Source of the DNA: Stenotrophomonas sp. ISL-67
Lineage (GTDB): Bacteria; Pseudomonadota; Gammaproteobacteria; Xanthomonadales; Xanthomonadaceae
Length of the DNA: 64,000 nt
Direction: 5' to 3'
Assembly (NCBI RefSeq): GCF_018612915.1
Contig: NZ_JAGGRL010000002.1
Location: 1-64,000, forward strand
The notes under the pieces are model-generated. The model did no database searches, had not been told where the DNA came from, and was given only the letters and a program-made list of their open reading frames with translations. The position numbers were made by a program, and so were the translations under genes. Of the stretch, positions 1 through 64,000 are shown in pieces. Position 1 is the stretch's first letter; the number at the start of each line of letters is the position of its first letter.

Positions 1-17
1 ACAAAAGCCTGGGCGAT

Positions 18-350
18 TCACAACTCCTTCATGAACCGATCAAAGGTCGCCGCCTTTCTGGTCGGCGACAGATCTACGAGATAGTAGTCCGCAGTTCCCG
101 AAAGAATGTCAGATGCGGCGCGCCTAGCGACGTTTTTCGTCTTCTCTATTGAAGCCTGGCCGCCACTCCATTGACCCAAGGAGACGATCCAGGACGAGAA
201 CCAGTCGGTTGAGAGCAAGAAGATGACGTCATCTTTCTCATCAAAATCATGAAGCAACTCAGTATCCTCGCGGCATGCTGGGGAGATCCCCGTAGGCCGC
301 ATCAAAAACCCCCGAGGGCAGGTAGCAACCAATCGAAAGTGTTTTTTCAA
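18..350 (-). CDS. hypothetical protein, 110 aa
   Basis: I do not recognise this protein. It would start at a TTG preceded by a purine-rich AAGAAGGTGA with suitable spacing, which is the main support for translation. It has no signal peptide and no clear membrane segment. Base composition is more AT-rich than the core genes to the right, so this stretch may be accessory DNA. Only weak evidence separates it from a chance frame. Confidence 0.4.
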   Translation of the reverse strand: MKKHFRLVATCPRGFLMRPTGISPACREDTELLHDFDEKDDVIFLLSTDWFSSWIVSLGQWSGGQASIEKTKNVARRAASDILSGTADYYLVDLSPTRKAATFDRFMKEL

Positions 351-490
351 TCACCTTCTTGAGTGTGTTCTGTCAGCTCCGAACATTGCCGAACCTGTGT
401 TCACCGGCCAACGCACCAACATCGAGCTTGGCCAGACAAGACGTTACGCCACTGAATGATACTTTCACGGAATAGAGGTCTGAGGAGTTT

Positions 491-814
491 TCAGCGACCA
501 TTGAAGAGCGCACTAAACAGCGGAACAAACCCAGTGGCCAGCAGCAAAAGAACAAAGGCAGCTAAGGATCCCACGTGGAGGAGTGCAACAGTAGCGAGCA
601 ACTTTCGCGATCGCCACTCCTTCAACGCAGCAAGGCAGGCATGGAATGCATCTCGCATGACCATGAGTTCCCTCGTGAGCAGGACCGGTAGAGCAGCAAA
701 TTGCTCTTCCGCCGCAGTCTTTTCCGGCTTCCGCCTGGAGATCACAATCGCGCATGTTCGGCTGAGTGCGTTGATCGCCATGCTGTAGACCATGTAGGGG
801 ACGAGCTCCTCCAT
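491..814 (-). CDS. small putative membrane protein, 107 aa
   Basis: Unrecognised protein. The C-terminal third (about residues 70-103) is strongly hydrophobic and looks like one or two membrane segments; the N-terminal two thirds is polar with several basic residues. The ATG lies 3 bases after the stop of the 74-aa frame upstream, which suggests translational coupling of the two. No good ribosome binding site is seen in front of it. Function unknown. Confidence 0.4.
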   Translation of the reverse strand: MEELVPYMVYSMAINALSRTCAIVISRRKPEKTAAEEQFAALPVLLTRELMVMRDAFHACLAALKEWRSRKLLATVALLHVGSLAAFVLLLLATGFVPLFSALFNGR

Positions 815-817
815 CGG

Positions 818-1042
818 CTACAACCCACATCCGCAGTCGATGACTCGAGGCGCGCCATCAAACACTGAAAATCCCTTTGGATAGGCGTAAAGAGAAGCGT
901 CAAACCCACCTTGACCGCCCCATGAGGCTTCGGAGCGTGCTGCCCCGAGAGTCAGGGCTAAATAACTTGCCCCACCACAGCGCCTGCCGCTGCAGATCGC
1001 ATAACTAAATCCTTTTAGGGCGGTAAAGTTCCGGCGCCGCAT
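818..1042 (-). CDS. hypothetical protein, 74 aa
   Basis: Short unrecognised frame rich in Gly and Ala with four Cys, two of them at the C-terminus (CGCGL). The stop precedes the next frame by 3 bases, so the two could form a small operon transcribed away from pilB. The ribosome binding site is weak. Could be a chance ORF. Confidence 0.3.
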   Translation of the reverse strand: MRRRNFTALKGFSYAICSGRRCGGASYLALTLGAARSEASWGGQGGFDASLYAYPKGFSVFDGAPRVIDCGCGL

Positions 1043-1111
1043 TCCGTTACGTGCGAGTGACGCTTCGCGGATGATGCCATGTGCCGGGGCAACGATATGG
1101 AACTTCCCTCA

Positions 1112-1140
1112 CAACAAGAGGCCCCACAATGCGGGGCCCC
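1112..1140 (-). terminator. probable terminator after pilB
   Basis: A GC-rich hairpin (GGCCCC arms around AAT) lies just past the pilB stop on the minus strand and is followed by CTCTTGTTG, a weak U-tract. Its position fits the end of the pilB transcript. Confidence 0.5.
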
Positions 1141-1176
1141 ATGTAAGTCAATTGTTCCAGGACCGGGGCCGCTGAA

Positions 1177-2904
1177 TCAATCCTTGGTCACCCGGTTGAT
1201 CTCCGCCAGGCTGGTGGTACCCGCCGCCGCCTTCACCAACGCCGACTGCCGCAGGTCGTTGACCCCCGCACGCTGCGCCGCCTCGGCAATCTGGATGGCG
1301 TTGCCGCCGGCCAACACGATGACCGAAATTTCTTCGCTCATCGGCATCACCTGGTAGATACCAGTTCGTCCTTTGTAGCCTTCCGTGCACTCATCGCAGC
1401 CCACCGGCTCATACAGGGTGATGCCCGCATCCAGCTGGGCCTGGGTAAACCCTTCGGCCAGCAGCGCGTTGACCGGCAGATCCACCGGCCGCTTGCAGTT
1501 GCTGCACAAGCGGCGCGCAAGCCGCTGCGCGATCACCAACGTCACCGAGCTGGTGATGTTGAACGGGGCAATGCCCATGTTCATCAGGCGGGCGATGGTC
1601 TGCGGGCCGTCATTGGTATGCAGCGTGGACAACACCATGTGACCGGTCTGCGCAGCCTTGATGGCGATTTCGGCGGTTTCCAGGTCGCGGATTTCGCCGA
1701 CCATGATGATGTCCGGATCCTGTCGCAGGAACGAACGCAGCGCTGCGGCGAAGGTCATACCCCGCTTGACGTTCTGCTGGACCTGGTTCACGCCGGGCAG
1801 GCGGATTTCAACCGGGTCTTCCGCCGTGGAAATGTTGCGTGTTTCATCGTTGAGGATGCCCAGCGCGGTGTACAGCGACACCGTCTTACCCGAGCCCGTG
1901 GGACCGGTGACCAGCACCATGCCGTACGGCTTATGGATGGCGTCCAGGAACAGACGTTGCTGTTCGGCCTCGTAGCCAAGCTTATCGATGCCCAGCTTGG
2001 CCGCACTGCCATCCAGAATACGCAGCACGACCTTTTCGCCGAACAGGGTTGGCAGAGTGCTGACGCGGAAGTCGATCTGCTTGGTTTTGGACAGGTTGAG
2101 CTTGATGCGCCCGTCCTGCGGCACGCGCTTTTCCGCGATATCCAACTGCGACATCACCTTCAGGCGCGCGGCGATGCGTTGGCTGAGCTTGACCGGGGCC
2201 TTGGCCACGTTCTTGAGCAGGCCGTCGATGCGGAAGCGCACGCGGTAGTCGTCTTCGTAGGGCTCAAAGTGGATGTCCGATGCGCCCTTGCGGATCGCAT
2301 CGACCAACACCTTATTGACGAACTTCACCACCGGGGTGTCGTCACCCTTGGCATCGACGCCCGATTCGGTCGTGCCTCCGTCCTCGTCGCCGACCGACAC
2401 GTCCAGGTCGCCCATGCCGTCATCATCACCACCGAGCGAGCCGCCCAGCGTGTCATGCTTGGACTGCCACTGCTCCAGAGTGCGTTTGATCTGGTCTTCA
2501 TCGACCAGAATCGGCTCAACCACCAGATTGGTGTGGAACTTAATCTCGTCCAGCGAATGGGTCGGGTCGCTAGTTCCCACGAAGAGCTTGCCGCCGCGTT
2601 TGAACAGCGGCAGCACGTGGTGCTTGCGCAGCAGTTCCTCGCTGACCAGGCTGATGGCGCTTTGCCCACTATCGAAAACAGACACATCGAGCAGCGGCAT
2701 GCCAAATTCAAGTGCGTTGGCGGCGGCAAGTTGAGCCGCAGTTACCAGCTTCTTCTCCGCGAACCACTGCGGTAATGGTTGTTTGGCGGACGCAGCCTTG
2801 ACCATTGCATCCCGAGCTGCGCCTTCTTCAAGAGCTCCATCTTGAACGAGACGACGGGCGATACCGGTGATTCCGACTAGGTTCGCGGTAACGGCTGTAT
2901 TCAT
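1177..2904 (-). CDS. pilB: type IV pilus assembly ATPase PilB
   Basis: Cytoplasmic hexameric ATPase of the GspE/PulE family that powers pilus extension by adding PilA subunits at the inner-membrane platform protein PilC. The 575-aa length is normal for PilB. The N-terminal MshEN-type domain covers about residues 1-150. The ATPase core has a Walker A motif GPTGSGKT near residue 332 and a Walker B region DPDIIMVGEIRD near 395. Two C-terminal CxxC pairs (CSNC near 466, CDEC near 502) form the zinc site usual for this family. ATG start with GGGAAAGAG upstream. It lies downstream of pilA on the same strand, separated by a terminator, and pilC-pilD run divergently. Confidence 0.97.
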   Translation of the reverse strand: MNTAVTANLVGITGIARRLVQDGALEEGAARDAMVKAASAKQPLPQWFAEKKLVTAAQLAAANALEFGMPLLDVSVFDSGQSAISLVSEELLRKHHVLPLFKRGGKLFVGTSDPTHSLDEIKFHTNLVVEPILVDEDQIKRTLEQWQSKHDTLGGSLGGDDDGMGDLDVSVGDEDGGTTESGVDAKGDDTPVVKFVNKVLVDAIRKGASDIHFEPYEDDYRVRFRIDGLLKNVAKAPVKLSQRIAARLKVMSQLDIAEKRVPQDGRIKLNLSKTKQIDFRVSTLPTLFGEKVVLRILDGSAAKLGIDKLGYEAEQQRLFLDAIHKPYGMVLVTGPTGSGKTVSLYTALGILNDETRNISTAEDPVEIRLPGVNQVQQNVKRGMTFAAALRSFLRQDPDIIMVGEIRDLETAEIAIKAAQTGHMVLSTLHTNDGPQTIARLMNMGIAPFNITSSVTLVIAQRLARRLCSNCKRPVDLPVNALLAEGFTQAQLDAGITLYEPVGCDECTEGYKGRTGIYQVMPMSEEISVIVLAGGNAIQIAEAAQRAGVNDLRQSALVKAAAGTTSLAEINRVTKD

Positions 2905-2998
2905 GTCGCACTCTTTCCCGAAGTTGATCTTGGCTTCTAGCTAAGCTTAGCCCGGACAGCTTGCCTGCGTCCCGATTCAAAGCTGCTTTCGAAGGGCC

Positions 2999-3031
2999 AA
3001 AAAACAAATACCCCGCATCGGCGGGGTATTT
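2999..3031 (-). terminator. rho-independent terminator of pilA
   Basis: Perfect hairpin AAATACCCCGC / GCGGGGTATTT with a 4-base loop, followed on the minus strand by a T-rich tract (TTTGTTTTTT). It lies 24 bases past the pilA stop and before pilB, so pilA and pilB are probably separate transcripts, as expected when pilin is needed in large excess. Confidence 0.85.
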
Positions 3032-3054
3032 GCTGCAAGCATCGAACCGATGAA

Positions 3055-3468
3055 TCAGTTACGGCACTCGGTCGGGACGAACTTGTGGTCGATGTCGGTC
3101 GAGCACACCCAGGTCAGCTGACCATTGCCCGCATCGGTGGGGGTCAGGGTGATATCGCCATCAGCACCCGGGACCGCCGAAGTTGCGGTGATGATACCTT
3201 CGTCAGCCACGGTGATGCCCGACACGTACTTGGTGGCACCCGGGAAGGTGTAACCCGAGTTCGCGGCGGTCACGTCGGCCAGATCACCCAGCGAAGAAGA
3301 GGTCTCCGACACGGCCAGCTTGGCCGGCGCAGCCATCACGATCACTTCCGACACCTTGGCGCGGGTGGTGTAGTCCTGGTAAGCCGGCAGTGCGATGGCG
3401 GCCAGGATGGCGATGATCGCGACAACGATCATCAGTTCGATAAGGGTAAAGCCCTGCTGCTTCTTCAT
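3055..3468 (-). CDS. pilA: type IV major pilin PilA
   Basis: Structural subunit of the type IV pilus, processed by PilD and assembled by PilB/PilC. The 137-aa precursor begins [16 protein letters not shown]: a short basic leader, the conserved Gly/Phe cleavage site, Glu5 of the mature protein, and a hydrophobic N-terminal helix. A Cys pair near the C-terminus (WVCSTDIDH...PTECRN) matches the usual D-region disulfide. The frame is open further upstream, but the ATG at 3468 with AGGGGA in front gives the correct leader. A sigma-54 type promoter lies about 100 bases upstream and a strong terminator follows. Confidence 0.95.
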
Positions 3469-3564
3469 GTGTACATCCCCTAGAGGTAGGTAATAAACGA
3501 ACACCGGGACGAAGCCTGGCCGGCGGACCGGCTGAGCAAGGCAAACGCCCGTGCGGGTGGTTGA

Positions 3565-3581
3565 TAGCAGGTTGCGTGCCA
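3565..3581 (-). promoter_or_regulatory. sigma-54 (-24/-12) promoter for pilA
   Basis: The minus strand reads TGGCACGCAACCTGCTA, close to the RpoN consensus TGGCAC-N5-TTGCA, with exactly 10 bases between the GG and GC doublets. It would start transcription near 3556, giving a leader of about 88 bases before the pilA ATG. RpoN with PilR control of pilA is established in Pseudomonas and Xanthomonas. pilR/pilS are not in this window. Confidence 0.8.
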
Positions 3582-3827
3582 AGTGGTCCAGCAATGCTCC
3601 CCAGCATTTCCCCGGCGCAATGATGGCAGCAAACTTCAGGATTGGAACCCCCCGCACGGCAAATTGCGACATGACCGGCATTGTGACGCGTTGCGTCACC
3701 TTCTGACGGCATCGGTCCTTGACCCGGGTCACGGATTGCCGTGCAAGAGGGATGCCACTCCGGCCCGGAACCGGCTACCATTCGGCGGAGAAGCCCGCCT
3801 GGGGATGGCGCGGCCGGGGAGCCTTAC

Positions 3828-5087
3828 ATGTCTGTCAGCCGTAGTGCGATCAAGAAAGAGCCCGTGGCGCGTAGCACCATGGAGCTGCAACCGTTTGTCT
3901 GGGAGGGGACCGACAAGCGGGGTGTCAAGATGAAGGGCGAGCAGCCTGCGAAAAACGCCAACATGTTGCGTGCCGAGTTGCGCCGCCAGGGCATCATGCC
4001 CGGCATGGTCAAGCCCAAGCCCAAGCCGCTGTTCGGTGCGGCCGGCAAGGCCGTCGGCTCGAAGGACATCTCGTTCTTCAGCCGCCAGATGGCAACCATG
4101 ATGAAGTCCGGCGTTCCCATTGTGAGCGCCTTGGAGATTATCGGGAGCGGGCACAAGAACCCGCGCATGAAGAAGTTGGTTGACGGCATCCGGAGCGACA
4201 TTGAGGGCGGTTCATCGCTATACGAAGCGATCAGCCGTCACCCAGTGCAATTCGATGAGTTGTATCGCAACCTGGTCCGCGCGGGCGAAGGTGCTGGTGT
4301 GCTGGAAACCGTGCTGGACACGATCGCCACATACAAGGAAAACCTGGAAGCCCTCAAGGGCAAGATCAAGAAGGCCATGTTCTACCCTGCCATGGTGGTT
4401 GCGGTCGCGATCATCGTCAGTGCAATTCTGCTGATCTTCGTGGTGCCGCAGTTCGAAGAGGTGTTTGCAGGGTTTGGCGCTGAGTTGCCGGCATTCACGC
4501 AGATGATCGTGAATCTCTCAAGGTTCATGGTGTCTTACTGGTGGCTGATGGCCGCCATCCTCGTTGGGTCAATCTTCGGGCTCTTGTTCGCCTACAAGCG
4601 GTCTCCCAAGATGCAGCACACACTTGACCGCCTGATCCTCAAGGTGCCGGTCATCGGCGAGATCATGAACAACAGCGCCATCGCCCGCTTCGCCCGCACC
4701 ACCGCCGTGACCTTCAAAGCCGGTGTACCGCTGGTGGAGGCCCTGGGCATCGTTGCCGGTGCCACCGGCAACAAAGTGTACGAGGAAGGCGTGCTGCGCA
4801 TGCGCGACGACGTGTCGGTCGGCTACCCGGTCAACATGGCCATGAAGCAGATCAACCTGTTCCCGCACATGGTCATCCAGATGACGGCCATCGGCGAAGA
4901 GGCCGGTGCGCTCGACGCCATGCTGTTCAAAGTGGCCGAGTACTATGAGCAGGAGGTCAACAATGCCGTGGACGCCCTGAGCAGCCTGCTGGAACCGATG
5001 ATCATGGTGTTCATTGGTACCATTGTCGGCGGCATGGTGATCGGCATGTACCTGCCCATCTTCAAACTCGGCGCCGTCGTCGGCTAA
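3828..5087 (+). CDS. pilC: type IV pilus inner-membrane platform protein PilC
   Basis: GspF-family polytopic inner-membrane protein that couples the PilB and PilT motors to pilin insertion. 419 aa with the two repeated GspF cytoplasmic domains, at about residues 85-210 and 290-410. Membrane segments fall near residues 185-210, 235-260 and 395-415. The ATG at 3828 has GGGGAGC upstream and is preferred over an earlier in-frame start whose extra 29 residues do not look family-like. First gene of pilC-pilD-coaE on the plus strand, divergent from pilA; pilD starts 7 bases after its stop. Confidence 0.95.
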   Translation: MSVSRSAIKKEPVARSTMELQPFVWEGTDKRGVKMKGEQPAKNANMLRAELRRQGIMPGMVKPKPKPLFGAAGKAVGSKDISFFSRQMATMMKSGVPIVSALEIIGSGHKNPRMKKLVDGIRSDIEGGSSLYEAISRHPVQFDELYRNLVRAGEGAGVLETVLDTIATYKENLEALKGKIKKAMFYPAMVVAVAIIVSAILLIFVVPQFEEVFAGFGAELPAFTQMIVNLSRFMVSYWWLMAAILVGSIFGLLFAYKRSPKMQHTLDRLILKVPVIGEIMNNSAIARFARTTAVTFKAGVPLVEALGIVAGATGNKVYEEGVLRMRDDVSVGYPVNMAMKQINLFPHMVIQMTAIGEEAGALDAMLFKVAEYYEQEVNNAVDALSSLLEPMIMVFIGTIVGGMVIGMYLPIFKLGAVVG

Positions 5088-5094
5088 GGACACC

Positions 5095-5958
5095 ATGGCA
5101 TTTCTCGACCAGCATCCCGGCCTCGGCTATCCCGCCGCAGCCGCACTGGGGCTGTTGATCGGCAGCTTCCTCAACGTTGTCATCCTGCGCCTGCCCAAGC
5201 GGCTTGAATGGCAATGGAAGCGCGACGCCCGGGAGGTGTTGGAGCTGCCCGACCTCTACGAACCGCCACCGCCCGGGATCGTGGTCGAGCCGTCGCACTG
5301 CCCGCACTGCAAGCACAAGCTGTCCTGGTACGAGAACATCCCGCTGTTCAGCTGGTTGATCCAAGGCGGCAAGTGCCGCCACTGCCAGGCGCCGATCTCC
5401 ATCCAGTACCCGCTGGTGGAGTTGTTGACTGGCGTACTGGTGGTGGCGAGCGTGTGGCAGTTCGGCTTCGGCTGGCAGGGCTTTGGCGCCATCGTGCTGA
5501 GCTGTTTCCTGGTGGCCTTGTCCGGCATTGACCTGCGCACCCAGCTATTACCCGACCAGCTCACCCTGCCGTTGATGTGGCTGGGCCTGATAGGCAGCAT
5601 CGACAACCTGTACATGCCGGCCAAGCCCGCCCTGCTGGGCGCCATTGCCGGCTACCTGTTGCTGTGGTCGGTGTGGTGGCTGTTCAAGCAGATCACCGGC
5701 AAGGAAGGTATTGGCCACGGCGATTTCAAGCTGCTGGCCGCGCTGGGCGCCTGGTGTGGGTTGAAGGGCATCCTGCCGATCATCCTGCTGTCGTCGGTGC
5801 TTGGGGCGATCATCGGTTCGATCTGGCTGTACTCGCGGGGCCGCGACCGTGCCACCCCGATCCCGTTTGGGCCCTACCTGGCCGTTGCCGGCTGGATCGT
5901 GTTCATGTGGGGCGAACCGTTGATCAATGCGTATCTGCGGGTATCCGGCCTGCGCTGA
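5095..5958 (+). CDS. pilD: prepilin peptidase / N-methyltransferase PilD
   Basis: Bifunctional inner-membrane aspartic protease that cleaves the prepilin leader after Gly and methylates the new N-terminal Phe; it also serves type II secretion pseudopilins. 287 aa. The tetracysteine cytoplasmic loop is present (Cys69/Cys72 in CPHC, Cys94/Cys97 in CRHC). Both catalytic aspartates are in place (about Asp146 in SGIDLRT and Asp210 in GHGDFK). Several hydrophobic helices follow. It lies between pilC and coaE in one operon. Confidence 0.96.
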   Translation: MAFLDQHPGLGYPAAAALGLLIGSFLNVVILRLPKRLEWQWKRDAREVLELPDLYEPPPPGIVVEPSHCPHCKHKLSWYENIPLFSWLIQGGKCRHCQAPISIQYPLVELLTGVLVVASVWQFGFGWQGFGAIVLSCFLVALSGIDLRTQLLPDQLTLPLMWLGLIGSIDNLYMPAKPALLGAIAGYLLLWSVWWLFKQITGKEGIGHGDFKLLAALGAWCGLKGILPIILLSSVLGAIIGSIWLYSRGRDRATPIPFGPYLAVAGWIVFMWGEPLINAYLRVSGLR

Positions 5959-5966
5959 GGGCAGCG

Positions 5967-6578
5967 ATGAGCCAGTTCGTGATTGGATTGACCGGCGGCG
6001 TGGCCGCCGGAAAGAGCGAGGTAACCCGGCGCTTCGAGGCGCTGGGCATCACCATCGCCGATGCCGACGTGGCCGCCCGCGCCGTGGTGGCCCCCGACAG
6101 CGATGGCCTGGCCAGGATCGTGGCGCACTTTGGTTCTGGGATCCTGCTGGCCGATGGCCAGCTTGACCGCGCCACACTGCGCGAGCGCATCTTCAGCTCC
6201 GCGCAGGAGCGGCAGGCGCTGGAAGCCATTACCCACCCTGCCATTCGGGAGCTGCTGCGGCAGACCTGCGAGCAGGCGCAAAGCCCCTATGCCATTGCGG
6301 CGATTCCGCTGCTGACCGAGGCCGGCGGCCGCCAGCACTATCCGTGGTTGAACCGGATTCTGGTGGTGGATGCGCCGGTGGCCGTGCAGCACGCGCGGCT
6401 GATGCAGCGTGACGGCACCACGGCCGATTTGGCCGACCGGATGATTGCTGCGCAGGCCAGCCGTGAGGAACGCTTGGCGCTGGCCGATGACGTGGTGGTC
6501 AATGATGGGCACCCAGATCACCTGCAGGCCGAGGTGGAGCGGCTGGATCAGGCGTACCGGAAGCTGGCAGCCGCGTAG
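5967..6578 (+). CDS. coaE: dephospho-CoA kinase
   Basis: Phosphorylates the 3'-OH of dephospho-CoA, the last step of coenzyme A synthesis, in the cytosol. 203 aa. The N-terminal P-loop reads GLTGGVAAGKS, followed by the DAD motif (IADADVAAR) and the later RD-containing lid region. ATG at 5967, 8 bases after the pilD stop; pilCD-coaE linkage is common in gammaproteobacteria. The TAG stop codon is the TAG of a GTAG-type repeat that begins here. Confidence 0.95.
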   Translation: MSQFVIGLTGGVAAGKSEVTRRFEALGITIADADVAARAVVAPDSDGLARIVAHFGSGILLADGQLDRATLRERIFSSAQERQALEAITHPAIRELLRQTCEQAQSPYAIAAIPLLTEAGGRQHYPWLNRILVVDAPVAVQHARLMQRDGTTADLADRMIAAQASREERLALADDVVVNDGHPDHLQAEVERLDQAYRKLAAA

Positions 6579-6669
6579 CGACACGCCATGCGTGTCCCAG
6601 GGGGTGTCCGGTCGTTCGTTTGCGCGGCCTTCGTTGGGGATCTCGAGGACACGCATGGCGTGTCGCTAC
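6575..6669. repeat. SMAG-like inverted pair
   Basis: Two copies of a palindromic unit (GTAG, then GACACGCCATGCGTGTC) face each other 50 bases apart. The left GTAG holds the coaE stop codon. GTAG-initiated palindromes in such pairs match the SMAG REP-like family of Stenotrophomonas. Confidence 0.85.
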
Positions 6670-6688
6670 GGGGCCGGTGCGCCCGGGG

Positions 6689-8053
6689 TTATGCCGGGGC
6701 GAAGGTCAGCGTGGCGATCACACCCCTGTCCACGCCCGGGCGCACGTTGACCTGCCAGCCATACAGATCGCACAGGCGGCTTACGATCGACAACCCAATG
6801 CCGCCGCCCTGCGAGTGGCCGGCATGGGTGCCCCGGTAACCCCGCTGGAACAGCTTGGCGGCATCTTCGGCGCTCAGGCCCGGGCCGCTGTCGATCACTT
6901 CGACCCGGTTGCCGGTGACCAGCACCCGTACCGAGCCTTCCTGCGAATACTTCACGGCGTTGCCGATCAGGTTACCCAATGCCACCGACAACGCCGATTC
7001 CGGGGCGTCGATAACCAGTTCGCGGTCGCCTTCCAGCACCAGCTCCAGCGGCTTGCCGCCCAGCTGGGCGCGGTGCGAATCGAGCAGCTGCTCGGCCACC
7101 CGGGCGACGTTGCTGCTGCCCTGCCCGCGTTCGTTGCGCGAGAGCAGCAGCAGCGAGCCGATGAGGTCGGTGCACTGCTGTTCGGCGCGCTGGATGCGTT
7201 GCAGGCGCTGCAGCACTTTCGGGTCCAGGTCCGGCCGGGTCAGCAGCAGCTCGGTGGCGCCACGGATGACGGCCAGCGGGGTGCGCAGTTCGTGGCTGAC
7301 GTCGGCGTTGAATTCGCGGTCGCGCTGTACCACTTCGGTGAGCCGTGCCGAATAGTCGTCCAGCGCTTGGGCCAGCTGCCCGACCTCGTCGTCGGGGAAA
7401 CGGGGTGCCAGGGGCGTGGGGTCGCTGGTACCGCCCCGGTAGGCACGCAGGCGCGCGGCCAGGTCGGAGACCGGCTTCATCACCTTGGAGGCCGACCACC
7501 AGCCCAGCACCAGCGACAGCGCGCTGAACACCAGCACCGAGACGAACAGTGCGCGGTTCAACTGCCCTTCGCCGCGCAGGCTTTCGGTCATGTCGTAGGC
7601 GAGGAAGAACCAGGCATCCGGGGTTTTGCGCACGGCAAGTTTGTAGGAGAACCGATTGCCGCGTTCGTCCACACCCCCGAGGCTGTGGATGCCATCGCTG
7701 AACTCGTACCAGTCCGGCTCCTCTTGGCGAAGCGCATCGAACTTGTCCGGCCCCACGATGCGCGCCCGCATCTGCTGCACGGGCAGATCAGGGTTTTTCT
7801 TGGGATCTTCGAAGTAACGGTGTGCGTATTCGTCGATATTGCGGTTCATCACATCTTCGACGAGTTGGTTCTCCACGCGCGCGCGCGCCCAGTTCGTGGC
7901 GAACGCAAACAGCGTGGTCAGGCAGAAGCCCAACAACACGAACGAGACGATGATGCGGCTGCGCAGCCGGCGCCGGTACGGGCCCCGGCGGCGCTCCCCC
8001 CTGCCCGCCACCGGATCAGGCTTCCGGGGCGGCGATGCGGTATCCGATGCCAT
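6689..8053 (-). CDS. sensor histidine kinase, ColS-like
   Basis: Membrane histidine kinase that would phosphorylate the response regulator encoded just upstream. 454 aa: first membrane helix near residues 32-52, a periplasmic domain of about 110 residues, second helix near 165-190, HAMP, then the H-box SHELRTP (His near 256), N-box NLIGNAVKYS and G-boxes DSGPGLS and GGGIGLS. The start overlaps the regulator by 38 bases; a GTG near 8010 is an alternative. ColRS-type systems sense metals and envelope stress in Pseudomonas and Xanthomonas. The ColS assignment rests on overall resemblance only. Confidence 0.85.
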   Translation of the reverse strand: MASDTASPPRKPDPVAGRGERRRGPYRRRLRSRIIVSFVLLGFCLTTLFAFATNWARARVENQLVEDVMNRNIDEYAHRYFEDPKKNPDLPVQQMRARIVGPDKFDALRQEEPDWYEFSDGIHSLGGVDERGNRFSYKLAVRKTPDAWFFLAYDMTESLRGEGQLNRALFVSVLVFSALSLVLGWWSASKVMKPVSDLAARLRAYRGGTSDPTPLAPRFPDDEVGQLAQALDDYSARLTEVVQRDREFNADVSHELRTPLAVIRGATELLLTRPDLDPKVLQRLQRIQRAEQQCTDLIGSLLLLSRNERGQGSSNVARVAEQLLDSHRAQLGGKPLELVLEGDRELVIDAPESALSVALGNLIGNAVKYSQEGSVRVLVTGNRVEVIDSGPGLSAEDAAKLFQRGYRGTHAGHSQGGGIGLSIVSRLCDLYGWQVNVRPGVDRGVIATLTFAPA

Positions 8054-8693
8054 GGCGGGTCTGGATCAACGGTACCTCGAACGGCTTGTCCACCACGGCA
8101 CGCAGGCCGTGGATGTGCACGCGCAGCGAATCCGAGTCGGGCAGCTCTTCGCCCCATACACGGGTTTCCAGCTCCTGCCGGGTGACCACGGCGGGCGCCG
8201 CTTCCATCAGCGCCTGCAGGATCTTCAGGGCGGTGGGGTTGAGCTGCAGCAGCTTGCCCTGGCGGCGAACCTCGAGGGTATCGAGGTTGTATTCCAGGTC
8301 GCCGGTTTCCAGTACCCGCGTCTGCACGCCCTTGCCGCGGCGCGACAGGGCATTCAGACGCACTTCGACTTCCTGCAGCGCGAACGGCTTGATCAGGTAG
8401 TCGTCGGCACCGGAATCGAAGCCGGCCAGCTTGTTGTCCAGCGAATCCCGTGCGGTCAGCATGAGCACTGGGGTCTGCTTGCGCGCTTCATTGCGAAGCT
8501 TGCGGCAGACCTCGATGCCATCCATGCCCGGCAGATTGAGATCCAGCACGATCGCGTCGAACTCGTGCACCACGGCCAGGTGTAGGCCGGTCACGCCGTC
8601 GGCGGCGAAGTCCACGGTGTGGCCGCGGTCTTCGAGGTAGTCGCCCAGGTTGGCGGCGATGTCGCTGTTGTCTTCAATTACAAGAATTCGCAC
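8016..8693 (-). CDS. OmpR-family response regulator, ColR-like
   Basis: Transcription factor with an N-terminal receiver domain (acidic pair EDN near residues 7-9, phospho-acceptor Asp in VLDLNLPG near 51, conserved Lys in LIKPF) and a C-terminal winged-helix DNA-binding domain (about residues 125-225). 225 aa. The GTG at 8693 is chosen because AGAGGTCACA precedes it and MRILVIEDN is the usual N-terminus; the upstream open extension is not family-like. It is the first gene of a two-gene operon with the kinase. Confidence 0.9.
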   Translation of the reverse strand: MRILVIEDNSDIAANLGDYLEDRGHTVDFAADGVTGLHLAVVHEFDAIVLDLNLPGMDGIEVCRKLRNEARKQTPVLMLTARDSLDNKLAGFDSGADDYLIKPFALQEVEVRLNALSRRGKGVQTRVLETGDLEYNLDTLEVRRQGKLLQLNPTALKILQALMEAAPAVVTRQELETRVWGEELPDSDSLRVHIHGLRAVVDKPFEVPLIQTRHGIGYRIAAPEA

Positions 8694-8837
8694 TGTGACC
8701 TCTGTTTCATGAGGGAGAGCCGGAACGGCACCGATACGATCCACGATCGCAGCATCTGCCTTCCCGCGCCGCCTGCTGAACGATACAGGCTGGATTCTTA
8801 ACAGTAGACACCGACGCGCGCCTTGGCGGCGTCAACG

Positions 8838-9317
8838 TCAGCCTCCGGGAGGGGCGAAACTGTTGAAGCGCTGGTGGTCGTTCAACAGTGCACGCCCGTT
8901 GGCTTCGGCCTTGCGGCGCTGGGCCACCGTCATGCAGACATTCTGCGCCATGTTGCTGCCGGTGCTCCTTTCGCGGCGACAGACCATACGACTGTCCTCC
9001 CTGGCCTGGCCCAACACGGTGTTGACCAGCTCCTGGTCGTTGAACACGGCCGTACGGTCCTGCGGACTGAGTTCGCTGGAGAGCGTATGGCCTTCCATCT
9101 TCAGCTTGATCCGGCCAAGGGCCTGCTGCACGCGGCTTTTATCTTCCAGCGAAATTTCGCTGTAGGACTCGCTGTTGAGCGCGGCTTCGACCTTCTGGAT
9201 CTGTACGGCAACGGGGGCATCGCCCGCCATCGTGACAGGTTGCTCCTTAGGCTTGGCTTCGGCCGCACCCACCATCATCAGAGCAAGGGCAATCAAGGTA
9301 ACTCGACGCATACACAT
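8838..9317 (-). CDS. secreted hypothetical protein, 159 aa
   Basis: Unrecognised exported protein. The N-terminus is a good Sec signal peptide with likely cleavage at AAEA-KPK. The mature part is mostly helical and charged, with two Cys near residues 112 and 127 that could pair in the periplasm. The ATG at 9317 is chosen because AAGG lies 6 bases before it; the next ATG (9311) would remove only two residues. Single gene between the ColRS-like pair and rimK. Confidence 0.7.
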   Translation of the reverse strand: MCMRRVTLIALALMMVGAAEAKPKEQPVTMAGDAPVAVQIQKVEAALNSESYSEISLEDKSRVQQALGRIKLKMEGHTLSSELSPQDRTAVFNDQELVNTVLGQAREDSRMVCRRERSTGSNMAQNVCMTVAQRRKAEANGRALLNDHQRFNSFAPPGG

Positions 9318-9404
9318 TTCCATCCTTCCATGAACGAACTCCAACTGTACGAGTCTGGGTGAGCCACGACAAGGGACCACCCGCAATGGAAAGACGCTTG
9401 GACG

Positions 9405-9434
9405 AAAAAGGCCCAGACGAATCCCGCCTGGGCC
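9405..9434 (-). terminator. rho-independent terminator
   Basis: Hairpin GGCCCAG / CTGGGCC followed on the minus strand by TTTTT. It lies between rimK and the secreted-protein gene and most likely ends the rimK transcript. The remaining gap up to rimK shows nothing else I can name. Confidence 0.75.
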
Positions 9435-9551
9435 TGAAGTCATTCCCGATTACCGTTATCTGCTGAGGAGGGCAGAGCTGCGGTTCGTTGAAGCCTACGC
9501 CGGGGGCGATTAAACCGGTGTTAAAACCGGCCCACCCGCCCGAACAAAAAT

Positions 9552-10457
9552 TCATGCCTTTGATTTTGCAGACTTTTTTGCAGCGGCGACCTGCGCAGCC
9601 ACGTGCTCGATGATGCGCCCGGCCAGGTCGTCCTGGCTGATCCCCTCGATCCCTTCCAGCCCGGGGGTAGAGTTGACCTCCAGCACCAGCGGGCCGCGGC
9701 TGGAGCGGATCAGGTCCACCCCGGCCACCCCCAGCCCCAGCGCACGGGCCGAGCGCACCGCCACCTGCTGCTCGGCGCGGGTGGCCTTGGTCGCACGGGC
9801 GCTGCCGCCGGCGTGCAGGTTTGAGCGGAAATCGCCGTCCGGCGCCTGCCGCTGCATGGCGGCCACGACATGGTCGCCCACCACCAGACAGCGCAGGTCG
9901 GCGCCTTGGGCCTCGCCGATGAATTCCTGCATCAGGAAGTTGGCGTACAGCCCGCGCAGGGCCTCGACGATGCCACGCGAGGCGCTGGCCTTTTCGGTCA
10001 GGATCACCCCACGCCCCTGGGTGCCCTCGTTGAGCTTCACCACGTGCGGCGGCGGGCCGAGCATGGACAGCAGGTCAACGGTGTCATCGGGGTTGTCGCC
10101 GAACACCGTGACCGGCATGTCGATGCCCTTGGAGGCAAGTATCTGGTGTGCCCGCAATTTGTCGCGGGCGCGCAGGATGGCATCGGAGGGGTTGGGGGTA
10201 ACCGCCCCCATCATCTCGAACTGGCGCAGCACGGCGGTGCCGTAGCGGGTCACCGAGGCACCGATGCGCGGAATCACCGCATCCACCCCGGTGATCGGCC
10301 GGCCCTTGTAGTGCAGAGTGAAACCGTTGGCCGCAATGCGCATGTAGCAGCGCAATGGGTCGAGTACGCGCACGGTATGCCCGCGCGAGCGCGCCGCGTC
10401 CACCAGCCGCCGCGTGGAGTACAGCTTGCTGTTGCGGGAAAGGATGGCCAGTTTCAT
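9552..10457 (-). CDS. rimK: RimK, S6-glutamate ligase family
   Basis: ATP-grasp enzyme that adds glutamate residues to the C-terminus of ribosomal protein S6. 301 aa, the family's normal length. Visible motifs are the N-terminal MKLAILSRN strand, the ATP-grasp glycine-rich stretch [10 protein letters not shown], the central [17 protein letters not shown] and the metal-binding [13 protein letters not shown]. The ATG at 10457 gives the conserved N-terminus. No RimB or RimA partner is adjacent. Related ligases can make poly-glutamate, so exact substrate is inferred from family. Confidence 0.93.
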
Positions 10458-10712
10458 GGCGGCTTGGATGGGGGATGGGATAGGACGCGAAGCATAGCGC
10501 GCCGCTGGTGCCTGCGGATGCGGGACGCGGCCCAATACGTCAGTACGCAGGATGTCAGGATCAATAAGCCGAACCTTCCATAAAACTACCCTACTCCATT
10601 GTTTATACCGCTTTTTTTATTGTTCAGCATGTGGTTTCATTATGGTTTAAAGATGGTGCGCCCAGCGCCTCGCTGTGCAATACTCGCCCCACCCCGCATC
10701 CTCCCCCGACCC

Positions 10713-11099
10713 ATGCAGACAGCCCCTCTCTTCCTCAGTGTTCCCCAAGGGGATTCCCTGCATTTCGGCAAAGGCGACCACTTCGAACCAAAGAAGGTCG
10801 CCGAATTCATGCAACTGGATCGAAACGCGGTGTCCAAGATTGCGTCCGTATCGAGCGCATCCGTCCGCTGGGATGAGAACGCCCCCAGGGCGGTCAAGGA
10901 GCGCCTGGAGGAAATCGGGGCAATCGCGAACATGGTGGCGGACATTTTCCAGGGCGATGCCGCCAAGACTGCGCTGTGGTTCCGCAGCAAAAACCCATTG
11001 CTGGGCGATGTTGCCCCCAGGGACATGGTGCGACTGGGAAGGCATGACCGGCTGCGCCGATTCATTGTCACCGCCATTCAAGAGGACAAGGTAAGGTAG
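10713..11099 (+). CDS. Xre/MbcA/ParS-type antitoxin
   Basis: 128-aa protein matching antitoxins of RES-Xre type II toxin-antitoxin pairs. It has an N-terminal helix-turn-helix-like region (KKVAEFMQLDRNAVSKIASVS) and the C-terminal toxin-binding domain with WFRSKNPLLGDVAPRDMV. These antitoxins block the RES toxin and repress their own operon. An AT-rich stretch at about 10560-10640 probably holds the promoter and operator. The following toxin gene is frameshifted, leaving this antitoxin apparently intact but without an active partner. Confidence 0.85.
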   Translation: MQTAPLFLSVPQGDSLHFGKGDHFEPKKVAEFMQLDRNAVSKIASVSSASVRWDENAPRAVKERLEEIGAIANMVADIFQGDAAKTALWFRSKNPLLGDVAPRDMVRLGRHDRLRRFIVTAIQEDKVR

Positions 11100-11102
11100 C
11101 GC

Positions 11103-11922
11103 ATGCCACGCAGGCACCAGCAGCCGGTTCCCATTCGTGGTGTACCCAATGACTTCCCGGCCAGCATCCACGTCCTCGACAGGTTTCCGAGTCTGATCTC
11201 GAGGTGTGGAAGAAACGCTCCCGGGAATTGGATGCGCTTCATGATGAGCTTTACCACGGCCTGGAACCGGAACGCGCACGGCGCAAAGATCAGCTGATCG
11301 AGGCATTGAACGCCAAGCCGGCACCACCCTTGGACTTCAAGAACTGGGTGCGCATGGTGCAGTACCGCTATGCGAACGAACCGCTCTCCGCTGCCGGCAG
11401 TGTCAGGTCGATCGGTGGACGATTCAGCATTGGCAATGACTGTGATGAGTCAGGCGCCGCAGCCGTGTTCCCGGCGTTGTACATCGGCGACTCGCATGAG
11501 ACCGCTTTCCGCGAGTGCTACCAGATGGCATCGGACAGGATGGAGGCGACAGGCCTCTGGCAAGATCGCTGAAGATGGGAAGGCCTGCGGATCTGCTCAT
11601 ACGAACGCCCGGAAAGCTCCAAGCGAATCTTCAGGAGGTGAACTGGAGAGCCTGGCCCGCACAGTTCGGCCTTCCATCGCCCAGCCAGCGCTTCGGCCTG
11701 CTTCTCAAATGGGCGGGATATGAAGGAATACTGTATCGATCGAGCAAGCAGCCGGGCTCAACCTGCATCGCCGTGCTGTCCAGCAACATCTGCAGCGAGC
11801 GCACTTTCATCGAGCTGGCGGATGGCTGTCCACCCACGATCATCCACAACAGACTTGACCTGTCGACGGCTGACACGCTGTGCGGCTGGGAACACGTCCG
11901 CCAGGCCGACCGCGCTCCGTGA
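11103..11922 (+). pseudogene. RES-domain toxin, frameshifted
   Basis: The partner position of a RES toxin (an NAD-degrading enzyme in characterised systems), 3 bases after the antitoxin stop. The protein is readable only in three successive frames: a start MPRRHQQPVPIRGVP up to about 11190, then LEVWKKRSRELDAL to RECYQMASDRMEATG (11204-11560) with the RES signature RYANEPLSAAGSVRSIGGRF, then the C-terminal part to 11922. Each junction needs a net loss of one base or gain of two. Two independent shifts argue for real decay, though sequence error cannot be excluded from the sequence alone. Confidence 0.8.
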
Positions 11923-11928
11923 TAAAGG

Positions 11929-12282
11929 TCAGCGAATTGGCTGGATCACAAAGGCGTTGAGCTCGACCATCTTCCTGTCCCGGAACCGCCACACGTCGCT
12001 GTAGATCAGCTCGGTCGGCTGACCGCCGTCGCCATCGGCCGTGATGGTGCCCAGCGCGACAACCATGTCGTCCTCGGCCACCAGGCGGTCAACCGTGAAG
12101 CGCGGTGGCGTGGCGTAGGCGCTCTTCATCCATTGGCGAACCGCTTCTTTACCTTCCAGCGTGCCCTCGCCCACCGTCGTCCAGCGGATGTCGTCGGTGC
12201 AGTGGGAAAGGAACCCTTCATTGTCCCCCGCAACGATGGCCTCGTTGGCCTGCAGGAGGACAGACTTGTTGGAACCATGCAT
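11929..12282 (-). CDS. NTF2-like / SnoaL-fold protein
   Basis: 117-aa protein of the ketosteroid-isomerase-like (NTF2) fold, with pattern ANEAIVAGDNEGFLSHCTDDIRW at the N-terminus and VWRFRDRKMVELNAFV at the end. Members range from isomerases to binding proteins, so no reaction can be assigned. The ATG at 12282 has GGAG 8 bases upstream. It is convergent with the broken RES gene and stands alone between it and the MlaA-like gene. Confidence 0.75.
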   Translation of the reverse strand: MHGSNKSVLLQANEAIVAGDNEGFLSHCTDDIRWTTVGEGTLEGKEAVRQWMKSAYATPPRFTVDRLVAEDDMVVALGTITADGDGGQPTELIYSDVWRFRDRKMVELNAFVIQPIR

Positions 12283-12389
12283 GCGAGTGCTCCACGAGGG
12301 GCGCAAAGCGCCGACAGCGCATGGTCACAACAATCAGGTTAACAACGCGCAAGGGGAATGAGACCGAAGTGTCAGCGGGGGGATAGATG

Positions 12390-13325
12390 TCACGGCCCGA
12401 AGGGCGCCCCAGCGCTCTGCTTCCTCGACAGCGACCTGACCGCCCTCCTCGCCCGCAGATCCTGATTGATCTGGCGCTGTCGCCGCTGCGCCCAGGCATC
12501 ACGCACGAAGACGTAGTCATCGAGTGCATCCTCGCGAATGGGGTCCATCGGCAGCAAGCGCGCGCGCCCCTCCACCATCTGCAACGCCATCAGCTTGTCC
12601 ACCACGCCCGCATTGTCAACATAGCCAAGCGGAGACATCGGCTCATCGCCAACAATGGCAATCGTGTCGCGCACCGTTCGGGGGCCGAGCAGCGGCATCA
12701 CCAGGTAACGCGAATCACGCCACCCCCAAGAGGCGAGCGTCTGCCCGAAATCCTCACCCTCAGGTCGGGTCATCCCCAGCCGCGTTGCCGGATCGAACAC
12801 GCCAGCAATGCCTACCGTGCTGTTCACCAGGAACCGTCCCAATGACCGGCCAGCATGGCCTGGTCGGCCCTGCAGCGCCTGGTTGATGGCGGTGGCCGGC
12901 AGGCGGAGATTGCCGAAAAAGCGAGACACCCCCGACTGCACCGGATCCGGCAACACCCTGTCGTAGCCAACGGCCACGGGATGAAGCACCGCCCGGTCGA
13001 GCACGCTGTTGAAACCATGCATCCTGCGGTTGAAGCGTTCCCAGGGATCGCGAATGACAGGTGTTCCATACAAATCCTGCGCATCCTGCTCGGCCTGCGC
13101 CGCCGTATCGGCCGGCTGCATGGGAGCGCCGCCGACGTCATCCGGCACCGCGGGCATGTGCTGCTGCTCGGATGGAACGGCCGTTGCCGAAGACGCCGCG
13201 GGCACTGTGTAAGCCGACTGTGCCGGAAGGGAGGAGGTCTTCGGCTGCGACTTGATGGCGTGACCGCTGCAGGCGCTGACCATCAGCACGATGGCAGCAA
13301 TCACCACGGATTGAACAGCTCTCAT
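12390..13325 (-). CDS. mlaA: MlaA (VacJ) family lipoprotein
   Basis: Outer-membrane lipoprotein of the MlaA family, which removes misplaced phospholipid from the outer leaflet and passes it to the Mla system. 311 aa from the ATG at 13325, which has AAGGGA upstream and puts a lipobox (VSAC, Cys19) right after a signal peptide. An earlier in-frame ATG at 13382 would bury the signal. The core DPWERFNRRMHGFN and GWRDSRYLVMPLLGP are characteristic. A long Pro/Ala/Ser linker (about 20-85) precedes the domain. It follows the MipA gene closely on the same strand. The rest of the mla operon is not here, so this may be a second copy. Confidence 0.85.
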   Translation of the reverse strand: MRAVQSVVIAAIVLMVSACSGHAIKSQPKTSSLPAQSAYTVPAASSATAVPSEQQHMPAVPDDVGGAPMQPADTAAQAEQDAQDLYGTPVIRDPWERFNRRMHGFNSVLDRAVLHPVAVGYDRVLPDPVQSGVSRFFGNLRLPATAINQALQGRPGHAGRSLGRFLVNSTVGIAGVFDPATRLGMTRPEGEDFGQTLASWGWRDSRYLVMPLLGPRTVRDTIAIVGDEPMSPLGYVDNAGVVDKLMALQMVEGRARLLPMDPIREDALDDYVFVRDAWAQRRQRQINQDLRARRAVRSLSRKQSAGAPFGP

Positions 13326-13385
13326 CGGAGTATCCCTTGTTGGCGGGCTGGTCTGCGCCGCGTCGCTGGAAGTGTTGTTCATGGC

Positions 13386-14186
13386 TCAGAATCGGTAGAC
13401 ATAGCCGAGCCCCAGGGATGTCTGGTTCGGCTTGTCGACCAATGGGCTGGCCTCGACTGGGCTGCCGAAGCGGATGGCCCCCAGATCGAGGAACACCAGG
13501 TGATGCGGCGCAGGCGTGTAGTCCACCCGCACTCCCGCATGTACGTTGGTGGCCGCTTCGCCCTCATAAAATTGGCGTGTTGCGGTGACCTCGGAGAGGC
13601 GAACCCCGTAGTAGTAGTTGATGTACTTCGCATCAACACGCTCCACGGCGACGCGCGGCGTAACGCCAAACCTTCCAGCTGCAAAGCGTCGATCCACTTG
13701 GATCCGCGCCCGGGCGCCCTTGCTCTCTGACATCGCATCGGCCAGATACTCGCCGGTAACATTGGCAAAATGCGTCTTCCACACGATCGCACCACCGGCC
13801 CACAGACTGGCCTTGCGCTCATCCATGCCCGACAGGATCGGCGAGTCATCGGCCTCGTAGCCATCGCCTGCATAACGCGCACGCAGCCGGAGAGATAGCG
13901 CCGCCCCGCTGTAGAGTTTCACATCGAACGTAGGAACAGATGCGCTGATCCACCTGTTCTCATAGCTGATGACCGGCATGGCGAGAGTTTCAGTGTCGAA
14001 GTCGCGATAAGGCTTTTCAAGGGCGATGACCCCTGCCCCGATGCCCCAGTTCGAGCGGGTGGTTTCCGCCGCGCGCGCATCCTTGGCATAAGTGGTGAAC
14101 GCGCACGATCCTGACAGAACGATGGCCGCCATCAGCGCGCGCCCCAACGGGGCTCGCAGCGCAGGGGATTCAGAGGGTTGCTGCAT
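13386..14186 (-). CDS. MipA/OmpV family outer-membrane protein
   Basis: 266-aa beta-barrel of the MipA/OmpV family: signal-like N-terminus, first strand SNWGIGAGVIALEKPYRDF, and terminal strand GLGYVYRF ending in an aromatic residue as needed for BAM insertion. Family members are linked to peptidoglycan enzyme scaffolding (MipA) or to antibiotic sensing and tolerance; the exact role here is unknown. The ATG at 14186 has AAGGAAAC upstream. It heads a two-gene unit with the MlaA-like lipoprotein. A four-part direct-repeat array at 14322-14357, about 136 bases upstream, suggests control by the adjacent response regulator. Confidence 0.85.
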   Translation of the reverse strand: MQQPSESPALRAPLGRALMAAIVLSGSCAFTTYAKDARAAETTRSNWGIGAGVIALEKPYRDFDTETLAMPVISYENRWISASVPTFDVKLYSGAALSLRLRARYAGDGYEADDSPILSGMDERKASLWAGGAIVWKTHFANVTGEYLADAMSESKGARARIQVDRRFAAGRFGVTPRVAVERVDAKYINYYYGVRLSEVTATRQFYEGEAATNVHAGVRVDYTPAPHHLVFLDLGAIRFGSPVEASPLVDKPNQTSLGLGYVYRF

Positions 14187-14321
14187 GGTTGTTTCCTTTC
14201 CTTGAAGCAGGGGGGGAGATGCATCCGAGGGACCGCCTGGTTGATGCGCTACCGGATCGATGCATGAGGTGCAGGTCCGCATCCGGGTGTGCGGACAGGT
14301 ACGAATCCTGGGCCGCGCTGG

Positions 14322-14357
14322 TTAGGCGCTCTTTAGCCTTTTTAGGAATTGTTTAAT
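14322..14357 (-). promoter_or_regulatory. four-half-site operator upstream of mipA-mlaA
   Basis: On the plus strand TTAGG, TTAGC, TTAGG and TTAAT start at 14322, 14333, 14342 and 14353, spaced 11, 9 and 11 bases. The 11-base period is typical of OmpR/PmrA-type regulator dimers. The same spacing recurs at 15623-15658. Reading by the neighbouring PmrA/QseB-like regulator is inferred. Confidence 0.65.
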
Positions 14358-14413
14358 TCCTGGACCCGGCGGACGCGACGGATGGCTGGCGTTCATGCAC
14401 GCCATCTCGTCCG

Positions 14414-15388
14414 CTATTCGATGACGCTGGCGAAGAACGCCACAACCAGATAGGTCGGCAGCAGAAAGAGCGCCATCAACGCGGTGTTCAGCAGCACCTT
14501 CAGCACCGTATAGACCGGCCGGTTCGCTTGCTTCAGGTGTCCCCCCAAAGTGCGGAGCGGTGCCACGCGTGCGAACAACCAGGTAACCACCCCTTGGGGA
14601 TCTTCGTCCGTGTTCGGCACCGCCATCGCCCTTGCCAGCAACGAGTACAGCCGGTTGAACGAACGCCCGAACAGGTTCATCGGCCGCTCCACGTCGCACA
14701 TCAGGATCAGCCGGGGCGCATCGGAATCGTTCCGCGCGAAATGCGGATAGGTTTCGTCGAACACGAAATCGCCCCCATTGCGCCAGGACACCCGCTGTCC
14801 ATCCACGCAGATGTAGCATTCATCCGACTCCGGCGTTTGCAACCCCATGTGGTAGCGCAACGAGCACGCCAATGGGTCCGAGTGCAATGTCAGTTCCGCA
14901 CCGGCCGGAAGCACTGAAAACATTGCAGCGCGGATGCCCGGAACGCGGCTCAGCAACTTCACGGTGTCCGGGCAAAGCCGCACTGCCGACCCATGCGGCT
15001 CCCCGTACCACTTCAGGTAAAACTTCCTCCATCCTCGTTTGTGGAAGGTACGGAATCCCAGGTCGTGGAATCCGACCGATCCAGGCGCCGAAGCGGCCTC
15101 GAACGCACCGGATTCATGCAACGCAAGGGCTTCGCCCCGGATGCGCCGCCAGTTGCGACGCAACGCGGACACACCTTCCAGGTAGTCCGCCTCCATGACG
15201 GCATGGCGTGCGCTGCGGTGGGTAGCCATGTACAACAGGCAGTTGAACGGCGCGAATACCGGCCAGCTCTTGCGCAGGTATTGGGTGAAGCGCGTGTAGC
15301 GCACAACGCCGCGGAAACGGTAGACATAGGCAACGGCCGTACAGGCGAACAGCAGGATGATCGCGAGCATCAAGGAAGCAAGGTTCAT
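14414..15388 (-). CDS. lpxO: LpxO-like lipid A / aspartyl-asparaginyl beta-hydroxylase family protein
   Basis: Fe(II)/2-oxoglutarate dioxygenase of the family that includes LpxO, which 2-hydroxylates a secondary acyl chain of lipid A at the inner membrane. 324 aa. One hydrophobic helix lies at the N-terminus (about residues 3-23) and one at the C-terminus (about 298-322). The catalytic domain carries the metal-site region LTLHSDPLACSLRYHMGL, then RNGGDFVFDETYPHFARN and the 2-oxoglutarate-binding RLILMCDVER. ATG at 15388 with GAGG 6 bases upstream, 12 bases after a 61-codon frame. LpxO activity is linked to polymyxin and host-peptide resistance elsewhere, which fits the two-component pair upstream. 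Substrate is inferred. Confidence 0.8.
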   Translation of the reverse strand: MNLASLMLAIILLFACTAVAYVYRFRGVVRYTRFTQYLRKSWPVFAPFNCLLYMATHRSARHAVMEADYLEGVSALRRNWRRIRGEALALHESGAFEAASAPGSVGFHDLGFRTFHKRGWRKFYLKWYGEPHGSAVRLCPDTVKLLSRVPGIRAAMFSVLPAGAELTLHSDPLACSLRYHMGLQTPESDECYICVDGQRVSWRNGGDFVFDETYPHFARNDSDAPRLILMCDVERPMNLFGRSFNRLYSLLARAMAVPNTDEDPQGVVTWLFARVAPLRTLGGHLKQANRPVYTVLKVLLNTALMALFLLPTYLVVAFFASVIE

Positions 15389-15400
15389 GTTGAACCTCGA

Positions 15401-15577
15401 TTACCAGCCGTTTCGGCCCCATCTGCCGTCTCGACGCTTCTGCTGCAGGTACATGCAATCACTGTAGGCTTGGGAGCCTTCGCGCACGCCGTACGCGGCG
15501 CATTTGCGGGCGGCCTCTGCTTCATTCCGGTATTCCTCTCTGGGGGCTGACGCGTTCCTGTAAAGAACGTCGAACAT
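15401..15577 (-). CDS. small Cys-pair protein in the lpxO operon
   Basis: Short frame of 58 codons (61 if read from a GTG at 15586) just ahead of the LpxO-like gene. The C-terminal half has the pattern Cys-x3-GVREGSQAYSDC, resembling small periplasmic or lipoprotein families with a Cys...G...Y..C signature. No signal peptide is visible from these starts and no good ribosome binding site is present, so the true N-terminus is uncertain or the gene is truncated. Confidence 0.45.
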   Translation of the reverse strand: MFDVLYRNASAPREEYRNEAEAARKCAAYGVREGSQAYSDCMYLQQKRRDGRWGRNGW

Positions 15578-15622
15578 GACGAACACGATGGGTTCGCCAG
15601 CCCAGATGGTGACCGGACAGAT

Positions 15623-15658
15623 TTAAGCGCTCGTTAGGCGCTTTAGGATTGCGTTAAC
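15623..15658 (-). promoter_or_regulatory. four-half-site operator upstream of the lpxO unit
   Basis: On the plus strand TTAAG, TTAGG, TTAGG and TTAAC start at 15623, 15634, 15643 and 15654, spaced 11, 9 and 11 bases, the same layout as the mipA array. It overlaps the last codons of the kinase gene and lies 46-80 bases before the small frame and lpxO. Likely binding site for the adjacent response regulator. Confidence 0.65.
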
Positions 15659-17025
15659 CGCGCGGGAAACGTTACCCGCACCAACAGCCCACGGCCTTCC
15701 AAGCCGGTGCCTGTCTGAATAACCGCTCGATGCGATGCGACGATGCCGGCTACCAACGACAAGCCGATGCCGATGCCACGCACGGGTGTGTTGGCGACAC
15801 GATGGAACCGCTCGAAAATCGCATCGCGGTCCGCGGCGGGAACACCAGGTCCATTATCGGCGACCTCCAGGAAGACCATCGGCGGATCACCCACCTGCGC
15901 CGGGGTCACGTTGCCACAGCGGATCAGAACATGCCCCCCTTCGGCGGTATAGCGCATGGCATTGTGCAGAAGGTTGCGCAGCAGGATGCCGATCTCGTCG
16001 ATATCGCACATGATGGTGCATGACGCCAGGTTCAGGAAAAGCGAACGCTCGTTCTGGCTCGCATGCACCTCAAACTCCTGCGCGACATGCTGCACCAGTT
16101 GACTGAGGTCCGCCGGCGCGCGCCTTGGCGCCTTGGCACCTGCGTTGATGCGGGCCAGGTCCAGCAGCTGTTCGGACAACCTGGTGCTGTGCTGGGCAAC
16201 AGTCAGCAGCTTCCTCAGGGCCTCATCTTTCTCTTTCGGGTCATCCTCCCGCAGTGCGATTTCGGCCTGCCCCTGCAGGGTTGACAAGGGTGTACGAAGT
16301 TCGTGGGCGGCATCGCCGATAAAGCGCCGTTCTCCCTCGATGGCTTCGTCAAGCTGCTGCAGCACATGGTTGAACGATTCAACCAGGGGGCTCAGTTCCT
16401 TGGGCAGTCCGTCCAGCGGCAGTGGCGTGAAGTCGAAATGCGGTCGGCGATGCATTGCCTCTCCGAGCGCACGCACGGGTTTGAGAGCACTGAGGGTGAC
16501 TATCCACATCGTAATGCCCACAACCACCAGTAACAGGGTTGCCTGCACGACCTCGCCCATTGCCTTGTGGCGCATATCTGCATCCACCACGCTCTGCAGG
16601 TTGCCTACCTGGACGGTCACCCGCCCAGTGCTGTCAGAAGCCGAGTAGACGCGCCAATTCCTGCTCTCGACGTGGGTCGACAATGGACCGTCAACGAAGT
16701 CTGGTCGCAACGCGGTTCGCGGCGCGCTGGGTGTACTGGCCAGCAACCGGCTTCGATCCACCCAGACCTGGAACGCAAGCGGACCGCGGATGCGGTCGAG
16801 TCGAGGCGGCAACGTCAACGAAGGCTCGGTGCGCGAATCGAAGTGGCCGTCAGCGGGAATCGTCACCAGCAGCTGCGTTGCGATTGCCGCCAGCCGCTCG
16901 TCCCAGGTGCTGGTGCGGTTGAGCGACAACTTGGTCAACACAACCGTCACGGCGATCATCCAGAACAGCGCGGTGACCCCGATTATCACCAGCACGAACT
17001 GCGTGTTCAGGGACCTGGATTTCAT
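15643..17025 (-). CDS. sensor histidine kinase, QseC/PmrB-like
   Basis: 460-aa inner-membrane histidine kinase. First membrane helix near residues 10-32, a periplasmic domain of about 130 residues, second helix near 160-182, then HAMP. The catalytic region has AAHELRTPLSTLQGQAEIALRE (His near 238), N-box NLLHNAMRYT and G-boxes NGPGVP and GIGLSL. The ATG overlaps the regulator stop by 4 bases (ATGA), so the two are coupled. The pair is followed by lipid A and outer-membrane genes, which suggests it governs envelope remodelling. QseC and PmrB cannot be told apart here. Confidence 0.88.
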   Translation of the reverse strand: MKSRSLNTQFVLVIIGVTALFWMIAVTVVLTKLSLNRTSTWDERLAAIATQLLVTIPADGHFDSRTEPSLTLPPRLDRIRGPLAFQVWVDRSRLLASTPSAPRTALRPDFVDGPLSTHVESRNWRVYSASDSTGRVTVQVGNLQSVVDADMRHKAMGEVVQATLLLVVVGITMWIVTLSALKPVRALGEAMHRRPHFDFTPLPLDGLPKELSPLVESFNHVLQQLDEAIEGERRFIGDAAHELRTPLSTLQGQAEIALREDDPKEKDEALRKLLTVAQHSTRLSEQLLDLARINAGAKAPRRAPADLSQLVQHVAQEFEVHASQNERSLFLNLASCTIMCDIDEIGILLRNLLHNAMRYTAEGGHVLIRCGNVTPAQVGDPPMVFLEVADNGPGVPAADRDAIFERFHRVANTPVRGIGIGLSLVAGIVASHRAVIQTGTGLEGRGLLVRVTFPARLTQS

Positions 17026-17687
17026 GCCGTAGGCTGACCCACGACGTAGCCCAGCCCATGGACTGTCCGGATCAGATCGTCACCCAGCTTGCGCCGCAAC
17101 TGATGGATGAAGACGGCGATGGTATTGCTTTCCACGCTACTGGTGGTGCCATACACAATGTCATGCAACCGGTCGCGTGTGACCACGTGCCCGGGGCGCT
17201 CGACCAGTGCAACCAATGTTCGAAATTCCTGCGCACTGAGCACGACATCGACGCCTGCTTTCGTCACTACCCGGCGGCTGCGATCGATCTGCACGTCCCC
17301 ATACGTGAACACAGGCACCACCCGCCCTTGGCTGCGGCGGATGACCGAGCGGAGGCGGGCCCACAGCTCATCAAACGGGAACGGTTTGACCAGGTAGTCG
17401 TCGGCCCCCGCATCGAGTCCAGCGATCCGCTCACTCAGCTGGCCACGGGCGGTCAAGATCAGCACGGGTGTGGAATCAGCTCGTGCGCGCATGCCGCGTA
17501 GAACGGCCAGCCCGGAGTCACCGGGAAGCCCGATATCGAGCATGACCGCCGCGTAGACATGATCCTCCAGCGCGGCGCGAGCGCCCGCAGCATCGCCCAC
17601 GAGGTCCACATGCCAGCCACCCTGCCGCGCGCCGCCGCGGATGGTCTCGCCCAGCATCAGGTCATCTTCGACGAGAAGCAGTTTCAT
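17022..17687 (-). CDS. OmpR-family response regulator, QseB/PmrA-like
   Basis: 221-aa regulator with a receiver domain (EDD near residues 8-10, Asp in VMLDIGLPG near 51, Lys in LVKPFPFDEL) and a winged-helix output domain ending with HQLRRKLGDDLIRTVHGLGYVV. The ATG at 17687 gives the usual MKLLLVEDD start. Its gene overlaps the kinase by 4 bases. A TTAG / TTAAG pair with 11-base period lies 67-82 bases upstream, suggesting autoregulation. Confidence 0.9.
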   Translation of the reverse strand: MKLLLVEDDLMLGETIRGGARQGGWHVDLVGDAAGARAALEDHVYAAVMLDIGLPGDSGLAVLRGMRARADSTPVLILTARGQLSERIAGLDAGADDYLVKPFPFDELWARLRSVIRRSQGRVVPVFTYGDVQIDRSRRVVTKAGVDVVLSAQEFRTLVALVERPGHVVTRDRLHDIVYGTTSSVESNTIAVFIHQLRRKLGDDLIRTVHGLGYVVGQPTA

Positions 17688-17753
17688 CGCCTGTCCGCCC
17701 TCATCCTTCCACACGCCCTTTTCACCGGTCGCCGGAACTATGACCCATCCAGT

Positions 17754-17769
17754 TTAGTTTTTCTTTAAG
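17754..17769 (-). promoter_or_regulatory. half of the operator array before the regulator operon
   Basis: TTAG at 17754 and TTAAG at 17765 (plus strand) keep the 11-base period seen in the two complete arrays. The second pair expected 9 bases further from the gene is absent; decayed integrase sequence occupies that place. Confidence 0.5.
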
Positions 17770-17959
17770 GCCATCCAGGGCCATCGCCAGGAGGGTGATG
17801 CCGCGGACGCACAAGGTGACGCAAGCCTACGGAGGGCTGCAGGCCACTGGGGACGAAGAAATGGGCATATACGCCGGAAGGAAACCCTGCACCGTCAACC
17901 CGTTGCTGGAAGACGCCAGACATGGAGCGGGTGAAGGGAATCGAATTAGCCCGCGCCAA
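17765..17959 (-). pseudogene. tyrosine integrase remnant, N-terminal part (outer element)
   Basis: The minus-strand frame contains GVYAHFFVPSGLQPSVGLRHLVR, which aligns with the other remnant (LYARFFVPIDLRAPVGTGYLVRSLG) near 31.1 kb and with the N-terminal segment of tRNA-site tyrosine integrases. Similarity is lost after about 40 codons. It starts beside the left copy of the tRNA-Gly 3' end, the usual place for the integrase of an element inserted there. Probably left over from a second, mostly deleted element. Confidence 0.6.
17923..17945. repeat. left attachment site of the island (tRNA-Gly 3' end copy)
   Basis: A 23-base sequence beginning TGGAGCGGGTGAAGGGAATC is identical to the 3' end of tRNA-Gly (including CCA) at 31268-31290. 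A same-orientation copy 13.3 kb away is what site-specific integration into the tRNA 3' end produces. Confidence 0.9.
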
Positions 17960-18188
17960 CTAACTGATTTTCCTAGCTTATCCCTAGAAAAAGGAGATCC
18001 AAAACGGTCCCTGAGGTGATACCTACCTGCCAGGGCCCGTTGGCGGATCTTAGCGCGTTTGATGGCCGGCTTGGAGGACAGGTGTATCAAGCCCCTGGCT
18101 CCGCACGGGGTGTTGAGGGCAGGCGTCTCGAGGCTTGCCAGAGGCTCCATCGAAGAGCAAAGTCCTCCTATCCAACAGGGGATGGGCA

Positions 18189-18491
18189 ATGGATAGCTCA
18201 GAATTTGTCGTCGACAGCGCTGTTTACACCTTTGAAGAGGTGATCCGGGCGGCCCACCGGCTTTCCGGCGCCTGCCATATCGAAGTGGGCCGCCGTCCCA
18301 ATGCACACGCGGTGTTGGTCAGCGCACTGCCAGGCATGGCGGTGCCGGTGGATGCCCGGGACCGATTCTTTACTGACCTGGCCGACGAGAAGCTGCGATC
18401 CCTTATCCGTGCCGAAACCAAGGGCCTGCACGAACAGTTGGTGCATGCCGCGCTGTCTCAGGCGATGCCTGGTGCCGGGTCTGGGGCATGA
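18189..18491 (+). CDS. hxsD: His-Xaa-Ser system protein HxsD
   Basis: 100-aa first gene of a His-Xaa-Ser (Hxs) peptide-modification cluster. Its biochemical role is not established; it is a small cytosolic family found only with HxsA, HxsB and HxsC. It begins MDSSEFVVDSAVYTFEEVIRAA and ends in a helical segment with the FFTDLADEKLRSLIRAET pattern. The ATG at 18189 follows AGGGGATGGGCA and avoids an 18-residue upstream extension with poor coding character. Stop overlaps hxsB by 4 bases (ATGA). Identification rests on size, sequence pattern and gene order. Confidence 0.85.
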   Translation: MDSSEFVVDSAVYTFEEVIRAAHRLSGACHIEVGRRPNAHAVLVSALPGMAVPVDARDRFFTDLADEKLRSLIRAETKGLHEQLVHAALSQAMPGAGSGA

Positions 18492-19981
18492 AGTTCCGCC
18501 CAAGGGACGCCTTCAGAGCGACCGCCGGCTACCAGCTCTTGCCAATGCGCTTCCGCCGCCTACCCTGGGATGGCGACCGAGTGTTCGTATCCTCGATGGC
18601 CGGGGACTGGCTGACGGTGCCCGCTGCCGCGTTCAAAGCCTTCGTTTCGCATGAACTGCCCGATGACTCGCCCTATCTGGCCGACCTACAAGCCCGCCAC
18701 CTCGCCGTCGTCGACGTCAGCAAAAGCTCGCTGGCCCCTTTGCTGAGCCAGTACCGAAGCCGCAAGTCGTATCTGACGGGCGGTCCGGCGCTCCATATAT
18801 TCGTGGTCTCCCTGCGATGCCATCACACCTGCAGCTACTGCCAAGTCTCGAGGCAAGGCGTAAATGCTCAAGCGTTTGACCTGGCCGACTCCCCAGCAGA
18901 ACTGGCGGTGGAAAGACTCTTCGATTGGCCCAGCCCTGAGCTCACGATTGAGTTCCAGGGCGGCGAACCCCTGCTGAACTTTGAGCAGGTCATGCGTATC
19001 ACGCGCCTTATCGTCGCGAGGAACCAGCAAGAAGGCCGGGCCCTCCGATTCGTCTTGGCTTCCACCCTCCACGACCTGACCGAGGCACAGCTCGACTTCT
19101 TGGCCGAGCACCGCTTCAAACTGTCCACGTCCGTGGACGGTCCCGAGTGGCTCCACAACGCAAACCGTCCTCGTCCTGGTCGCGACAGCTATCGGCGGAC
19201 CATTGAAGGCATTGAGCGAGGGCGACGCCGCCTGGGCGACGATGCGGTGTCCGCACTGACCACCTTGACCAAGCTGAGCCTGGCCGTCCCGGAAGAGATC
19301 ATCGACGAATACCGCCAGCTCGGCCTCCACTCCATCTCGCTCCGTCCGTTGAGCCCTTATGGCTTCGCTACGAAGACAGCGAGCCGAACCGGGTATACAA
19401 CCTTGGATTACCTAACGTTCTACAAGAGGGCGTTTGAGCACTTGGTGGCGGTCAACCACTCCGGCTATGCAATGGACGAGTCCTACGCCGCGCTGCTCCT
19501 GTCCCAACTGTTCACGTCGTTTGGCCATGGCTACGTGGATCTGCGCTCGCCGTCCGGTGCGGGGCTGGGGGCGGTCATCTACGACTACGATGGAAGGGTA
19601 TATCCCTCTGATGAGGCGAGGATGCTGGCTGCGATGGGCGACCCGACTTGGTGCCTCGGCGATGTGAGCCAGCCGGTCAGCGCTTGGCTGGAGTCCCCAG
19701 CCATGGCCTCCGTCCTCTACGCTGGGGTCGCTGAGGCGCTACCCACCTGCTCGGACTGCGCGTATGTGCCCATGTGCGGGGCCGATCCCGTGGAGCATTA
19801 CGCCAGGCAGAGGGATACCGTCGGGCACCGCCCCACCAGCGACTTCTGCCAGAGGAACATGGGGCTGTTTGATTTCCTATTGGAGCGCTTTGAGAAGGGG
19901 TCAGCAGAGGACCAGCGGCTGATGCAGCGATGGGCCATGCGCCAAGAGCCAGTTAAGGAGGCGCTTCATGTTGCCGCTTGA
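18488..19981 (+). CDS. hxsB: His-Xaa-Ser system radical SAM maturase HxsB
   Basis: 497-aa radical SAM/SPASM enzyme expected to modify the HxS-repeat protein HxsA; the chemical change is not something I can state. Cluster-binding CxxxCxxC is Cys111, Cys115, Cys118 (CHHTCSYC). The SAM-binding GGE motif (EFQGGEPLLNFE) follows. The C-terminal SPASM region starts at about Cys421 (CSDCAYVPMCG) and continues to a distal Cys (SDFC). Coupled to hxsD by a 4-base overlap and to hxsC by 14 bases, so the three proteins are probably made together. Confidence 0.93.
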   Translation: MKFRPRDAFRATAGYQLLPMRFRRLPWDGDRVFVSSMAGDWLTVPAAAFKAFVSHELPDDSPYLADLQARHLAVVDVSKSSLAPLLSQYRSRKSYLTGGPALHIFVVSLRCHHTCSYCQVSRQGVNAQAFDLADSPAELAVERLFDWPSPELTIEFQGGEPLLNFEQVMRITRLIVARNQQEGRALRFVLASTLHDLTEAQLDFLAEHRFKLSTSVDGPEWLHNANRPRPGRDSYRRTIEGIERGRRRLGDDAVSALTTLTKLSLAVPEEIIDEYRQLGLHSISLRPLSPYGFATKTASRTGYTTLDYLTFYKRAFEHLVAVNHSGYAMDESYAALLLSQLFTSFGHGYVDLRSPSGAGLGAVIYDYDGRVYPSDEARMLAAMGDPTWCLGDVSQPVSAWLESPAMASVLYAGVAEALPTCSDCAYVPMCGADPVEHYARQRDTVGHRPTSDFCQRNMGLFDFLLERFEKGSAEDQRLMQRWAMRQEPVKEALHVAA

Positions 19982-21158
19982 GAGCAAAGCCCTCATCTCG
20001 AACTCGCTCGGCCCGCGGCTTCTGAAAGTAGTCGGGCTCGGTGATTTCCCATCGGCCGTGCTGCCCTACGAGCGTATGGCGCTGGACCTGCGGGGGGCGC
20101 CCGCCGGGTTGATTGGCAGAGAGATGTTGGATCTGCCTTGGGGCGGGATCGTGCAGTCGCCGGATGCGCCGCGTGACCGTGAACGGCCCTACGTCGAGAT
20201 CCTTGGAGACCAGAGGCTGGCCAAGTCAGGGGACGTCATCGAACTGGATCCTCTCCGACAGCGCGTCGCCAGCCGGTATCGGCGCGGGGACAATGGGAAC
20301 GTGCTCTTTGCGACCGAACGATGCAACAGCTATTGCGTTATGTGTTCGCAGCCGCCCAGGCAGGTCCAGGACGATTGGCGGGTTAGCCAGCTTTTGGACC
20401 TAATTGACCTGATCGATGCAGACGAACCGTCCCTTGCGATAAGCGGAGGGGAACCGACCCTGCTCGGAGAAGGGCTCGTGGATGTTGTGAAACGCTGCGC
20501 GTCTGCGCTGCCCGACACCCACGTCCATATCTTGTCTAATGGACGTCTGTTGGACGGTTCGACCCTGCACAGTCGCTTTGAAGGGATCCATCCCAACCTC
20601 AGCTGGGGCATTCCTCTCTACGGCGACCACTACGGGCTCCACGACTACGTGGTCCAAAGCGAGGGGGCGTTCGCTCAGACCCTGCGGGGGCTTTATGCCC
20701 TGGAAGCGGCAAAGCAGCGCATTGAGATCAGGGTTGTGCTGGTCCGGCCTACCTTCGAGCGGCTGCCGGAGATAGCTCGATACATTCAGCGCAACCTGCC
20801 CTTTGTAGAGCACGCGGCTTTGATGGGCATCGAGCCAATCGGGTTCGCCAAGGCGCATCACGCGGACGTGTGGGCGGACCCAGCCGACTTCGGCGCCCAG
20901 CTCGCCGCAGCTGTCAGCGTGTTCGACTCGAGCGGTATCGGAGTGTCGCTCTACAACCTCCCGCTCTGCACCATCGACCGCTCCTTGTGGCCCTATGCCG
21001 CTCAGAGCATCTCGACTTGGAAGAACGACTATTTGCCCGCCTGCGCCAGCTGTTCAGTAAAGGCCAAGTGCGGCGGCTTCTTCTCTTGGGTGACGCCGGC
21101 TTGGACCAGCCGGGCAGTCGCCCCCGTCAAGGAAAGTGAAGCATGTCCAGCGCATTGA
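19968..21158 (+). CDS. hxsC: His-Xaa-Ser system radical SAM maturase HxsC
   Basis: 396-aa second radical SAM enzyme of the cluster. Cys119, Cys123 and Cys126 (CNSYCVMC) bind the catalytic 4Fe-4S cluster; AISGGEPTLLGEG is the SAM-binding GGE motif. A C-terminal cysteine set (Cys359, Cys362, Cys368 in CASCSVKAKC) suggests an auxiliary cluster or zinc. ATG at 19968 has an excellent AAGGAG 7 bases upstream and lies inside the hxsB end; hxsA begins before its stop. Two distinct maturases acting on one substrate is a hallmark of Hxs loci. Confidence 0.93.
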   Translation: MLPLESKALISNSLGPRLLKVVGLGDFPSAVLPYERMALDLRGAPAGLIGREMLDLPWGGIVQSPDAPRDRERPYVEILGDQRLAKSGDVIELDPLRQRVASRYRRGDNGNVLFATERCNSYCVMCSQPPRQVQDDWRVSQLLDLIDLIDADEPSLAISGGEPTLLGEGLVDVVKRCASALPDTHVHILSNGRLLDGSTLHSRFEGIHPNLSWGIPLYGDHYGLHDYVVQSEGAFAQTLRGLYALEAAKQRIEIRVVLVRPTFERLPEIARYIQRNLPFVEHAALMGIEPIGFAKAHHADVWADPADFGAQLAAAVSVFDSSGIGVSLYNLPLCTIDRSLWPYAAQSISTWKNDYLPACASCSVKAKCGGFFSWVTPAWTSRAVAPVKESEACPAH

Positions 21159-21889
21159 TGATTGTCGGCGCGACCCTGGGGGCACTCGGGGCGGAGCCGA
21201 ACCAAAAACCCCAAGACCTGTCGGCACTGTCGGAGATGGACAGCAAATACGCCACCGTCCTGAGTTCGTCGCTGAACTCGGGTCGGCACAACCTCTATGC
21301 CGGGCATCGGAGCCATAGTTCGCATCGCTCCCACAGCTCGCACCGCTCTCATTCATCCGGATCTGGCAGCTCCTACCGCTCTTACTCTCCGCCGGCCACC
21401 TACATACCTCCAGCCCCCGTTCGCAGAACCGCGCCGGCGCCTGCTCCTATCCGTGCACCGATCATACCCACGCAGCGGCAATCTCTCAGCGCACCGACCA
21501 CCTCTGCGCCCACCACAAAGACTTATCGAGCCTCAGAGCGCGATCTAAGCGACTTGGGGGGTCAGCGCCTTTCGGCCGAGCCTGTCATCGATTCTCAGAC
21601 TTCACTGGGGGCGGACGACGCTTCCTCCCCTGACGCCTCGCCCTTCAACAACAACTTTTGGCCAACCCCGACGGCGCAGCCCCCACGCCCGGATGCGGAT
21701 GAGCTCCGGATGCTGATCATGCGCGTCCAAGCCGCCCTCTACTCCAAGGGCCTTGACCCCGGCGCCATCGATGGCGTCATGTCCCAGAAGACGCAGACCG
21801 CGCTGCGCACGTTCCAAAGGCGCTATGGCCTGCAGGTCACCGGCACCATGACGACCCCAACGCTCGACGCGCTTGGTGTTCGACTCTAG
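21143..21889 (+). CDS. hxsA: His-Xaa-Ser repeat protein HxsA (modification substrate)
   Basis: 248-aa predicted substrate of HxsB/HxsC. A hydrophobic N-terminus (MSSALMIVGATLGALGA) may act as signal or anchor. Residues about 55-72 are six consecutive His-Xaa-Ser triplets (HRS and HSS alternating three times), followed by a Gly/Ser/Tyr patch. A Pro/Ala/Thr-rich linker covers about 80-185. The C-terminus (about 190-248) is a peptidoglycan-binding type 1 domain with IDGVMSQKTQTALRTFQRRYGL. The layout suggests an exported, wall-bound protein carrying the modified repeats. Start overlaps hxsC by 16 bases, with AAGGAAA upstream. Confidence 0.92.
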   Translation: MSSALMIVGATLGALGAEPNQKPQDLSALSEMDSKYATVLSSSLNSGRHNLYAGHRSHSSHRSHSSHRSHSSGSGSSYRSYSPPATYIPPAPVRRTAPAPAPIRAPIIPTQRQSLSAPTTSAPTTKTYRASERDLSDLGGQRLSAEPVIDSQTSLGADDASSPDASPFNNNFWPTPTAQPPRPDADELRMLIMRVQAALYSKGLDPGAIDGVMSQKTQTALRTFQRRYGLQVTGTMTTPTLDALGVRL

Positions 21890-22049
21890 GACGATAGCCT
21901 TTGCTCGAGTTGCGCTTTGCGCTGGGCCTACTTGGACAAGTATTTGCCATCGCGCATTCATTTATGTGAGGCACCTCACGTCTGAGCTGTTGCCGAAGTG
22001 ACAATTCCTGCTTGGATAGTGGTTCACCCCACTACGTCAAGGAGCGTTC

Positions 22050-22274
22050 ATGCCGCCCCCCCAACTGAGAATCGCCTCAAAACTTTTAGGGCACCTGCTC
22101 TGGCAAGGTCCCAGTCGGGAACTGCCCGACCGGATGGAAGATGTCCAGCATGCATGGGATGTCGCCGGAGCACTTCTTCAGCTTTCCTATGCATCGGAGC
22201 CGATGGTCGCCACCTCTGTAGCGACCGTGATCACTTGGCTGGCACGCGCCCCAACTCAGTCAGAGACCTGCTGA
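22050..22274 (+). CDS. small hypothetical protein downstream of hxsA, 74 aa
   Basis: Unrecognised protein, but it has an ideal AAGGAG 7 bases before its ATG and uses codons like its neighbours. No signal peptide; the central part (EDVQHAWDVAGALLQLSYA) looks helical and the end is mildly hydrophobic. It is 160 bases after hxsA on the same strand and may be an accessory gene of the Hxs locus, or a remnant of an unrelated island gene. Confidence 0.55.
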   Translation: MPPPQLRIASKLLGHLLWQGPSRELPDRMEDVQHAWDVAGALLQLSYASEPMVATSVATVITWLARAPTQSETC

Positions 22275-22299
22275 GGCGCGTCTGCCCTACCTTTCCAAC

Positions 22300-23115
22300 C
22301 TATTCCGGCGACATGCAGGGCCACAACTCAGTGCCTCTCAAACCAGCTCTCTTTATTGCCCTTACAACGTCGGCGCTTACGATCTTGGCGTTTGCACATC
22401 GATTCTCGACACCGAAGCGCTGAACACTGTGAAACAGAGGGGCATCAGGCGGGGAAATAGCCGCGGGGAAGAATCCGCGATCATGCCAGGGAAAGCGCTC
22501 TCTCCCACAAACCCCGCAGCGAATCCCGCCCACATCGCCCATGGATAATTCGACTGCAGGGCCAAGATCAAGTTGAACTACGTCATCTAACGTCTTTCCC
22601 TTAGGATCCTCGACAGGAAGCGCCGCAATCCCGAGTCCGGAAAGATGTTCTTCCCAGACAGACCTCTGCATAAAGCACGCTTCCTCCACCCAATTGAGCT
22701 TCAAGAATGCGTTTCGGCCCCACTTCAGCGTCCTCTTAACTCGAAAGGGGGCCACTTGGACCGCGCCTTCGCCACACTTTGAGCAGCGCCTACTTACATC
22801 GTAAGTCCGCTCACGATAGGCGAAATCATCCTCCGGCTGCGGATACCCGCTGGCATGCACCACCTTAAGCGCGCAATGAGTAGCGGCATCCACCTCCGCG
22901 GGCGTGAATTGGGTGGTGACTGTCGTCATTCCGTCCCACAAGCGAATCAGACCGCAGACCTCAGTCCAGCCAGGATCGCCTTCCACCACATGACTTACTG
23001 CAAATCCACCGACTTGCCCAGGCGGCACTGGTGGCACAACTTTCAGACCAAGCGACGCAAGCTTGGAGTCGCGTGCCTCAGACCACTCGAAAGTGAAACG
23101 ATATTTAATCTTCAT
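22300..23115 (-). CDS. double-CXXCG motif immunity protein (SitI6-like)
   Basis: 271-aa protein with two CxxCG motifs, CSKCGEG near residue 110 and CGVCGRE near 200, as in the double-CXXCG family described from Myxococcus. Family members there act as immunity proteins for SitA6-type nuclease toxins. It starts 12 bases after the RHS toxin gene, on the same strand, which is the standard toxin-immunity order. No signal peptide, so it would protect in the cytosol. The likely partner is the HHLIEKRF-type C-terminus of the upstream gene. Confidence 0.82.
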   Translation of the reverse strand: MKIKYRFTFEWSEARDSKLASLGLKVVPPVPPGQVGGFAVSHVVEGDPGWTEVCGLIRLWDGMTTVTTQFTPAEVDAATHCALKVVHASGYPQPEDDFAYRERTYDVSRRCSKCGEGAVQVAPFRVKRTLKWGRNAFLKLNWVEEACFMQRSVWEEHLSGLGIAALPVEDPKGKTLDDVVQLDLGPAVELSMGDVGGIRCGVCGRERFPWHDRGFFPAAISPPDAPLFHSVQRFGVENRCANAKIVSADVVRAIKRAGLRGTELWPCMSPE

Positions 23116-23127
23116 ACAGTGATGCTA

Positions 23128-26100
23128 TCAGAGTCCCAGTGCATCAAGAATGGCGGTATGGTTTTGGTAGATCTTCTTCGCAGTCTGCAGGATTTGCTGC
23201 TGGGTTGGTGCTTCACGACCATAGGGGAAAGCCGCACGCCACTGGTTGGTGAAAACTTGATGTTCCGCCTTAGTGACCACAACCGAAAGCATTTCTCCCT
23301 TCTTCACCCCCAACACGTCGGCGAACCTCTTTTCAATCAGGTGATGCACTTGAAGCGATGAGCCTTTGCCCACTGCTCGCCGCAGCGCCGTGTAGCTCCC
23401 GAGTCCAAACGCGCCGGCTCTAGAGAGGTTAGCGAATCCTCTACCCGTCTCCTCTACGCGAACAGCCACCAACACGAACGACGCGACCTTCACCCCACCT
23501 ACCACGGGTGCACCGCCTGGCGAGTTCATCAACGGGACGACGATCCCCTCACTGACGGCATCGAAGTCGGTAAGGCTTCCCTGACCGACGAACCAGTTCC
23601 GTTCGGTAAATGCAGCCGCGATAGCATCCAGCCCCGTCGCCGCCTCCCGCGGGGCGGGAGCAGCTGCGTTCGGGTCATACACTGGAATGCTGCCAGCCGC
23701 GTATTGGGTCGTCTCCACCCGATCACCCGCGAAGCCTCCCGAGTTGCACACTCTTGAGCCGGTCACCTGATCACACGCTCCGGTCGGGTCAGAGAAGCCG
23801 AACGGGTTATTGTTCGCGTAGCGATAACGATTCAGGTTGGGGCCGCCTGATGTACTGGCTGCCAACGGGTCAGGTGAGATGAAGCGGGCCAGCATTGGGT
23901 CGTAGTAGCGACGCCCCATGTAGATGAAACCTGTATCCACGTCGCCTAAATGACCGGAGAAGCCGGGGACATTCGGATCTGGCGGTGAATCAGGCTCGCC
24001 ATAGGGTGACCACAAGTGCCTAGCCAACACAGTGCCGGCTGCGTCGCTGGTCGCCACAAGGTTGTTAAGCGCATCGTGGTGGAGATAGGTCAGCTTGACG
24101 CCAGTGGGCGTGCTGCTGCGGATAGCAACCAGTTGACTTCCGAGATAAATGTAGTCGGAAGTCTCATCTCCAGTCGTGGATTCAATTAGCTCTCCGCCGA
24201 CCAGATGCTGCCAAGTCCTTTCCGCGACCCCGGACGCCCGCACGCGCAATCCAGCACCATCGTAGAAGTAGTCCTCCCCACCGTCGACCGACCTGAGCTG
24301 TGCACCGATGTCGAATAGCAGCTGCTTGCCGTTCTTAAGTGAGAGATTGCCTGCTGCATCGTAAGTGAACGCTTCAACACCACTAGTGTTCTCGTCACGC
24401 AGCAGTTCCAGGCGATTTCGGGAATCGTAATGGAACGTGCGCTCTCTTGCACCCGGCAGACGCATGGATACGATGTTGTCGACCGTGTCATAGCCGAAGG
24501 TGTAGTTGCCGGAACCACCAAAGGCAGGCGCTGACGCCTGCGTTAGGCGATCCAAACGGTCATATCCCAGCGAGATGCGCCCCGGCTCTCCGCGCACGCC
24601 GTCAACGATCTGGGCAATGTTGCCTGAAGGATCGTAGCTATATCTGAGATCCACGACACCAGGTTCGAAGACTCGGCTAGTGACCTGGCGGGCATTCTCT
24701 TCAACTGAACGCTGAATGCCGTTTCCATAGGTCAGCAAAGCAATTTTACCGCTTGGGGAATGGGTTACGTTGCTAACCAACACTCCACCAGCACCATCCT
24801 GCAATCGGACAGCTTCACCAAGCCCATTCAGGCTCTGGTGAACCGAGTATCCGTCGGGGTAATCCGTTCGGACATGTTGCCCTGTGGAGTTGTATCCAAA
24901 TACCAGCGTCCGCGGCTGGCCGCTTCCCACGATGCGACTTTGGCTTACGACAGACCCCAGTGAGTTATACGAACGAGCCGTGACGACCGCCACCCGGCCC
25001 TGATTGAAGACTGTCTCAGACTCAACCTCACCAGCCGCCGAATATGTCAATGTTTGATCGCCGAGCCCGTCCGGATACACGACGGAAAGCAGCCGGTTGT
25101 TTGCGTCGTAGGCGCGCTCAACACGACGCGGGTCAATCTTGGGATCACCTCTGTCGCACGACGTGGGGCTGGGCAAATCAAGCCCGCCCGCACTCCACGC
25201 AATGTTGCCGGCCTGATCGTATCCGAAGACAGTTGATCCCGTCTCGGGCTCAATCACCTTACAGAGCCGGAGGTTCTCGTCGTAGACATAGCGACGGGTG
25301 ACCGTCGGAACCGGATTGTCAGGATTTCCGGGTGCAATCGGCGCGTTCCTGCCGGAAGCGCTGGCACGTGCGAGCACGTCGCCTACCACCGAGAGCACAA
25401 ACTCGGCGTTCCCCAGCCCGACGCCGACGTCCAGCGCCCCACTGGCCCCCGTGCCAATTAGAGCACCGGCACCCGACCTGACCTCCGCACGAGGATCGGT
25501 GGCCGACCAGGCCAGCCTCACGTTGCAAGTAGTCGCCCCTGCAGGAATCTGGCAAGAAGCAGGAGACACGGAGAGAGAGCCAGTCGGCGCAGCAGGGACA
25601 ACGAAAGACCCTGAACCTGCGATGGTGCTATTGGGCTGGCCCACAGGCGAGATGCCGTGAACATGGATCGATTGGCCCGCGCGTTGACGACGAACCTCAT
25701 TGCTCAACGGGATAGAGAAGCGATGGTTGCCGGCCGCGCCGCAGGCGGTCGCCACTGCCGGCTCACTGGACTGATCCGCCTTTCCCGTTGCCAGAATGGT
25801 GCCGACCCCAAACGGACCGCCTCCGTAGACGTGCACGTCAATCGGCGCACTGATGCCCGTAGAGCAAGCCCAGCCATTGATCTCTCCGCTGCTGGTAACG
25901 GCATCAATATTTCCAACGATCCTTGAAGGCGGCCCAGTCACGGTCACTTGGACGTTCGTGCTCTCACCGCCAAACCACTCGACGTTCTCCTCGAGAAGCC
26001 TCCATTGGAAGCCGTAAACCCCAGGAAGCGATGGCGCAACAACATTGAACTCGAAGATCGCCGGTCCCTGTGGAAGCACGTTGTTCGGCATCGGGACACG

Positions 26101-27000
26101 AGCGACGCCCCAGCGGCTGTTGTTCTCGGGATTCCATGAGCCCAATGCATATCCATTGGACGCCGACCAAGTGGTGTTCCCACTATTTACAAACCTCAAC
26201 GTAACTTTGTACGAACGCCCCGCCTCCATGGTCGTCGGAACTTCTTGGCTATACATGACGCCTCTGTTGAGGCGGCCGGTCACCGTGAATATCCCAGCGG
26301 GGCCCGTAGTTCCGAACCGCACTCCATTGCGATTCATCTGCCACTGAATCCCGTGTTCACCGTTCTCGTTGGGTGCGACGGCGTTAACAGTGAAGCCAAC
26401 TGTGCCGCCGGGTGCCACATCATACGGAACAGGTATGTCGCTCACCCCGAAATCGAGCAGATCCCCTTGCGCCTGGGCAAGCCGATGACCGTCCGCTGCC
26501 CGCCAAGTGGTGTTCCCTGTATTACGAAACGTCACCGTTCCGCTAAATGGCGTGCCCCTGTCTGCCGAAACGCGCAGGTTTGAAGAAACATACTCAGCAC
26601 CATCAAAGGGTGCCGGCGGCGCTTCAACCGTAATCCGAACGACTTGGGACTTTACCTGGCGCCTGAACTCATCCCCATCCACATTGCGAATGGCCACAGC
26701 TGTCAGTTGGTAGTCGTAGATGCCCGCCGAAATGCCGTTCTCAGTATGTGTGCCGGCAGCGATCCGACTGACCGCCGTTCCATTTCGGCTCAGCTTGATA
26801 TCGGTCAGATACTCGGCCTTATGACCTGTTCCGATCACGCCAGTGTTGATCTGGAACTGGTAGGTGGCCGGGGCCGTGTAAACCGTCTGCACCGGCCCGG
26901 TCAGCTGCACCCAAGCCTCCGCCTGCGCCGCCTGACACACCAAGAGAACAAACAATCCCAGCAGGGCGGCCACCGCCGCGCGGACTCGTCTAGCGTTCAT
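23128..27000 (-). CDS. RHS-repeat polymorphic toxin with HNH-like C-terminus
   Basis: 1290-aa exported RHS protein. A Sec signal (MNARRVRAAVAALLGLFVLLV...AQAEA) is followed by beta-rich segments, including two NBR1/Ig-like domains (about 150-365, each with the FRNTGNTTW type pattern). YD/RHS repeats run from about 630 to 1090. The core ends at DPLAAS...RYRYANNNPFGFSDPTG, the usual boundary before a variable toxin tip. The roughly 190-residue tip contains HHLIEKRFADVLG and EHQVFTNQWR, matching the SitA6-type nuclease. ATG at 27000 with AAGG upstream is preferred over 27009. The immunity gene follows and a second RHS gene precedes it by 22 bases. Confidence 0.85.
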   Translation of the reverse strand: MNARRVRAAVAALLGLFVLLVCQAAQAEAWVQLTGPVQTVYTAPATYQFQINTGVIGTGHKAEYLTDIKLSRNGTAVSRIAAGTHTENGISAGIYDYQLTAVAIRNVDGDEFRRQVKSQVVRITVEAPPAPFDGAEYVSSNLRVSADRGTPFSGTVTFRNTGNTTWRAADGHRLAQAQGDLLDFGVSDIPVPYDVAPGGTVGFTVNAVAPNENGEHGIQWQMNRNGVRFGTTGPAGIFTVTGRLNRGVMYSQEVPTTMEAGRSYKVTLRFVNSGNTTWSASNGYALGSWNPENNSRWGVARVPMPNNVLPQGPAIFEFNVVAPSLPGVYGFQWRLLEENVEWFGGESTNVQVTVTGPPSRIVGNIDAVTSSGEINGWACSTGISAPIDVHVYGGGPFGVGTILATGKADQSSEPAVATACGAAGNHRFSIPLSNEVRRQRAGQSIHVHGISPVGQPNSTIAGSGSFVVPAAPTGSLSVSPASCQIPAGATTCNVRLAWSATDPRAEVRSGAGALIGTGASGALDVGVGLGNAEFVLSVVGDVLARASASGRNAPIAPGNPDNPVPTVTRRYVYDENLRLCKVIEPETGSTVFGYDQAGNIAWSAGGLDLPSPTSCDRGDPKIDPRRVERAYDANNRLLSVVYPDGLGDQTLTYSAAGEVESETVFNQGRVAVVTARSYNSLGSVVSQSRIVGSGQPRTLVFGYNSTGQHVRTDYPDGYSVHQSLNGLGEAVRLQDGAGGVLVSNVTHSPSGKIALLTYGNGIQRSVEENARQVTSRVFEPGVVDLRYSYDPSGNIAQIVDGVRGEPGRISLGYDRLDRLTQASAPAFGGSGNYTFGYDTVDNIVSMRLPGARERTFHYDSRNRLELLRDENTSGVEAFTYDAAGNLSLKNGKQLLFDIGAQLRSVDGGEDYFYDGAGLRVRASGVAERTWQHLVGGELIESTTGDETSDYIYLGSQLVAIRSSTPTGVKLTYLHHDALNNLVATSDAAGTVLARHLWSPYGEPDSPPDPNVPGFSGHLGDVDTGFIYMGRRYYDPMLARFISPDPLAASTSGGPNLNRYRYANNNPFGFSDPTGACDQVTGSRVCNSGGFAGDRVETTQYAAGSIPVYDPNAAAPAPREAATGLDAIAAAFTERNWFVGQGSLTDFDAVSEGIVVPLMNSPGGAPVVGGVKVASFVLVAVRVEETGRGFANLSRAGAFGLGSYTALRRAVGKGSSLQVHHLIEKRFADVLGVKKGEMLSVVVTKAEHQVFTNQWRAAFPYGREAPTQQQILQTAKKIYQNHTAILDALGL

Positions 27001-27022
27001 AGGCGTCATCCTTGACTTGCGA

Positions 27023-29668
27023 TTAGTTGGCGGATTGGGCGACTTCGGTTGTAAGGCCAAAAGCGTTGCGGGTGATGCTGATCTTGCTTCCGTCGGGACG
27101 AATGATCTGCGCGGGCTTGTGATAGTCCGGCGAATCGAAGGCATCGAAGCGAGTGATGGTCTGATGACCCGCCGGATCTACGACCGTCGTGGTGGCGTTG
27201 CTGCCGTAAGACACAGTGGTTATCAGCAGTCCCTGCTCGCTGTCCTGCGCGGATGAGGTCTTCCGGCCCAAGGCATCGTATTCCTGCCACGTTCCCGAAG
27301 TGACGCTGCTTTCCCGCGAGGGATAGGACGTAAACGTCTGTCGGCCTTCGGTGTCGTAATCGTTCCGAACAAACCGCTGCGTGCTCGCCGGATCATTAGC
27401 ATCATATTCCCGGACCAAGCGCGGCTGCCAAAGCGCGTCAAGGTAGGTTTCCTGGCGACTTGCTCCGTGACTGCTGTCCACCCGCCAGTGCCCAGGGGAG
27501 AGGCCGTATTCGTCCCCCCCCATTTGTCGGAACGAAACGACCGTGCTGGCCCACTGGTTTGCGTCCACGGGAGGCTGGATCTCCCGAGTCCTGCCCATTG
27601 GGTCGTACAAGTAGGACGTCACCCGCCCGAGAGCGTCGGCGGTGGAGGTGATCCAGCCGTTGGCGTCGGCAGTCATCCTGTTGATGCTGCCGTCAGGATT
27701 GATCACACGCTGAGGCACGCCCCGATACCAATCTTCGATTCGAGTCTGGTTCCCCTTTCCATCGGTAACCACACGAACAGTTCCATCTGGCCCATAGGCG
27801 ACGCTTTGCACCAAGGCACCTGCGCGATACACAGCGCTTGGCTTCGCCATCGCGTCATACGTGTATTGAGTGGTTACCTTACCCGTCGCCGCCTCGGTAA
27901 CCGACAGGACTTGGTCCTGAACCCAAGGGCTTGAGGTGTCCGCATGCCCCCTTAGCTCGGCCTTGGTCCCCGATGGACCGACGTAGGTCACTCTGGCGGC
28001 GCGAGCATTTCGGTTGAAGTCTCCATACACCGTGCGGTAGGTATCGCCGTCCTGGGCTGTTTGGTTCTCGGTGAGCGCGGAAAGCGTTCCAGCCAGGAAC
28101 TGACCCGATTGAATGCCCAAGGACCTTCCCACCCTTCTAGCGAAGGGACCAGTTTCAGATCCGAAGGTGTAGGTGTACGTTTCATCTCTCACCAGCTGCC
28201 CAGCCTGGTCCAGCACCTGCCTTTGCAGCAGCTTTCGTTCGTTCAGGCCCGGATCGGCCCCATACCTCTCGCGCACTTGGGTGCCATTTGCCTTGGTCAG
28301 GCTGGACCAGCGGCCACCTCCTGGCAGCTGGAGTTTGTAGGCTCGGGTTGTGAGGATGGGAGCCAGGCCAGGGCCAGTAATCGTGCGCCGCTTCAACGAC
28401 CACGCGTCGTAGTGCGCCGGCTGCAGGCCGTTGCACGGGTCCGAGCGAACAAACAGCTCCATTTCGAAGTCGAATACTCCACGGGCACCCGAAGGTGCAA
28501 CCACGGACATCTGGGTGGCAGGCGGGGCACTTCCCGCCCGGATTTCGCAGCCCCCCTCATCGTCCGCGTGGCGGTAGGGCAATCTGGACCGCAAGCGTCC
28601 GCTGTGGCCATACGTCCAAGCTGAACCGTCAGGCAGGGTCACTTGGGACAGCCCCCCGTCATTCGTGTCGCTGCCGCCCACATAGGCGTAGTACCACACT
28701 CGCCCATTGGCCGTCACGGTGGTCACTCGATCCTGGGCATCGTATGCCAAGTCGATTCGACGGCCATCGCTGGATTCGATTGCGTTGAGCTTGTAGCCGC
28801 TGTAGCTGTAGGTTACCCAGTTCCCGTAGCGGTCCTCCACGCGGGACGCCAAGAGGTAGACGCGCTTTCGCCCTACCCTACGATTGGCTGCTCCGTCATT
28901 AAATTTTGCGGTGGCATAAGGCCTATCGACGCCCCAGTCGAAGAAATACTTCTTGCCGTCGGGGGTGTGCCCGACGAAGGCTTCGCCAGGGTATCCATTA
29001 CGGGTGGCCGCCAAACAGGTGAACCGAGCACGGGAGGCCGTCATCCACTTGGGCGACTCAAGCTCAGGCGACGATGCGTAGGCGGGGTCATCAGGAACCA
29101 GAAGTTCCTCCCCATTACCGCCATGCCACCTCACATCGATTCCGAAGCCGATGTCCGCGTAGCCCCAGGTGTCCAAGAGGGTTGGAGCGGTGTTTACGGT
29201 ACAACGCTGTGTCGTTTGCGCACCGGGTTGCCCCGTGACCCAGCCACTCCCGGTAGTCCAAACGCCGGACATGTGAGGAACAACGATCTCCCAATCGTCA
29301 AACAGCGTTAAGCCGCGCGCCTCGCTGTCGGCGACACCCCGATTGGCAGATTCCACACCGAACCGCCGGGCGACGCTCACAGGGAGGTCGAAGTTTCCGG
29401 GAATCGAAACATCTTCCGTGAAGAACTCCGTGTTCCCATCGAAGCTTGAGGTCCGGTCGCCGAACACTTCATCGGCAGAGATAGCCCCAAGGCTTTGGGC
29501 GCTCTTTACGCGCTTCTCGTATTCCTGGTAGCTGAATAGGCCATCTTGCGCGGACGCTTGAAGCCCGGCCGCCATGAGCACTAAGCCCAGAATGACCCTA
29601 CGGTGATTGAAGGTCTCACTGGCAATGCGGGGTGCCTTGCCCACCCGCCCATCCTTGGCAGAGATCAT
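27023..29668 (-). CDS. RHS-repeat protein, N-terminal companion
   Basis: 881-aa exported RHS protein upstream of the toxin gene. Its N-terminus carries a signal-like segment (RRVILGLVLMAAGLQASA) after about 33 residues. The following region (VSIPGNFDLPVSVARRFG) resembles the start of secreted RHS shells, and YD repeats such as YGNWVTYSYSGYKL and YDPMGRTREIQPP occupy the rest. It stops within the repeats, without the RHS core-end motif, and the next gene starts 22 bases later with its own signal peptide. It may supply half of a cage assembled from two chains. ATG at 29668 is chosen over a TTG at 29698. Confidence 0.8.
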   Translation of the reverse strand: MISAKDGRVGKAPRIASETFNHRRVILGLVLMAAGLQASAQDGLFSYQEYEKRVKSAQSLGAISADEVFGDRTSSFDGNTEFFTEDVSIPGNFDLPVSVARRFGVESANRGVADSEARGLTLFDDWEIVVPHMSGVWTTGSGWVTGQPGAQTTQRCTVNTAPTLLDTWGYADIGFGIDVRWHGGNGEELLVPDDPAYASSPELESPKWMTASRARFTCLAATRNGYPGEAFVGHTPDGKKYFFDWGVDRPYATAKFNDGAANRRVGRKRVYLLASRVEDRYGNWVTYSYSGYKLNAIESSDGRRIDLAYDAQDRVTTVTANGRVWYYAYVGGSDTNDGGLSQVTLPDGSAWTYGHSGRLRSRLPYRHADDEGGCEIRAGSAPPATQMSVVAPSGARGVFDFEMELFVRSDPCNGLQPAHYDAWSLKRRTITGPGLAPILTTRAYKLQLPGGGRWSSLTKANGTQVRERYGADPGLNERKLLQRQVLDQAGQLVRDETYTYTFGSETGPFARRVGRSLGIQSGQFLAGTLSALTENQTAQDGDTYRTVYGDFNRNARAARVTYVGPSGTKAELRGHADTSSPWVQDQVLSVTEAATGKVTTQYTYDAMAKPSAVYRAGALVQSVAYGPDGTVRVVTDGKGNQTRIEDWYRGVPQRVINPDGSINRMTADANGWITSTADALGRVTSYLYDPMGRTREIQPPVDANQWASTVVSFRQMGGDEYGLSPGHWRVDSSHGASRQETYLDALWQPRLVREYDANDPASTQRFVRNDYDTEGRQTFTSYPSRESSVTSGTWQEYDALGRKTSSAQDSEQGLLITTVSYGSNATTTVVDPAGHQTITRFDAFDSPDYHKPAQIIRPDGSKISITRNAFGLTTEVAQSAN

Positions 29669-29721
29669 GTCCGCTAAATCCTTATGTGAAGGCAGCAATA
29701 GACAACGACAGCGCGCTGACT

Positions 29722-29749
29722 GTTACACGCCCCCTCCCCACCCTGTCAA
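29722..29749 (-). promoter_or_regulatory. candidate promoter of the RHS operon
   Basis: Minus strand: perfect -35 TTGACA at 29749-29744, 16-base spacer, and -10 TGTAAC at 29727-29722. It lies about 55 bases before the RHS start. The -10 is weak, so this is a tentative call. Confidence 0.4.
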
Positions 29750-29939
29750 GCCCCACCCATTGGAGCTCAGCCAACGATTGGCTTTCAGATGCCAATCCGC
29801 AAAGAATCCCGCGCTATACAGGGCTCTCGACCGCAGCGCGGCACGATTTAGACGAAGCCAGAAGGAGCCTTGCCACCTAGCAGGCGTCGGCGCGGGCCTA
29901 CCCGTACAGAGAGTCTTCCGTCCTAGTCGACCGGCGGTC

Positions 29940-30953
29940 TCAACTTGCAAGCGCAACACGTAAGTTGAACTGAGCGAATTCCTCTTCCAATGCTTGATTC
30001 GGCGTCTTCCAGCCAAGCGTCTGGCGTGGACGAGCGTTCATCAGGTCGGCGACGTTGTTGAGGTATTCCTGACTCGCCTTGGACAGATCCGCGCCCTTGG
30101 GCATGAACTGGCGAGCAGACCGTTGGTGTTCTCGTTGCTACCGCGCTGCCAGGGTGCGTGCGGATCAGCGAACCACAGATCAATGTTCAGGCGCTTCATC
30201 AGCTCTGGATAGCACGTCATCTCGGTACCCCGATCGTAGGTCAAGCTGCCCAACAGGAAATGAGGAAGCTTCTTCATCTGCCGCGTGAAGCCTTCCAGTG
30301 CACCTGCGCGGCGCAGCCGTCCATCTTGCACAACACCACGAAACGCGTCTTCCGTTCCACCAGCGTGCCCACGCACGAGCGATTGAATGCCCCCTTGATC
30401 AGGTCGCCTTCCCAGTGTCCTGGAACCAGACGCTGCTCCACCCCCTCGGGACGGTGAACAATGCGAAGCTCCTCCGGCACCCAGCTACGTTTGGCCGCTG
30501 TCGTGCGGCGCAAACCTCGCGTGGGCTTGTGCTGGCGCAGGGCCTCCATCAGCTCCTTCTTCAAGCCACCACGCGGGTGCGCATAAATGGCGGCGTAGAT
30601 CGTTTCGTGGCTCACGCGCTGGGTTGGTCATCCGGATGCATGGATCGAAGCTTGGCAGCAATCTGCTGGGGCAACCAGCGATACAGCACAAGATCGTCAC
30701 GAATACTCTGGAACAAAGCGCTTCCCTCGACGATTCTGCGCTTGCGTACGCTGCTCCTCCGCCGCAACCGATACCGCTGGGCTGCAAGCCTGGCAACGTA
30801 AGCGGACTCCTCCTGCCGACCCAGTTCACGCGACAACGTGGAAGCGCTGCGGCTGAGACGCTTGGCAATAGAGCGAATGCTGGCGCCGTTGCTGACCTCG
30901 ATCTGGAGCACGGCGCGCTCCTCGGAACTCAAATGACTGTACTGCTTTCCCAT
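29940..30953 (-). pseudogene. IS30-family transposase, multiple frameshifts
   Basis: N-terminal part MGKQYSHLSSEERAVLQIEV with the helix-turn-helix IRSIAKRLSRSASTLSREL is intact to about 30615. The frame then shifts to SHETIYAAIYAHPRGG and the first catalytic Asp region (PGHWEGDLIKG). It shifts again near 30300 to SLTYDRGTEM and PHAPWQRGSNENTNGLL, and a third time near 30110 to the C-terminal NARPRQTLGWKTPNQALEEEF. The DDE residues can still be read across frames, but no single functional protein is possible. The stop codon lies in the left inverted repeat. Confidence 0.85.
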
Positions 30954-30997
30954 GCGGACACCCTACGTGATTGCCGGGTGTTGCACTTGGAAGTTGA
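29940..30997 (-). mobile_element. IS30-family insertion sequence, 1058 bp, decayed
   Basis: Ends carry 20-base inverted repeats (TCAACTTGCAAGCGCAACAC at the left, the same with two mismatches at the right) and a GTC target duplication outside (29937-29939 and 30998-31000). The single transposase frame is broken. It separates the RHS block from the integrase remnant. Confidence 0.88.
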
Positions 30998-30999
30998 GT

Positions 31000-31200
31000 C
31001 TAAGGCGCCATCCCCATCATGGCCGCCACCAGCCGCGCTTGGTCGCCACGGCGAGCACCCAACGAACGGACGAGGTAACCCGTGCCAACGGGAGCTCGAA
31101 GGTCAATGGGGACAAAGAAGCGTGCGTAAAGCACGGCCGAACGCGAAAGCATCAGAGGCTTAGGCAAGATTGATACCTCGATTGATACCTCAAGGGGCAT
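31000..31200 (-). pseudogene. tyrosine integrase remnant, N-terminal part (inner element)
   Basis: The minus-strand frame gives LYARFFVPIDLRAPVGTGYLVRSLGARRGDQARLVAAMMG, the N-terminal arm/SAM-like region of tRNA-site integrases. A TAG interrupts it at 31002 just before the IS30 end, and no catalytic domain (R...HxxR...Y) is found beyond the IS. Position beside tRNA-Gly, reading away from it, is where the island integrase should be. Confidence 0.65.
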
Positions 31201-31267
31201 CGCTCGGAATCATCAATCGGTCTGAATCTTCAACCCAGTCAATCAGTTGCGAACTGAGAGGTTGAAG

Positions 31268-31290
31268 TGGAGCGGGTGAAGGGAATCGAA
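31268..31290. repeat. right attachment site of the island
   Basis: Within the tRNA-Gly 3' end; identical over 23 bases to 17923-17945 in the same orientation. Confidence 0.9.
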
Positions 31291-31341
31291 CCCTCGTCAG
31301 TAGCTTGGGAAGCTACAGCTCTACCATTGAGCTACACCCGC
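31268..31341 (-). tRNA. tRNA-Gly (anticodon CCC)
   Basis: Cloverleaf is complete: acceptor GCGGGTG / CACCCGC, D-arm GCTC / GAGC, anticodon stem GTAGC / GCTAC with loop TTCCCAA (anticodon CCC, reads GGG), T-arm with TTCGATTC, and an encoded CCA. 74 nt. Its last 23 bases form the right attachment repeat of the island, so integration restored a working gene. Confidence 0.95.
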
Positions 31342-31374
31342 GTGGTGCCGGGCAAGTTTATGCGCCGGGGCGGT

Positions 31375-31408
31375 AAAAAGGCAACGGGCGGCATTGGCCG
31401 CCCGTTGC
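31375..31408 (-). terminator. rho-independent terminator of the esterase gene
   Basis: Hairpin CAACGGGCGG / CCGCCCGTTG followed on the minus strand by CCTTTTTA. A further GTC-rich palindrome (GGGCACGACC / GGTCGTGCCC) lies between it and the gene at about 31411-31434. Confidence 0.8.
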
Positions 31409-31449
31409 GATGGGCACGACCAGCGGTCGTGCCCTGCCCATCTTTCAGC

Positions 31450-33279
31450 TTAGAAGCTGCCGCTGACCGTAGCGAACAGGCTGATGTCGCGGGCGCGCTT
31501 CTGCGCCGCGGTGGTGCTCATGCCGACATTGCTGTTCAGGCCGAACAGGCTCATGCGCGCACCCAGCACGGCGGTGGCGTAGTTCCGGTCGAACTCTAGG
31601 CCCGGCACCTTGTACGTGCCCACCTCCGGCATGGTCTGCAGCCAGGCGCTGGCCTGCTTGCCGTCTTCGAACTCGTGGTCGTAGGTGACCTGCACGTACG
31701 GCTTGATGCTGCCGCCGTCGAAGCGGGCCTGCCAGCCGATGCGGCCGACGGTGGAGTCGGCGTCCTGGTCGCCATAGCCCAGCGCGGTGGCGCTCGGGTT
31801 GGATTCGACGTAGCCATCCAGCTTGACCTGCTGCCAGATCACCGCGGCCACCGGGCCGTGGCGGAACCCGCCTTCGGTGCCGAACTCGTAACCGGCGTTC
31901 AGGGCGACGGTCAGGTTGCTGCCTTCCGGGGAGCCGGCGTGGGTGCGTTCGGCCGGGCCCAGCTGCACGCGGCGGGTGACGTCGTAGTCCAGCCAGCTGT
32001 AGCTGATCTGGCCGTTGACCCACACGTTGTCGCCGTACCAGCCCGCGAACAGGCCCAGGGTGGTGTCGGACTGGGTGAAGTCGCCCTTGCTGTTGCCGAA
32101 GTCGGCGTCCATGCGGCCGTAGCCGGCGAAGCCGCCGACGACCATGCCGTCATGGGCCCAGTCGATACCGAACAGGCCGGCCGGGGCCATGCCGTCATAC
32201 AGGTCGGCGTGGTCGTAGCGCTGCATGTCGCCACGCAGGCCGCCCCACCAGCTCAGGCCATCAGCCGGGCGGCCATCAAGGTGCCCGCTGACCTGGTCGG
32301 CGCGCGCACGGCCCACGGTCTGCGCCGAATGGGTCAGGATCTGCTGGTTGCGCGGGGCTTCCAGGATGGAGAGCGTGTACTGGCCCAGCATCTGGTGGGT
32401 GGCGGTGGTCGGGTGCACGCCGTCGGCGAACACATAGTTGTTGGCCGCGTTCGGGTTGACGTAGGCGGTCGGGTTGCAGGTCAGCGACGAGGCCGTGGTG
32501 CAGGCCGGGCTGGTGACGTTGACGAACCCGTAGGTGCCCGGGCTGGCGACGATTTCCTGCAGGATGTGGAAGGTGTCGACCGGGATGACCTGCAGGCCGG
32601 CCGCCTTCAGGCCACCGAACAGCGCATCGTTATAGGCCTTGGCCAGCGCGGTGCCCTGCGCCATGCCGACGTCGCCGCCGGCACGCGCGGCCGGGGTCAG
32701 GCCGATGTCGGGCAGGGTCGGCACCACGATGTACTGCGCGCCGGCCGCCTTGAGGGTGCCCACGATGCCGACCTGGTCGGTCACGGCTGCGCCGAGGGTG
32801 GCCTGCAGCGGTGCACCGGCCTGGATGGCGAACAGGTCATTGGCGCCGCCCCACACGGTGTACAGCGCGTTGGCGTCGGCCTTGCCGCCGTTGGCGGCCA
32901 GGTACTGCGCGGTCTGGGTCTTGAGCGAGTAGACCGGAATGGCCGGGGTTCCCGGGGCCAGGGTCTGGTCGGAATCCACACCCACACGGGCGCCACCGAT
33001 GGCGTAGTTGTCACCGCCCTGGCCATTGCCGTTGGCGGTGGCGTTGGTGCCGTAGTAGTCGGCCACGTACTGCGCCCACACCCAGCCCGGGTTGGTGGTG
33101 AACTGGCCGGTGACCGGTTGCACGGAGGCCGGCAGCAGCGGGCGGAAGTAACCCTGGTCGGTGAGGCTGTCGCCGATGAAGACGGTCTTCGAATAGGGCG
33201 ACTGCGCCATGGCCGGCACGGCGGCCAAGGCGATGGCCACGGCCATCAGGGAACGCAGGGGACGCTTGCTGAGCTGCAT
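31450..33279 (-). CDS. GDSL-family autotransporter esterase (EstA-like)
   Basis: 609-aa type V autotransporter. A Sec signal (MQLSKRPLRSLMAVAIALAAVPAMA) is followed by a GDSL lipase/esterase passenger: block I FIGDSLTDQG with the catalytic Ser, block III GGANDLF, and block V DGVHPTTATHQ with Asp and His. The C-terminal 270 residues form an autotransporter barrel ending ATVSGSF. EstA homologues hydrolyse esters at the cell surface and affect lipid turnover and motility. ATG at 33279 with AAGGAG upstream; the earlier in-frame GTG/ATG codons would mask the signal. Single gene with its own terminator. Confidence 0.93.
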   Translation of the reverse strand: MQLSKRPLRSLMAVAIALAAVPAMAQSPYSKTVFIGDSLTDQGYFRPLLPASVQPVTGQFTTNPGWVWAQYVADYYGTNATANGNGQGGDNYAIGGARVGVDSDQTLAPGTPAIPVYSLKTQTAQYLAANGGKADANALYTVWGGANDLFAIQAGAPLQATLGAAVTDQVGIVGTLKAAGAQYIVVPTLPDIGLTPAARAGGDVGMAQGTALAKAYNDALFGGLKAAGLQVIPVDTFHILQEIVASPGTYGFVNVTSPACTTASSLTCNPTAYVNPNAANNYVFADGVHPTTATHQMLGQYTLSILEAPRNQQILTHSAQTVGRARADQVSGHLDGRPADGLSWWGGLRGDMQRYDHADLYDGMAPAGLFGIDWAHDGMVVGGFAGYGRMDADFGNSKGDFTQSDTTLGLFAGWYGDNVWVNGQISYSWLDYDVTRRVQLGPAERTHAGSPEGSNLTVALNAGYEFGTEGGFRHGPVAAVIWQQVKLDGYVESNPSATALGYGDQDADSTVGRIGWQARFDGGSIKPYVQVTYDHEFEDGKQASAWLQTMPEVGTYKVPGLEFDRNYATAVLGARMSLFGLNSNVGMSTTAAQKRARDISLFATVSGSF

Positions 33280-33482
33280 GGGAAAAACTCCTTTCTGGGT
33301 GATGACGGCCGACGTACGCCGGCGCACGGTGCCATGGTTCCACTGCACCCCGGCGACATCACGCTGCGCTGCGGCATGGCCGGGGCCAGGGGCACGCAGA
33401 CGTCAGCCGGGACAGGCCAGGGCGGGCATCGGTGGGGGCGCAAGGGTACGCAGAACCGTCGCCTTTGGGGGACAATCCCGCC

Positions 33483-33692
33483 ATGAACGTCGTCAACATC
33501 GTGCTCAATGGCGATCACCGCCAGCTTCCGCAAAGTGCCACCGTCCTGGACCTGCTGCAGGCCGAACACCTGACCGAGCGTCGGGTGGCGGTGGAGGTCA
33601 ACGGCGGGATCGTGACCCGCAGCCTGCATGGCAGCCATGTGCTGCGCGAAGGCGATCTCGTGGAGATCGTGCATGCGTTGGGCGGTGGCTGA
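33483..33692 (+). CDS. thiS: sulfur carrier protein ThiS
   Basis: 69-aa ubiquitin-fold protein that carries sulfur as a C-terminal thiocarboxylate for thiazole synthesis. Ends HALGGG, with the terminal Gly-Gly needed for adenylation by ThiF. VLDLLQAEHLTERRVAVEVNG is typical. The ATG at 33483 is the family start. It precedes thiG; the gap between them is filled by SMAG-type and 98-bp repeats. No TPP riboswitch fold is recognisable upstream. Confidence 0.92.
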   Translation: MNVVNIVLNGDHRQLPQSATVLDLLQAEHLTERRVAVEVNGGIVTRSLHGSHVLREGDLVEIVHALGGG

Positions 33693-33693
33693 C

Positions 33694-33791
33694 GGTAGCG
33701 CCGAAGAGAACGGCAGGAGCCGTTCTCAACATCGCGCAGCGATGGCCCGAAGGGTGCCCACCAGGACGGTGGGCATAACGTTGGCCGGCCC
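33694..33791 (+). repeat. 98-bp composite repeat, copy 1
   Basis: Begins GGTAGCGCCGAAGAGAACGG and contains several short palindromes. An almost identical copy (about five or six differences) lies reversed at 54795-54892. A SMAG-like palindrome (GCCGGCCGTTGGCCGGC type) follows to about 33830. Confidence 0.88.
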
Positions 33792-33893
33792 ACGGATCGC
33801 CTGGGCCGGCCAACGGCCGGCGCTAACATTCGGTGTCCGTGTCCATTCCGAAGCAACCGGACAGGAATGGTCGGGTTGGGCGATAATTCGTCC

Positions 33894-34688
33894 ATGACTG
33901 CTCATTCTTCCCCCGATTCGCTGGTGATCGCCGGCAAGACCTACGCTTCCCGGCTGCTGACCGGGACCGGCAAGTTCAAGGACCTGGACGAAACCCGCAT
34001 CGCCACCGAGGCGGCCGGGGCCCAGATCGTGACCGTGGCGATCCGCCGCACAAACATCGGGCAGAACCCGGGCGAGCCGAACCTGCTGGACGTGCTGCTG
34101 CCGGACCGCTACACCATCCTGCCCAACACCGCTGGCTGTTACACCGCTGAAGACGCCGTGCGCACCTGCCGGCTGGCGCGCGAACTGCTGGACGGCCACA
34201 ACCTGACCAAGCTGGAAGTGCTGGGCGACCAGAAGACGCTGTACCCGGACGTGGTGCAGACCCTGAAGGCGGCCGAGCAGCTGGTCAAGGACGGTTTCGA
34301 GGTGATGGTCTACACCTCCGATGACCCCATCCTGGCCAAGCGCCTGGAAGAAATCGGCTGCGTGGCGGTGATGCCGCTGGCCGCGCCGATCGGCTCGGGC
34401 CTGGGCATCCAGAACAGGTACAACCTGCTGGAAATCATCGAAAGCGCCAAGGTGCCTATCATCGTCGATGCTGGCGTGGGCACGGCTTCCGACGCGGCGA
34501 TCGCGATGGAGCTGGGCTGCGATGGCGTGCTGATGAACACCGCCATTGCCGGTGCGCGCAACCCGGTGCTGATGGCCAGCGCGATGCGCAAGGCCGTGGA
34601 AGCCGGGCGCGAGGCGTTCCTGGCCGGGCGCATTCCGCGCAAGCGCTACGCGAGCGCGTCCTCGCCGGTGGACGGGTTGATCGGCTGA
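33894..34688 (+). CDS. thiG: thiazole synthase ThiG
   Basis: Makes the thiazole phosphate of thiamine from deoxyxylulose phosphate, dehydroglycine and ThiS-thiocarboxylate. 264 aa with a TIM barrel. The Schiff-base Lys is about residue 106 ([10 protein letters not shown]); the phosphate-binding GLGIQN and [21 protein letters not shown] match the family. ATG at 33894 starts the conserved protein after a short non-family extension. Its TGA overlaps the trmB ATG by one base. Confidence 0.96.
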
Positions 34689-35422
34689 TGACCAACCCCT
34701 TCGACAGCGCTGGCGCCAAGGCGCCGCCCAAGCCCTTCACCGTTACCGAAGGCCGCCGCGAGGTGCGCAGCTTCGTGCTGCGCCAGGGCCGCTTCACTCC
34801 GGCCCAGCAGCGCGCGTTCGATGACCGCTGGCCGCGCTTCGGCCTGGACTTCAGCGGCGAGCCGCGCGATCTCAACGCCACCTTCGGGCGCGATGCGCAC
34901 AAGGTGCTGGAAATCGGCTTCGGCAACGGTGCCGCGCTGCGCTTCGCCGCGCAGCAGGATCCGGGCCGCGATTACATCGGGCTGGAAGTGCACGCCCCCG
35001 GCGTGGGCCGCCTGCTCAATGCACTGGCCGACGACAATGCGGACCACGTGCGCCTGTACCACCATGATGCGGTGGAGGTGCTGGAGAAGGAAATTGCCGA
35101 TGGCGCGCTGGATGAAGTGCGCATCTATTTCCCCGACCCGTGGCACAAGAAGCGCCACAACAAGCGCCGCCTGATCCAACCGGCATTCGCCGAACTGCTG
35201 GTGCGCAAGCTGCGCGTGGGGGGCCGGTTGCACTGCGCCACGGATTGGGAAGACTATGCCGAGCAGATGTGGGAGGTGCTGGACGCCACCGCCGGGCTGA
35301 CCAACCGCGCCGGTCCGCGCGGCCAGGTGGAGCGTCCGCAGTGGCGGCCGCAGACCCACTTCGAGACGCGTGGCCAGAAGCTTGGCCATGGTGTGTGGGA
35401 CCTGTTGTACGACCGTACCTGA
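34688..35422 (+). CDS. trmB: tRNA (guanine-N7-)-methyltransferase TrmB
   Basis: Methylates G46 in the variable loop of tRNAs using SAM. 244 aa, Rossmann fold with [15 protein letters not shown] as SAM site and the signature [15 protein letters not shown]. Starts on the last base of thiG (TGATG), so the two are translationally coupled. thiS-thiG-trmB order is common in this family. Confidence 0.96.
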
Positions 35423-35449
35423 TCCCACCCCAAGGAACCGCACCACCCC

Positions 35450-37297
35450 ATGGACACCACGCTGACGCTGACCACCGACATGAAGCTCGTTCTTGGGCTG
35501 GTCGGCTTCACGATGGCGATGTTCCTGTTCGAGCGCATCCGCGCCGACGTGGTGGCGCTGGTGGTGCTGGTGGTGCTGGGCGTGACCGGCCTGATCGCGC
35601 CGGAAGAGATCTTCGGCGGCTTCTCCGGCAACGCGGTGATGAGCATCATCGCCACCACCATTCTCGGTGCGGGCCTGGACCGCACCGGTGCACTGAACCG
35701 GCTGGCGGCCTGGCTGCTGCGGCGTGGGCATGGCGTTGAAACGCGGTTGTTGATGATGACCACGGCCATTGCCGGGTTGAATTCGTCCTTCATGCAGAAC
35801 CCATCGGTGATGGCGCTGTACCTGCCGGTGGCCTCGCGGCTGGTGGCGCGCACCGGGCTCACCCTGCAGCGCCTGCTGCTGCCTATCGCCGCGGCGATCG
35901 TGATGGGCGGCGCACTGACCATGGTCGGCAATTCGCCGCTGATCCTGCTCAACGATCTGTTGGTCTCGGCCAACAACAACCTTCCTTCCGGCCTTGCGAC
36001 GATTGAACCGCTGCGCATGTTCGCGCCGCTGCCGATCGGCCTGGCCTTGCTGGCCGCGTCGCTGCTGTACTTCCGCTACTTCGGCGACCGCAAGCTGGTG
36101 GAAGAAGAAACGCTGGCCAACGATGGGGTCACCCCGTCCCGCACCGAAAGCTACTTCGCCAAGACCTACGGGATCGAGGGCGATGTGTTCGAACTGGTGG
36201 TCAGCGCCGAAAGCCCGCTGGTGGGCATGACCCTGGGGGAAGCCGAAAACCTGCACGACGCGCCGTTGATGCTGGCGCTCAAGACCGGCAATGACACCCG
36301 GCTGTCACCACCCGCCGAAATGCGGATCTGGGTGGGCAGCGTGCTCGGGGTGATGGGCGGCCGCCAGCAGGTGAGCGATTTCGCCCAGAACCAGTTCCTG
36401 CGCATGTCCTCGCGCCTGAAACACCTGGGCGACCTGTTCAACCCCAGCCGCGCGGGCATTTCCGAGGCGGTGATTCCGCCGACCTCCGAGGTGATCGGCA
36501 AGAGCGCCTCGGACCTGCGCCTGCGCAAGCAGCGCGGGATCAGCCTGCTGGCGATCAACCGCGACAAGCAGGTGATCCGCGAAGACGTGCGCAACGTGCC
36601 GCTGCGCGCCGGTGACATGCTGGTGTTCCACAGCATCTGGACCGACCTGGCCCAGGCGGCCAAGAGCCGCGACTTCGTGGTGGTGACCGATTACCCGAAG
36701 GGCGAGCAGCGCCCGCACAAGTTCAAGATCGCGATGTCGATCTTCGCCATCACCATCCTGATCGCGCTGACCTCCAAGCTGCCGGTGGCGCTGACGCTGA
36801 TGACCGGCGTGGCCGGCATGCTGCTCACCGGCGTGCTGCGCATGGATGAGGCCTACGCCTCGATCAACTGGAAAACGGTGTTCATGATGGCCGGGCTGAT
36901 TCCGCTCGGCTGGGCGATGGACAGCAGCGGCGCGGCGGCCTGGGTGGCCGGCCATACCATTGACCGCCTGCCCACCGGCATTCCGGTGTGGGTGCTGGAA
37001 ATCGCGCTGGCGCTGTTGACCACGGTGTTTTCGCTGGTGATCAGCCATGTGGGCGCGACGATCGTGATGGTGCCCATTGCGGTGAACCTGGCGTTGGCCG
37101 CCGGCGGCAGCCCGACCGCGTTCGCGCTGATCGTGGCGTTGTCGGCGTCCAACAACCTGATGACCGCCTCCAACCCGGTGATTTCGATGATCACCGGGCC
37201 GGCCAATTACACCCCGCGCGAGTTGTGGCGGGTGGGCGCGCCGCTGTCGTTGATCTACACCATGGTGGTGGTGGTGATGATCAATCTGATGTTCTAG
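35450..37297 (+). CDS. SLC13/DASS-family permease with TrkA-C domains
   Basis: 615-aa inner-membrane carrier of the divalent anion:sodium symporter group. Membrane bundles cover about residues 1-210 and 415-615. The middle holds two RCK_C/TrkA-C regulatory domains (about 220-300 and 310-395). The carrier motifs SNNLMTASNPVI and MQNPSVMALYLPV are present. Substrate (sulfate, dicarboxylate or other anion) cannot be told. AAGGA lies 12 bases before the ATG. Confidence 0.88.
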   Translation: MDTTLTLTTDMKLVLGLVGFTMAMFLFERIRADVVALVVLVVLGVTGLIAPEEIFGGFSGNAVMSIIATTILGAGLDRTGALNRLAAWLLRRGHGVETRLLMMTTAIAGLNSSFMQNPSVMALYLPVASRLVARTGLTLQRLLLPIAAAIVMGGALTMVGNSPLILLNDLLVSANNNLPSGLATIEPLRMFAPLPIGLALLAASLLYFRYFGDRKLVEEETLANDGVTPSRTESYFAKTYGIEGDVFELVVSAESPLVGMTLGEAENLHDAPLMLALKTGNDTRLSPPAEMRIWVGSVLGVMGGRQQVSDFAQNQFLRMSSRLKHLGDLFNPSRAGISEAVIPPTSEVIGKSASDLRLRKQRGISLLAINRDKQVIREDVRNVPLRAGDMLVFHSIWTDLAQAAKSRDFVVVTDYPKGEQRPHKFKIAMSIFAITILIALTSKLPVALTLMTGVAGMLLTGVLRMDEAYASINWKTVFMMAGLIPLGWAMDSSGAAAWVAGHTIDRLPTGIPVWVLEIALALLTTVFSLVISHVGATIVMVPIAVNLALAAGGSPTAFALIVALSASNNLMTASNPVISMITGPANYTPRELWRVGAPLSLIYTMVVVVMINLMF

Positions 37298-37305
37298 GCG
37301 CGTAC

Positions 37306-37453
37306 CGACCCACGGTCGGTAGCTACCGATGCATTCGCCGGATCCACCCGGTAGCGCCGGCCGTTGGCCGGCCCTCGGATTACACGCGATCTCGCATCGT
37401 CTGGGTTACGGTGATCCATGTACCGCCTGGGCCGGCCAACGGCCGGCGCTACC
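37306..37453. repeat. SMAG-like repeats, one inverted pair plus a single unit
   Basis: A short palindrome (ACCGACC...GGTCGGT) at about 37306-37327 is followed by facing copies of the GTAGCGCCGGCCGTTGGCCGG unit at 37350-37374 and 37429-37453. The right copy ends next to the Rieske stop codon. Confidence 0.85.
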
Positions 37454-37454
37454 G

Positions 37455-37805
37455 TCAGGGTGCGAGGTAAACGTGGCCCTCGTGGACCTTCACCGCCACG
37501 CTGCGCAACCGGTCACCCTTGCATGGGCCGGCCACGCACTCGCCATCGTTCAACGCGAACGAGGCGCCATGCGCGGCGCAGACCAGGTCGCCCGCCTTGC
37601 TCTTGAGGAACTGCCCCGGCGCCCAGTCCAGCCGCCGCCCGGCGTGCGGGCAGATGTTGAGCCAGGCGCGCACGGCGTCGCCTTCGCGATAAAGCACCAA
37701 CGGTTCGTGGTCGCCGTCGATGCACGCCTCTGCTTCGGCAAATCCCCCGTCGGCAATACGTTCCAGCGCGATCAGGGCAACGTCGGAAGCATCGGAAACA
37801 GACAT
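37455..37805 (-). CDS. Rieske 2Fe-2S domain protein
   Basis: 116-aa soluble Rieske ferredoxin-like protein. Cluster ligands are in CPHAGRR (Cys-x-His) and CAAHGA (Cys-x2-His), about 20 residues apart, as in small NirD-like or dioxygenase ferredoxins. The C-terminus is a beta-sandwich ending VKVHEGHVYLAP. An ATG at 37820 would add five residues; neither start has a strong ribosome site. No oxygenase lies nearby, so the electron partner is unknown. Confidence 0.85.
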   Translation of the reverse strand: MSVSDASDVALIALERIADGGFAEAEACIDGDHEPLVLYREGDAVRAWLNICPHAGRRLDWAPGQFLKSKAGDLVCAAHGASFALNDGECVAGPCKGDRLRSVAVKVHEGHVYLAP

Positions 37806-37982
37806 GACAACGCGATCCATGAAAGGGCAGGCGATTGTCGCATGCCGTCATCTGGCTGGCTCCCGGATGAACACAAGTCATTGATTTCAAATAACGGATC
37901 GCGACGTTTAACGACTTTTTCACTCATTGGCAGGGCACTGCCGGGATACTGGCGGCTCGCTGACTTCAGCCAAAGAACCGTC

Positions 37983-38258
37983 ATGTACAACCGTTTCCAG
38001 TTCAACCAGTTCCGCTCCCTGTTTGCGCCGCGCAAGCCGCGCCATCCGTTGGTGCGCGTGGCGGTGGGTCTGCTCGGCTTGGCGATCCTGGCCGCATTGG
38101 TGTTCGTGGGTGTGTTCGTGGGCGCGGCGATGATCATTGCCGGCGTGGCGTGGAAGCTGCTGGCCTCGCGCAAGCAGGCCACGCGCGCGGCCGATCCGCA
38201 GGTGGTGGAAGGCGAGTACCGCGTGGTACGCAAACAGGCGTTGCCGTTGTCGCGTTGA
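37983..38258 (+). CDS. small inner-membrane protein, 91 aa
   Basis: Unrecognised protein with a basic N-terminus (APRKPRHPLVRVA), one long hydrophobic stretch (about residues 30-62, possibly a helical hairpin) and a charged tail. Divergent from the Rieske gene and just before the FAA hydrolase gene. Conserved small proteins of this kind occur in Xanthomonadaceae, but I cannot assign a role. Confidence 0.7.
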   Translation: MYNRFQFNQFRSLFAPRKPRHPLVRVAVGLLGLAILAALVFVGVFVGAAMIIAGVAWKLLASRKQATRAADPQVVEGEYRVVRKQALPLSR

Positions 38259-38316
38259 GATTTCGCCGGGCGTGGCCCGGCGCTACACTGCGTGAACCCT
38301 GCAACAGGACGCGCTG

Positions 38317-39024
38317 ATGACTGATGTAATCCCGGCCCCTGAACACCCCCGCATTCCGGTCGCCGGTGGCGGTACGTTTCCGGTGCGCCGCATCTACTGT
38401 GTCGGGCGGAATTTCGCCGACCATGCGAAGGAAATGGGCGCGGCCGTGCCCGCCGCCGATGATCGCGGCCGCCCGATGTTCTTCAGCAAGCCGGCCGATG
38501 CGATCGTGGTCGGCCATGATGATGTGATCCCCTACCCGCCCGCTACCCAGGACCTGCACCACGAGGTGGAGCTGGTGGTGGCGATCGGGCGTGACGCGCC
38601 CGCCGGCGAGCTGCCGGTCGACCAGGCCGAGGCGCTGGTGTTCGGCTACGGCGTGGGGCTGGACCTGACCCGCCGCGACCTGCAGGCAGCGGCCAAGGCC
38701 AAGGGCCACCCGTGGGATTCGGCCAAGGGCTTCGACCATTCCGCGCCGGTCAGCGAACTGGTGCCGGCCGCGGAAGTCGGCGACCTTGCCGCGCTCAGCC
38801 TGTCGCTGGAAATCAACGGCGAAGTTCGCCAGCAGTCGCTGCTGGACCAGATGATCTGGAACGTGCCGGAAATCCTGCACGAGCTGTCCAGGCTGTGGGC
38901 GCTGCGTGCTGGTGACCTGGTGTTCATGGGTACACCGGCCGGGGTGGCCGCGCTCAGGCCCGGCGATCGTTTCAGCGCGCGCCTGGAGAACGTGGCCGAG
39001 CGGCACGGCATCATCGCCGGATGA
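38317..39024 (+). CDS. fumarylacetoacetate hydrolase family protein
   Basis: 235-aa metal-dependent hydrolase or decarboxylase of the FAH fold. Metal ligands lie in HHEVELVVAIGRD (Glu pair) and GYGVGLDLTRRDLQ (Asp), and catalytic loop residues in FFSKPADAI. The nearest types are fumarylpyruvate hydrolase or acylpyruvase; substrate is not determinable from sequence alone. AGGA 7 bases before the ATG. Likely monocistronic or read with the small upstream gene. Confidence 0.9.
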   Translation: MTDVIPAPEHPRIPVAGGGTFPVRRIYCVGRNFADHAKEMGAAVPAADDRGRPMFFSKPADAIVVGHDDVIPYPPATQDLHHEVELVVAIGRDAPAGELPVDQAEALVFGYGVGLDLTRRDLQAAAKAKGHPWDSAKGFDHSAPVSELVPAAEVGDLAALSLSLEINGEVRQQSLLDQMIWNVPEILHELSRLWALRAGDLVFMGTPAGVAALRPGDRFSARLENVAERHGIIAG

Positions 39025-39084
39025 CGACACGCGCTGCGTTACGCTGCGGCGTCCTTTGATGTCCCCCCGCTACAGGAGAACCCG

Positions 39085-39489
39085 ATGGGAATGCTGACTG
39101 AGTTCAAGGAATTTGCCATGCGTGGCAACGTCATCGACCTGGCGGTCGGTGTCGTCATTGGTGCTGCGTTCGGCAGGATCGTCACTGCGTTGGTGGACAA
39201 GATCATCATGCCGCCGCTGGGCTGGGCCATCGGCCGCGTGGACTTCTCCGAACTGGCGTGGACACTGGCGCCGGCCCGGCTGGGACCGGATGGGCAGGAA
39301 ATTCCGGCCGTGGTGATCGGCTACGGCGATTTCCTCAACACACTGGTCCAGTTCCTCATCGTGGCGTTCGCGATCTTCATGGTGGTCAAGGTGATCAACC
39401 GCCTGGCCCGCAAGAAGCAAGCAGAGCCGGCCGCACCGGCTGAAGAAGTGCTGCTGCTGCGCGAGATCCGCGACAACCTCAAGAAGTAA
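39085..39489 (+). CDS. mscL: large-conductance mechanosensitive channel MscL
   Basis: Homopentameric emergency valve that opens under membrane tension in hypo-osmotic shock. 134 aa: amphipathic N-terminal helix [15 protein letters not shown], pore-lining TM1 [22 protein letters not shown], periplasmic loop, TM2 near 80-103 and a C-terminal bundle with [17 protein letters not shown] upstream. Confidence 0.97.
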
Positions 39490-39498
39490 CCGCGCGCC

Positions 39499-39560
39499 TG
39501 CCGTTGGCCGGCCTTGGGAACGTTTGGATTCCCGATGGCCGGCCAACGGCCGGCGCTACC
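39499..39560. repeat. SMAG-like inverted pair after mscL
   Basis: Facing copies of the GCCGGCCGTTGGCCGGC-type palindrome separated by about 20 bases, ending CGGCGCTACC (GGTAG on the minus strand). May also end mscL transcription. Confidence 0.8.
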
Positions 39561-39684
39561 GGATACACACGAGGCTCGTCCGGTGGAAAACATCGTCCCC
39601 CCAACCATGACCTCCCGCCCATGTGCGGCGCGGACAGGCTGCTAAGCTCGGGGGCTTCCGCCCTGTTGCCCCGGAGTCCGTCCC

Positions 39685-41106
39685 ATGCGTCGCCGCGTCC
39701 TTGCCATCGCATCTTCCCTCGCCCTGCTGGCCGCCCCGGCGTTCGCCGCGACGGGCACCACTACCCTGCCGCCGAAGTCACTGGCTACCGCCGCCGAACT
39801 GCGCGAGCAGGCCCTCAAGGACGACACCGGCTGGAAGGTGGTCGAATCGCTGACAACCGAGATCGGTCCGCGTATCGCCGGCAGTGAGGCCGATGCCCGC
39901 GCCGTCGCCTGGGCCGAAGCCAAGTTCAAGACGCTTGGCTTCGACAAGGTGTGGAAAGAGCCGGTGACCTTCCCCAAATGGGAACGCCGCAGTGAACAGG
40001 CCCAGGTGGTGGGCAAGCATGCGCAGCCGCTGAGCATCACCGCGCTGGGCGGCAGCCCGGGCGGTACGGTTGAAGCCGAAGTGGTGCGCTTCGCCGACCT
40101 GGCCGCGCTGCAGGCGGCGCCGGAAGGCTCGCTCAAGGGCAAGATCGCATTCGTTGATTACCAGATGACCGCCTACCGCGATGGCCGCGACTACGGCAAG
40201 GGTGGCGCGGTGCGCAGCAAGGGCCCGTCCGAAGCGATCCGCAAGGGTGCGGTGGGCTTTGTGATGCGCTCGGCCGGTACCGATTCGCACCGCGTGCCGC
40301 ACACCGGCATCACCCGCTTCGACGACGGCCTGACCCCGGTGCCGTCGGCTGCGCTGTCGGTGCCTGATGCCAACCAGCTGGCGCGCCTGGTCGCGCTGGG
40401 GCCGACCACGGTCAAGCTCAGCCTGGATTGCGGCTGGGATGGCACGGCCACCTCCTACAACGTGATCGGTGAGATCACCGGGCGCAGCCTGCCCAAGGAA
40501 GTGGTGGTGATCGGTGGACACCTCGATTCCTGGGACCTGGGCACCGGCGCGATCGACGATGGTGCCGGCGTGGCGCTGACCATGGCGGCCGGCCACCTGA
40601 TCGGCCAGCTCAAGCAGGCACCCAAGCGCACCATCCGCGTGGTGGCCTTCGCCAACGAGGAGCAGGGTCTGTATGGCGGCAAGGCGTACGCCGAGGCACA
40701 TGCCAAGGACATCGTCCTGCACCAGTTGGCCGCCGAGAGCGATTTCGGTGCCGGCCGCATCTACGCGTTCAACACCGGTTCGCCGAACCCGGAAGGCTCG
40801 CGCGAGGCGACTGCCCAGATTGCCGAAGTGCTCAAGCCGCTGGGCATCGAGTACGCGCCGGACAAGGGCGGCCCGGGCCCGGACATCGGCCCGCTGGCCG
40901 CCAAGGGTGGCGCGTGGGCGTGGCTGGCGCAGGACGGAACCGACTACTTCAACCTGCACCACACCGCCGACGACACGCTGGACAAGATCGAGCCGGCCGC
41001 GCTGGCGCAGAACGTGGCGGCGTACACGGTGTTCGCCTACCTGGCCGCCGAAGCCGATGGCACGTTCGGCAGCGAAGCAAAGGCGACCACGCCACCGAAC
41101 GAGTGA
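39685..41106 (+). CDS. secreted M28-family metallopeptidase
   Basis: 473-aa exported aminopeptidase-like enzyme. Signal peptide MRRRVLAIASSLALLAAPAFA. A protease-associated (PA) domain covers about 120-260. The M28 catalytic domain has the two-zinc ligands in GGHLDSWDLGTGAIDDGAG, the Glu pair in FANEEQGLYGG, Asp in ESDFGAG and the last His in HHTADDTLDKI. Likely cleaves N-terminal residues from periplasmic or extracellular peptides. Single gene followed by tandem repeats. Confidence 0.93.
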   Translation: MRRRVLAIASSLALLAAPAFAATGTTTLPPKSLATAAELREQALKDDTGWKVVESLTTEIGPRIAGSEADARAVAWAEAKFKTLGFDKVWKEPVTFPKWERRSEQAQVVGKHAQPLSITALGGSPGGTVEAEVVRFADLAALQAAPEGSLKGKIAFVDYQMTAYRDGRDYGKGGAVRSKGPSEAIRKGAVGFVMRSAGTDSHRVPHTGITRFDDGLTPVPSAALSVPDANQLARLVALGPTTVKLSLDCGWDGTATSYNVIGEITGRSLPKEVVVIGGHLDSWDLGTGAIDDGAGVALTMAAGHLIGQLKQAPKRTIRVVAFANEEQGLYGGKAYAEAHAKDIVLHQLAAESDFGAGRIYAFNTGSPNPEGSREATAQIAEVLKPLGIEYAPDKGGPGPDIGPLAAKGGAWAWLAQDGTDYFNLHHTADDTLDKIEPAALAQNVAAYTVFAYLAAEADGTFGSEAKATTPPNE

Positions 41107-41127
41107 CAGCGCAACGCGCTGTCACTC

Positions 41128-41253
41128 GGTAGAGCGGGCCTCTGGCTCGCTGTTGCCTGGTAGAGCGGGCCTCTGGCCCGCTGTTGCCTGGTAGAGCGGG
41201 CCTCTGGCCCGCTGCGTCTCACCGAAGAGCCGCCGTCCAACAGACGGCGCTAC
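41128..41253. repeat. three tandem 31-bp SMAG-type units plus one palindrome
   Basis: GGTAGAGCGGGCCTCTGGCC-type units start at 41128, 41159 and 41190; the third is partial. Each is a GTAG head with a palindrome, joined by TGTTGCCT. Another palindrome (GCCGTC..GACGGC) ends at the GTAG that provides the stop codon of the symporter gene. Confidence 0.88.
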
Positions 41254-42689
41254 CTTGCCCAGATCGTATTGTCTGGCAACGTCACTGGATCGGGCCGGTA
41301 CACCGGGTCCATGCCTGCACCGCGCGAGGCTTCGTAATCGCGCAGCGCGGCCAGTGCCGGCTTCTGCAACAGCAGAAGCGCGATGATGTTGAGCCAGGTC
41401 ATCAGGCCCACGCCGATATCGCCCAGCGACCACGCCACCGTGGCCGTGTTCAACGCCGAATACAGCATCGCGCCGACAAAGCCGCAGCGGAACAACGCCA
41501 TTACCACCGGCGAATGTCGGTTGCGCACCAGGTACACCACATTGGTCTCGGCGGTGTAGTACAGCGCCAGGATGGTGGTGAAGGCGAACGGAATGATCGC
41601 CAGCGCGATGAACGAACGCCCGAACCCCGGCAACGCCGATTCCACCGCCTGTTGCACGAAGCGCGGGCCGGCCTCCAGGCCGGGCACGTTGGCCACGATC
41701 CACTGCGAGGGCACCGCAGGGTCGTATACGTTGTACGCACCGGTGGACAGGATGAGGAACGCGGTAGCGCTGCACACCACCATGGTGTCGATGTACACCG
41801 AACATGCCTGCACCAGGCCCTGCTTGACCGGATGCGAGACCTCGGCCGCAGCGGCCGGATGCGCGCCGCTGCCCATGCCCGCCTCGTTCGACATCACGCC
41901 ACGGCGCACACCCCACTGGATGGCGGTGCCGATCATGGCACCAAAGGCCGCATCCTGGCCGAAGGCGCTGCGCAGGATGATGCTGAACATCTCCGGCACC
42001 GCGTCCAGGTTCAGGGCCATCACCACCGCCGCGACCAGCAGGTACGCCAGCGCCATGAACGGCACGATCACCTGCGCGACCTGGGCAATGCGGCGGACGC
42101 CGCCGAAGATCACCATGGCCACGACAGTGCCGAGCCCAGCGGCGGTGACCCAGCCCGGAACGGCCCAGGCTTCATCCAGCGCACTGACGATGGCGTTGGA
42201 CTGCGTTCCCGGCAGCAGCAGGCCACAGCCCGCCACCGTGCTGAGCGCGAACAGCACCGCGTACCAGCGCTTGCCCAGGCCTTTTTCGATGTAGTACGCC
42301 GGGCCGCCACGGTACATGCCGTTGCTGTCGCGCTGCTTGTAGATCTGCGCCAGGGTGGATTCGACGAAGGCGCTGGAGGCACCGAGGAACGCGACGATCC
42401 ACATCCAGAAAATGGCACCCGGACCACCGTAGGCGATGGCCATCGCCACGCCCGCGATGTTGCCCACGCCGACACGGCTGGACAACGACAGGCTGAGCGC
42501 CTGGAACGAAGAGACGCCTGCGGCCGAACTGCGCCCCTGGAACATCAGCTTCAGCATCTCCGGCAGGCCACGCAGCTGGATGAAACGGGTACGCACGCTG
42601 AAATACAGGCCCACCAGCAGGCACAGCCCGACCAGCGCCGGGCTCCAGACGATACCCAGCAGGCGGGCGACGATGTCATCGAGGCCCAT
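41250..42689 (-). CDS. AGCS-family alanine/glycine:cation symporter
   Basis: 479-aa sodium- or proton-coupled amino acid carrier in the inner membrane with about ten hydrophobic helices. AGCS motifs include SRVGVGNIAGVAMAIAYGGPGAIFWMW, GGPAYYIEKGLG and SNEAGMGSGAHPAAAAEV. ATG at 42689 overlaps the stop of the outer-membrane gene upstream by one base (TGATG), so the two are one operon. The C-terminal TAG is part of a GTAG repeat. A paralogue lies at 45104-46621. Confidence 0.93.
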   Translation of the reverse strand: MGLDDIVARLLGIVWSPALVGLCLLVGLYFSVRTRFIQLRGLPEMLKLMFQGRSSAAGVSSFQALSLSLSSRVGVGNIAGVAMAIAYGGPGAIFWMWIVAFLGASSAFVESTLAQIYKQRDSNGMYRGGPAYYIEKGLGKRWYAVLFALSTVAGCGLLLPGTQSNAIVSALDEAWAVPGWVTAAGLGTVVAMVIFGGVRRIAQVAQVIVPFMALAYLLVAAVVMALNLDAVPEMFSIILRSAFGQDAAFGAMIGTAIQWGVRRGVMSNEAGMGSGAHPAAAAEVSHPVKQGLVQACSVYIDTMVVCSATAFLILSTGAYNVYDPAVPSQWIVANVPGLEAGPRFVQQAVESALPGFGRSFIALAIIPFAFTTILALYYTAETNVVYLVRNRHSPVVMALFRCGFVGAMLYSALNTATVAWSLGDIGVGLMTWLNIIALLLLQKPALAALRDYEASRGAGMDPVYRPDPVTLPDNTIWAR

Positions 42690-43681
42690 CAGAAGAACAT
42701 GTCCAGGGCAACCTGCGGATTGATGTAGCTGCCGGTGTTGCGGCCCGCCACGGTGAACTCGACACCGGCGATCAGCCCGACGCTGGGGCTGAAGTGGTAC
42801 TGCACCGCCGGGGCGAGGGTGACATTGCGGCTGCCGGGGCGGCGCTCGTCGAAGCGCTGCATGTTCCCGTCCGCGCCCGGTGCATAGCCGCTGAGGTGGC
42901 GGTCGCTCTGGCGGCTCACGGCGAACTCCATCACGCCCACCCACTTCGGGTTGAAGCTGTACTCACCGGCAGCGGACAGGCCGATCAGCGAACCCGGCGC
43001 GATGTTGCCACGGAAGCCATCCGGGGTGCCGTACACGCTGTGGTCGTTGATCGCCACGCGCGCCGGTGCCGGGCTGGCGCTGAGCTGGCCGCGCCAGCGC
43101 AGCGGGCGACCGTTGGGCAGCCACACCACCTGCTGCATGCCCAGCCCGAAGGTGGTGCGCTGCACGCCATCGCCCTGCGCGTTGAGCGGGTTGCCATCGA
43201 TGCGGTCGTAGCTGCCGGTGGCGTAACGCTGGCTTAGCGATACCGAGATGGCCGGGCGCGTGCCGTCTTCGTTCGGCGCCTGCAGCAGGTACTGCACCAT
43301 CGCCGTGGTATCGCCGGCGCGGAAGCCACGGCTACGGTCAGTGCCGGTCTCGGCACGCGAGGCGCTGAGGTTGACCTGCGCCGTCACCCGCTGGCCCAGG
43401 CCGTAGGCGATCGGCACCACGGTCAGCCAGGCTGCGCTGCGGCCGTCGCTGTCATGCCGACGGCCCTCGCCGTCGAAGTAGCGGTCGCTGTCGATCCGGA
43501 TCAGGTACGGCTCGATGAAGACGTTGCCCTTGGGCAGGCCCGCCGGATTGGGGGTGATCAGCGGGCCCATGAAGTTGACGCCGTCGAGCGTGTGCTCGGC
43601 AGCCTGTGCCGCGGCGGGCAGCAGGCCGGCGATCAGGGCGAAGGAAAGCGGGCGCAGGGAACGCAGCGCATCGAATGTCAT
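42689..43681 (-). CDS. outer-membrane beta-barrel protein (transporter-like)
   Basis: 330-aa exported protein with signal SLRPLSFALIAGLLPAAAQA and alternating beta-strand pattern to a terminal Phe (QVALDMFF). Resembles the family annotated as phenol-degradation MetA-like or porin-like barrels. AGGAGG 6 bases before the ATG. Co-translated with the AGCS symporter, so the pair may import one substrate across both membranes; that pairing is inference. Confidence 0.78.
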   Translation of the reverse strand: MTFDALRSLRPLSFALIAGLLPAAAQAAEHTLDGVNFMGPLITPNPAGLPKGNVFIEPYLIRIDSDRYFDGEGRRHDSDGRSAAWLTVVPIAYGLGQRVTAQVNLSASRAETGTDRSRGFRAGDTTAMVQYLLQAPNEDGTRPAISVSLSQRYATGSYDRIDGNPLNAQGDGVQRTTFGLGMQQVVWLPNGRPLRWRGQLSASPAPARVAINDHSVYGTPDGFRGNIAPGSLIGLSAAGEYSFNPKWVGVMEFAVSRQSDRHLSGYAPGADGNMQRFDERRPGSRNVTLAPAVQYHFSPSVGLIAGVEFTVAGRNTGSYINPQVALDMFF

Positions 43682-43988
43682 GGAATGCCTCCTGGGCGAC
43701 AGAGTGATGCGGCAGGCCAATCCGCCGCACCGGCAATCTGCACAGGAAGTCATCTCGGAAAAATCGGTAAATCACGCGAATATCGCGTTCTGTGCGCGGG
43801 CGCACGCAAGAAAATGCCTATCGCGCCAAATGCATTTTTCTGCGGATATTCCGCATGAAACTTGCTTCCAGAATTCAATCCCTGGCGGCCCAATACGTCA
43901 CCGGGCGCACACGCTTCCGGGTCCAATGCCCAGGCCCGAAATGTCGTACTCCACCCGTGCGCACGGCGCTGGAGTGGGGTGAAGAACC

Positions 43989-44017
43989 AAAAAAAAGCCC
44001 GGCCAACAGGCCGGGCT
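43989..44017 (-). terminator. rho-independent terminator
   Basis: AGCCCGGCC / GGCCGGGCT hairpin followed by eight T on the minus strand. It would end a transcript coming from the right (the rRNA/tRNA methyltransferase unit, or a small transcript from the gap). Confidence 0.8.
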
Positions 44018-44103
44018 ACCGGGATTCATCACACCCCACGCGGTGAGCGACACGGCCTTACCGTGATCCGGACAACGGCGCCGCACTGGGTGGGTGTCTC
44101 TCC

Positions 44104-44253
44104 TCACCTACGCAGTACAGTGCCGCTTTGCAGTGTGACGCAGCGCCAAGACTGCGCACCATGCGAGAAATCCGAATCGACTGTAGTCACCCTTCCATTG
44201 GGGGCGTCGATCACATCGAGTAGGGCAGCGCGCGCATGCGTTACCCCGAACAA
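44104..44253 (-). CDS. possible 49-aa small protein
   Basis: An open frame from a TTG reads LFGVTHARAALLDVIDAPNGRVTTVDSD and ends with CVTLQSGTVLRR. The composition is protein-like, but the start codon is weak, no ribosome site is seen and I know no relative. It sits directly upstream of the terminator at 43989-44017. Confidence 0.2.
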   Translation of the reverse strand: MFGVTHARAALLDVIDAPNGRVTTVDSDFSHGAQSWRCVTLQSGTVLRR

Positions 44254-44277
44254 GGCACAACGACCCACGGTCGTTGT

Positions 44278-45111
44278 CTACCGTTGTGCGTACCAGTGCG
44301 ACAGCAACACGGCGGTGGCGGACGCAACGTTGAGGCTTTCCACCGCACCACTGCCCGGAATGGAAACCTGCAGGTCGCAGGTCTGTGCCAGCGCACGGTC
44401 CATGCCCTCGCCTTCGGCGCCCATCACATACACCAACCGCGCCGGCAACGTGCTCTTGAACAGGTCCGCGCCGCCCTCCACCAGCGTGGCCGCCAGGCCG
44501 AAGCCACTGCCACGCAGTGCCTCCATGGCCTGCGGCAGCGCCGGCAGGCGCACCAGCGGCACCGCTTCAGCGCCACCTTCGGCAACCCGTGCCGCCGCGC
44601 CGGACAGCGCCAGGGTGGCATCGGGCGGCAGCAGCAGGCCGGCTACGCCGAAGTGCGCCGCCGAACGCAGGATGGCGCCGAAGTTGTGCGGATTGCCCAC
44701 CCCATCCAGCCACAGCGCCAGTGCCGGCGCGTCGGCCGGTACCGTTGCCAGCCATTCGTCCAGCTCCAGCATCGGCGCGCGCAGCACGTCGGCCACGACA
44801 CCTTCGTGGTGGGTGGTGGCAGCCAGCTTGTTGAGGTCGCCCTCTTCCACCACGCGGTAGCCCACGCGATTGGCCACGCACCACTTCAGCAGCGGCTGCA
44901 GGCGCGGAATCAGCGCTTCGGCCAGGTACAGCTTGCGCAGTGCCTGCGGCCGGCGCTCGAACAATGCCTGCACGGCGTTCCAGCCGTACAGGCGCAGCTC
45001 GTCGTTGCCGCGCCCCGGCGGTGGCGGGGTGCCACCTTCACGCGGCGGCAGCGGGGTGGCCCGCGGCGGTCGCGACGACGGGCGACGGGCGTTCTTCCAG
45101 GGATCATTCAC
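44278..45111 (-). CDS. TrmH/SpoU-family RNA 2'-O-methyltransferase (RlmB-like)
   Basis: 277-aa SPOUT methyltransferase. A basic Pro/Arg-rich N-terminal tail (about 1-35) precedes the substrate-binding domain LRLYGWNAVQALFERRP and the knotted catalytic domain with LDGVGNPHNFGAILRSAAHFG, VMGAEGEGM and SIPGSGAVESLNVASATAVLL. RlmB methylates G2251 of 23S rRNA; other members target tRNA, so the site is uncertain. GTG start at 45111 overlaps the symporter end by 8 bases. The stop TAG is a GTAG-repeat head. Confidence 0.9.
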   Translation of the reverse strand: MNDPWKNARRPSSRPPRATPLPPREGGTPPPPGRGNDELRLYGWNAVQALFERRPQALRKLYLAEALIPRLQPLLKWCVANRVGYRVVEEGDLNKLAATTHHEGVVADVLRAPMLELDEWLATVPADAPALALWLDGVGNPHNFGAILRSAAHFGVAGLLLPPDATLALSGAAARVAEGGAEAVPLVRLPALPQAMEALRGSGFGLAATLVEGGADLFKSTLPARLVYVMGAEGEGMDRALAQTCDLQVSIPGSGAVESLNVASATAVLLSHWYAQR

Positions 45112-46621
45112 TACGGGACGGCTCCAGCTTGCGTTGACGCCAGAAATCGGCGTTCTTGATGCCCAGGGCATCGGGGTCGAAGGTCGGATCCAGGCCAAGC
45201 TTCTTCTGGCGTTCGTAATCGCGCAGCGCGATCAGGGCCGGCTTCTGCACGATCAGGATCGCAACGATGTTCAACCAGGCCATCAGGCCCACGCCGATGT
45301 CGCCCAGCGCCCACGCCATCTTAGCGTTGTGCAGGGCGCCGAACACCACCATGCCGAGGATGCCCAGGCGCAGCGCCAGCACGGTCAGCGGGCGCTTGCG
45401 GTTGTGGTTGATGTAGCTGAGGTTGGTTTCGGCCATGTAGTAATAGGCCATGATGGTGGTGAAGGCGAAGAAGAAGATCGCCATCGCCACGAAGGCCGAA
45501 CCCCAACCCGGCAACACGGTTTCCACCGCTGCCTGCGCGTAGCCCGCGCCTTCGGCTACGCCCGCCAGGCCGGCAAATACCGGTTCGGCGCCGGCCACCG
45601 GCGAGTACACGTTGTAGGTGCCCGCGGCCAGGATCAGGAACGCGGTCGAGGTGCACACCATCATGGTGTCGAAGTACACCGCAAAGGCCTGCACGTAACC
45701 CTGCTTGGCGGGGTGCGAAACCTCGGACGCCGCCGCGGCGTGCGGGCCGGTGCCCTGCCCTGCTTCGTTGGCATAGATGCCGCGCTTGACGCCCCATTCC
45801 ACGGCCAGGCCCATCATTGCGCCGAAGGCGGCGTGGGTGCCAAAGGCGCTGCTGAACACGGTGCGGAACATGTCCGGCACGCGATCGGCATTGAGAATCA
45901 TGATGGTGATGGCCATCAGGATGAAACCTGCGGCCATGAACGGCACCACCACTTCGGCGAAGTTGGCGATGCGCTTGACGCCGCCGAAGATCACCACGCC
46001 CAGCAGCAGGGCAACTGCGATGCCGATGCCCAGCTTGAGCGCCTGCACCGATTCCATGCCCATCACCTGGCCATCCAGCGGCCCGCACAGCGCGCCGCCA
46101 CGGCAGGCATTGATGATGCTGTCGGCGATGGCGTTGGCCTGCACGCCGGGCATCAGGAAGCCGGCGGCCACAATCGTGGCCATGGCGAAGGCCAGTGCGT
46201 ACCACCTCAGCCCCATGGCCTTTTCGATGTAGTACGCCGGGCCGCCGCGATAGCGGCCTTCGGCATCCTTGGTCTTGTAGATCTGCGCCAGGGTGCACTC
46301 GATGTACGAGGTGGATGCGCCGAGGAAGCCCATGATCCACATCCAGAAGATCGCACCGGGACCACCGAAGGCGATCGCGGTGGCGACACCGGCGATATTG
46401 CCGATGCCCATGCGGCCGGCCATGGACATGGCCAGCGCTTGGAACGAGGACACGCCGGCGTCGGACTTCTCGCCCTGTACGGTCAGGCGGCACATCTCGA
46501 AGAATCCGCGCAGCTGCATGAAGCGCGTGCGGGCGCTGAAGTACAGGCCTGCAGCCAGGCACAGGAAAATCAGTGCCTTGCTCCAGATGATGCCATTGAT
46601 GAATTCAACCACTGCTTCCAC
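45104..46621 (-). CDS. AGCS-family alanine/glycine:cation symporter, second copy
   Basis: 505-aa paralogue of the 41250-42689 gene with the same motifs (GRMGIGNIAGVATAIAFGGPGAIFWMW, GGPAYYIEKAMG, NEAGQGTGPHAAAASEVSHP). A GTG at 46621 is chosen because GGAGAGAGCGC precedes it and the protein then begins MEAVVEFINGIIWSKAL; an ATG at 46690 lacks a ribosome site. Translated with the RNA methyltransferase gene by an 8-base overlap. Confidence 0.92.
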   Translation of the reverse strand: MEAVVEFINGIIWSKALIFLCLAAGLYFSARTRFMQLRGFFEMCRLTVQGEKSDAGVSSFQALAMSMAGRMGIGNIAGVATAIAFGGPGAIFWMWIMGFLGASTSYIECTLAQIYKTKDAEGRYRGGPAYYIEKAMGLRWYALAFAMATIVAAGFLMPGVQANAIADSIINACRGGALCGPLDGQVMGMESVQALKLGIGIAVALLLGVVIFGGVKRIANFAEVVVPFMAAGFILMAITIMILNADRVPDMFRTVFSSAFGTHAAFGAMMGLAVEWGVKRGIYANEAGQGTGPHAAAASEVSHPAKQGYVQAFAVYFDTMMVCTSTAFLILAAGTYNVYSPVAGAEPVFAGLAGVAEGAGYAQAAVETVLPGWGSAFVAMAIFFFAFTTIMAYYYMAETNLSYINHNRKRPLTVLALRLGILGMVVFGALHNAKMAWALGDIGVGLMAWLNIVAILIVQKPALIALRDYERQKKLGLDPTFDPDALGIKNADFWRQRKLEPSRSE

Positions 46622-46780
46622 GCGCTCTCTCCAGTCGGCGGAAAATGAAGGACGTCCCGTCGGCTGGAAGGGACCGGGTCGATTCTCCATGATCGCGGCC
46701 CAGCCCGATAGGGCCGATAGGCCCGATAAGACCGGTAGGCCCTGACCGTTGGTCAGGGCAGCGGCGGCCGACCTTGCCGG

Positions 46781-46805
46781 CAGCGGGGCAGAGCCCCGCT
46801 CTACG
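46781..46805. repeat. SMAG-like palindrome
   Basis: CAGCGGGGCAGAGCCCCGCT followed by CTACG; on the minus strand its GTAG holds the stop codon of the acetyltransferase gene. A second palindrome (GCCCTGACC / GGTCAGGGC) lies at about 46742-46762. Confidence 0.75.
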
Positions 46806-47337
46806 TGGGCTGGCGGATCAGGGCGAAGCGCCGCAGGTCGTGCAGTTGACCGCGCTTGAACACAGCACACCGGGCGGTGCCCTCTTCCTGGAACCCATTG
46901 CCCAGCAGTACCCGGGCCGAGCCTTCGTTGAAATCCAGCACCTCGGCCTGCAGCCTGAACAGGCCCAGCTCGTCCATTACCCACGGCGCGAACAGGCCCA
47001 CCACGAGGGTCATCCAGCCCTGCCCCCAGTAGGCCTGCCCCAGCCAGTAGCCCAGCTCGGCGGTGTGCCCGCGCTCGGCGGTGCCAGGTTGGGCGCCAAT
47101 GCTGCCGCAGGCCGCACCGTCGATCTCGATGGCCAGGTTGAGCGTGCCTGGTGCCAGGATCCGGCCGCCCAGGAAGGCCTCGCCGTCGGCGCGGGTGTAG
47201 GGGAACGGGAAGCGGTCGCGTAGACCACGCGAGACCGCTTCATCGTTGGCATGCCGCAGCAGGGCGTCCAGATCGTCGCTGCGCCAGGGGCGCAGCACGA
47301 ATCCATCACCGGTCAGCCGCGGCGCCGGATCAGGCAT
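46801..47337 (-). CDS. GNAT-family N-acetyltransferase
   Basis: 178-aa acetyl-CoA dependent acetyltransferase of the RimJ/RimL-like subgroup: FVLRPWRSDDLDALLRHAND at the start, ELGYWLGQAYWGQGWMT in the acetyl-CoA site, and NEGSARVLLGNGFQEEG near the end. It begins inside the end of the RND gene (8-base overlap), so it is the last gene of the efflux operon. Substrate unknown; a drug- or protein-acetylating role is possible. Confidence 0.85.
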   Translation of the reverse strand: MPDPAPRLTGDGFVLRPWRSDDLDALLRHANDEAVSRGLRDRFPFPYTRADGEAFLGGRILAPGTLNLAIEIDGAACGSIGAQPGTAERGHTAELGYWLGQAYWGQGWMTLVVGLFAPWVMDELGLFRLQAEVLDFNEGSARVLLGNGFQEEGTARCAVFKRGQLHDLRRFALIRQPT

Positions 47338-50300
47338 GACCGCCAACAGAGGGGGTTTCGGCTTCCTGCTTCTCCAGTTCGCGCGCCACCGCTTCGGGCG
47401 AGCGCGTGTACGGCGCCAGCAGCGAATAGAAGGCCGGGACCACGAACAAGGACAGGAAGGTGGACACGGTGACGCCGAAGATCACCACGATGCCGATGGT
47501 GCCGCGGCTGGCCGAACCCGGGCCGCCGGCGACCACCAGCGGGATCGCGCCGACCACGGTGGCGATGGAGGTCATCAGGATCGGTCGCAGGCGCACCATC
47601 GCCGATTCGACGATGGCGCGGTGCACGTCGCGGCCTTCGTCGCGCAGCTGGTTGGCGAACTCGACGATCAGGATGCCGTTTTTGGCGGCAAGGCCAACCA
47701 GCATGACGATGCCGATCTGGCTGAACAGGTTGATGGTGCCGCCGCTGACATACAGGCCCAACAGCGCCCCCAGCACGCCCAGCGGCACGGTGAGCATGAT
47801 CACCAGCGGATGGATGAAGCTTTCGAACTGCGCGGCCAGCACCAGGTACACCACCAGCAGCGCCATGGCGAAGGTGAGCAGCACGGCGCCACCGGCGTTC
47901 TGGTACTCGCGCGATTCGCCCTTCCAGTCGATCTGGGCATGCTGCGGCAATTCCTCGCGCGCGGTCTGTTGGGCCCAGGCGATCGCCTCGCCGAGCGGGT
48001 AGCCCGGGGCCAGGCCGGCGCTGATGGTGATCGATCGCAGGCGGTTGAAGCGGTTCAGGTTGCCTGCTTCGGCCACTTCGCTGAGCGTGACCAGATTGGA
48101 CAGCGGCACCAGTTCGCCGTTGCTGGCGCGCACGCGGATGGCGGCCAGGTCGTCGGGCGATGCGCGACCTTCGCGGCCGGCCTGGACCAGCACGTCGTAC
48201 TCCTCGCCGTTGTCGACGAAGGTGGTGACCCGGCGCGAGCCCATCATGGTTTCCAGCGCCGAACCAATGGCGGTGACCGACACGCCCAGGTCGGCCGCAC
48301 GCTGGCGGTCGATGTTCACCCGCATCTGCGGGCGGGTTTCCTTGTAGTCCGAATCCGGCCCGACCAGGCCCGGATTGTCGGCCATGCGCTCCAGCATGCG
48401 GTCGCGCCATTGGGCGATTTCCGCATATTCCGGCCCGCCCAGCACGATCTGGAACGGCTGGCCGCCACTGCGCACCAGCCCGCCTCCCACCTGGGTGCGC
48501 ACACGCACGCCGCGCATGGTATCCAGGTGCTTCTGCAGCTCGGCCGCCACCTCGGGCGTAGGGGTTGAACGCTCGCGCCACGGCTGCAGGAACACACTCA
48601 TGCGGCCGGTGTGCATTTCCTCGCTGGCACCGAAACCACCGGGCACGCGCGGATTGGCGCGCACGATCGGTTTTCCCTCACCGACGAAACCGGCTACGAT
48701 CTTTTCCACTTCCTGCACCTGGCCAACGGTGTAGTCGTAGCCGGCACCTTCCGGGCCGTCGATCATGATCTGGAACGAGCCACGGTCTTCAGCCGGGGCC
48801 AGTTCGGAGGGCAGCAGTTTGAGCAGCAGCGCGCTGGCAGCCAGCGACAGCAGCATCACTGCGACATAGATCCAGATCTTGCCGACGTGCGCGTCGAGCA
48901 CACGCCCATAGGACGCCGAGACGCGATCCAGGCTGCGGTTGATGAATCCGTGCAACCCCTTGGGCGCTTGGCCGGTGTGCGGCTTGAGCAGCTTGGACGC
49001 CATCATCGGGGTCAAGGTCAGTGATACGAACGCCGACAGCGCCACGGCAGCGGCCAGGGCCACCGCCAGTTCGCGGAACAGGCGGCCGGTGTTGCCTTCC
49101 AGGAAGCCGACCGGCAGGAACACGGCGACCAGCACGGCGGTGGTGGCGATGACCGCGAAGGCCACCTGCGCGGTACCGCGCTTGGAGGCCACCAGCGGTG
49201 GTTCGCCCAGGTCGATGCGGCGTTGCACGTTTTCGACCACCACGATTGCATCATCCACCACCAGGCCGATGCACAACACCAGCGCCAGCAGGGTCAGCAG
49301 GTTGATCGAGAAACCAAAGGCGTACAGCGCGATGAACGCGGCCACCAGGCAGACCGGCACGGTCACCGCGGGGATCAATGCGGCGCGGAAACTGCCCAGG
49401 AACAGCCAGATCACCGCCAGCACCAGCAGCATGGCTTCCACCAGCGTGGCGTACACGCGGTCCACGGCCGCTTCGATGAAGGTGGTGTTGTCGAAGGCCA
49501 CGAAGATGTGGGTGCCTTCGGGCAGGGTCAGCCCGACCCGCTCGGCTTCGGCGCGTGCGGTGCGCGCCACGTCCAGTGAGTTGGCGGTGGAGGTCTTGAC
49601 GATGCCCAGGCCGATACCCGGCTCTCCGTTGCTGCGGTAATAGGCGCGGCGTTCGGACGAGGCCAGTTCGATTTTGGCCACATCGCCCATACGCACCACG
49701 TAGCCATCGGCACCCTTGCCCAGTGGAATGGTGGCGAAGTCTTCGGGGTTTACGTAGTTGCGCTCTACGCGCAGGGTGAAATCGCGGTCGGCCGATTCGA
49801 TGCGGCCGGCAGGCAGTTCCACGTTTTCGTTGCGCAGCGCGGTTTCCACATCGCCCACGGTCAGACCGCGCGCGGCAAGCTGGTCGCGGTCCAGCCAGAT
49901 GCGCATGGCGTAGCGCTGGCGGCCGCCGATGCGGACCTGGGCCACGCCGTCCAGGCTGGAGAAGCGGTCCACCACGTAACGGTCGGCGTAGTCGCTCAGC
50001 TCCAGCGTGTTCATGCTGGAGGAGGTCATGTTGAACCAGATGATCGGGTCGGCGTCGCTCTCGACCTTGGCGATTTCCGGCGGCCGCGCCTCTTCGGGCA
50101 TGCGGTCGGCGACGCGGCTGACCGCGTCGCGCACGTCGTTGGCGGCCGCTTCGATGTCGCGGTTGGAGGTGAATTCGATGCTGACCTGCGAGCGGCCGTT
50201 GGAGCTGCGCGCGTTGATGGTGTCGATGCCTTCGATGCCGGCCAGCGCATCTTCCAGCACCTGGGTGACGCGGCTTTCGATCACGGCGGCCGACGCGCCG

Positions 50301-50455
50301 GTGTAGTCCACCGAGACCGAGACGATCGGCGGGTCGATCGCGGGCAGCTCGCGCAGGGTCAGGCGGGTGAAGGACATGATGCCCAGCACGACCAGCAGCA
50401 GGCTCATCACCACGGCAAACACCGGCCGCTGGATGGAGACGTTGGAGAGCTTCAT
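47330..50455 (-). CDS. RND multidrug efflux permease (HAE1 type)
   Basis: 1041-aa inner-membrane pump of the AcrB/MexB class, trimeric and proton-driven. N-terminal MKLSNVSIQRPVFAVVMSLLL, about 12 membrane helices, two large periplasmic loops, and the HAE1 pattern of charged TM4 residues (VLCIGLVVDDAIVVVENV). Start overlaps the adaptor gene by 4 bases (ATGA). No outer-membrane channel gene is adjacent, so it would use a TolC-like protein encoded elsewhere. It is most like the one-RND, one-adaptor pairs of Stenotrophomonas such as SmeGH, but I do not assign that name. Confidence 0.93.
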   Translation of the reverse strand: MKLSNVSIQRPVFAVVMSLLLVVLGIMSFTRLTLRELPAIDPPIVSVSVDYTGASAAVIESRVTQVLEDALAGIEGIDTINARSSNGRSQVSIEFTSNRDIEAAANDVRDAVSRVADRMPEEARPPEIAKVESDADPIIWFNMTSSSMNTLELSDYADRYVVDRFSSLDGVAQVRIGGRQRYAMRIWLDRDQLAARGLTVGDVETALRNENVELPAGRIESADRDFTLRVERNYVNPEDFATIPLGKGADGYVVRMGDVAKIELASSERRAYYRSNGEPGIGLGIVKTSTANSLDVARTARAEAERVGLTLPEGTHIFVAFDNTTFIEAAVDRVYATLVEAMLLVLAVIWLFLGSFRAALIPAVTVPVCLVAAFIALYAFGFSINLLTLLALVLCIGLVVDDAIVVVENVQRRIDLGEPPLVASKRGTAQVAFAVIATTAVLVAVFLPVGFLEGNTGRLFRELAVALAAAVALSAFVSLTLTPMMASKLLKPHTGQAPKGLHGFINRSLDRVSASYGRVLDAHVGKIWIYVAVMLLSLAASALLLKLLPSELAPAEDRGSFQIMIDGPEGAGYDYTVGQVQEVEKIVAGFVGEGKPIVRANPRVPGGFGASEEMHTGRMSVFLQPWRERSTPTPEVAAELQKHLDTMRGVRVRTQVGGGLVRSGGQPFQIVLGGPEYAEIAQWRDRMLERMADNPGLVGPDSDYKETRPQMRVNIDRQRAADLGVSVTAIGSALETMMGSRRVTTFVDNGEEYDVLVQAGREGRASPDDLAAIRVRASNGELVPLSNLVTLSEVAEAGNLNRFNRLRSITISAGLAPGYPLGEAIAWAQQTAREELPQHAQIDWKGESREYQNAGGAVLLTFAMALLVVYLVLAAQFESFIHPLVIMLTVPLGVLGALLGLYVSGGTINLFSQIGIVMLVGLAAKNGILIVEFANQLRDEGRDVHRAIVESAMVRLRPILMTSIATVVGAIPLVVAGGPGSASRGTIGIVVIFGVTVSTFLSLFVVPAFYSLLAPYTRSPEAVARELEKQEAETPSVGGHA

Positions 50456-51639
50456 CCGGCGTTGCCCGCAGGTGCCACGGTGGTGGTCGCGCCAGCAGGT
50501 GCGCGCGGGCTTCCAGCCGGTGCGGGGTCGGTGGCCTTTTCAGCCGGTGCATCTGCCGGGCTTGTCGCAGGCGTCGTTGCGGGTGACGCAGGTGCCGCTG
50601 CCGGGGCGGTACTGTCGTCGACCTTCAGGCCGGGACGCAGCTTGCCGGTACCGTCGACCACGATGCGCTCGCCGGCCTTGAGGCCCTCGCGGATTTCGAC
50701 CACGCCGGAACGACGCGCGCCGGTAACCACGTCGACGCGCTCGACGGTGTGGTCGGGCTTGACCCGGAACACGAACGAGTCGCGGCCGACCTGGACCACG
50801 GCGATTTCCGGGATCACCAGTGCCTGGCGTTCCGGGCGGAACATGCGCACGTCGAGCAGCATGCCCGGGCGCAGGGCGTGGTCGGCGTTGATGAAATCGG
50901 CGCGCACGGTGACGGCGCGGGTGCCGGGGTCGACGCGGGTATCGATGGTGGCCACGTCGCCTTCGAAGGTGCGGCCCGGGTAGGCAACGCTGGTGGCGCT
51001 GACCTTGTCGCCCTTGGCCAGCGAGGCCAGTTCGGCTTCGGGCACCTGGAAGTCGACGTGCATGCGTTCGATATCGTCGAGGGTGGCGATGACGGTGGTG
51101 GGGGTGACCAGGGTGCCTTCGCTGACCTGGCGGATGCCGAGCACGCCGGCGAACGGGGCGCGCACGCGGCGGTCGCCGATGTCGGACTGCATTTCGCGCA
51201 CGCGCGCTTCGGCGGCATCGCGGATGGCGCGCTGGGTGTCGAGGGTGGCGCTGGCCACGAGCTGCTGGGCGGCCAGTTCACGCTGGCGCTTGTAGAGCTG
51301 GTCGGCTTCGGCAAAGGTGGCCTGGGCCTGCAGCAGGGCCGCTTCCTGGGCCTGGCCGCGCAGGGTGACCAGCGGGGTGCCGGCGGAGACCTGCTGGCCG
51401 CTGTCGAAGTGCACGGTTTCGATGATCTCGCTGACCTTGGCGGTGATGGTCACCGACTCGCGGGCCTTGGCGGTGCCCAGCGCCTGCAGGGTGTCGCTCC
51501 AGGCGGAGGTCTGCACCACCTGGGTGGTCACCGGCACGACGTCGGCCTGCCGACGGGCGGCGTCGTCCTTGCCGCTGCACCCGGCCAGGAGGACCAGGCC
51601 GAGGCCAGCAATGATGCGTGCGGTGATGCGTCCCGACAT
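50452..51639 (-). CDS. RND periplasmic adaptor lipoprotein
   Basis: 395-aa membrane-fusion protein. Lipobox LAGC (Cys near 17) after a short signal; barrel-sandwich hybrid (lipoyl) halves VHFDSGQQVSAGTPLVTLRG and RVRAPFAGVLGIRQVSEG; alpha-hairpin between them; beta-barrel about 205-285. The C-terminus is an unusual Pro/Ala/Thr-rich tail (about 330-395). ATG at 51639 with AAGGG upstream. First gene of the operon with the permease and the acetyltransferase. Confidence 0.92.
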   Translation of the reverse strand: MSGRITARIIAGLGLVLLAGCSGKDDAARRQADVVPVTTQVVQTSAWSDTLQALGTAKARESVTITAKVSEIIETVHFDSGQQVSAGTPLVTLRGQAQEAALLQAQATFAEADQLYKRQRELAAQQLVASATLDTQRAIRDAAEARVREMQSDIGDRRVRAPFAGVLGIRQVSEGTLVTPTTVIATLDDIERMHVDFQVPEAELASLAKGDKVSATSVAYPGRTFEGDVATIDTRVDPGTRAVTVRADFINADHALRPGMLLDVRMFRPERQALVIPEIAVVQVGRDSFVFRVKPDHTVERVDVVTGARRSGVVEIREGLKAGERIVVDGTGKLRPGLKVDDSTAPAAAPASPATTPATSPADAPAEKATDPAPAGSPRAPAGATTTVAPAGNAG

Positions 51640-52049
51640 GAAGTACAACCCTTGATGTTCCACGACCGCCGAGTGTAGCGGCGCAGCCTGTCAGGTATAT
51701 GTGCCAAGCGTTTACCGGGGTCTTCACATTGCCCGGTGGCAGGCGCAATGCCTTTCGTGCTGGGGCCTGCCGCGCGTGTAACGGCGTGTGTCAGCGCATG
51801 TCGGATTGCGTCTCCGCTGGAACGTGCAGGGCACTCGGCGGTAGGGTCGGTTCCCAAACGACCGCCGACCCTGCTGATCGCTGCGGTAACGCATGAACCT
51901 GGCCGAAGCAGGCAATGGCGGTGGCCATGGAAGAGCCAGAGCCTGCGCCGATCATTGTCACGCGTTACCGGGTGTTGGGGCGTTCACGGCAGTCGTTTGG
52001 GAACCGACCCTACCCCGTGCGGCGTACCGTCCAACGGTCGGTACCTACC
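51640..52049. other. 410-base intergenic region with inverted repeats
   Basis: Contains facing copies of GGTAGGGTCGGTTCCCAAAC at 51840-51862 and 51992-52014, then a smaller palindrome CCGTCCAACGGTCGGTA at about 52027-52044. The left 200 bases should hold the efflux operon promoter; I see no clear -35/-10 or operator. Confidence 0.6.
51840..52014. repeat. SMAG-like inverted pair with long arms
   Basis: Arms of about 23 bases (GGTAGGGTCGGTTCCCAAAC at the left, its complement at the right) separated by about 129 bases. Each arm also carries its own short palindrome. Confidence 0.8.
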
Positions 52050-54110
52050 TCAGTACCGGTAATTCGCCTTCATCCACACCGTGCGGCCAGGCTCGTTGAT
52101 GCGCACCGGGTCGGCCGGGAAGCCAAAATCCGCGCTGCCGGCGAGGTTGAGGTGTTCGCTGTAGGCGCGGTCGAACAGGTTGTCGATGCCGGCGCTGAGC
52201 TGCAGTTCGTCGCTGATGCGGTAGCCGGCGTTCAACGCCAGCGTGGCGAAGCCGGCGCTTGGCCCAAGGTCACGCGCGACCACGTTGCCCTGCCCCGGCG
52301 CCACCCGGTGTTGATGGGTGACCGCGCGGGCCAGTGCACCGGCGCTCCAGCGCGCGCCTTCCCAACCGGCACTCAGGCGCGCTTCCAGCGGCGGCATCTG
52401 CGGCAGTGCGCCGCCATCGGTGCGGTTCTCGCCCCATGCGTAGGCCAGCGTTCCGCCCAGCTTCCAGCCTTGCCCGAGCGCGAACTCCGCGCCCGCTTCG
52501 GCACCGGCAATGCGCGCATCGATATTGGTCGCCTGCGTCGTGCTGCCCATCATGCCGCCGTCGCGGTAGGTGAACAGGATGTAGTCCTGGATGTGCCCGG
52601 CGTACGCCGACACCCACGCGTTCACCCGTGCATCGCGGTACTGCAGGCCGATATCGAGCTGGGTGGTCTTTTCCGGCTGCACCGCGCTGAAGGCACTGAT
52701 GCTGCCGGCCGGGCCCATGTCGGGCGAGAACAGCTCCCAGTAATCGGGCATGCGCTCGCTGTGGCCGATGCCTGCGTAAGTGGTCAGCGCGCTGCTGGCA
52801 TCCCGCTCGAAACGCAGGAAGCCACTGCCCAGGTCTTCGCGGCGACGCTGCCCTGCCGTCGGGTTGGGCATCGCCATCATGCCGCTGGTGGCGCGCTCAT
52901 CGGTGACCTCGGCGCGGTCGATGCGCAGCCCGCTTACCCAACGTTGCGGCGTGCCCTCGCCCAGGGTGATTTCAGTGAACACGCCCTGGTTCTTCTGGCG
53001 TGCGTCGGTCGACCAGGGCGTCTGCCGGTACGTATTGCGCCCCATGCCGTTGCGGCTGCGATGACGGCTGTCCAGCGCATCGATGCCGGCCACGATGGCG
53101 ATGTCCTGCCAGCGCCATTCCGATGCGATGCGGCCACCGGTGGTGCGCCTATCCACGTTCGAGGCCATCGGCATGGGCATGCTGCTGTCCGGATTCGGCT
53201 CGCGCAGGGTGTAGTTGTCCATCACATGGTCGGCATCGTTGTAGTACACGTTGGCCTGCAGCTTGTCCCATGCACCAGGCAGGTTGTCGCGCTCGAAGCG
53301 CGCGGCGTAGCTGGTGCGCTTGAACGCCGCGCCATCCATGCCACGCCCCGCATAACGCGCGAGCGCATCACCGGTGCCGGCGGAAAGCTCCAGCACCGTA
53401 TCGGCATCCGGGGTCCAGCCGACGGCGACATCGCTGTTCCACTTGCGCCACTTGGACGGGACCACGTCGCCATTGCCGTCCTTGTAATCGTCGGCCTCGG
53501 AGCGGTTGCCGTTGACCCGCACATAGCCCTGCGATGCACCGGCGGTGAGGTCCAGCACCTGGTTGTTGCGGTTGCGCGAACCGACCAGCGCGCTGGCATC
53601 CAGATCGATCCCCGGTGCATCGAAACGCGGGGTGTCGCGTTCGAAGCGCACGGTGCCGGCCGAGGCGCCGGCACCCCATCGCACGCTTTGTGGGCCCTTG
53701 ATGATGGTCAGCCGGTCGAAGGTTTCCGGGGCGATGTAGGACAGTGGATTGTCCATGCGCGACGGGCACGCACCGATCAGGTTGCCTTCGTTGCTGACGA
53801 TGTTGAGGCGCGAACCGAACATGCCGCGCAGGACCGGATCGCCATTGGTGCCGCCGTTGCGGATGGCGGCGAAGCCGGGCACGGTCTTGAGGTAGTCGGC
53901 ACCGTCGCTGGCCGGCACTGGCTGGCGCGGCAGGCGTGGGTCGGTGACCCAGTGCAGGGGTGAGGACGGTGCGCTGGCGGTGACCACGAGGGTGTCGAGG
54001 GTGCGCGCATCGTCGCGCTCGGCGGCCTGCAGGGGCAGCGCAGCCAGGGCAAGCGACAGGGAAACAGACAGGCGCGTCACTGCGCCCGCACTGCGGGAAG
54101 AAAGCGTCAT
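52050..54110 (-). CDS. TonB-dependent copper receptor (OprC/NosA-like)
   Basis: 686-aa outer-membrane receptor. Signal peptide to about residue 29 (LQAAE); a TonB-box-like LDTLVVTA; plug domain to about 185 with GNLIGACPSRMDNPLSYIAPETFDRLTIIKGPQSVRWG; 22-strand barrel ending WMKANYRY. The plug phrase ACPSRMDNP and Met-rich loop stretches (SSMPMPMAS, SGMMAMPNP) fit the OprC copper receptors. The copper-related gene upstream supports copper uptake. Confidence 0.9.
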   Translation of the reverse strand: MTLSSRSAGAVTRLSVSLSLALAALPLQAAERDDARTLDTLVVTASAPSSPLHWVTDPRLPRQPVPASDGADYLKTVPGFAAIRNGGTNGDPVLRGMFGSRLNIVSNEGNLIGACPSRMDNPLSYIAPETFDRLTIIKGPQSVRWGAGASAGTVRFERDTPRFDAPGIDLDASALVGSRNRNNQVLDLTAGASQGYVRVNGNRSEADDYKDGNGDVVPSKWRKWNSDVAVGWTPDADTVLELSAGTGDALARYAGRGMDGAAFKRTSYAARFERDNLPGAWDKLQANVYYNDADHVMDNYTLREPNPDSSMPMPMASNVDRRTTGGRIASEWRWQDIAIVAGIDALDSRHRSRNGMGRNTYRQTPWSTDARQKNQGVFTEITLGEGTPQRWVSGLRIDRAEVTDERATSGMMAMPNPTAGQRRREDLGSGFLRFERDASSALTTYAGIGHSERMPDYWELFSPDMGPAGSISAFSAVQPEKTTQLDIGLQYRDARVNAWVSAYAGHIQDYILFTYRDGGMMGSTTQATNIDARIAGAEAGAEFALGQGWKLGGTLAYAWGENRTDGGALPQMPPLEARLSAGWEGARWSAGALARAVTHQHRVAPGQGNVVARDLGPSAGFATLALNAGYRISDELQLSAGIDNLFDRAYSEHLNLAGSADFGFPADPVRINEPGRTVWMKANYRY

Positions 54111-54185
54111 GGTGGAACTCCGGAAAACGCACAGGTGCGCGGCACCATCACGGCGTCGCGCAGCAGGAAAATGAAGGAGGCGGTT

Positions 54186-54728
54186 TCAGGCGTGAAGCGG
54201 CGGGCCACGCGCGGCGTGGGCAGGCCAGCGCAGCGAACGCGGCGCGGCGACGGTGCGCAGCACCGCAGGAGCGATCACCGGCAGGGCCGGCAACAACAGG
54301 ATCAGGACGGCCAGCCACGGCATCAGCCGCGAGGCCATCATGCAGTACTCGCACGCCTCGCCATGGCCGGCGTGCGGGTCGAGCGGGGGCGCGGCGGGGG
54401 CGCGTGTGGCGTCCGTAACGTCGGCGGTGCTGGAGGCCATCGGCATGTGGTGCATGCCCTGATGCATGCTCTGATGCATGCTCTGATGCATGCCCTGATG
54501 CATGTCCTGATGGTTCGTGCCCTCGTGCTGCATGCCGGCGTCATCCACCCGGGGCAACGTCTCGACCACCGCCGCAGGCATCACGTGCGCCATGCCGCCC
54601 GGCATCACCATCACCGGGTCGCCCTGCGCCTGCTGCCAGCGACTGAGCAGCGGCGCCAGCGCCATCAGCAGCGTCGCCACGAAGGCGAGCTGCAGCAGGA
54701 CGGCATACGGGCGGCGACGGCGGTTCAC
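54186..54728 (-). CDS. DUF2946-like Met/His-rich copper-associated protein
   Basis: 180-aa protein with two hydrophobic segments (about residues 8-28 and 134-158) and a polar loop between them. The loop holds a tandem MHQG/MHQS repeat (about residues 73-92), a Met/His-rich array suited to binding Cu(I), and later HAGHGEACEYCMM with a CxxC pair. DUF2946 proteins commonly accompany TonB copper receptors. GTG start with GGAG very close. It precedes the receptor on the same strand. Confidence 0.75.
   Translation of the reverse strand: MNRRRRPYAVLLQLAFVATLLMALAPLLSRWQQAQGDPVMVMPGGMAHVMPAAVVETLPRVDDAGMQHEGTNHQDMHQGMHQSMHQSMHQGMHHMPMASSTADVTDATRAPAAPPLDPHAGHGEACEYCMMASRLMPWLAVLILLLPALPVIAPAVLRTVAAPRSLRWPAHAARGPPLHA
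54451..54510 (-). repeat. five tandem 12-bp units coding MHQG/MHQS
   Basis: Units of the form TGCATGCCCTGA (plus strand) repeat five times with one-base changes. Copy number can vary by slippage and would lengthen or shorten the metal-binding loop. Confidence 0.9.
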
Positions 54729-55095
54729 CGCTCCATGGTACCGCCCAGGCTCCCCCCGGAGGCCGCAGTAGTCCGTGCGACCAACCGTCGCAGAGGGCCG
54801 GCCAACGTTATGCCCACCGTCCTGGCGGGCACCCTTCGGGCCGTCGCTACGCGACGTTGAGAACGGCTCCGGCCGTTCTCTTCGGCGCTACCGGCGGTAG
54901 CTGTTGGTCAATTGGGGGATCCCGATGGGCCCATGGTTGATTGATCCCGATCCCAATGGGCCCGTAACAATTCGTAGCCCCGGCCGTTGGCCGGACACCG
55001 CGCGCAGCGCGGCACAAGCATCCGAAGGCGGTGAATTGCCGGCGGCCACCATCTGACCAACGTTCAACCCCAACCGAAGCCGCCCGCGGACACCC
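54729..55095. other. 367-base intergenic region, repeat-rich
   Basis: Holds the reversed copy of the 98-bp repeat (54795-54892), then a palindrome around GGGATCCCGATGGGCCCA and SMAG-like fragments to about 55015. No gene seen. Confidence 0.6.
54795..54892 (-). repeat. 98-bp composite repeat, copy 2
   Basis: Reverse complement matches 33694-33791 with about five or six differences over 98 bases, much longer than an ordinary SMAG unit. Confidence 0.88.
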
Positions 55096-56079
55096 TTAAA
55101 CCGTAATCGTCTGCGTCAACGATTCCCACGTCGGCGGCAACGGCCAATCCGCCTCCTGGTTGCCGTCAATCACCCGGCGCAGGTCACGGGTGTCGATCTG
55201 CGGGGCCAGCACGTGCACCAGTTCCAGCGCGTAATCGCGCAGCACCCGGTCGCGCGGCAGCACCGCCCAGGCGATGCATTCGTCGATCGGGGCCGGCGCC
55301 GGCCAGGAGCGCAGGTCTTCATCCCCGGCGTTGACCGCCATTTCGGCCAGCAGGCCCACGCCCAGCCCGGTGCGCACATAGGTCTTGATGAGGTCCGCGT
55401 CCAGCGCGGTCAGCGCGATGTCCGGGGTCAGCCCGGACGCGGCGAAGGCGCGCTGCAGCGAAGAACTCCCCCGGGTGGAAGATTCGTAGCTGATCAACGG
55501 CTGGGACGACAGCGCCTGCAGGTCCGGCGCCGCACCGGGGCGGTCGAGCGGGTGGCCGCGCGGCACCAGCACCAGCCGGCGCCAGCGGTACAGCGGAATG
55601 GCAATGCCGGCGGTGGGTTCGGCGCCCGCGGTGCTGATGATGGCGATGTCCGCATCGCCCTGGCTGAGCAGGTCCAGCGCATCGCTTTCGGCGGCCTGCT
55701 GCAGGTGCACGCTGACCTGCGGGTAGGCCTGCTTGATGCGCGCCACCGCCGGCGGCAGCACGAACCGCGCCTGGGTGTGGGTGGTGGTCAGGATCAGCTG
55801 GCCCTGGCTCTCGCGGCGCTGGTTGGCCGCGTAGGTGCGGATGTTGTTGGCTTCGCCCAGCACCGCACGGGCGCGGCCGATGACTTCCACGCCGGCCGGG
55901 GTCACCGCTTCCAGGCTGCGGCCCTTGCGCACGAACAGCAGGAAGCCCAGTTCATCTTCCAGCTGCTTGAGCTGCTTGGACAGGCCGGGCTGGGTGGCGT
56001 GCACCCGGGAGGCCGCCAGCGTGATGTTGAGCTCGGCGTCGGCGATGGCGACCAGGTAACGGAGTTGGGTCAGCGTCAT
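55096..56079 (-). CDS. cysB: LysR-type regulator CysB
   Basis: 327-aa LysR-type activator of sulfur assimilation. The N-terminal helix-turn-helix (MTLTQLRYLVAIADAELNITLAASRVHATQPGLSKQ, about 1-60) has the CysB-type ALNIT-like stretch; the C-terminal effector domain contains TTTHTQARFVLPP and GLGVGLLAEMA. It would sense O/N-acetylserine. Divergent from cysK, sharing a 234-base gap with a LysR-type inverted repeat. Cbl-like paralogues are hard to exclude. Confidence 0.9.
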   Translation of the reverse strand: MTLTQLRYLVAIADAELNITLAASRVHATQPGLSKQLKQLEDELGFLLFVRKGRSLEAVTPAGVEVIGRARAVLGEANNIRTYAANQRRESQGQLILTTTHTQARFVLPPAVARIKQAYPQVSVHLQQAAESDALDLLSQGDADIAIISTAGAEPTAGIAIPLYRWRRLVLVPRGHPLDRPGAAPDLQALSSQPLISYESSTRGSSSLQRAFAASGLTPDIALTALDADLIKTYVRTGLGVGLLAEMAVNAGDEDLRSWPAPAPIDECIAWAVLPRDRVLRDYALELVHVLAPQIDTRDLRRVIDGNQEADWPLPPTWESLTQTITV

Positions 56080-56142
56080 GGGCGTGCGCGCAGCAGGAAG
56101 GAAGGGGCAAGCCGACTGTAAGGCAGTTGCCGTCACCAGCTT

Positions 56143-56161
56143 ATAACCAAATGTTGTTTAT
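56143..56161. promoter_or_regulatory. candidate CysB operator between cysB and cysK
   Basis: Imperfect inverted repeat ATAACCAA-ATG-TTGTTTAT with one mismatch, in an AT-rich patch 64-82 bases from the cysB start. LysR regulators commonly bind such sites to control themselves and the divergent gene. Confidence 0.5.
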
Positions 56162-56313
56162 GAAGGTAATCAGGTCATTTCGCGTCCTCATATGCTGGCG
56201 CTACGGTCTGGCGGAACCCGTTGCTGCCGACGCGCGACACCACCTGCGCGGTACCCCCTCCCCGGCTGCGGCTGTGTCCGTGGCCTGTCATCGACCTTCC
56301 GTGGAGCATTCCC

Positions 56314-57273
56314 ATGGCCCTGTACAACTCGATCCTGGATACCATCGGCAACACCCCGGTCGTGCGCCTGAACCGCATTGCCCCCGACCACGTCACCCTG
56401 TACGCGAAGGTGGAATCGTTCAATCCCGGCGGCTCGGTCAAAGACCGCCTGGCACTGGCGATCATTCTGGATGCCGAAGCCCGTGGCGTGCTCAAGCCCG
56501 GCGACACCATCGTGGAGGCGACCTCGGGCAACACCGGCGTGGCGCTGGCCATGGTGGCCGCCGCGCGCGGCTACAAGTTCGTGGCCACCATGGTGGAGAC
56601 CTTCTCCATCGAGCGCCGCAAGCTGATGCGTGCCTATGGCGCCAAGGTGATCCTGACCCCGGCAGCTGAGCGCGGTTCGGGCATGGTCAAGCGCGCCCGT
56701 GAACTGGCCGAGGAACACGGCTGGTTCCTGGCCAGCCAGTTCACCAACCCGGCCAACCCGGCCTACCACCGCAACACCACGGCGGCCGAGATCCTGCGCG
56801 ATTTCGCCGGCACGCGGCTGGACTACTTCGTGACCGGCTGGGGCACCGGCGGCACCCTCACCGGCGTGGGCGAGGTGCTGAAAGTAGCGCGCCCGGAAAC
56901 CCGCATCATCGCCACCGAGCCGGAAGGCGCAGCGCTGCTGGGCGGCGCGGAGTGGAAGCCGCACAAGATCCAGGGCTGGACCCCGGACTTCGTGCCGGAC
57001 GTGCTCAACCGCGAGGTCTACGATGAGCTGCTGAGCATCGACGACACCCGCGCGATCGACACCGCGCGCCGGCTGGCGGCCGAGGAAGGCATCTTCGTCG
57101 GTATCTCGGCCGGTGCCACGGTTGCCAGCGCGCTGGATGTGGCTGCCAAGGCGGCGCCCGGCAGCGTGCTGCTGGCGATGCTGCCCGACACCGGCGAGCG
57201 CTACTTCTCCACGCCGCTGTTTGCCGATATCAATGAAGGCTCGGACGACGACTGGCTGGCCGGTACGCCCTGA
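56314..57273 (+). CDS. cysK: cysteine synthase A
   Basis: PLP enzyme joining O-acetylserine and sulfide to cysteine. 319 aa. PLP Lys is about residue 43 in NPGGSVKDR; substrate loop TSGNTGVALAM; phosphate-binding GTGGTLTG; and SAGATVASAL near the end. ATG at 56314 with GGAG 8 bases upstream. Divergent from cysB. A SMAG-like palindrome follows the stop (57290-57321). Confidence 0.95.
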   Translation: MALYNSILDTIGNTPVVRLNRIAPDHVTLYAKVESFNPGGSVKDRLALAIILDAEARGVLKPGDTIVEATSGNTGVALAMVAAARGYKFVATMVETFSIERRKLMRAYGAKVILTPAAERGSGMVKRARELAEEHGWFLASQFTNPANPAYHRNTTAAEILRDFAGTRLDYFVTGWGTGGTLTGVGEVLKVARPETRIIATEPEGAALLGGAEWKPHKIQGWTPDFVPDVLNREVYDELLSIDDTRAIDTARRLAAEEGIFVGISAGATVASALDVAAKAAPGSVLLAMLPDTGERYFSTPLFADINEGSDDDWLAGTP

Positions 57274-57535
57274 ACGAACGCCATGGCCGCGATGCAGCGG
57301 GGCAGAGCCCCGCTCTACCGCCCTCCGACGCCCCCCCCTGCGGTGGGCGTCTGCGTTTTGAACGCTCCCTTCATCCGCCGTGAAGCCGGCTCGCCGCAAG
57401 GTAGGAATGTCGGTCGGTGCCCGCCGGGTCGCACGGCCTGAGACGACGATGACGCAGTCTGGACACCCTGGCCGCTAGCGTGTGAGGCGGCAGTCATCCC
57501 GTTGTATGGACCCGGTATAGGAAGGAGCGGCACGC

Positions 57536-58132
57536 ATGAAGATCGAAGTGTGGCAGGGCGACATCACGACCCTGGCGGTGGATGCGATCGTCAATGCGGC
57601 CAACGAGTCCCTGCTCGGCGGTGGCGGCGTGGACGGTGCGATCCATCGCGCCGCCGGGCCGCAGTTGCTGGCCGAATGCGCGGCGTTGCCGGAAATCCGC
57701 CCGGGCATGCGCTGCCCGACAGGCGAGGTACGCGCCACCGCCGGCTACAACCTGCCGGCGCGGCATGTGCTGCACACGGTGGGTCCGGTGTGGCAGGACG
57801 GCCAGCGCGATGAGCCGGCACTGCTGGCCAACTGCTATTGGAAGTCACTGCAGTTGGCCGAGCAGCTGGGCCTGCATTCCATCGCGTTCCCGGCGATCAG
57901 CTGCGGCGTGTACGGCTATCCGCTGCACCAGGCCGCGCATATTGCCGCCACCGAAACGCTGACCTGGCAGCGTTCACACCGCGAGCCGCAGCGGATCATC
58001 CTGGTGGCCTACAACGCGGCGACCTTCAAGGTGTACCAGCAGGCGCTGGCGGCGCTGGGCCAGGCCGCAGCGTTGCCTGCCGCCAGCCTGGCGTCGACCC
58101 CGGTAGAGCCACGCTCTGCGTGGCTGACGTAG
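57536..58132 (+). CDS. macrodomain O-acetyl-ADP-ribose deacetylase (YmdB-like)
   Basis: 198-aa macrodomain hydrolase acting on O-acetyl-ADP-ribose or mono-ADP-ribosylated targets. Motifs [27 protein letters not shown] and [12 protein letters not shown] form the ADP-ribose pocket; VGPVWQDG follows. ATG at 57536 with GGAAGGAG upstream. The last ten codons ([10 protein letters not shown]) and the TAG stop are encoded by a SMAG-type repeat, so the natural C-terminus probably ended earlier. Confidence 0.92.
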
Positions 58133-58170
58133 GCCCCGGCGAAACCCAGCCACGCAGGGCGTGGCTCTAC
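58102..58170. repeat. SMAG-like inverted pair
   Basis: Facing units GGTAGAGCCACGCTCTGCGTGGC and its near complement about 20 bases apart; the left unit is read as the end of the macrodomain gene. Confidence 0.85.
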
Positions 58171-58182
58171 GCCGCGGGGCTC

Positions 58183-58215
58183 AAAAAAAACGCCGGCGAT
58201 CAGCCGGCGTTTTTT
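58183..58215. terminator. bidirectional rho-independent terminator
   Basis: AAAAAAAA-CGCCGGC-GATCA-GCCGGCG-TTTTTT: works for both the macrodomain gene (plus) and the aldolase gene (minus), which converge here. Confidence 0.9.
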
Positions 58216-58237
58216 CACCACATGCGGACGGCGAGGA

Positions 58238-59242
58238 TCAGCCGTTCCACTTGCCCAGTGCAGCCTGGCCGTTTTCCCTGGCGCGGTCGTACACGGTCTG
58301 CTGTGCCTTGGCGACATTGGCCTTGGTGTCCTTGGCCCACAGCTTCAGCGCGGCCTGCTGCATGGCGCGGCCGTAGGAGAAGCTCAGCGGCCACGGCAGG
58401 TTGCCCATCTGGTTCATGGCGTTGAGGTGGGCGGTGGACTGTTCGTCGCCCTGGCCGCCGGACAGGAACACCACGCCCGGCAGGATCGCCGGCACGGTGC
58501 TCTTGAGGCACATGACGGTCGATTCGGCCACTTCCTCGACATCGGCCTGCTCGTCGCAGCCCTTGCCGGAGATGACCATCGAGGCCTTCAGGATGGTGCC
58601 TTCCAGCAGCACGTTCTGCTGGTACAGCGCGTCGAACAGCGAACGCAGGGTGGCTTCGGTGACTTCGTAGCAGGTTTCGATGTCGTGGTCGCCGTCCATG
58701 ATCACTTCCGGCTCGACCATCGGCACCAGGCCGCATTCCTGGCACAGCGCGGCATAACGGGCCAGCGCGTGGGCGTTGGATTCGATGCAGGTGCCCGACG
58801 GAATGCTTTCGCCGATGTTGATCACCGCGCGCCACTTGGCGAAGCGCGCACCCAGCTTGTAGTACTCCTGCAGGCGCTCACGCAGGCCGTCGAGGCCTTC
58901 GGTGACCAGTTCGCCCGGGCAGCCGGCCAGCGGGTGGGCGCCCTTGTCGACCTTGATGCCCGGGATCATGCCGTTGTCGGCCATGTACTTGGCGAACGGC
59001 ACGCCGTCCCTGGTGGACTGGCGGATGGTTTCGTCGTAGAGGATCGCGCCGGAAATGTGCTCGTTGAGCTTCGGCGTGGTCAGCAGCAGCTCGCGGTAGG
59101 CACGACGGTTCTCTTCGGTGTTCTCGATGCCCACGCTGGCGAAGCGCTTGGCGATGGTACCGGTGGATTCGTCGATGGCGATGATGCCCTTGCCCGGGGC
59201 GACCATGGCCTGGGCGGTTTCGGCCAGCTGTTCGATGCTCAT
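58238..59242 (-). CDS. class I fructose-bisphosphate aldolase
   Basis: 334-aa Schiff-base aldolase of the eukaryote-like class I family; splits fructose-1,6-bisphosphate to DHAP and G3P in glycolysis and the reverse in gluconeogenesis. Schiff-base Lys is about residue 219 (LEGTILKASMV); GKGIIAIDES and EPEVIMDGDHDI are conserved, as is the phosphate-binding FLSGGQGDEQST. AGGAAAT precedes the ATG. It is followed on the same strand by pyk and pgk in separate transcription units. Confidence 0.95.
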   Translation of the reverse strand: MSIEQLAETAQAMVAPGKGIIAIDESTGTIAKRFASVGIENTEENRRAYRELLLTTPKLNEHISGAILYDETIRQSTRDGVPFAKYMADNGMIPGIKVDKGAHPLAGCPGELVTEGLDGLRERLQEYYKLGARFAKWRAVINIGESIPSGTCIESNAHALARYAALCQECGLVPMVEPEVIMDGDHDIETCYEVTEATLRSLFDALYQQNVLLEGTILKASMVISGKGCDEQADVEEVAESTVMCLKSTVPAILPGVVFLSGGQGDEQSTAHLNAMNQMGNLPWPLSFSYGRAMQQAALKLWAKDTKANVAKAQQTVYDRARENGQAALGKWNG

Positions 59243-59375
59243 GTATTTCCTGTGGCGGGTGCGGGAAAAACACGATTATAGCGGGCCGCTTCCGTGAACT
59301 GCCTGTTCACGGAATCTGGAAGCGATTCCATCGGGTAATCGGTGACCGATGTTGATCGCGGCGATCATTACCGCC

Positions 59376-59465
59376 TGGGTCGGCCAACGGCCGACGCTAC
59401 CGGTTGCGCGCGTAGAGCCGGGCTCTGCCCGGCTGCGCACGGGCCGGGCAGAGCCCGGCGCTACC
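59376..59465. repeat. SMAG-like repeats between aldolase and pyk
   Basis: One GTCGGCCAACGGCCGAC palindrome and one facing pair of GTAGAGCCGGGCTCTGCCCGGC units ending GCTACC next to the pyk stop codon. Confidence 0.8.
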
Positions 59466-60932
59466 TCAGAGGTCGCCCAGGCCGCCGGCGCGGCCGTCTT
59501 CACCCACTTCCAGCAGGCGCAGGGTGTTGGTGGCGCCATGGGTTTCCATGTGCTCGCCGCTGGTGAACACCACGCGGTCGCCGGCCTGCAGCTGGTTGGC
59601 TTCCACCAGCAGGCGGATGCTGCCGCGTGCCGCTTCACGCGGGGTGAAGCCGCGGCTGTCGAAATTGATCGGGAACACATCGCGCATCAGCGCCATCTGG
59701 CGGCGGGCGCCGTCGTGGCGGGTCACCGCGAACACCGGTGCCGAGGCGCGGAAGCGCGACAGGTAGCGCGCGGTGCCGCCGGATTCGGTCATCGCCACGA
59801 TCGCGCGCACGCCCACGTGCTGGGACAGGAACATGGTGGCCATGGCAATGGCCTGGTCGGCACGTTCCAGGTTGCGCGGCGAGGCGCCGAAATCGGTCTC
59901 GGTCTGGAACTGGCGTTCGGCACCCAGGCAGATGCGGGCCATGGCCTCGACGGCCTTGACCGGGTACGCGCCAGCCGCGGTTTCGGCCGACAGCATCACG
60001 GCGTCGGTGCCGTCGATGACCGAGTTGGCCACGTCCAGCACTTCGGCGCGGGTCGGGATCGGGCTTTCGACCATCGACTGCAGCATCTGCGTGGCGGTGA
60101 TCACCACCTTGTTCTGGGCCAGCGAGGCCTTGATGATCTTCTTCTGCAGGCCCGGCAGTTCGGCATCACCGATTTCCACGCCGAGGTCACCCCGGGCGAC
60201 CATCACCACGTCGCTGGCATCGACGATTTCTTCGAGATTCTCGATGGCTTCGGTGCGCTCGATCTTGGACACCAGCGCGGCATAGCAGCCGTGCGACTCG
60301 GCGATGGCGCGGGCATCGTTCATGTCCTGCGCGTTGCGGCAGAACGAGACGGCGATGAAGTCCACGCCGATCTTGGCCACGATGCCGATCAGTTCCTTGT
60401 CGCGCTCGGTCAGCGCGCCCAGCGACAGCCCACCGCCCTGCTTGTTCAGGCCCTTGCGGTCGGACAGCACGCCATCGTTGAGCACGGTGTTGACGATGCG
60501 CTCGCCCTGCACTTCCACCACCTGCAGCTGCATCAGGCCGTCGTCGAGCAGCAGCACGTCACCGGCCACCACGTCCTGCGGCAGGCCCAGGTAGCTCACG
60601 CCGACCTGGGTGGTATCGCCGGCCGGCGCATTCGTCGAGGCGACCAGATCGAAGCGGTCGCCCGCCTTGAGGTGGATCTTGCCTTCGGTGAAACGCTCGA
60701 TGCGGATCTTCGGGCCCGGCAGGTCCGCCAGGATGCCCACTTCCACGCCCACGCGCTGGGCGGCGGCGCGCACGTCGGCGGCGCGCTTGGCCTGGCCGGA
60801 CGGGTCGCCGTGGCTGAAGTTGAGGCGGACCACGTTCACGCCGGCGCGGAACAGATCCTCCAGCACGCCCGGCGGGTCGGTTGCCGGTCCGAGGGTGGCA
60901 AGGATCTTCGTACGGCGCTGACGCTCAATCAT
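59466..60932 (-). CDS. pyk: pyruvate kinase
   Basis: Converts PEP and ADP to pyruvate and ATP, last step of glycolysis. 488 aa: N-terminal RRTKILATLGPATD, barrel with VVRLNFSHGD, the catalytic-Lys signature ALVSKIERTEAI, metal-binding MVARGDLGVEIG, and the C-terminal regulatory domain (about 355-488). Length and motifs fit the pykA/pykF types; the allosteric effector cannot be read off. Confidence 0.96.
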   Translation of the reverse strand: MIERQRRTKILATLGPATDPPGVLEDLFRAGVNVVRLNFSHGDPSGQAKRAADVRAAAQRVGVEVGILADLPGPKIRIERFTEGKIHLKAGDRFDLVASTNAPAGDTTQVGVSYLGLPQDVVAGDVLLLDDGLMQLQVVEVQGERIVNTVLNDGVLSDRKGLNKQGGGLSLGALTERDKELIGIVAKIGVDFIAVSFCRNAQDMNDARAIAESHGCYAALVSKIERTEAIENLEEIVDASDVVMVARGDLGVEIGDAELPGLQKKIIKASLAQNKVVITATQMLQSMVESPIPTRAEVLDVANSVIDGTDAVMLSAETAAGAYPVKAVEAMARICLGAERQFQTETDFGASPRNLERADQAIAMATMFLSQHVGVRAIVAMTESGGTARYLSRFRASAPVFAVTRHDGARRQMALMRDVFPINFDSRGFTPREAARGSIRLLVEANQLQAGDRVVFTSGEHMETHGATNTLRLLEVGEDGRAGGLGDL

Positions 60933-61117
60933 GGTTAAAGGGCTCCCGGGAAAGGATTGAAATTAGCACACCCTTCACGTCCCATGAATACGTTTACAGC
61001 ATTGTCGCGGCTGGGTTCTGCCGATGTCCTGCAGACAGTCCAACCAGACCGTGCAGGACAGGCCCGGACCCGGCGACGACATGCGGCGGCGTACGGAGCG
61101 CCGCCGCAGGAAACAAC

Positions 61118-62293
61118 TCAGCTGCCGCGCGCTTCCAGTGCGGCGACCGCCGGCAGGGTCTTGCCCTCGAGGAACTCGAGGAAGGCGCCGCCACCGGTGG
61201 AGATGTAGCTGACCTGGTCGGCGATGTCGTACTTGTCGACAGCGGCCAAGGTGTCACCGCCACCGGCAATGGAGAACGCCGGCGACGTGGCGATGGCGTG
61301 GGCCAGCGCCTGGGTGCCGTGGCTGAAGGATTCGAACTCGAATACGCCAACCGGGCCGTTCCAGACCACGGTACCGGCCTTGGCGATCAGGCCTGCGTAG
61401 TGCTGGGCGGTCTGCGGGCCGATATCCAGGATCAGGTCGTCCTCGGCCACCTCATTGACCGCCTTGACGGTGGCCTCGGCATCGGGGAGGAACTGCCTGG
61501 CCACCACCACGTCGGTGGGCAGCGGAATATCGGCACCACGCGCCTTGGCATCGGCCACGATCTTCCGCGCGGTATCCAGCAGGTCCGGCTCGTACAACGA
61601 CTTGCCCACGGCATGGCCGGCGGCGGCGATGAAGGTATTGGCGATGCCCCCCCCCACGATCAGCTGGTCGACCTTGCCGACCAGGTTGGCCAGCAGCTCC
61701 AGCTTGGTGCTGACCTTGCTGCCGGCCACGATCGCCAGCAGCGGCGGCGCCGGGGCGAGCAGCGCCTTGCCCAGTGCGTCCAGCTCGGCCATCAGCAGCG
61801 GGCCGCCAGCGGCGACCGGCGCGAAGCGGATCACGCCATGGGTGGAGGCCTGGGCGCGGTGCGCGGTGCCGAAGGCATCCATCACGAACACATCGCACAG
61901 CGCGGCGTACTTGCGCGACAGTGTTTCGTCATCCTTGCCCTCGCCCACGTTCATGCGGCAGTTTTCCAGCAGCACGATCGAACCCGGCGCGACCTCCACG
62001 CCGTCGACCCAGTCGCGCACCAGCGGCACGTTCACACCCAGCAGCTGGGACAGGCGCAGCGCCACCGGGGCCAGCGAATCGGCGTCGCTCCATACGCCTT
62101 CCTGCGGGCGGCCCAGGTGCGAGGTGACCATCACCGCCGCGCCCTTTTCCAGTGCCAGCTTCAACGTCGGCAGCGATGCGGTGATGCGCTGTTCGGACGT
62201 GATGCGGCCGTTTTCGATCGGCACGTTCAGGTCCTGGCGGATCAGCACGCGCTTGCCGGAAAGGTCGAGGTCGGTCATGCGAACGATGGACAT
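61118..62293 (-). CDS. pgk: phosphoglycerate kinase
   Basis: Transfers phosphate from 1,3-bisphosphoglycerate to ADP. 391 aa with two Rossmann lobes: [16 protein letters not shown] and SHLGRPQEG in the N-lobe; [33 protein letters not shown] and [13 protein letters not shown] in the C-lobe. ATG at 62293 gives the family N-terminus. Upstream of pyk on the same strand with a 185-base gap; no fba or gap gene is in between. Confidence 0.96.
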
Positions 62294-62390
62294 GGGGCAG
62301 CAACTCTTTGGCGGAAAAGGAAAGGGCGCCGCGCACGGCGCAGACGCCCATTGTAACGGCCGGGGAGCGTCAGCCGGCCACACCCCCGAC

Positions 62391-62465
62391 GGTAGCGCCG
62401 GCCGTTGGCCGGCCTCATGAGCGCCGGGCAGATCTGCATGGGCCGGCCAACGGCCGGCGCTACCG
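62391..62465. repeat. SMAG-like inverted pair
   Basis: Facing GTAGCGCCGGCCGTTGGCCGG units. The right unit supplies the stop codon of the DUF3999 gene. Confidence 0.88.
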
Positions 62466-63809
62466 CTGGTTTCGCAACAGGCTCACGGCGAACCCGCCGA
62501 CGACCAGCACGCCCAGCACCAGCAGGCCCCACAACAGCCAGCGCTTCCAGTCGCGCTCATGCTGCACGGCGGCGTCTCCGGCGAGCACCTGCGGTGGGCC
62601 GTGCACGGTGGCCACGGCCGGTTGCCACTGCGCGCCCTGCTGCTCGCGCAGCTGGGCGATGACCGTACCCACCGGTGCGTCGGTGCGCGCAGCGCGCACG
62701 CTGCCGGCAGCCACGCTGAACGGCGCCTCGCCCTGGCTCAGGAACACCAGCGCTTCAGGCTGGTAACCCAGCTTCAGCGTGGGTGCCGTGCTTACCTGCG
62801 CCTGCGACGCGGTGAGTTTCCAGAAACGGTCGCGGGTCGGCACCGCCAGCGCCTGCGCCCGCGACTGGTTGCGCCCGGCGCTGTCCTGCAGCTGGTAGGC
62901 CACCCACGGCCCGGCGCGCACCTGCCACGGCTGGTTGGGATCGTCGCGGCTGAGCAGGGTCCACTGCACGACGCTGTTGTCGGCGGTGGTGATGTTGGCC
63001 TGCGCGATCGGGAAGCGGCCGTCCAACGTGTATTCGAATTCCCCCGGCTGGCCCGCAGTGCCGGTCAGCGTTCGCCATTGCCAGTCGATCGCCTGCGCGG
63101 TCGGTACGCGTTCGGCCTGCACGGCGGTCAACGGCGGCAGCACGTCGGCGCCCTGCGGCAGGACACGGAAGTACTTCGCCTGCCGCCCGATTTCGATGCG
63201 GCGCTGCTGCAGCCGTTGCCCGTCGTGCTGCAGGTCGACCAGCGGCACGCCCTCGGCCACCGCCTGCCAGTCGCGCAGGTCGTCGCTTGCGTCCACCCGT
63301 ACCCGCACCTGCAGTGCCTGCGCCGCCTGCCAGTCCAGGCGCAGCGCCTGCACGCCGTTGCGCAGCGCGCTGGCGTCCACCAGCCAGCCCCCCGGCTGCG
63401 CACTGCCGCCACTGCGACCGAGCCGCGCCTCGACCCGGCGCACGCTGCCGTCGCTGTTGCGTTCGGTCAGCAGTTGCAGGTCGTCGCTGGCGCCACTGCC
63501 CTGCGCCGGCAGCGGGAACCAGGGCAATGCCTGCCACTGCGCCGGCTGCGCCAACGGCTGGTCGGCCGCCAGCAGCGCCGCGGGCAGGGCCTGGCCCTGC
63601 GCGTTGAACACCTGTACGTCGGCCAGCAGCGGCGAAACCGCACTTCGGTACTGGTCCTCACCCAGGGTCAGCCGGTAGGCGCCGGCCTGCGGCGCCGAAA
63701 GCTGCAGCGGCCACTGTTCACGGTAATCCTGGCGGGCATCGGCTGCCCATAGCGCAGGCGCGGCCACGACAAGCGAAACGGCGGTGATCGCGCGTTGGAA
63801 GAATTTCAC
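62460..63809 (-). CDS. DUF3999 family membrane-anchored periplasmic protein
   Basis: 449 aa. Signal sequence [20 protein letters not shown], a large beta-rich periplasmic part and one C-terminal membrane helix (about residues 420-443) followed by LLRNQR. DUF3999 proteins have no settled function; they pair with DUF2339 proteins, as here. GTG at 63809 with GGAG 7 bases upstream overlaps the DUF2339 stop by 4 bases (GTGA). Its TAG lies in a SMAG repeat. Confidence 0.85.
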
Positions 63810-64000
63810 GGTTGCGGCTCCACGGTAGCGTCCGGCGCGCGCGGCGGAGCCGGCGCCAGGTAACCCACGACGGTGCACAGCAAGCCGTAGGCGATGAAGG
63901 AAGAAATACCGAGCAGGTTGCCCAGGTGCTGGCGATCGATCAGCACCAGCTTGGCCAGCACCACGCCCATCAGCACCGCACCGACCAGCCACAGCGCACG
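63806..64000 (-). CDS. DUF2339 family membrane protein, C-terminal 64 codons (partial)
   Basis: The open frame enters from the window edge and reads LVGAVLMGVVLAKLVLIDRQHLGN, then hydrophobic FIAYGLLCTVVGYLAPAPPRAP, to TGA at 63806. It is the C-terminal membrane end of a DUF2339 protein, consistent with its DUF3999 partner. Start lies outside the window. Confidence 0.75.
   Translation of the reverse strand, partial: RALWLVGAVLMGVVLAKLVLIDRQHLGNLLGISSFIAYGLLCTVVGYLAPAPPRAPDATVEPQP

What the first reader, a model, noticed from the sequence alone, without database searches (positions are those of the whole stretch)
18189..21889. Complete His-Xaa-Ser (Hxs) radical SAM system on an integrative island
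Four overlapping genes encode HxsD, two radical SAM maturases (HxsB, HxsC) and a wall-binding protein HxsA carrying six back-to-back HxS triplets (residues about 55-72) ahead of a peptidoglycan-binding domain. Gene overlaps of 4, 14 and 16 bases point to tight co-production. The family is known by name from genome comparison; I know of no settled product structure or function. Its presence on a tRNA-integrated island next to an RHS toxin raises the idea of a surface-competition or envelope role.
Basis: partly seen in the sequence, partly recalled or inferred. Interest (0 to 1): 0.9.

Follow-up and report, generated by a model that had tools for sequence, protein, structure and literature searches.

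The report
His-Xaa-Ser peptide-modification operon on island
A complete copy of a known but biochemically uncharacterised bacterial gene set, two radical enzymes that probably rebuild a run of six histidine-x-serine triplets in a predicted wall-binding protein, sits on a 13-kb mobile island inserted at a glycine tRNA gene; the family is not new, but the comparison gives sharp predictions for its unknown chemistry.

Summary
hxsD-hxsB-hxsC-hxsA lie at 18189-21889 with overlaps of 4, 14 and 16 bases. HxsB, HxsC and HxsA pass NCBI's curated cut-offs; HxsD matches its model below cut-off. HxsA carries (HRSHSS)x3 at residues 55-72 and a PF01471 domain. The island claim holds: exact 23-bp repeats of the tRNA-Gly(CCC) 3' end at 17923-17945 and 31268-31290 bound 13.3 kb with an integrase remnant, at a site nearly empty or differently filled in relatives. 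The RHS 'competition' idea is weak: RHS matches in 2 of 28 Xanthomonad-type hxs loci. New here: (i) the HxsB model has an RRE-like N-terminus on a CteB/AnSME-like body; (ii) this HxsB lies in one clade without the three tested AuxI cysteines (one member keeps one), with AuxII kept and an invariant Asp; (iii) the repeat's third residue is Ser in 690 of 690 HxsA2 and 169 of 169 HxsA triplets, x being free. Best mechanism (inferred, about 0.4): His-to-Ser i,i+2 cross-links (three-residue cyclophanes) made before export. New member of a known kind; product and function unproven.

The parts
18189..18491 (+). hxsD, 100 aa; predicted three-strand, ferredoxin-like small partner protein
18488..19981 (+). 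hxsB, 497 aa radical SAM/SPASM-like maturase
   Evidence: TIGR03978 532.4 bits; AF2 model closest to CteB and AnSME
18530..18763 (+). HxsB N-terminal RRE-like (peptide-recognition) domain, residues about 15-92
18818..18841 (+). HxsB radical SAM cysteines C111, C115, C118
   Evidence: 34 of 34; 154 of 154
19607..19609 (+). HxsB S374, where AnSME/CteB and the AuxI-keeping HxsB relatives have a cysteine; followed by invariant D375
19748..19849 (+). HxsB AuxII-type cysteines C421, C424, C430, C454
   Evidence: 33 of 34; 153 of 154 have all four
19968..21158 (+). hxsC, 396 aa second radical SAM maturase
   Evidence: TIGR03977 365.8 bits
20322..20345 (+). HxsC radical SAM cysteines C119, C123, C126
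   Evidence: invariant in the 28 sequences aligned
20967..21071 (+). HxsC C-terminal four-cysteine site C334, C359, C362, C368, probably one auxiliary cluster
   Evidence: invariant in the 28 sequences aligned; the cluster itself is inferred
21143..21889 (+). hxsA, 248 aa His-Xaa-Ser repeat protein (substrate)
   Evidence: TIGR03979 135.5 bits
21239..21301 (+). HxsA conserved segment before the block (D33 ... L44 N45 ... N50 x Y52 A53), likely recognition region
   Evidence: alignment of 28 HxsA; role inferred
21305..21358 (+). HxS block HRSHSSHRSHSSHRSHSS, residues 55-72
21722..21874 (+). PG_binding_1 domain of HxsA, residues 194-244
   Evidence: PF01471 49.5 bits
17923..17945 (+). far attachment repeat of the island (exact copy of the tRNA-Gly 3' end)
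   Evidence: mean of 0.00 matches in 100 shuffles
31268..31290 (+). attachment repeat inside the tRNA-Gly 3' end
31268..31341 (-). tRNA-Gly (CCC), integration site
31003..31206 (-). remnant of an integrase start next to the tRNA
   Evidence: PF20172 E 4.6e-5, 23.4 of 27 bits; the aligned DNA in G027 overlaps the start of an intact 514-aa integrase ORF
22300..23115 (-). 271-aa CxxC-type protein just downstream of the RHS gene, candidate immunity protein (inferred from position)
   Evidence: no Pfam or NCBIfam match
23128..27144 (-). RHS-repeat protein, island cargo
   Evidence: PF05593, TIGR03696
27023..29698 (-). second RHS/YD-repeat protein, island cargo
   Evidence: PF05593, TIGR01643
30041..30376 (-). 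fragment of an IS30 transposase
   Evidence: NF033563 75.6 bits, below cut-off 80

Best explanation
This is a complete Hxs (His-Xaa-Ser) operon carried as cargo at the far end of a decayed 13.3-kb island that entered the 3' end of tRNA-Gly(CCC) (shown by sequence). HxsB, through its RRE-like N-terminal domain, holds the conserved segment just before the HxS block of HxsA, and HxsB and HxsC, with HxsD as a small partner, modify the block triplet by triplet in the cytoplasm (inferred). The most likely chemistry is a cross-link within each triplet between the His ring and the Ser beta-carbon two residues on (a three-residue cyclophane, loss of 2 H per triplet), giving a stiff, His-rich rod (inferred). 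HxsA would then be exported and tethered to peptidoglycan by its C-terminal domain (inferred from the domain; export in the window's own group is uncertain).
Against: HxsB is no member of the cyclophane-forming families: FxsB 35.8 of 370 bits, YhhB 52.6 of 445. AuxI, the cluster seen to take the electron in SuiB (PMC9012708, passages), has lost its tested cysteines in this HxsB, so the oxidation that a cross-link needs must use another acceptor. A plain C-beta link does not need a Ser hydroxyl, yet Ser was never replaced in the triplets counted. Only 12 of 28 HxsA have K/R at residues 2-6 and the window's is not among them, so export is not assured. The RRE reading has no Pfam support. No product has been seen.
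Confidence: 0.4

Rival explanations
1. Ser oxidation: HxsB (and/or HxsC) oxidises each motif Ser to formylglycine, as anaerobic sulfatase maturase does, or on to aminomalonate; the His only positions the substrate or later condenses with the aldehyde.
Against: HxsB scores 60.7 of 349.45 bits for AnSME and lacks the tested AuxI cysteines. His at i-2 is as strict as Ser, which simple Ser oxidation does not need.
Confidence: 0.22
2. The product is above all a metal ligand: the HxS block, modified or not, is a periplasmic or wall-bound chelator of copper, zinc or nickel, and the radical enzymes tune or pre-organise the His ligands.
For: Six evenly spaced His in a Cys-free segment. Noursin, a peptide whose His-to-butyrine cross-link is needed to bind copper, is a precedent (PMC10206099, abstract and passages).
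Against: No metal-resistance or metal-transport gene was recognised among the island ORFs scanned. A pure chelator would not need invariant Ser.
Confidence: 0.15
3. Redox-neutral chemistry (for example D-amino acids in the block by epimerisation) by the AuxI-less HxsB, with HxsC doing a separate step.
For: AuxI, the electron acceptor in SuiB, is lost in one HxsB clade (one change, 100/99 support) while AuxII-type and radical SAM cysteines are kept.
Confidence: 0.1
4. The operon is here a non-functional passenger on a decayed island.
For: The integrase is reduced to remnants and an IS30 fragment is present.
Against: All four frames are open and keep the conserved cysteines and motifs; ten HxsD relatives of 67-95% identity are listed.
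Confidence: 0.05

Closest known systems
His-Xaa-Ser (Hxs) system, NCBIfam TIGR03976-TIGR03979 (HxsD, HxsC, HxsB, HxsA), described by Haft and Basu 2011 (recalled; paper not held)
   Same: All four genes, order D-B-C-A as in 27 of the 28 loci L017-L044, HxS repeats and PG-binding C-terminus
   Different: HxsD below its curated cut-off; otherwise an ordinary member
Triceptides / three-residue cyclophane-forming enzymes (XncB, OscB, MscB, HaaB, YhhB)
   Same: Aromatic residue i and partner i+2; both His rings and Ser C-beta are known partners, in different enzymes (PMC11002830, passages)
   Different: HxsB falls far below those family models and HxsC has at most a weak YhhB match; HxsB lacks the tested AuxI cysteines; here the motif is repeated head to tail
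Anaerobic sulfatase-maturating enzyme (AnSME)
   Different: No AuxI cysteines at the tested positions of HxsB; extra N-terminal domain; 60.7 of 349.45 bits
CteB, thioether-forming peptide maturase (5wgg/5why)
   Same: Best structural match over nearly the full length, N-terminal part included
   Different: HxsA has no Cys to make a thioether; tested AuxI cysteines absent in HxsB
HxsA2-type systems on plasmids (Nostoc, Paraburkholderia) and an hxs operon with a 99-aa HxsA on a Leptospira phage
   Same: HxsB, HxsC, HxsD and an HxS block
   Different: Substrate short, without PG-binding domain, block at or near the C-terminus; substrate gene first, then D-B-C

Membership tests
Hxs system | HxsB above TIGR03978 cut-off | tested here: met
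   532.4 vs 370 bits
Hxs system | HxsC above TIGR03977 cut-off | tested here: met
   365.8 vs 267.9 bits
Hxs system | HxsA above TIGR03979 cut-off with HxS repeats | tested here: met
   135.5 vs 121.65 bits; six triplets
Hxs system | HxsD above TIGR03976 cut-off | tested here: inconclusive
   38.6 vs 50 bits, E 1e-9: the cut-off itself is not reached; position and alignment support it
Hxs system | HxsB and HxsC modify the HxS block of HxsA | not testable with these tools
   needs expression and mass spectrometry
Three-residue cyclophane-forming enzymes (triceptides) | membership of HxsB by family model | tested here: not met
   FxsB 35.8/370, YhhB 52.6/445, GrrM/OscB 47.7/310 bits
Three-residue cyclophane-forming enzymes (triceptides) | aromatic-x-X3 motif in the precursor | tested here: met
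   H-x-S in every triplet counted
Three-residue cyclophane-forming enzymes (triceptides) | ring-to-C-beta cross-link in the product | not testable with these tools
   needs MS/NMR
AnSME | membership by family model | tested here: not met
   60.7 vs 349.45 bits
AnSME | two auxiliary clusters (AuxI and AuxII cysteines) | tested here: not met
   three aligned AuxI positions without Cys, AuxII-type cysteines present
RRE-bearing RiPP maturases | PqqD-like N-terminal domain | tested here: inconclusive
   E-E-E-H-H-H order and alignment to CteB from its residue 1 speak for it; no PqqD-type Pfam hit in 34 members; domain not folded or searched alone
tRNA-integrated genomic island | direct repeat of the tRNA 3' end bounding the insert | tested here: met
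   23 of 23 bp, mean 0.00 in 100 shuffles
tRNA-integrated genomic island | integrase next to the tRNA | tested here: inconclusive
   only a remnant, PF20172 E 4.6e-5 below gathering score; intact integrase at the same tRNA in G027
tRNA-integrated genomic island | variable or empty site in relatives | tested here: met
   rimK-GDSL gap from under 0.3 kb to 41 kb in 37 same-genus genomes; in G002 only about 45 bp lie between the tRNA and the SnoaL-side sequence

The most novel reading that the evidence does not exclude
HxsB, an AuxI-less maturase with an RRE-like domain, and HxsC together turn a protein-borne (HxS)n tract into a ladder of His-Ser imidazole cyclophanes, a rigid poly-imidazole rod tethered to the cell wall. 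Because the usual electron acceptor AuxI is gone from this HxsB clade, the chemistry would use a new electron route (for example back to the radical SAM cluster, or through HxsC's own auxiliary cluster).
Probability: 0.25. Interest if true: 0.85.

Novelty: new member of a known kind. Interest (0 to 1): 0.5.

Why it matters
The Hxs family is widespread but patchy (15 of 398 genomes drawn from the phylum, own included; 347 of 72,556 plasmid records at E 1e-40, 316 of them Klebsiella), yet I found no product in print in the searched open-licence library. The strict H-x-S rule, the AuxI-less HxsB clade and the RRE-like domain turn an open question into three mass-spectrometry outcomes that can be told apart (-2 Da ring link, -2 Da carbonyl, +14 Da). 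If the ring link holds, it would be an unusual protein-scale rod of cross-linked histidines on mobile DNA.

Tried and rejected

Anti-phage defence: PADLOC gave only viperin matches for HxsB and HxsC (E 6e-4 and 2e-8), which I read as radical SAM superfamily likeness, and nothing for the other five proteins scanned.

RHS-linked competition role: RHS matches in 2 of 28 loci.

General enrichment of hxs next to tRNA genes: tRNAs lie within the held flanks of 6 of the 25 hxs loci scanned (L030, L032, L033, L034, L036, L037), not clearly above a rough estimate of mine (about 4; no call), and none of those tRNAs had an exact repeat of 14 or more bases of its last 50 in the locus. L030 is notable for lying 3 kb from a tRNA-Gly(CCC) with the same 23-mer, but its far repeat was not found.

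A second HxsA in the own genome (76% complete): only a weak match of 23.5 bits over the C-terminal part of the profile.

Left integrase remnant (window 17768-17959): no Pfam match on its own; it rests on DNA likeness to the G027 integrase region and on 43 of 58 identical bases with the right-hand remnant.

Searches for a described product or for 'HxsABCD', 'HxsA2' and similar words found none. Three papers mention the system without characterising it (PMC9062424, PMC8446631, PMC6537148; passages). PMC10352776 was searched for Hxs words and has none.
Full report
WHAT IS THERE. Three of the four pass NCBI's curated cut-offs and HxsD does not (38.6 of 50 bits, E 1e-9). HxsA has HRSHSSHRSHSSHRSHSS at residues 55-72 and PF01471 at 194-244. 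In 20,000 shuffles of HxsA the longest HxS run was 2; six of its seven His lie in the block.

THE ISLAND. The last 23 bases of tRNA-Gly(CCC) (31268-31290) recur exactly at 17923-17945; with up to three mismatches allowed there is no other match in the window and a mean of 0.00 in shuffles. Between them lie hxsDBCA (starting 243 bp from the far repeat), a 271-aa CxxC-type protein, two RHS-type genes, an IS30 fragment below cut-off and, next to the tRNA, an integrase remnant (PF20172, E 4.6e-5, below gathering score). In all 37 same-genus genomes searched, rimK and the GDSL-autotransporter gene share a contig, with gaps from under 0.3 kb (for example G007, G012, G020) to 41 kb (G027), and 20.9 kb here. 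A tRNA-Gly(CCC) was found by this gene in the ten other genomes fetched there. In G027 the same 23-mer bounds a different insert of about 38.8 kb (positions), with an intact 514-aa phage-type integrase ORF beside the tRNA (PF00589 48.8 bits). In G002 the tRNA end lies about 45 bp from sequence that in the window is at 12384, so about 12.4-31.3 kb is inserted DNA here. The segment just left of the far repeat (17784-17945) matches the same integrase-start region of G027 but gives no Pfam hit by itself. I read this as two elements inserted in tandem, the hxs island being the one next to the tRNA.

SPREAD. Eight of 37 same-genus genomes (own included) carry hxsB at E below 1e-250. In the seven others hxs is on a different contig from the rimK-GDSL pair. 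The close relatives G015 (83% complete), G014 and G002 (95-97% identity in rimK and the GDSL gene) have no hxsB match. Among 14 hxs flanks of up to 8 kb clustered (L018-L025, L027, L028, L040, L041, L043, L044), one integrase cluster occurs in 6 loci and one relaxase cluster in 4. Pfam supports the integrase in 5 of the 6 (L019, L021, L022, L024, L043; the sixth, L025, is broken into two ORFs, of which the one scanned has no match) and MobA/MobL in 4 of 4 (L019, L025, L040, L043). hxsB lies on 347 of 72,556 plasmid records at E 1e-40 (316 Klebsiella, 277 conjugative) and, over at least 80% of its length, in 2 of 50,697 phage records. In a draw of 398 genomes from the phylum (own included) 15 matched, 14 over cut-off.

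THE SUBSTRATE. In 28 HxsA (window plus 27 of the 38 loci; L038, where no hxsA was found, and the non-Xanthomonad loci L045-L054 were left out) the blocks have 5-7 triplets; x is S 85, R 66, A 10, Y 8 times, and the third residue is Ser in 169 of 169. In 120 HxsA2 proteins (the 120 listed of 145 hits, query included) x takes 12 different residues and the third residue is Ser in 690 of 690; 119 of 120 end two or three residues after the block. These counts cover the longest run of H-x-x triplets in each of a set of related proteins, so they are not independent events. In Bacteroidetes and Synergistales HxsA the tract is often interrupted. HxsA has no Cys in 28 of 28; 2 of 120 HxsA2 have one. Before the block a segment with D33, L44, N45, N50, Y52 and A53 is conserved. 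HxsA2 looks like a Sec substrate (K/R in residues 2-6 in 108 of 120), whereas only 12 of 28 HxsA, and not the window's, show that charge, though the window's start is as hydrophobic; so export here is open.

MECHANISM. Shown: family membership, integration, strict H-x-S rule in the sets counted, cysteine pattern. Inferred: HxsB holds HxsA through the RRE-like domain; HxsB and HxsC act on the block in the cytoplasm; HxsA is then exported. Because both His and Ser are fixed and x is free, I favour a bond between them. Published cyclophane enzymes make i,i+2 bonds, with His C2 as ring partner (HaaB, ScaB, YhhB) or with Ser C-beta as the other partner (MscB) (PMC11002830, passages). The main objection is AuxI: SuiB passes its electron to AuxI (PMC9012708, passages), and this HxsB has no Cys at the tested AuxI positions. 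Either HxsC does the oxidation or the electron goes elsewhere. Ser oxidation as in AnSME is the main rival. Both give -2 Da per triplet, so mass alone cannot decide.

LITERATURE. The library searched holds three papers with the His-Xaa-Ser name: one maps HxsB and HxsC as clusters in a similarity network (PMC9062424), one lists hxsABCD among the genes of a P. aeruginosa ST277 isolate (PMC8446631), one notes the system at a variable locus in V. parahaemolyticus (PMC6537148); I saw passages only. The founding paper (Haft and Basu 2011) is not held and is cited from recall.

VERDICT. Real, correctly identified, and on a real island. It is an ordinary member of a known orphan family; the interest lies in the family's unknown chemistry, which the comparison here makes testable.

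Noticed in passing
window 12385-17922: A further inserted stretch left of the hxs island: MlaA-like lipoprotein, MipA, an LpxO-like hydroxylase and a QseBC/PmrAB-like two-component pair, with a decayed integrase start at about 17784-17920; suggests tandem insertions at one tRNA.
   Followed up: partly
L054 (Woesearchaeota), HxsB-like 1439-2779: The reverse cysteine pattern: AuxI cysteines kept, all four AuxII cysteines gone. No ORF with three or more HxS was found in the held DNA of L053 or L054.
   Followed up: partly
L026, contig NZ_LDIG01000004.1: A 'Paenibacillus dendritiformis' 5.4-kb contig carries an hxs operon nested among Luteimonas sequences; likely contamination.
   Followed up: no
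L077, Leptospira phage KF114877: An hxs operon with a 99-aa HxsA on a phage genome, followed by a gene annotated 'mobilome CxxCx(11)CxxC protein' that has no Pfam match.
   Followed up: partly
L075, L080; 316 Klebsiella plasmid records: hxsDBCA is common on Klebsiella plasmids; in the two records opened (both conjugative) it lies near insertion-sequence genes, and in one a chloramphenicol-resistance gene lies about 1.6 kb upstream.
   Followed up: partly
L035 and L037: Lysobacter niastensis has two hxs operons about 100 kb apart on one contig, sisters in the tree.
   Followed up: no
L049 and L050; also L051: Loci with two different HxS proteins beside one set of maturases.
   Followed up: no
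L052 hxsB 3055-4422: An in-frame stop in a Synergistaceae hxsB; left out of the alignment.
   Followed up: no
L038: hxsD and hxsB present but no hxsC or hxsA detected.
   Followed up: no
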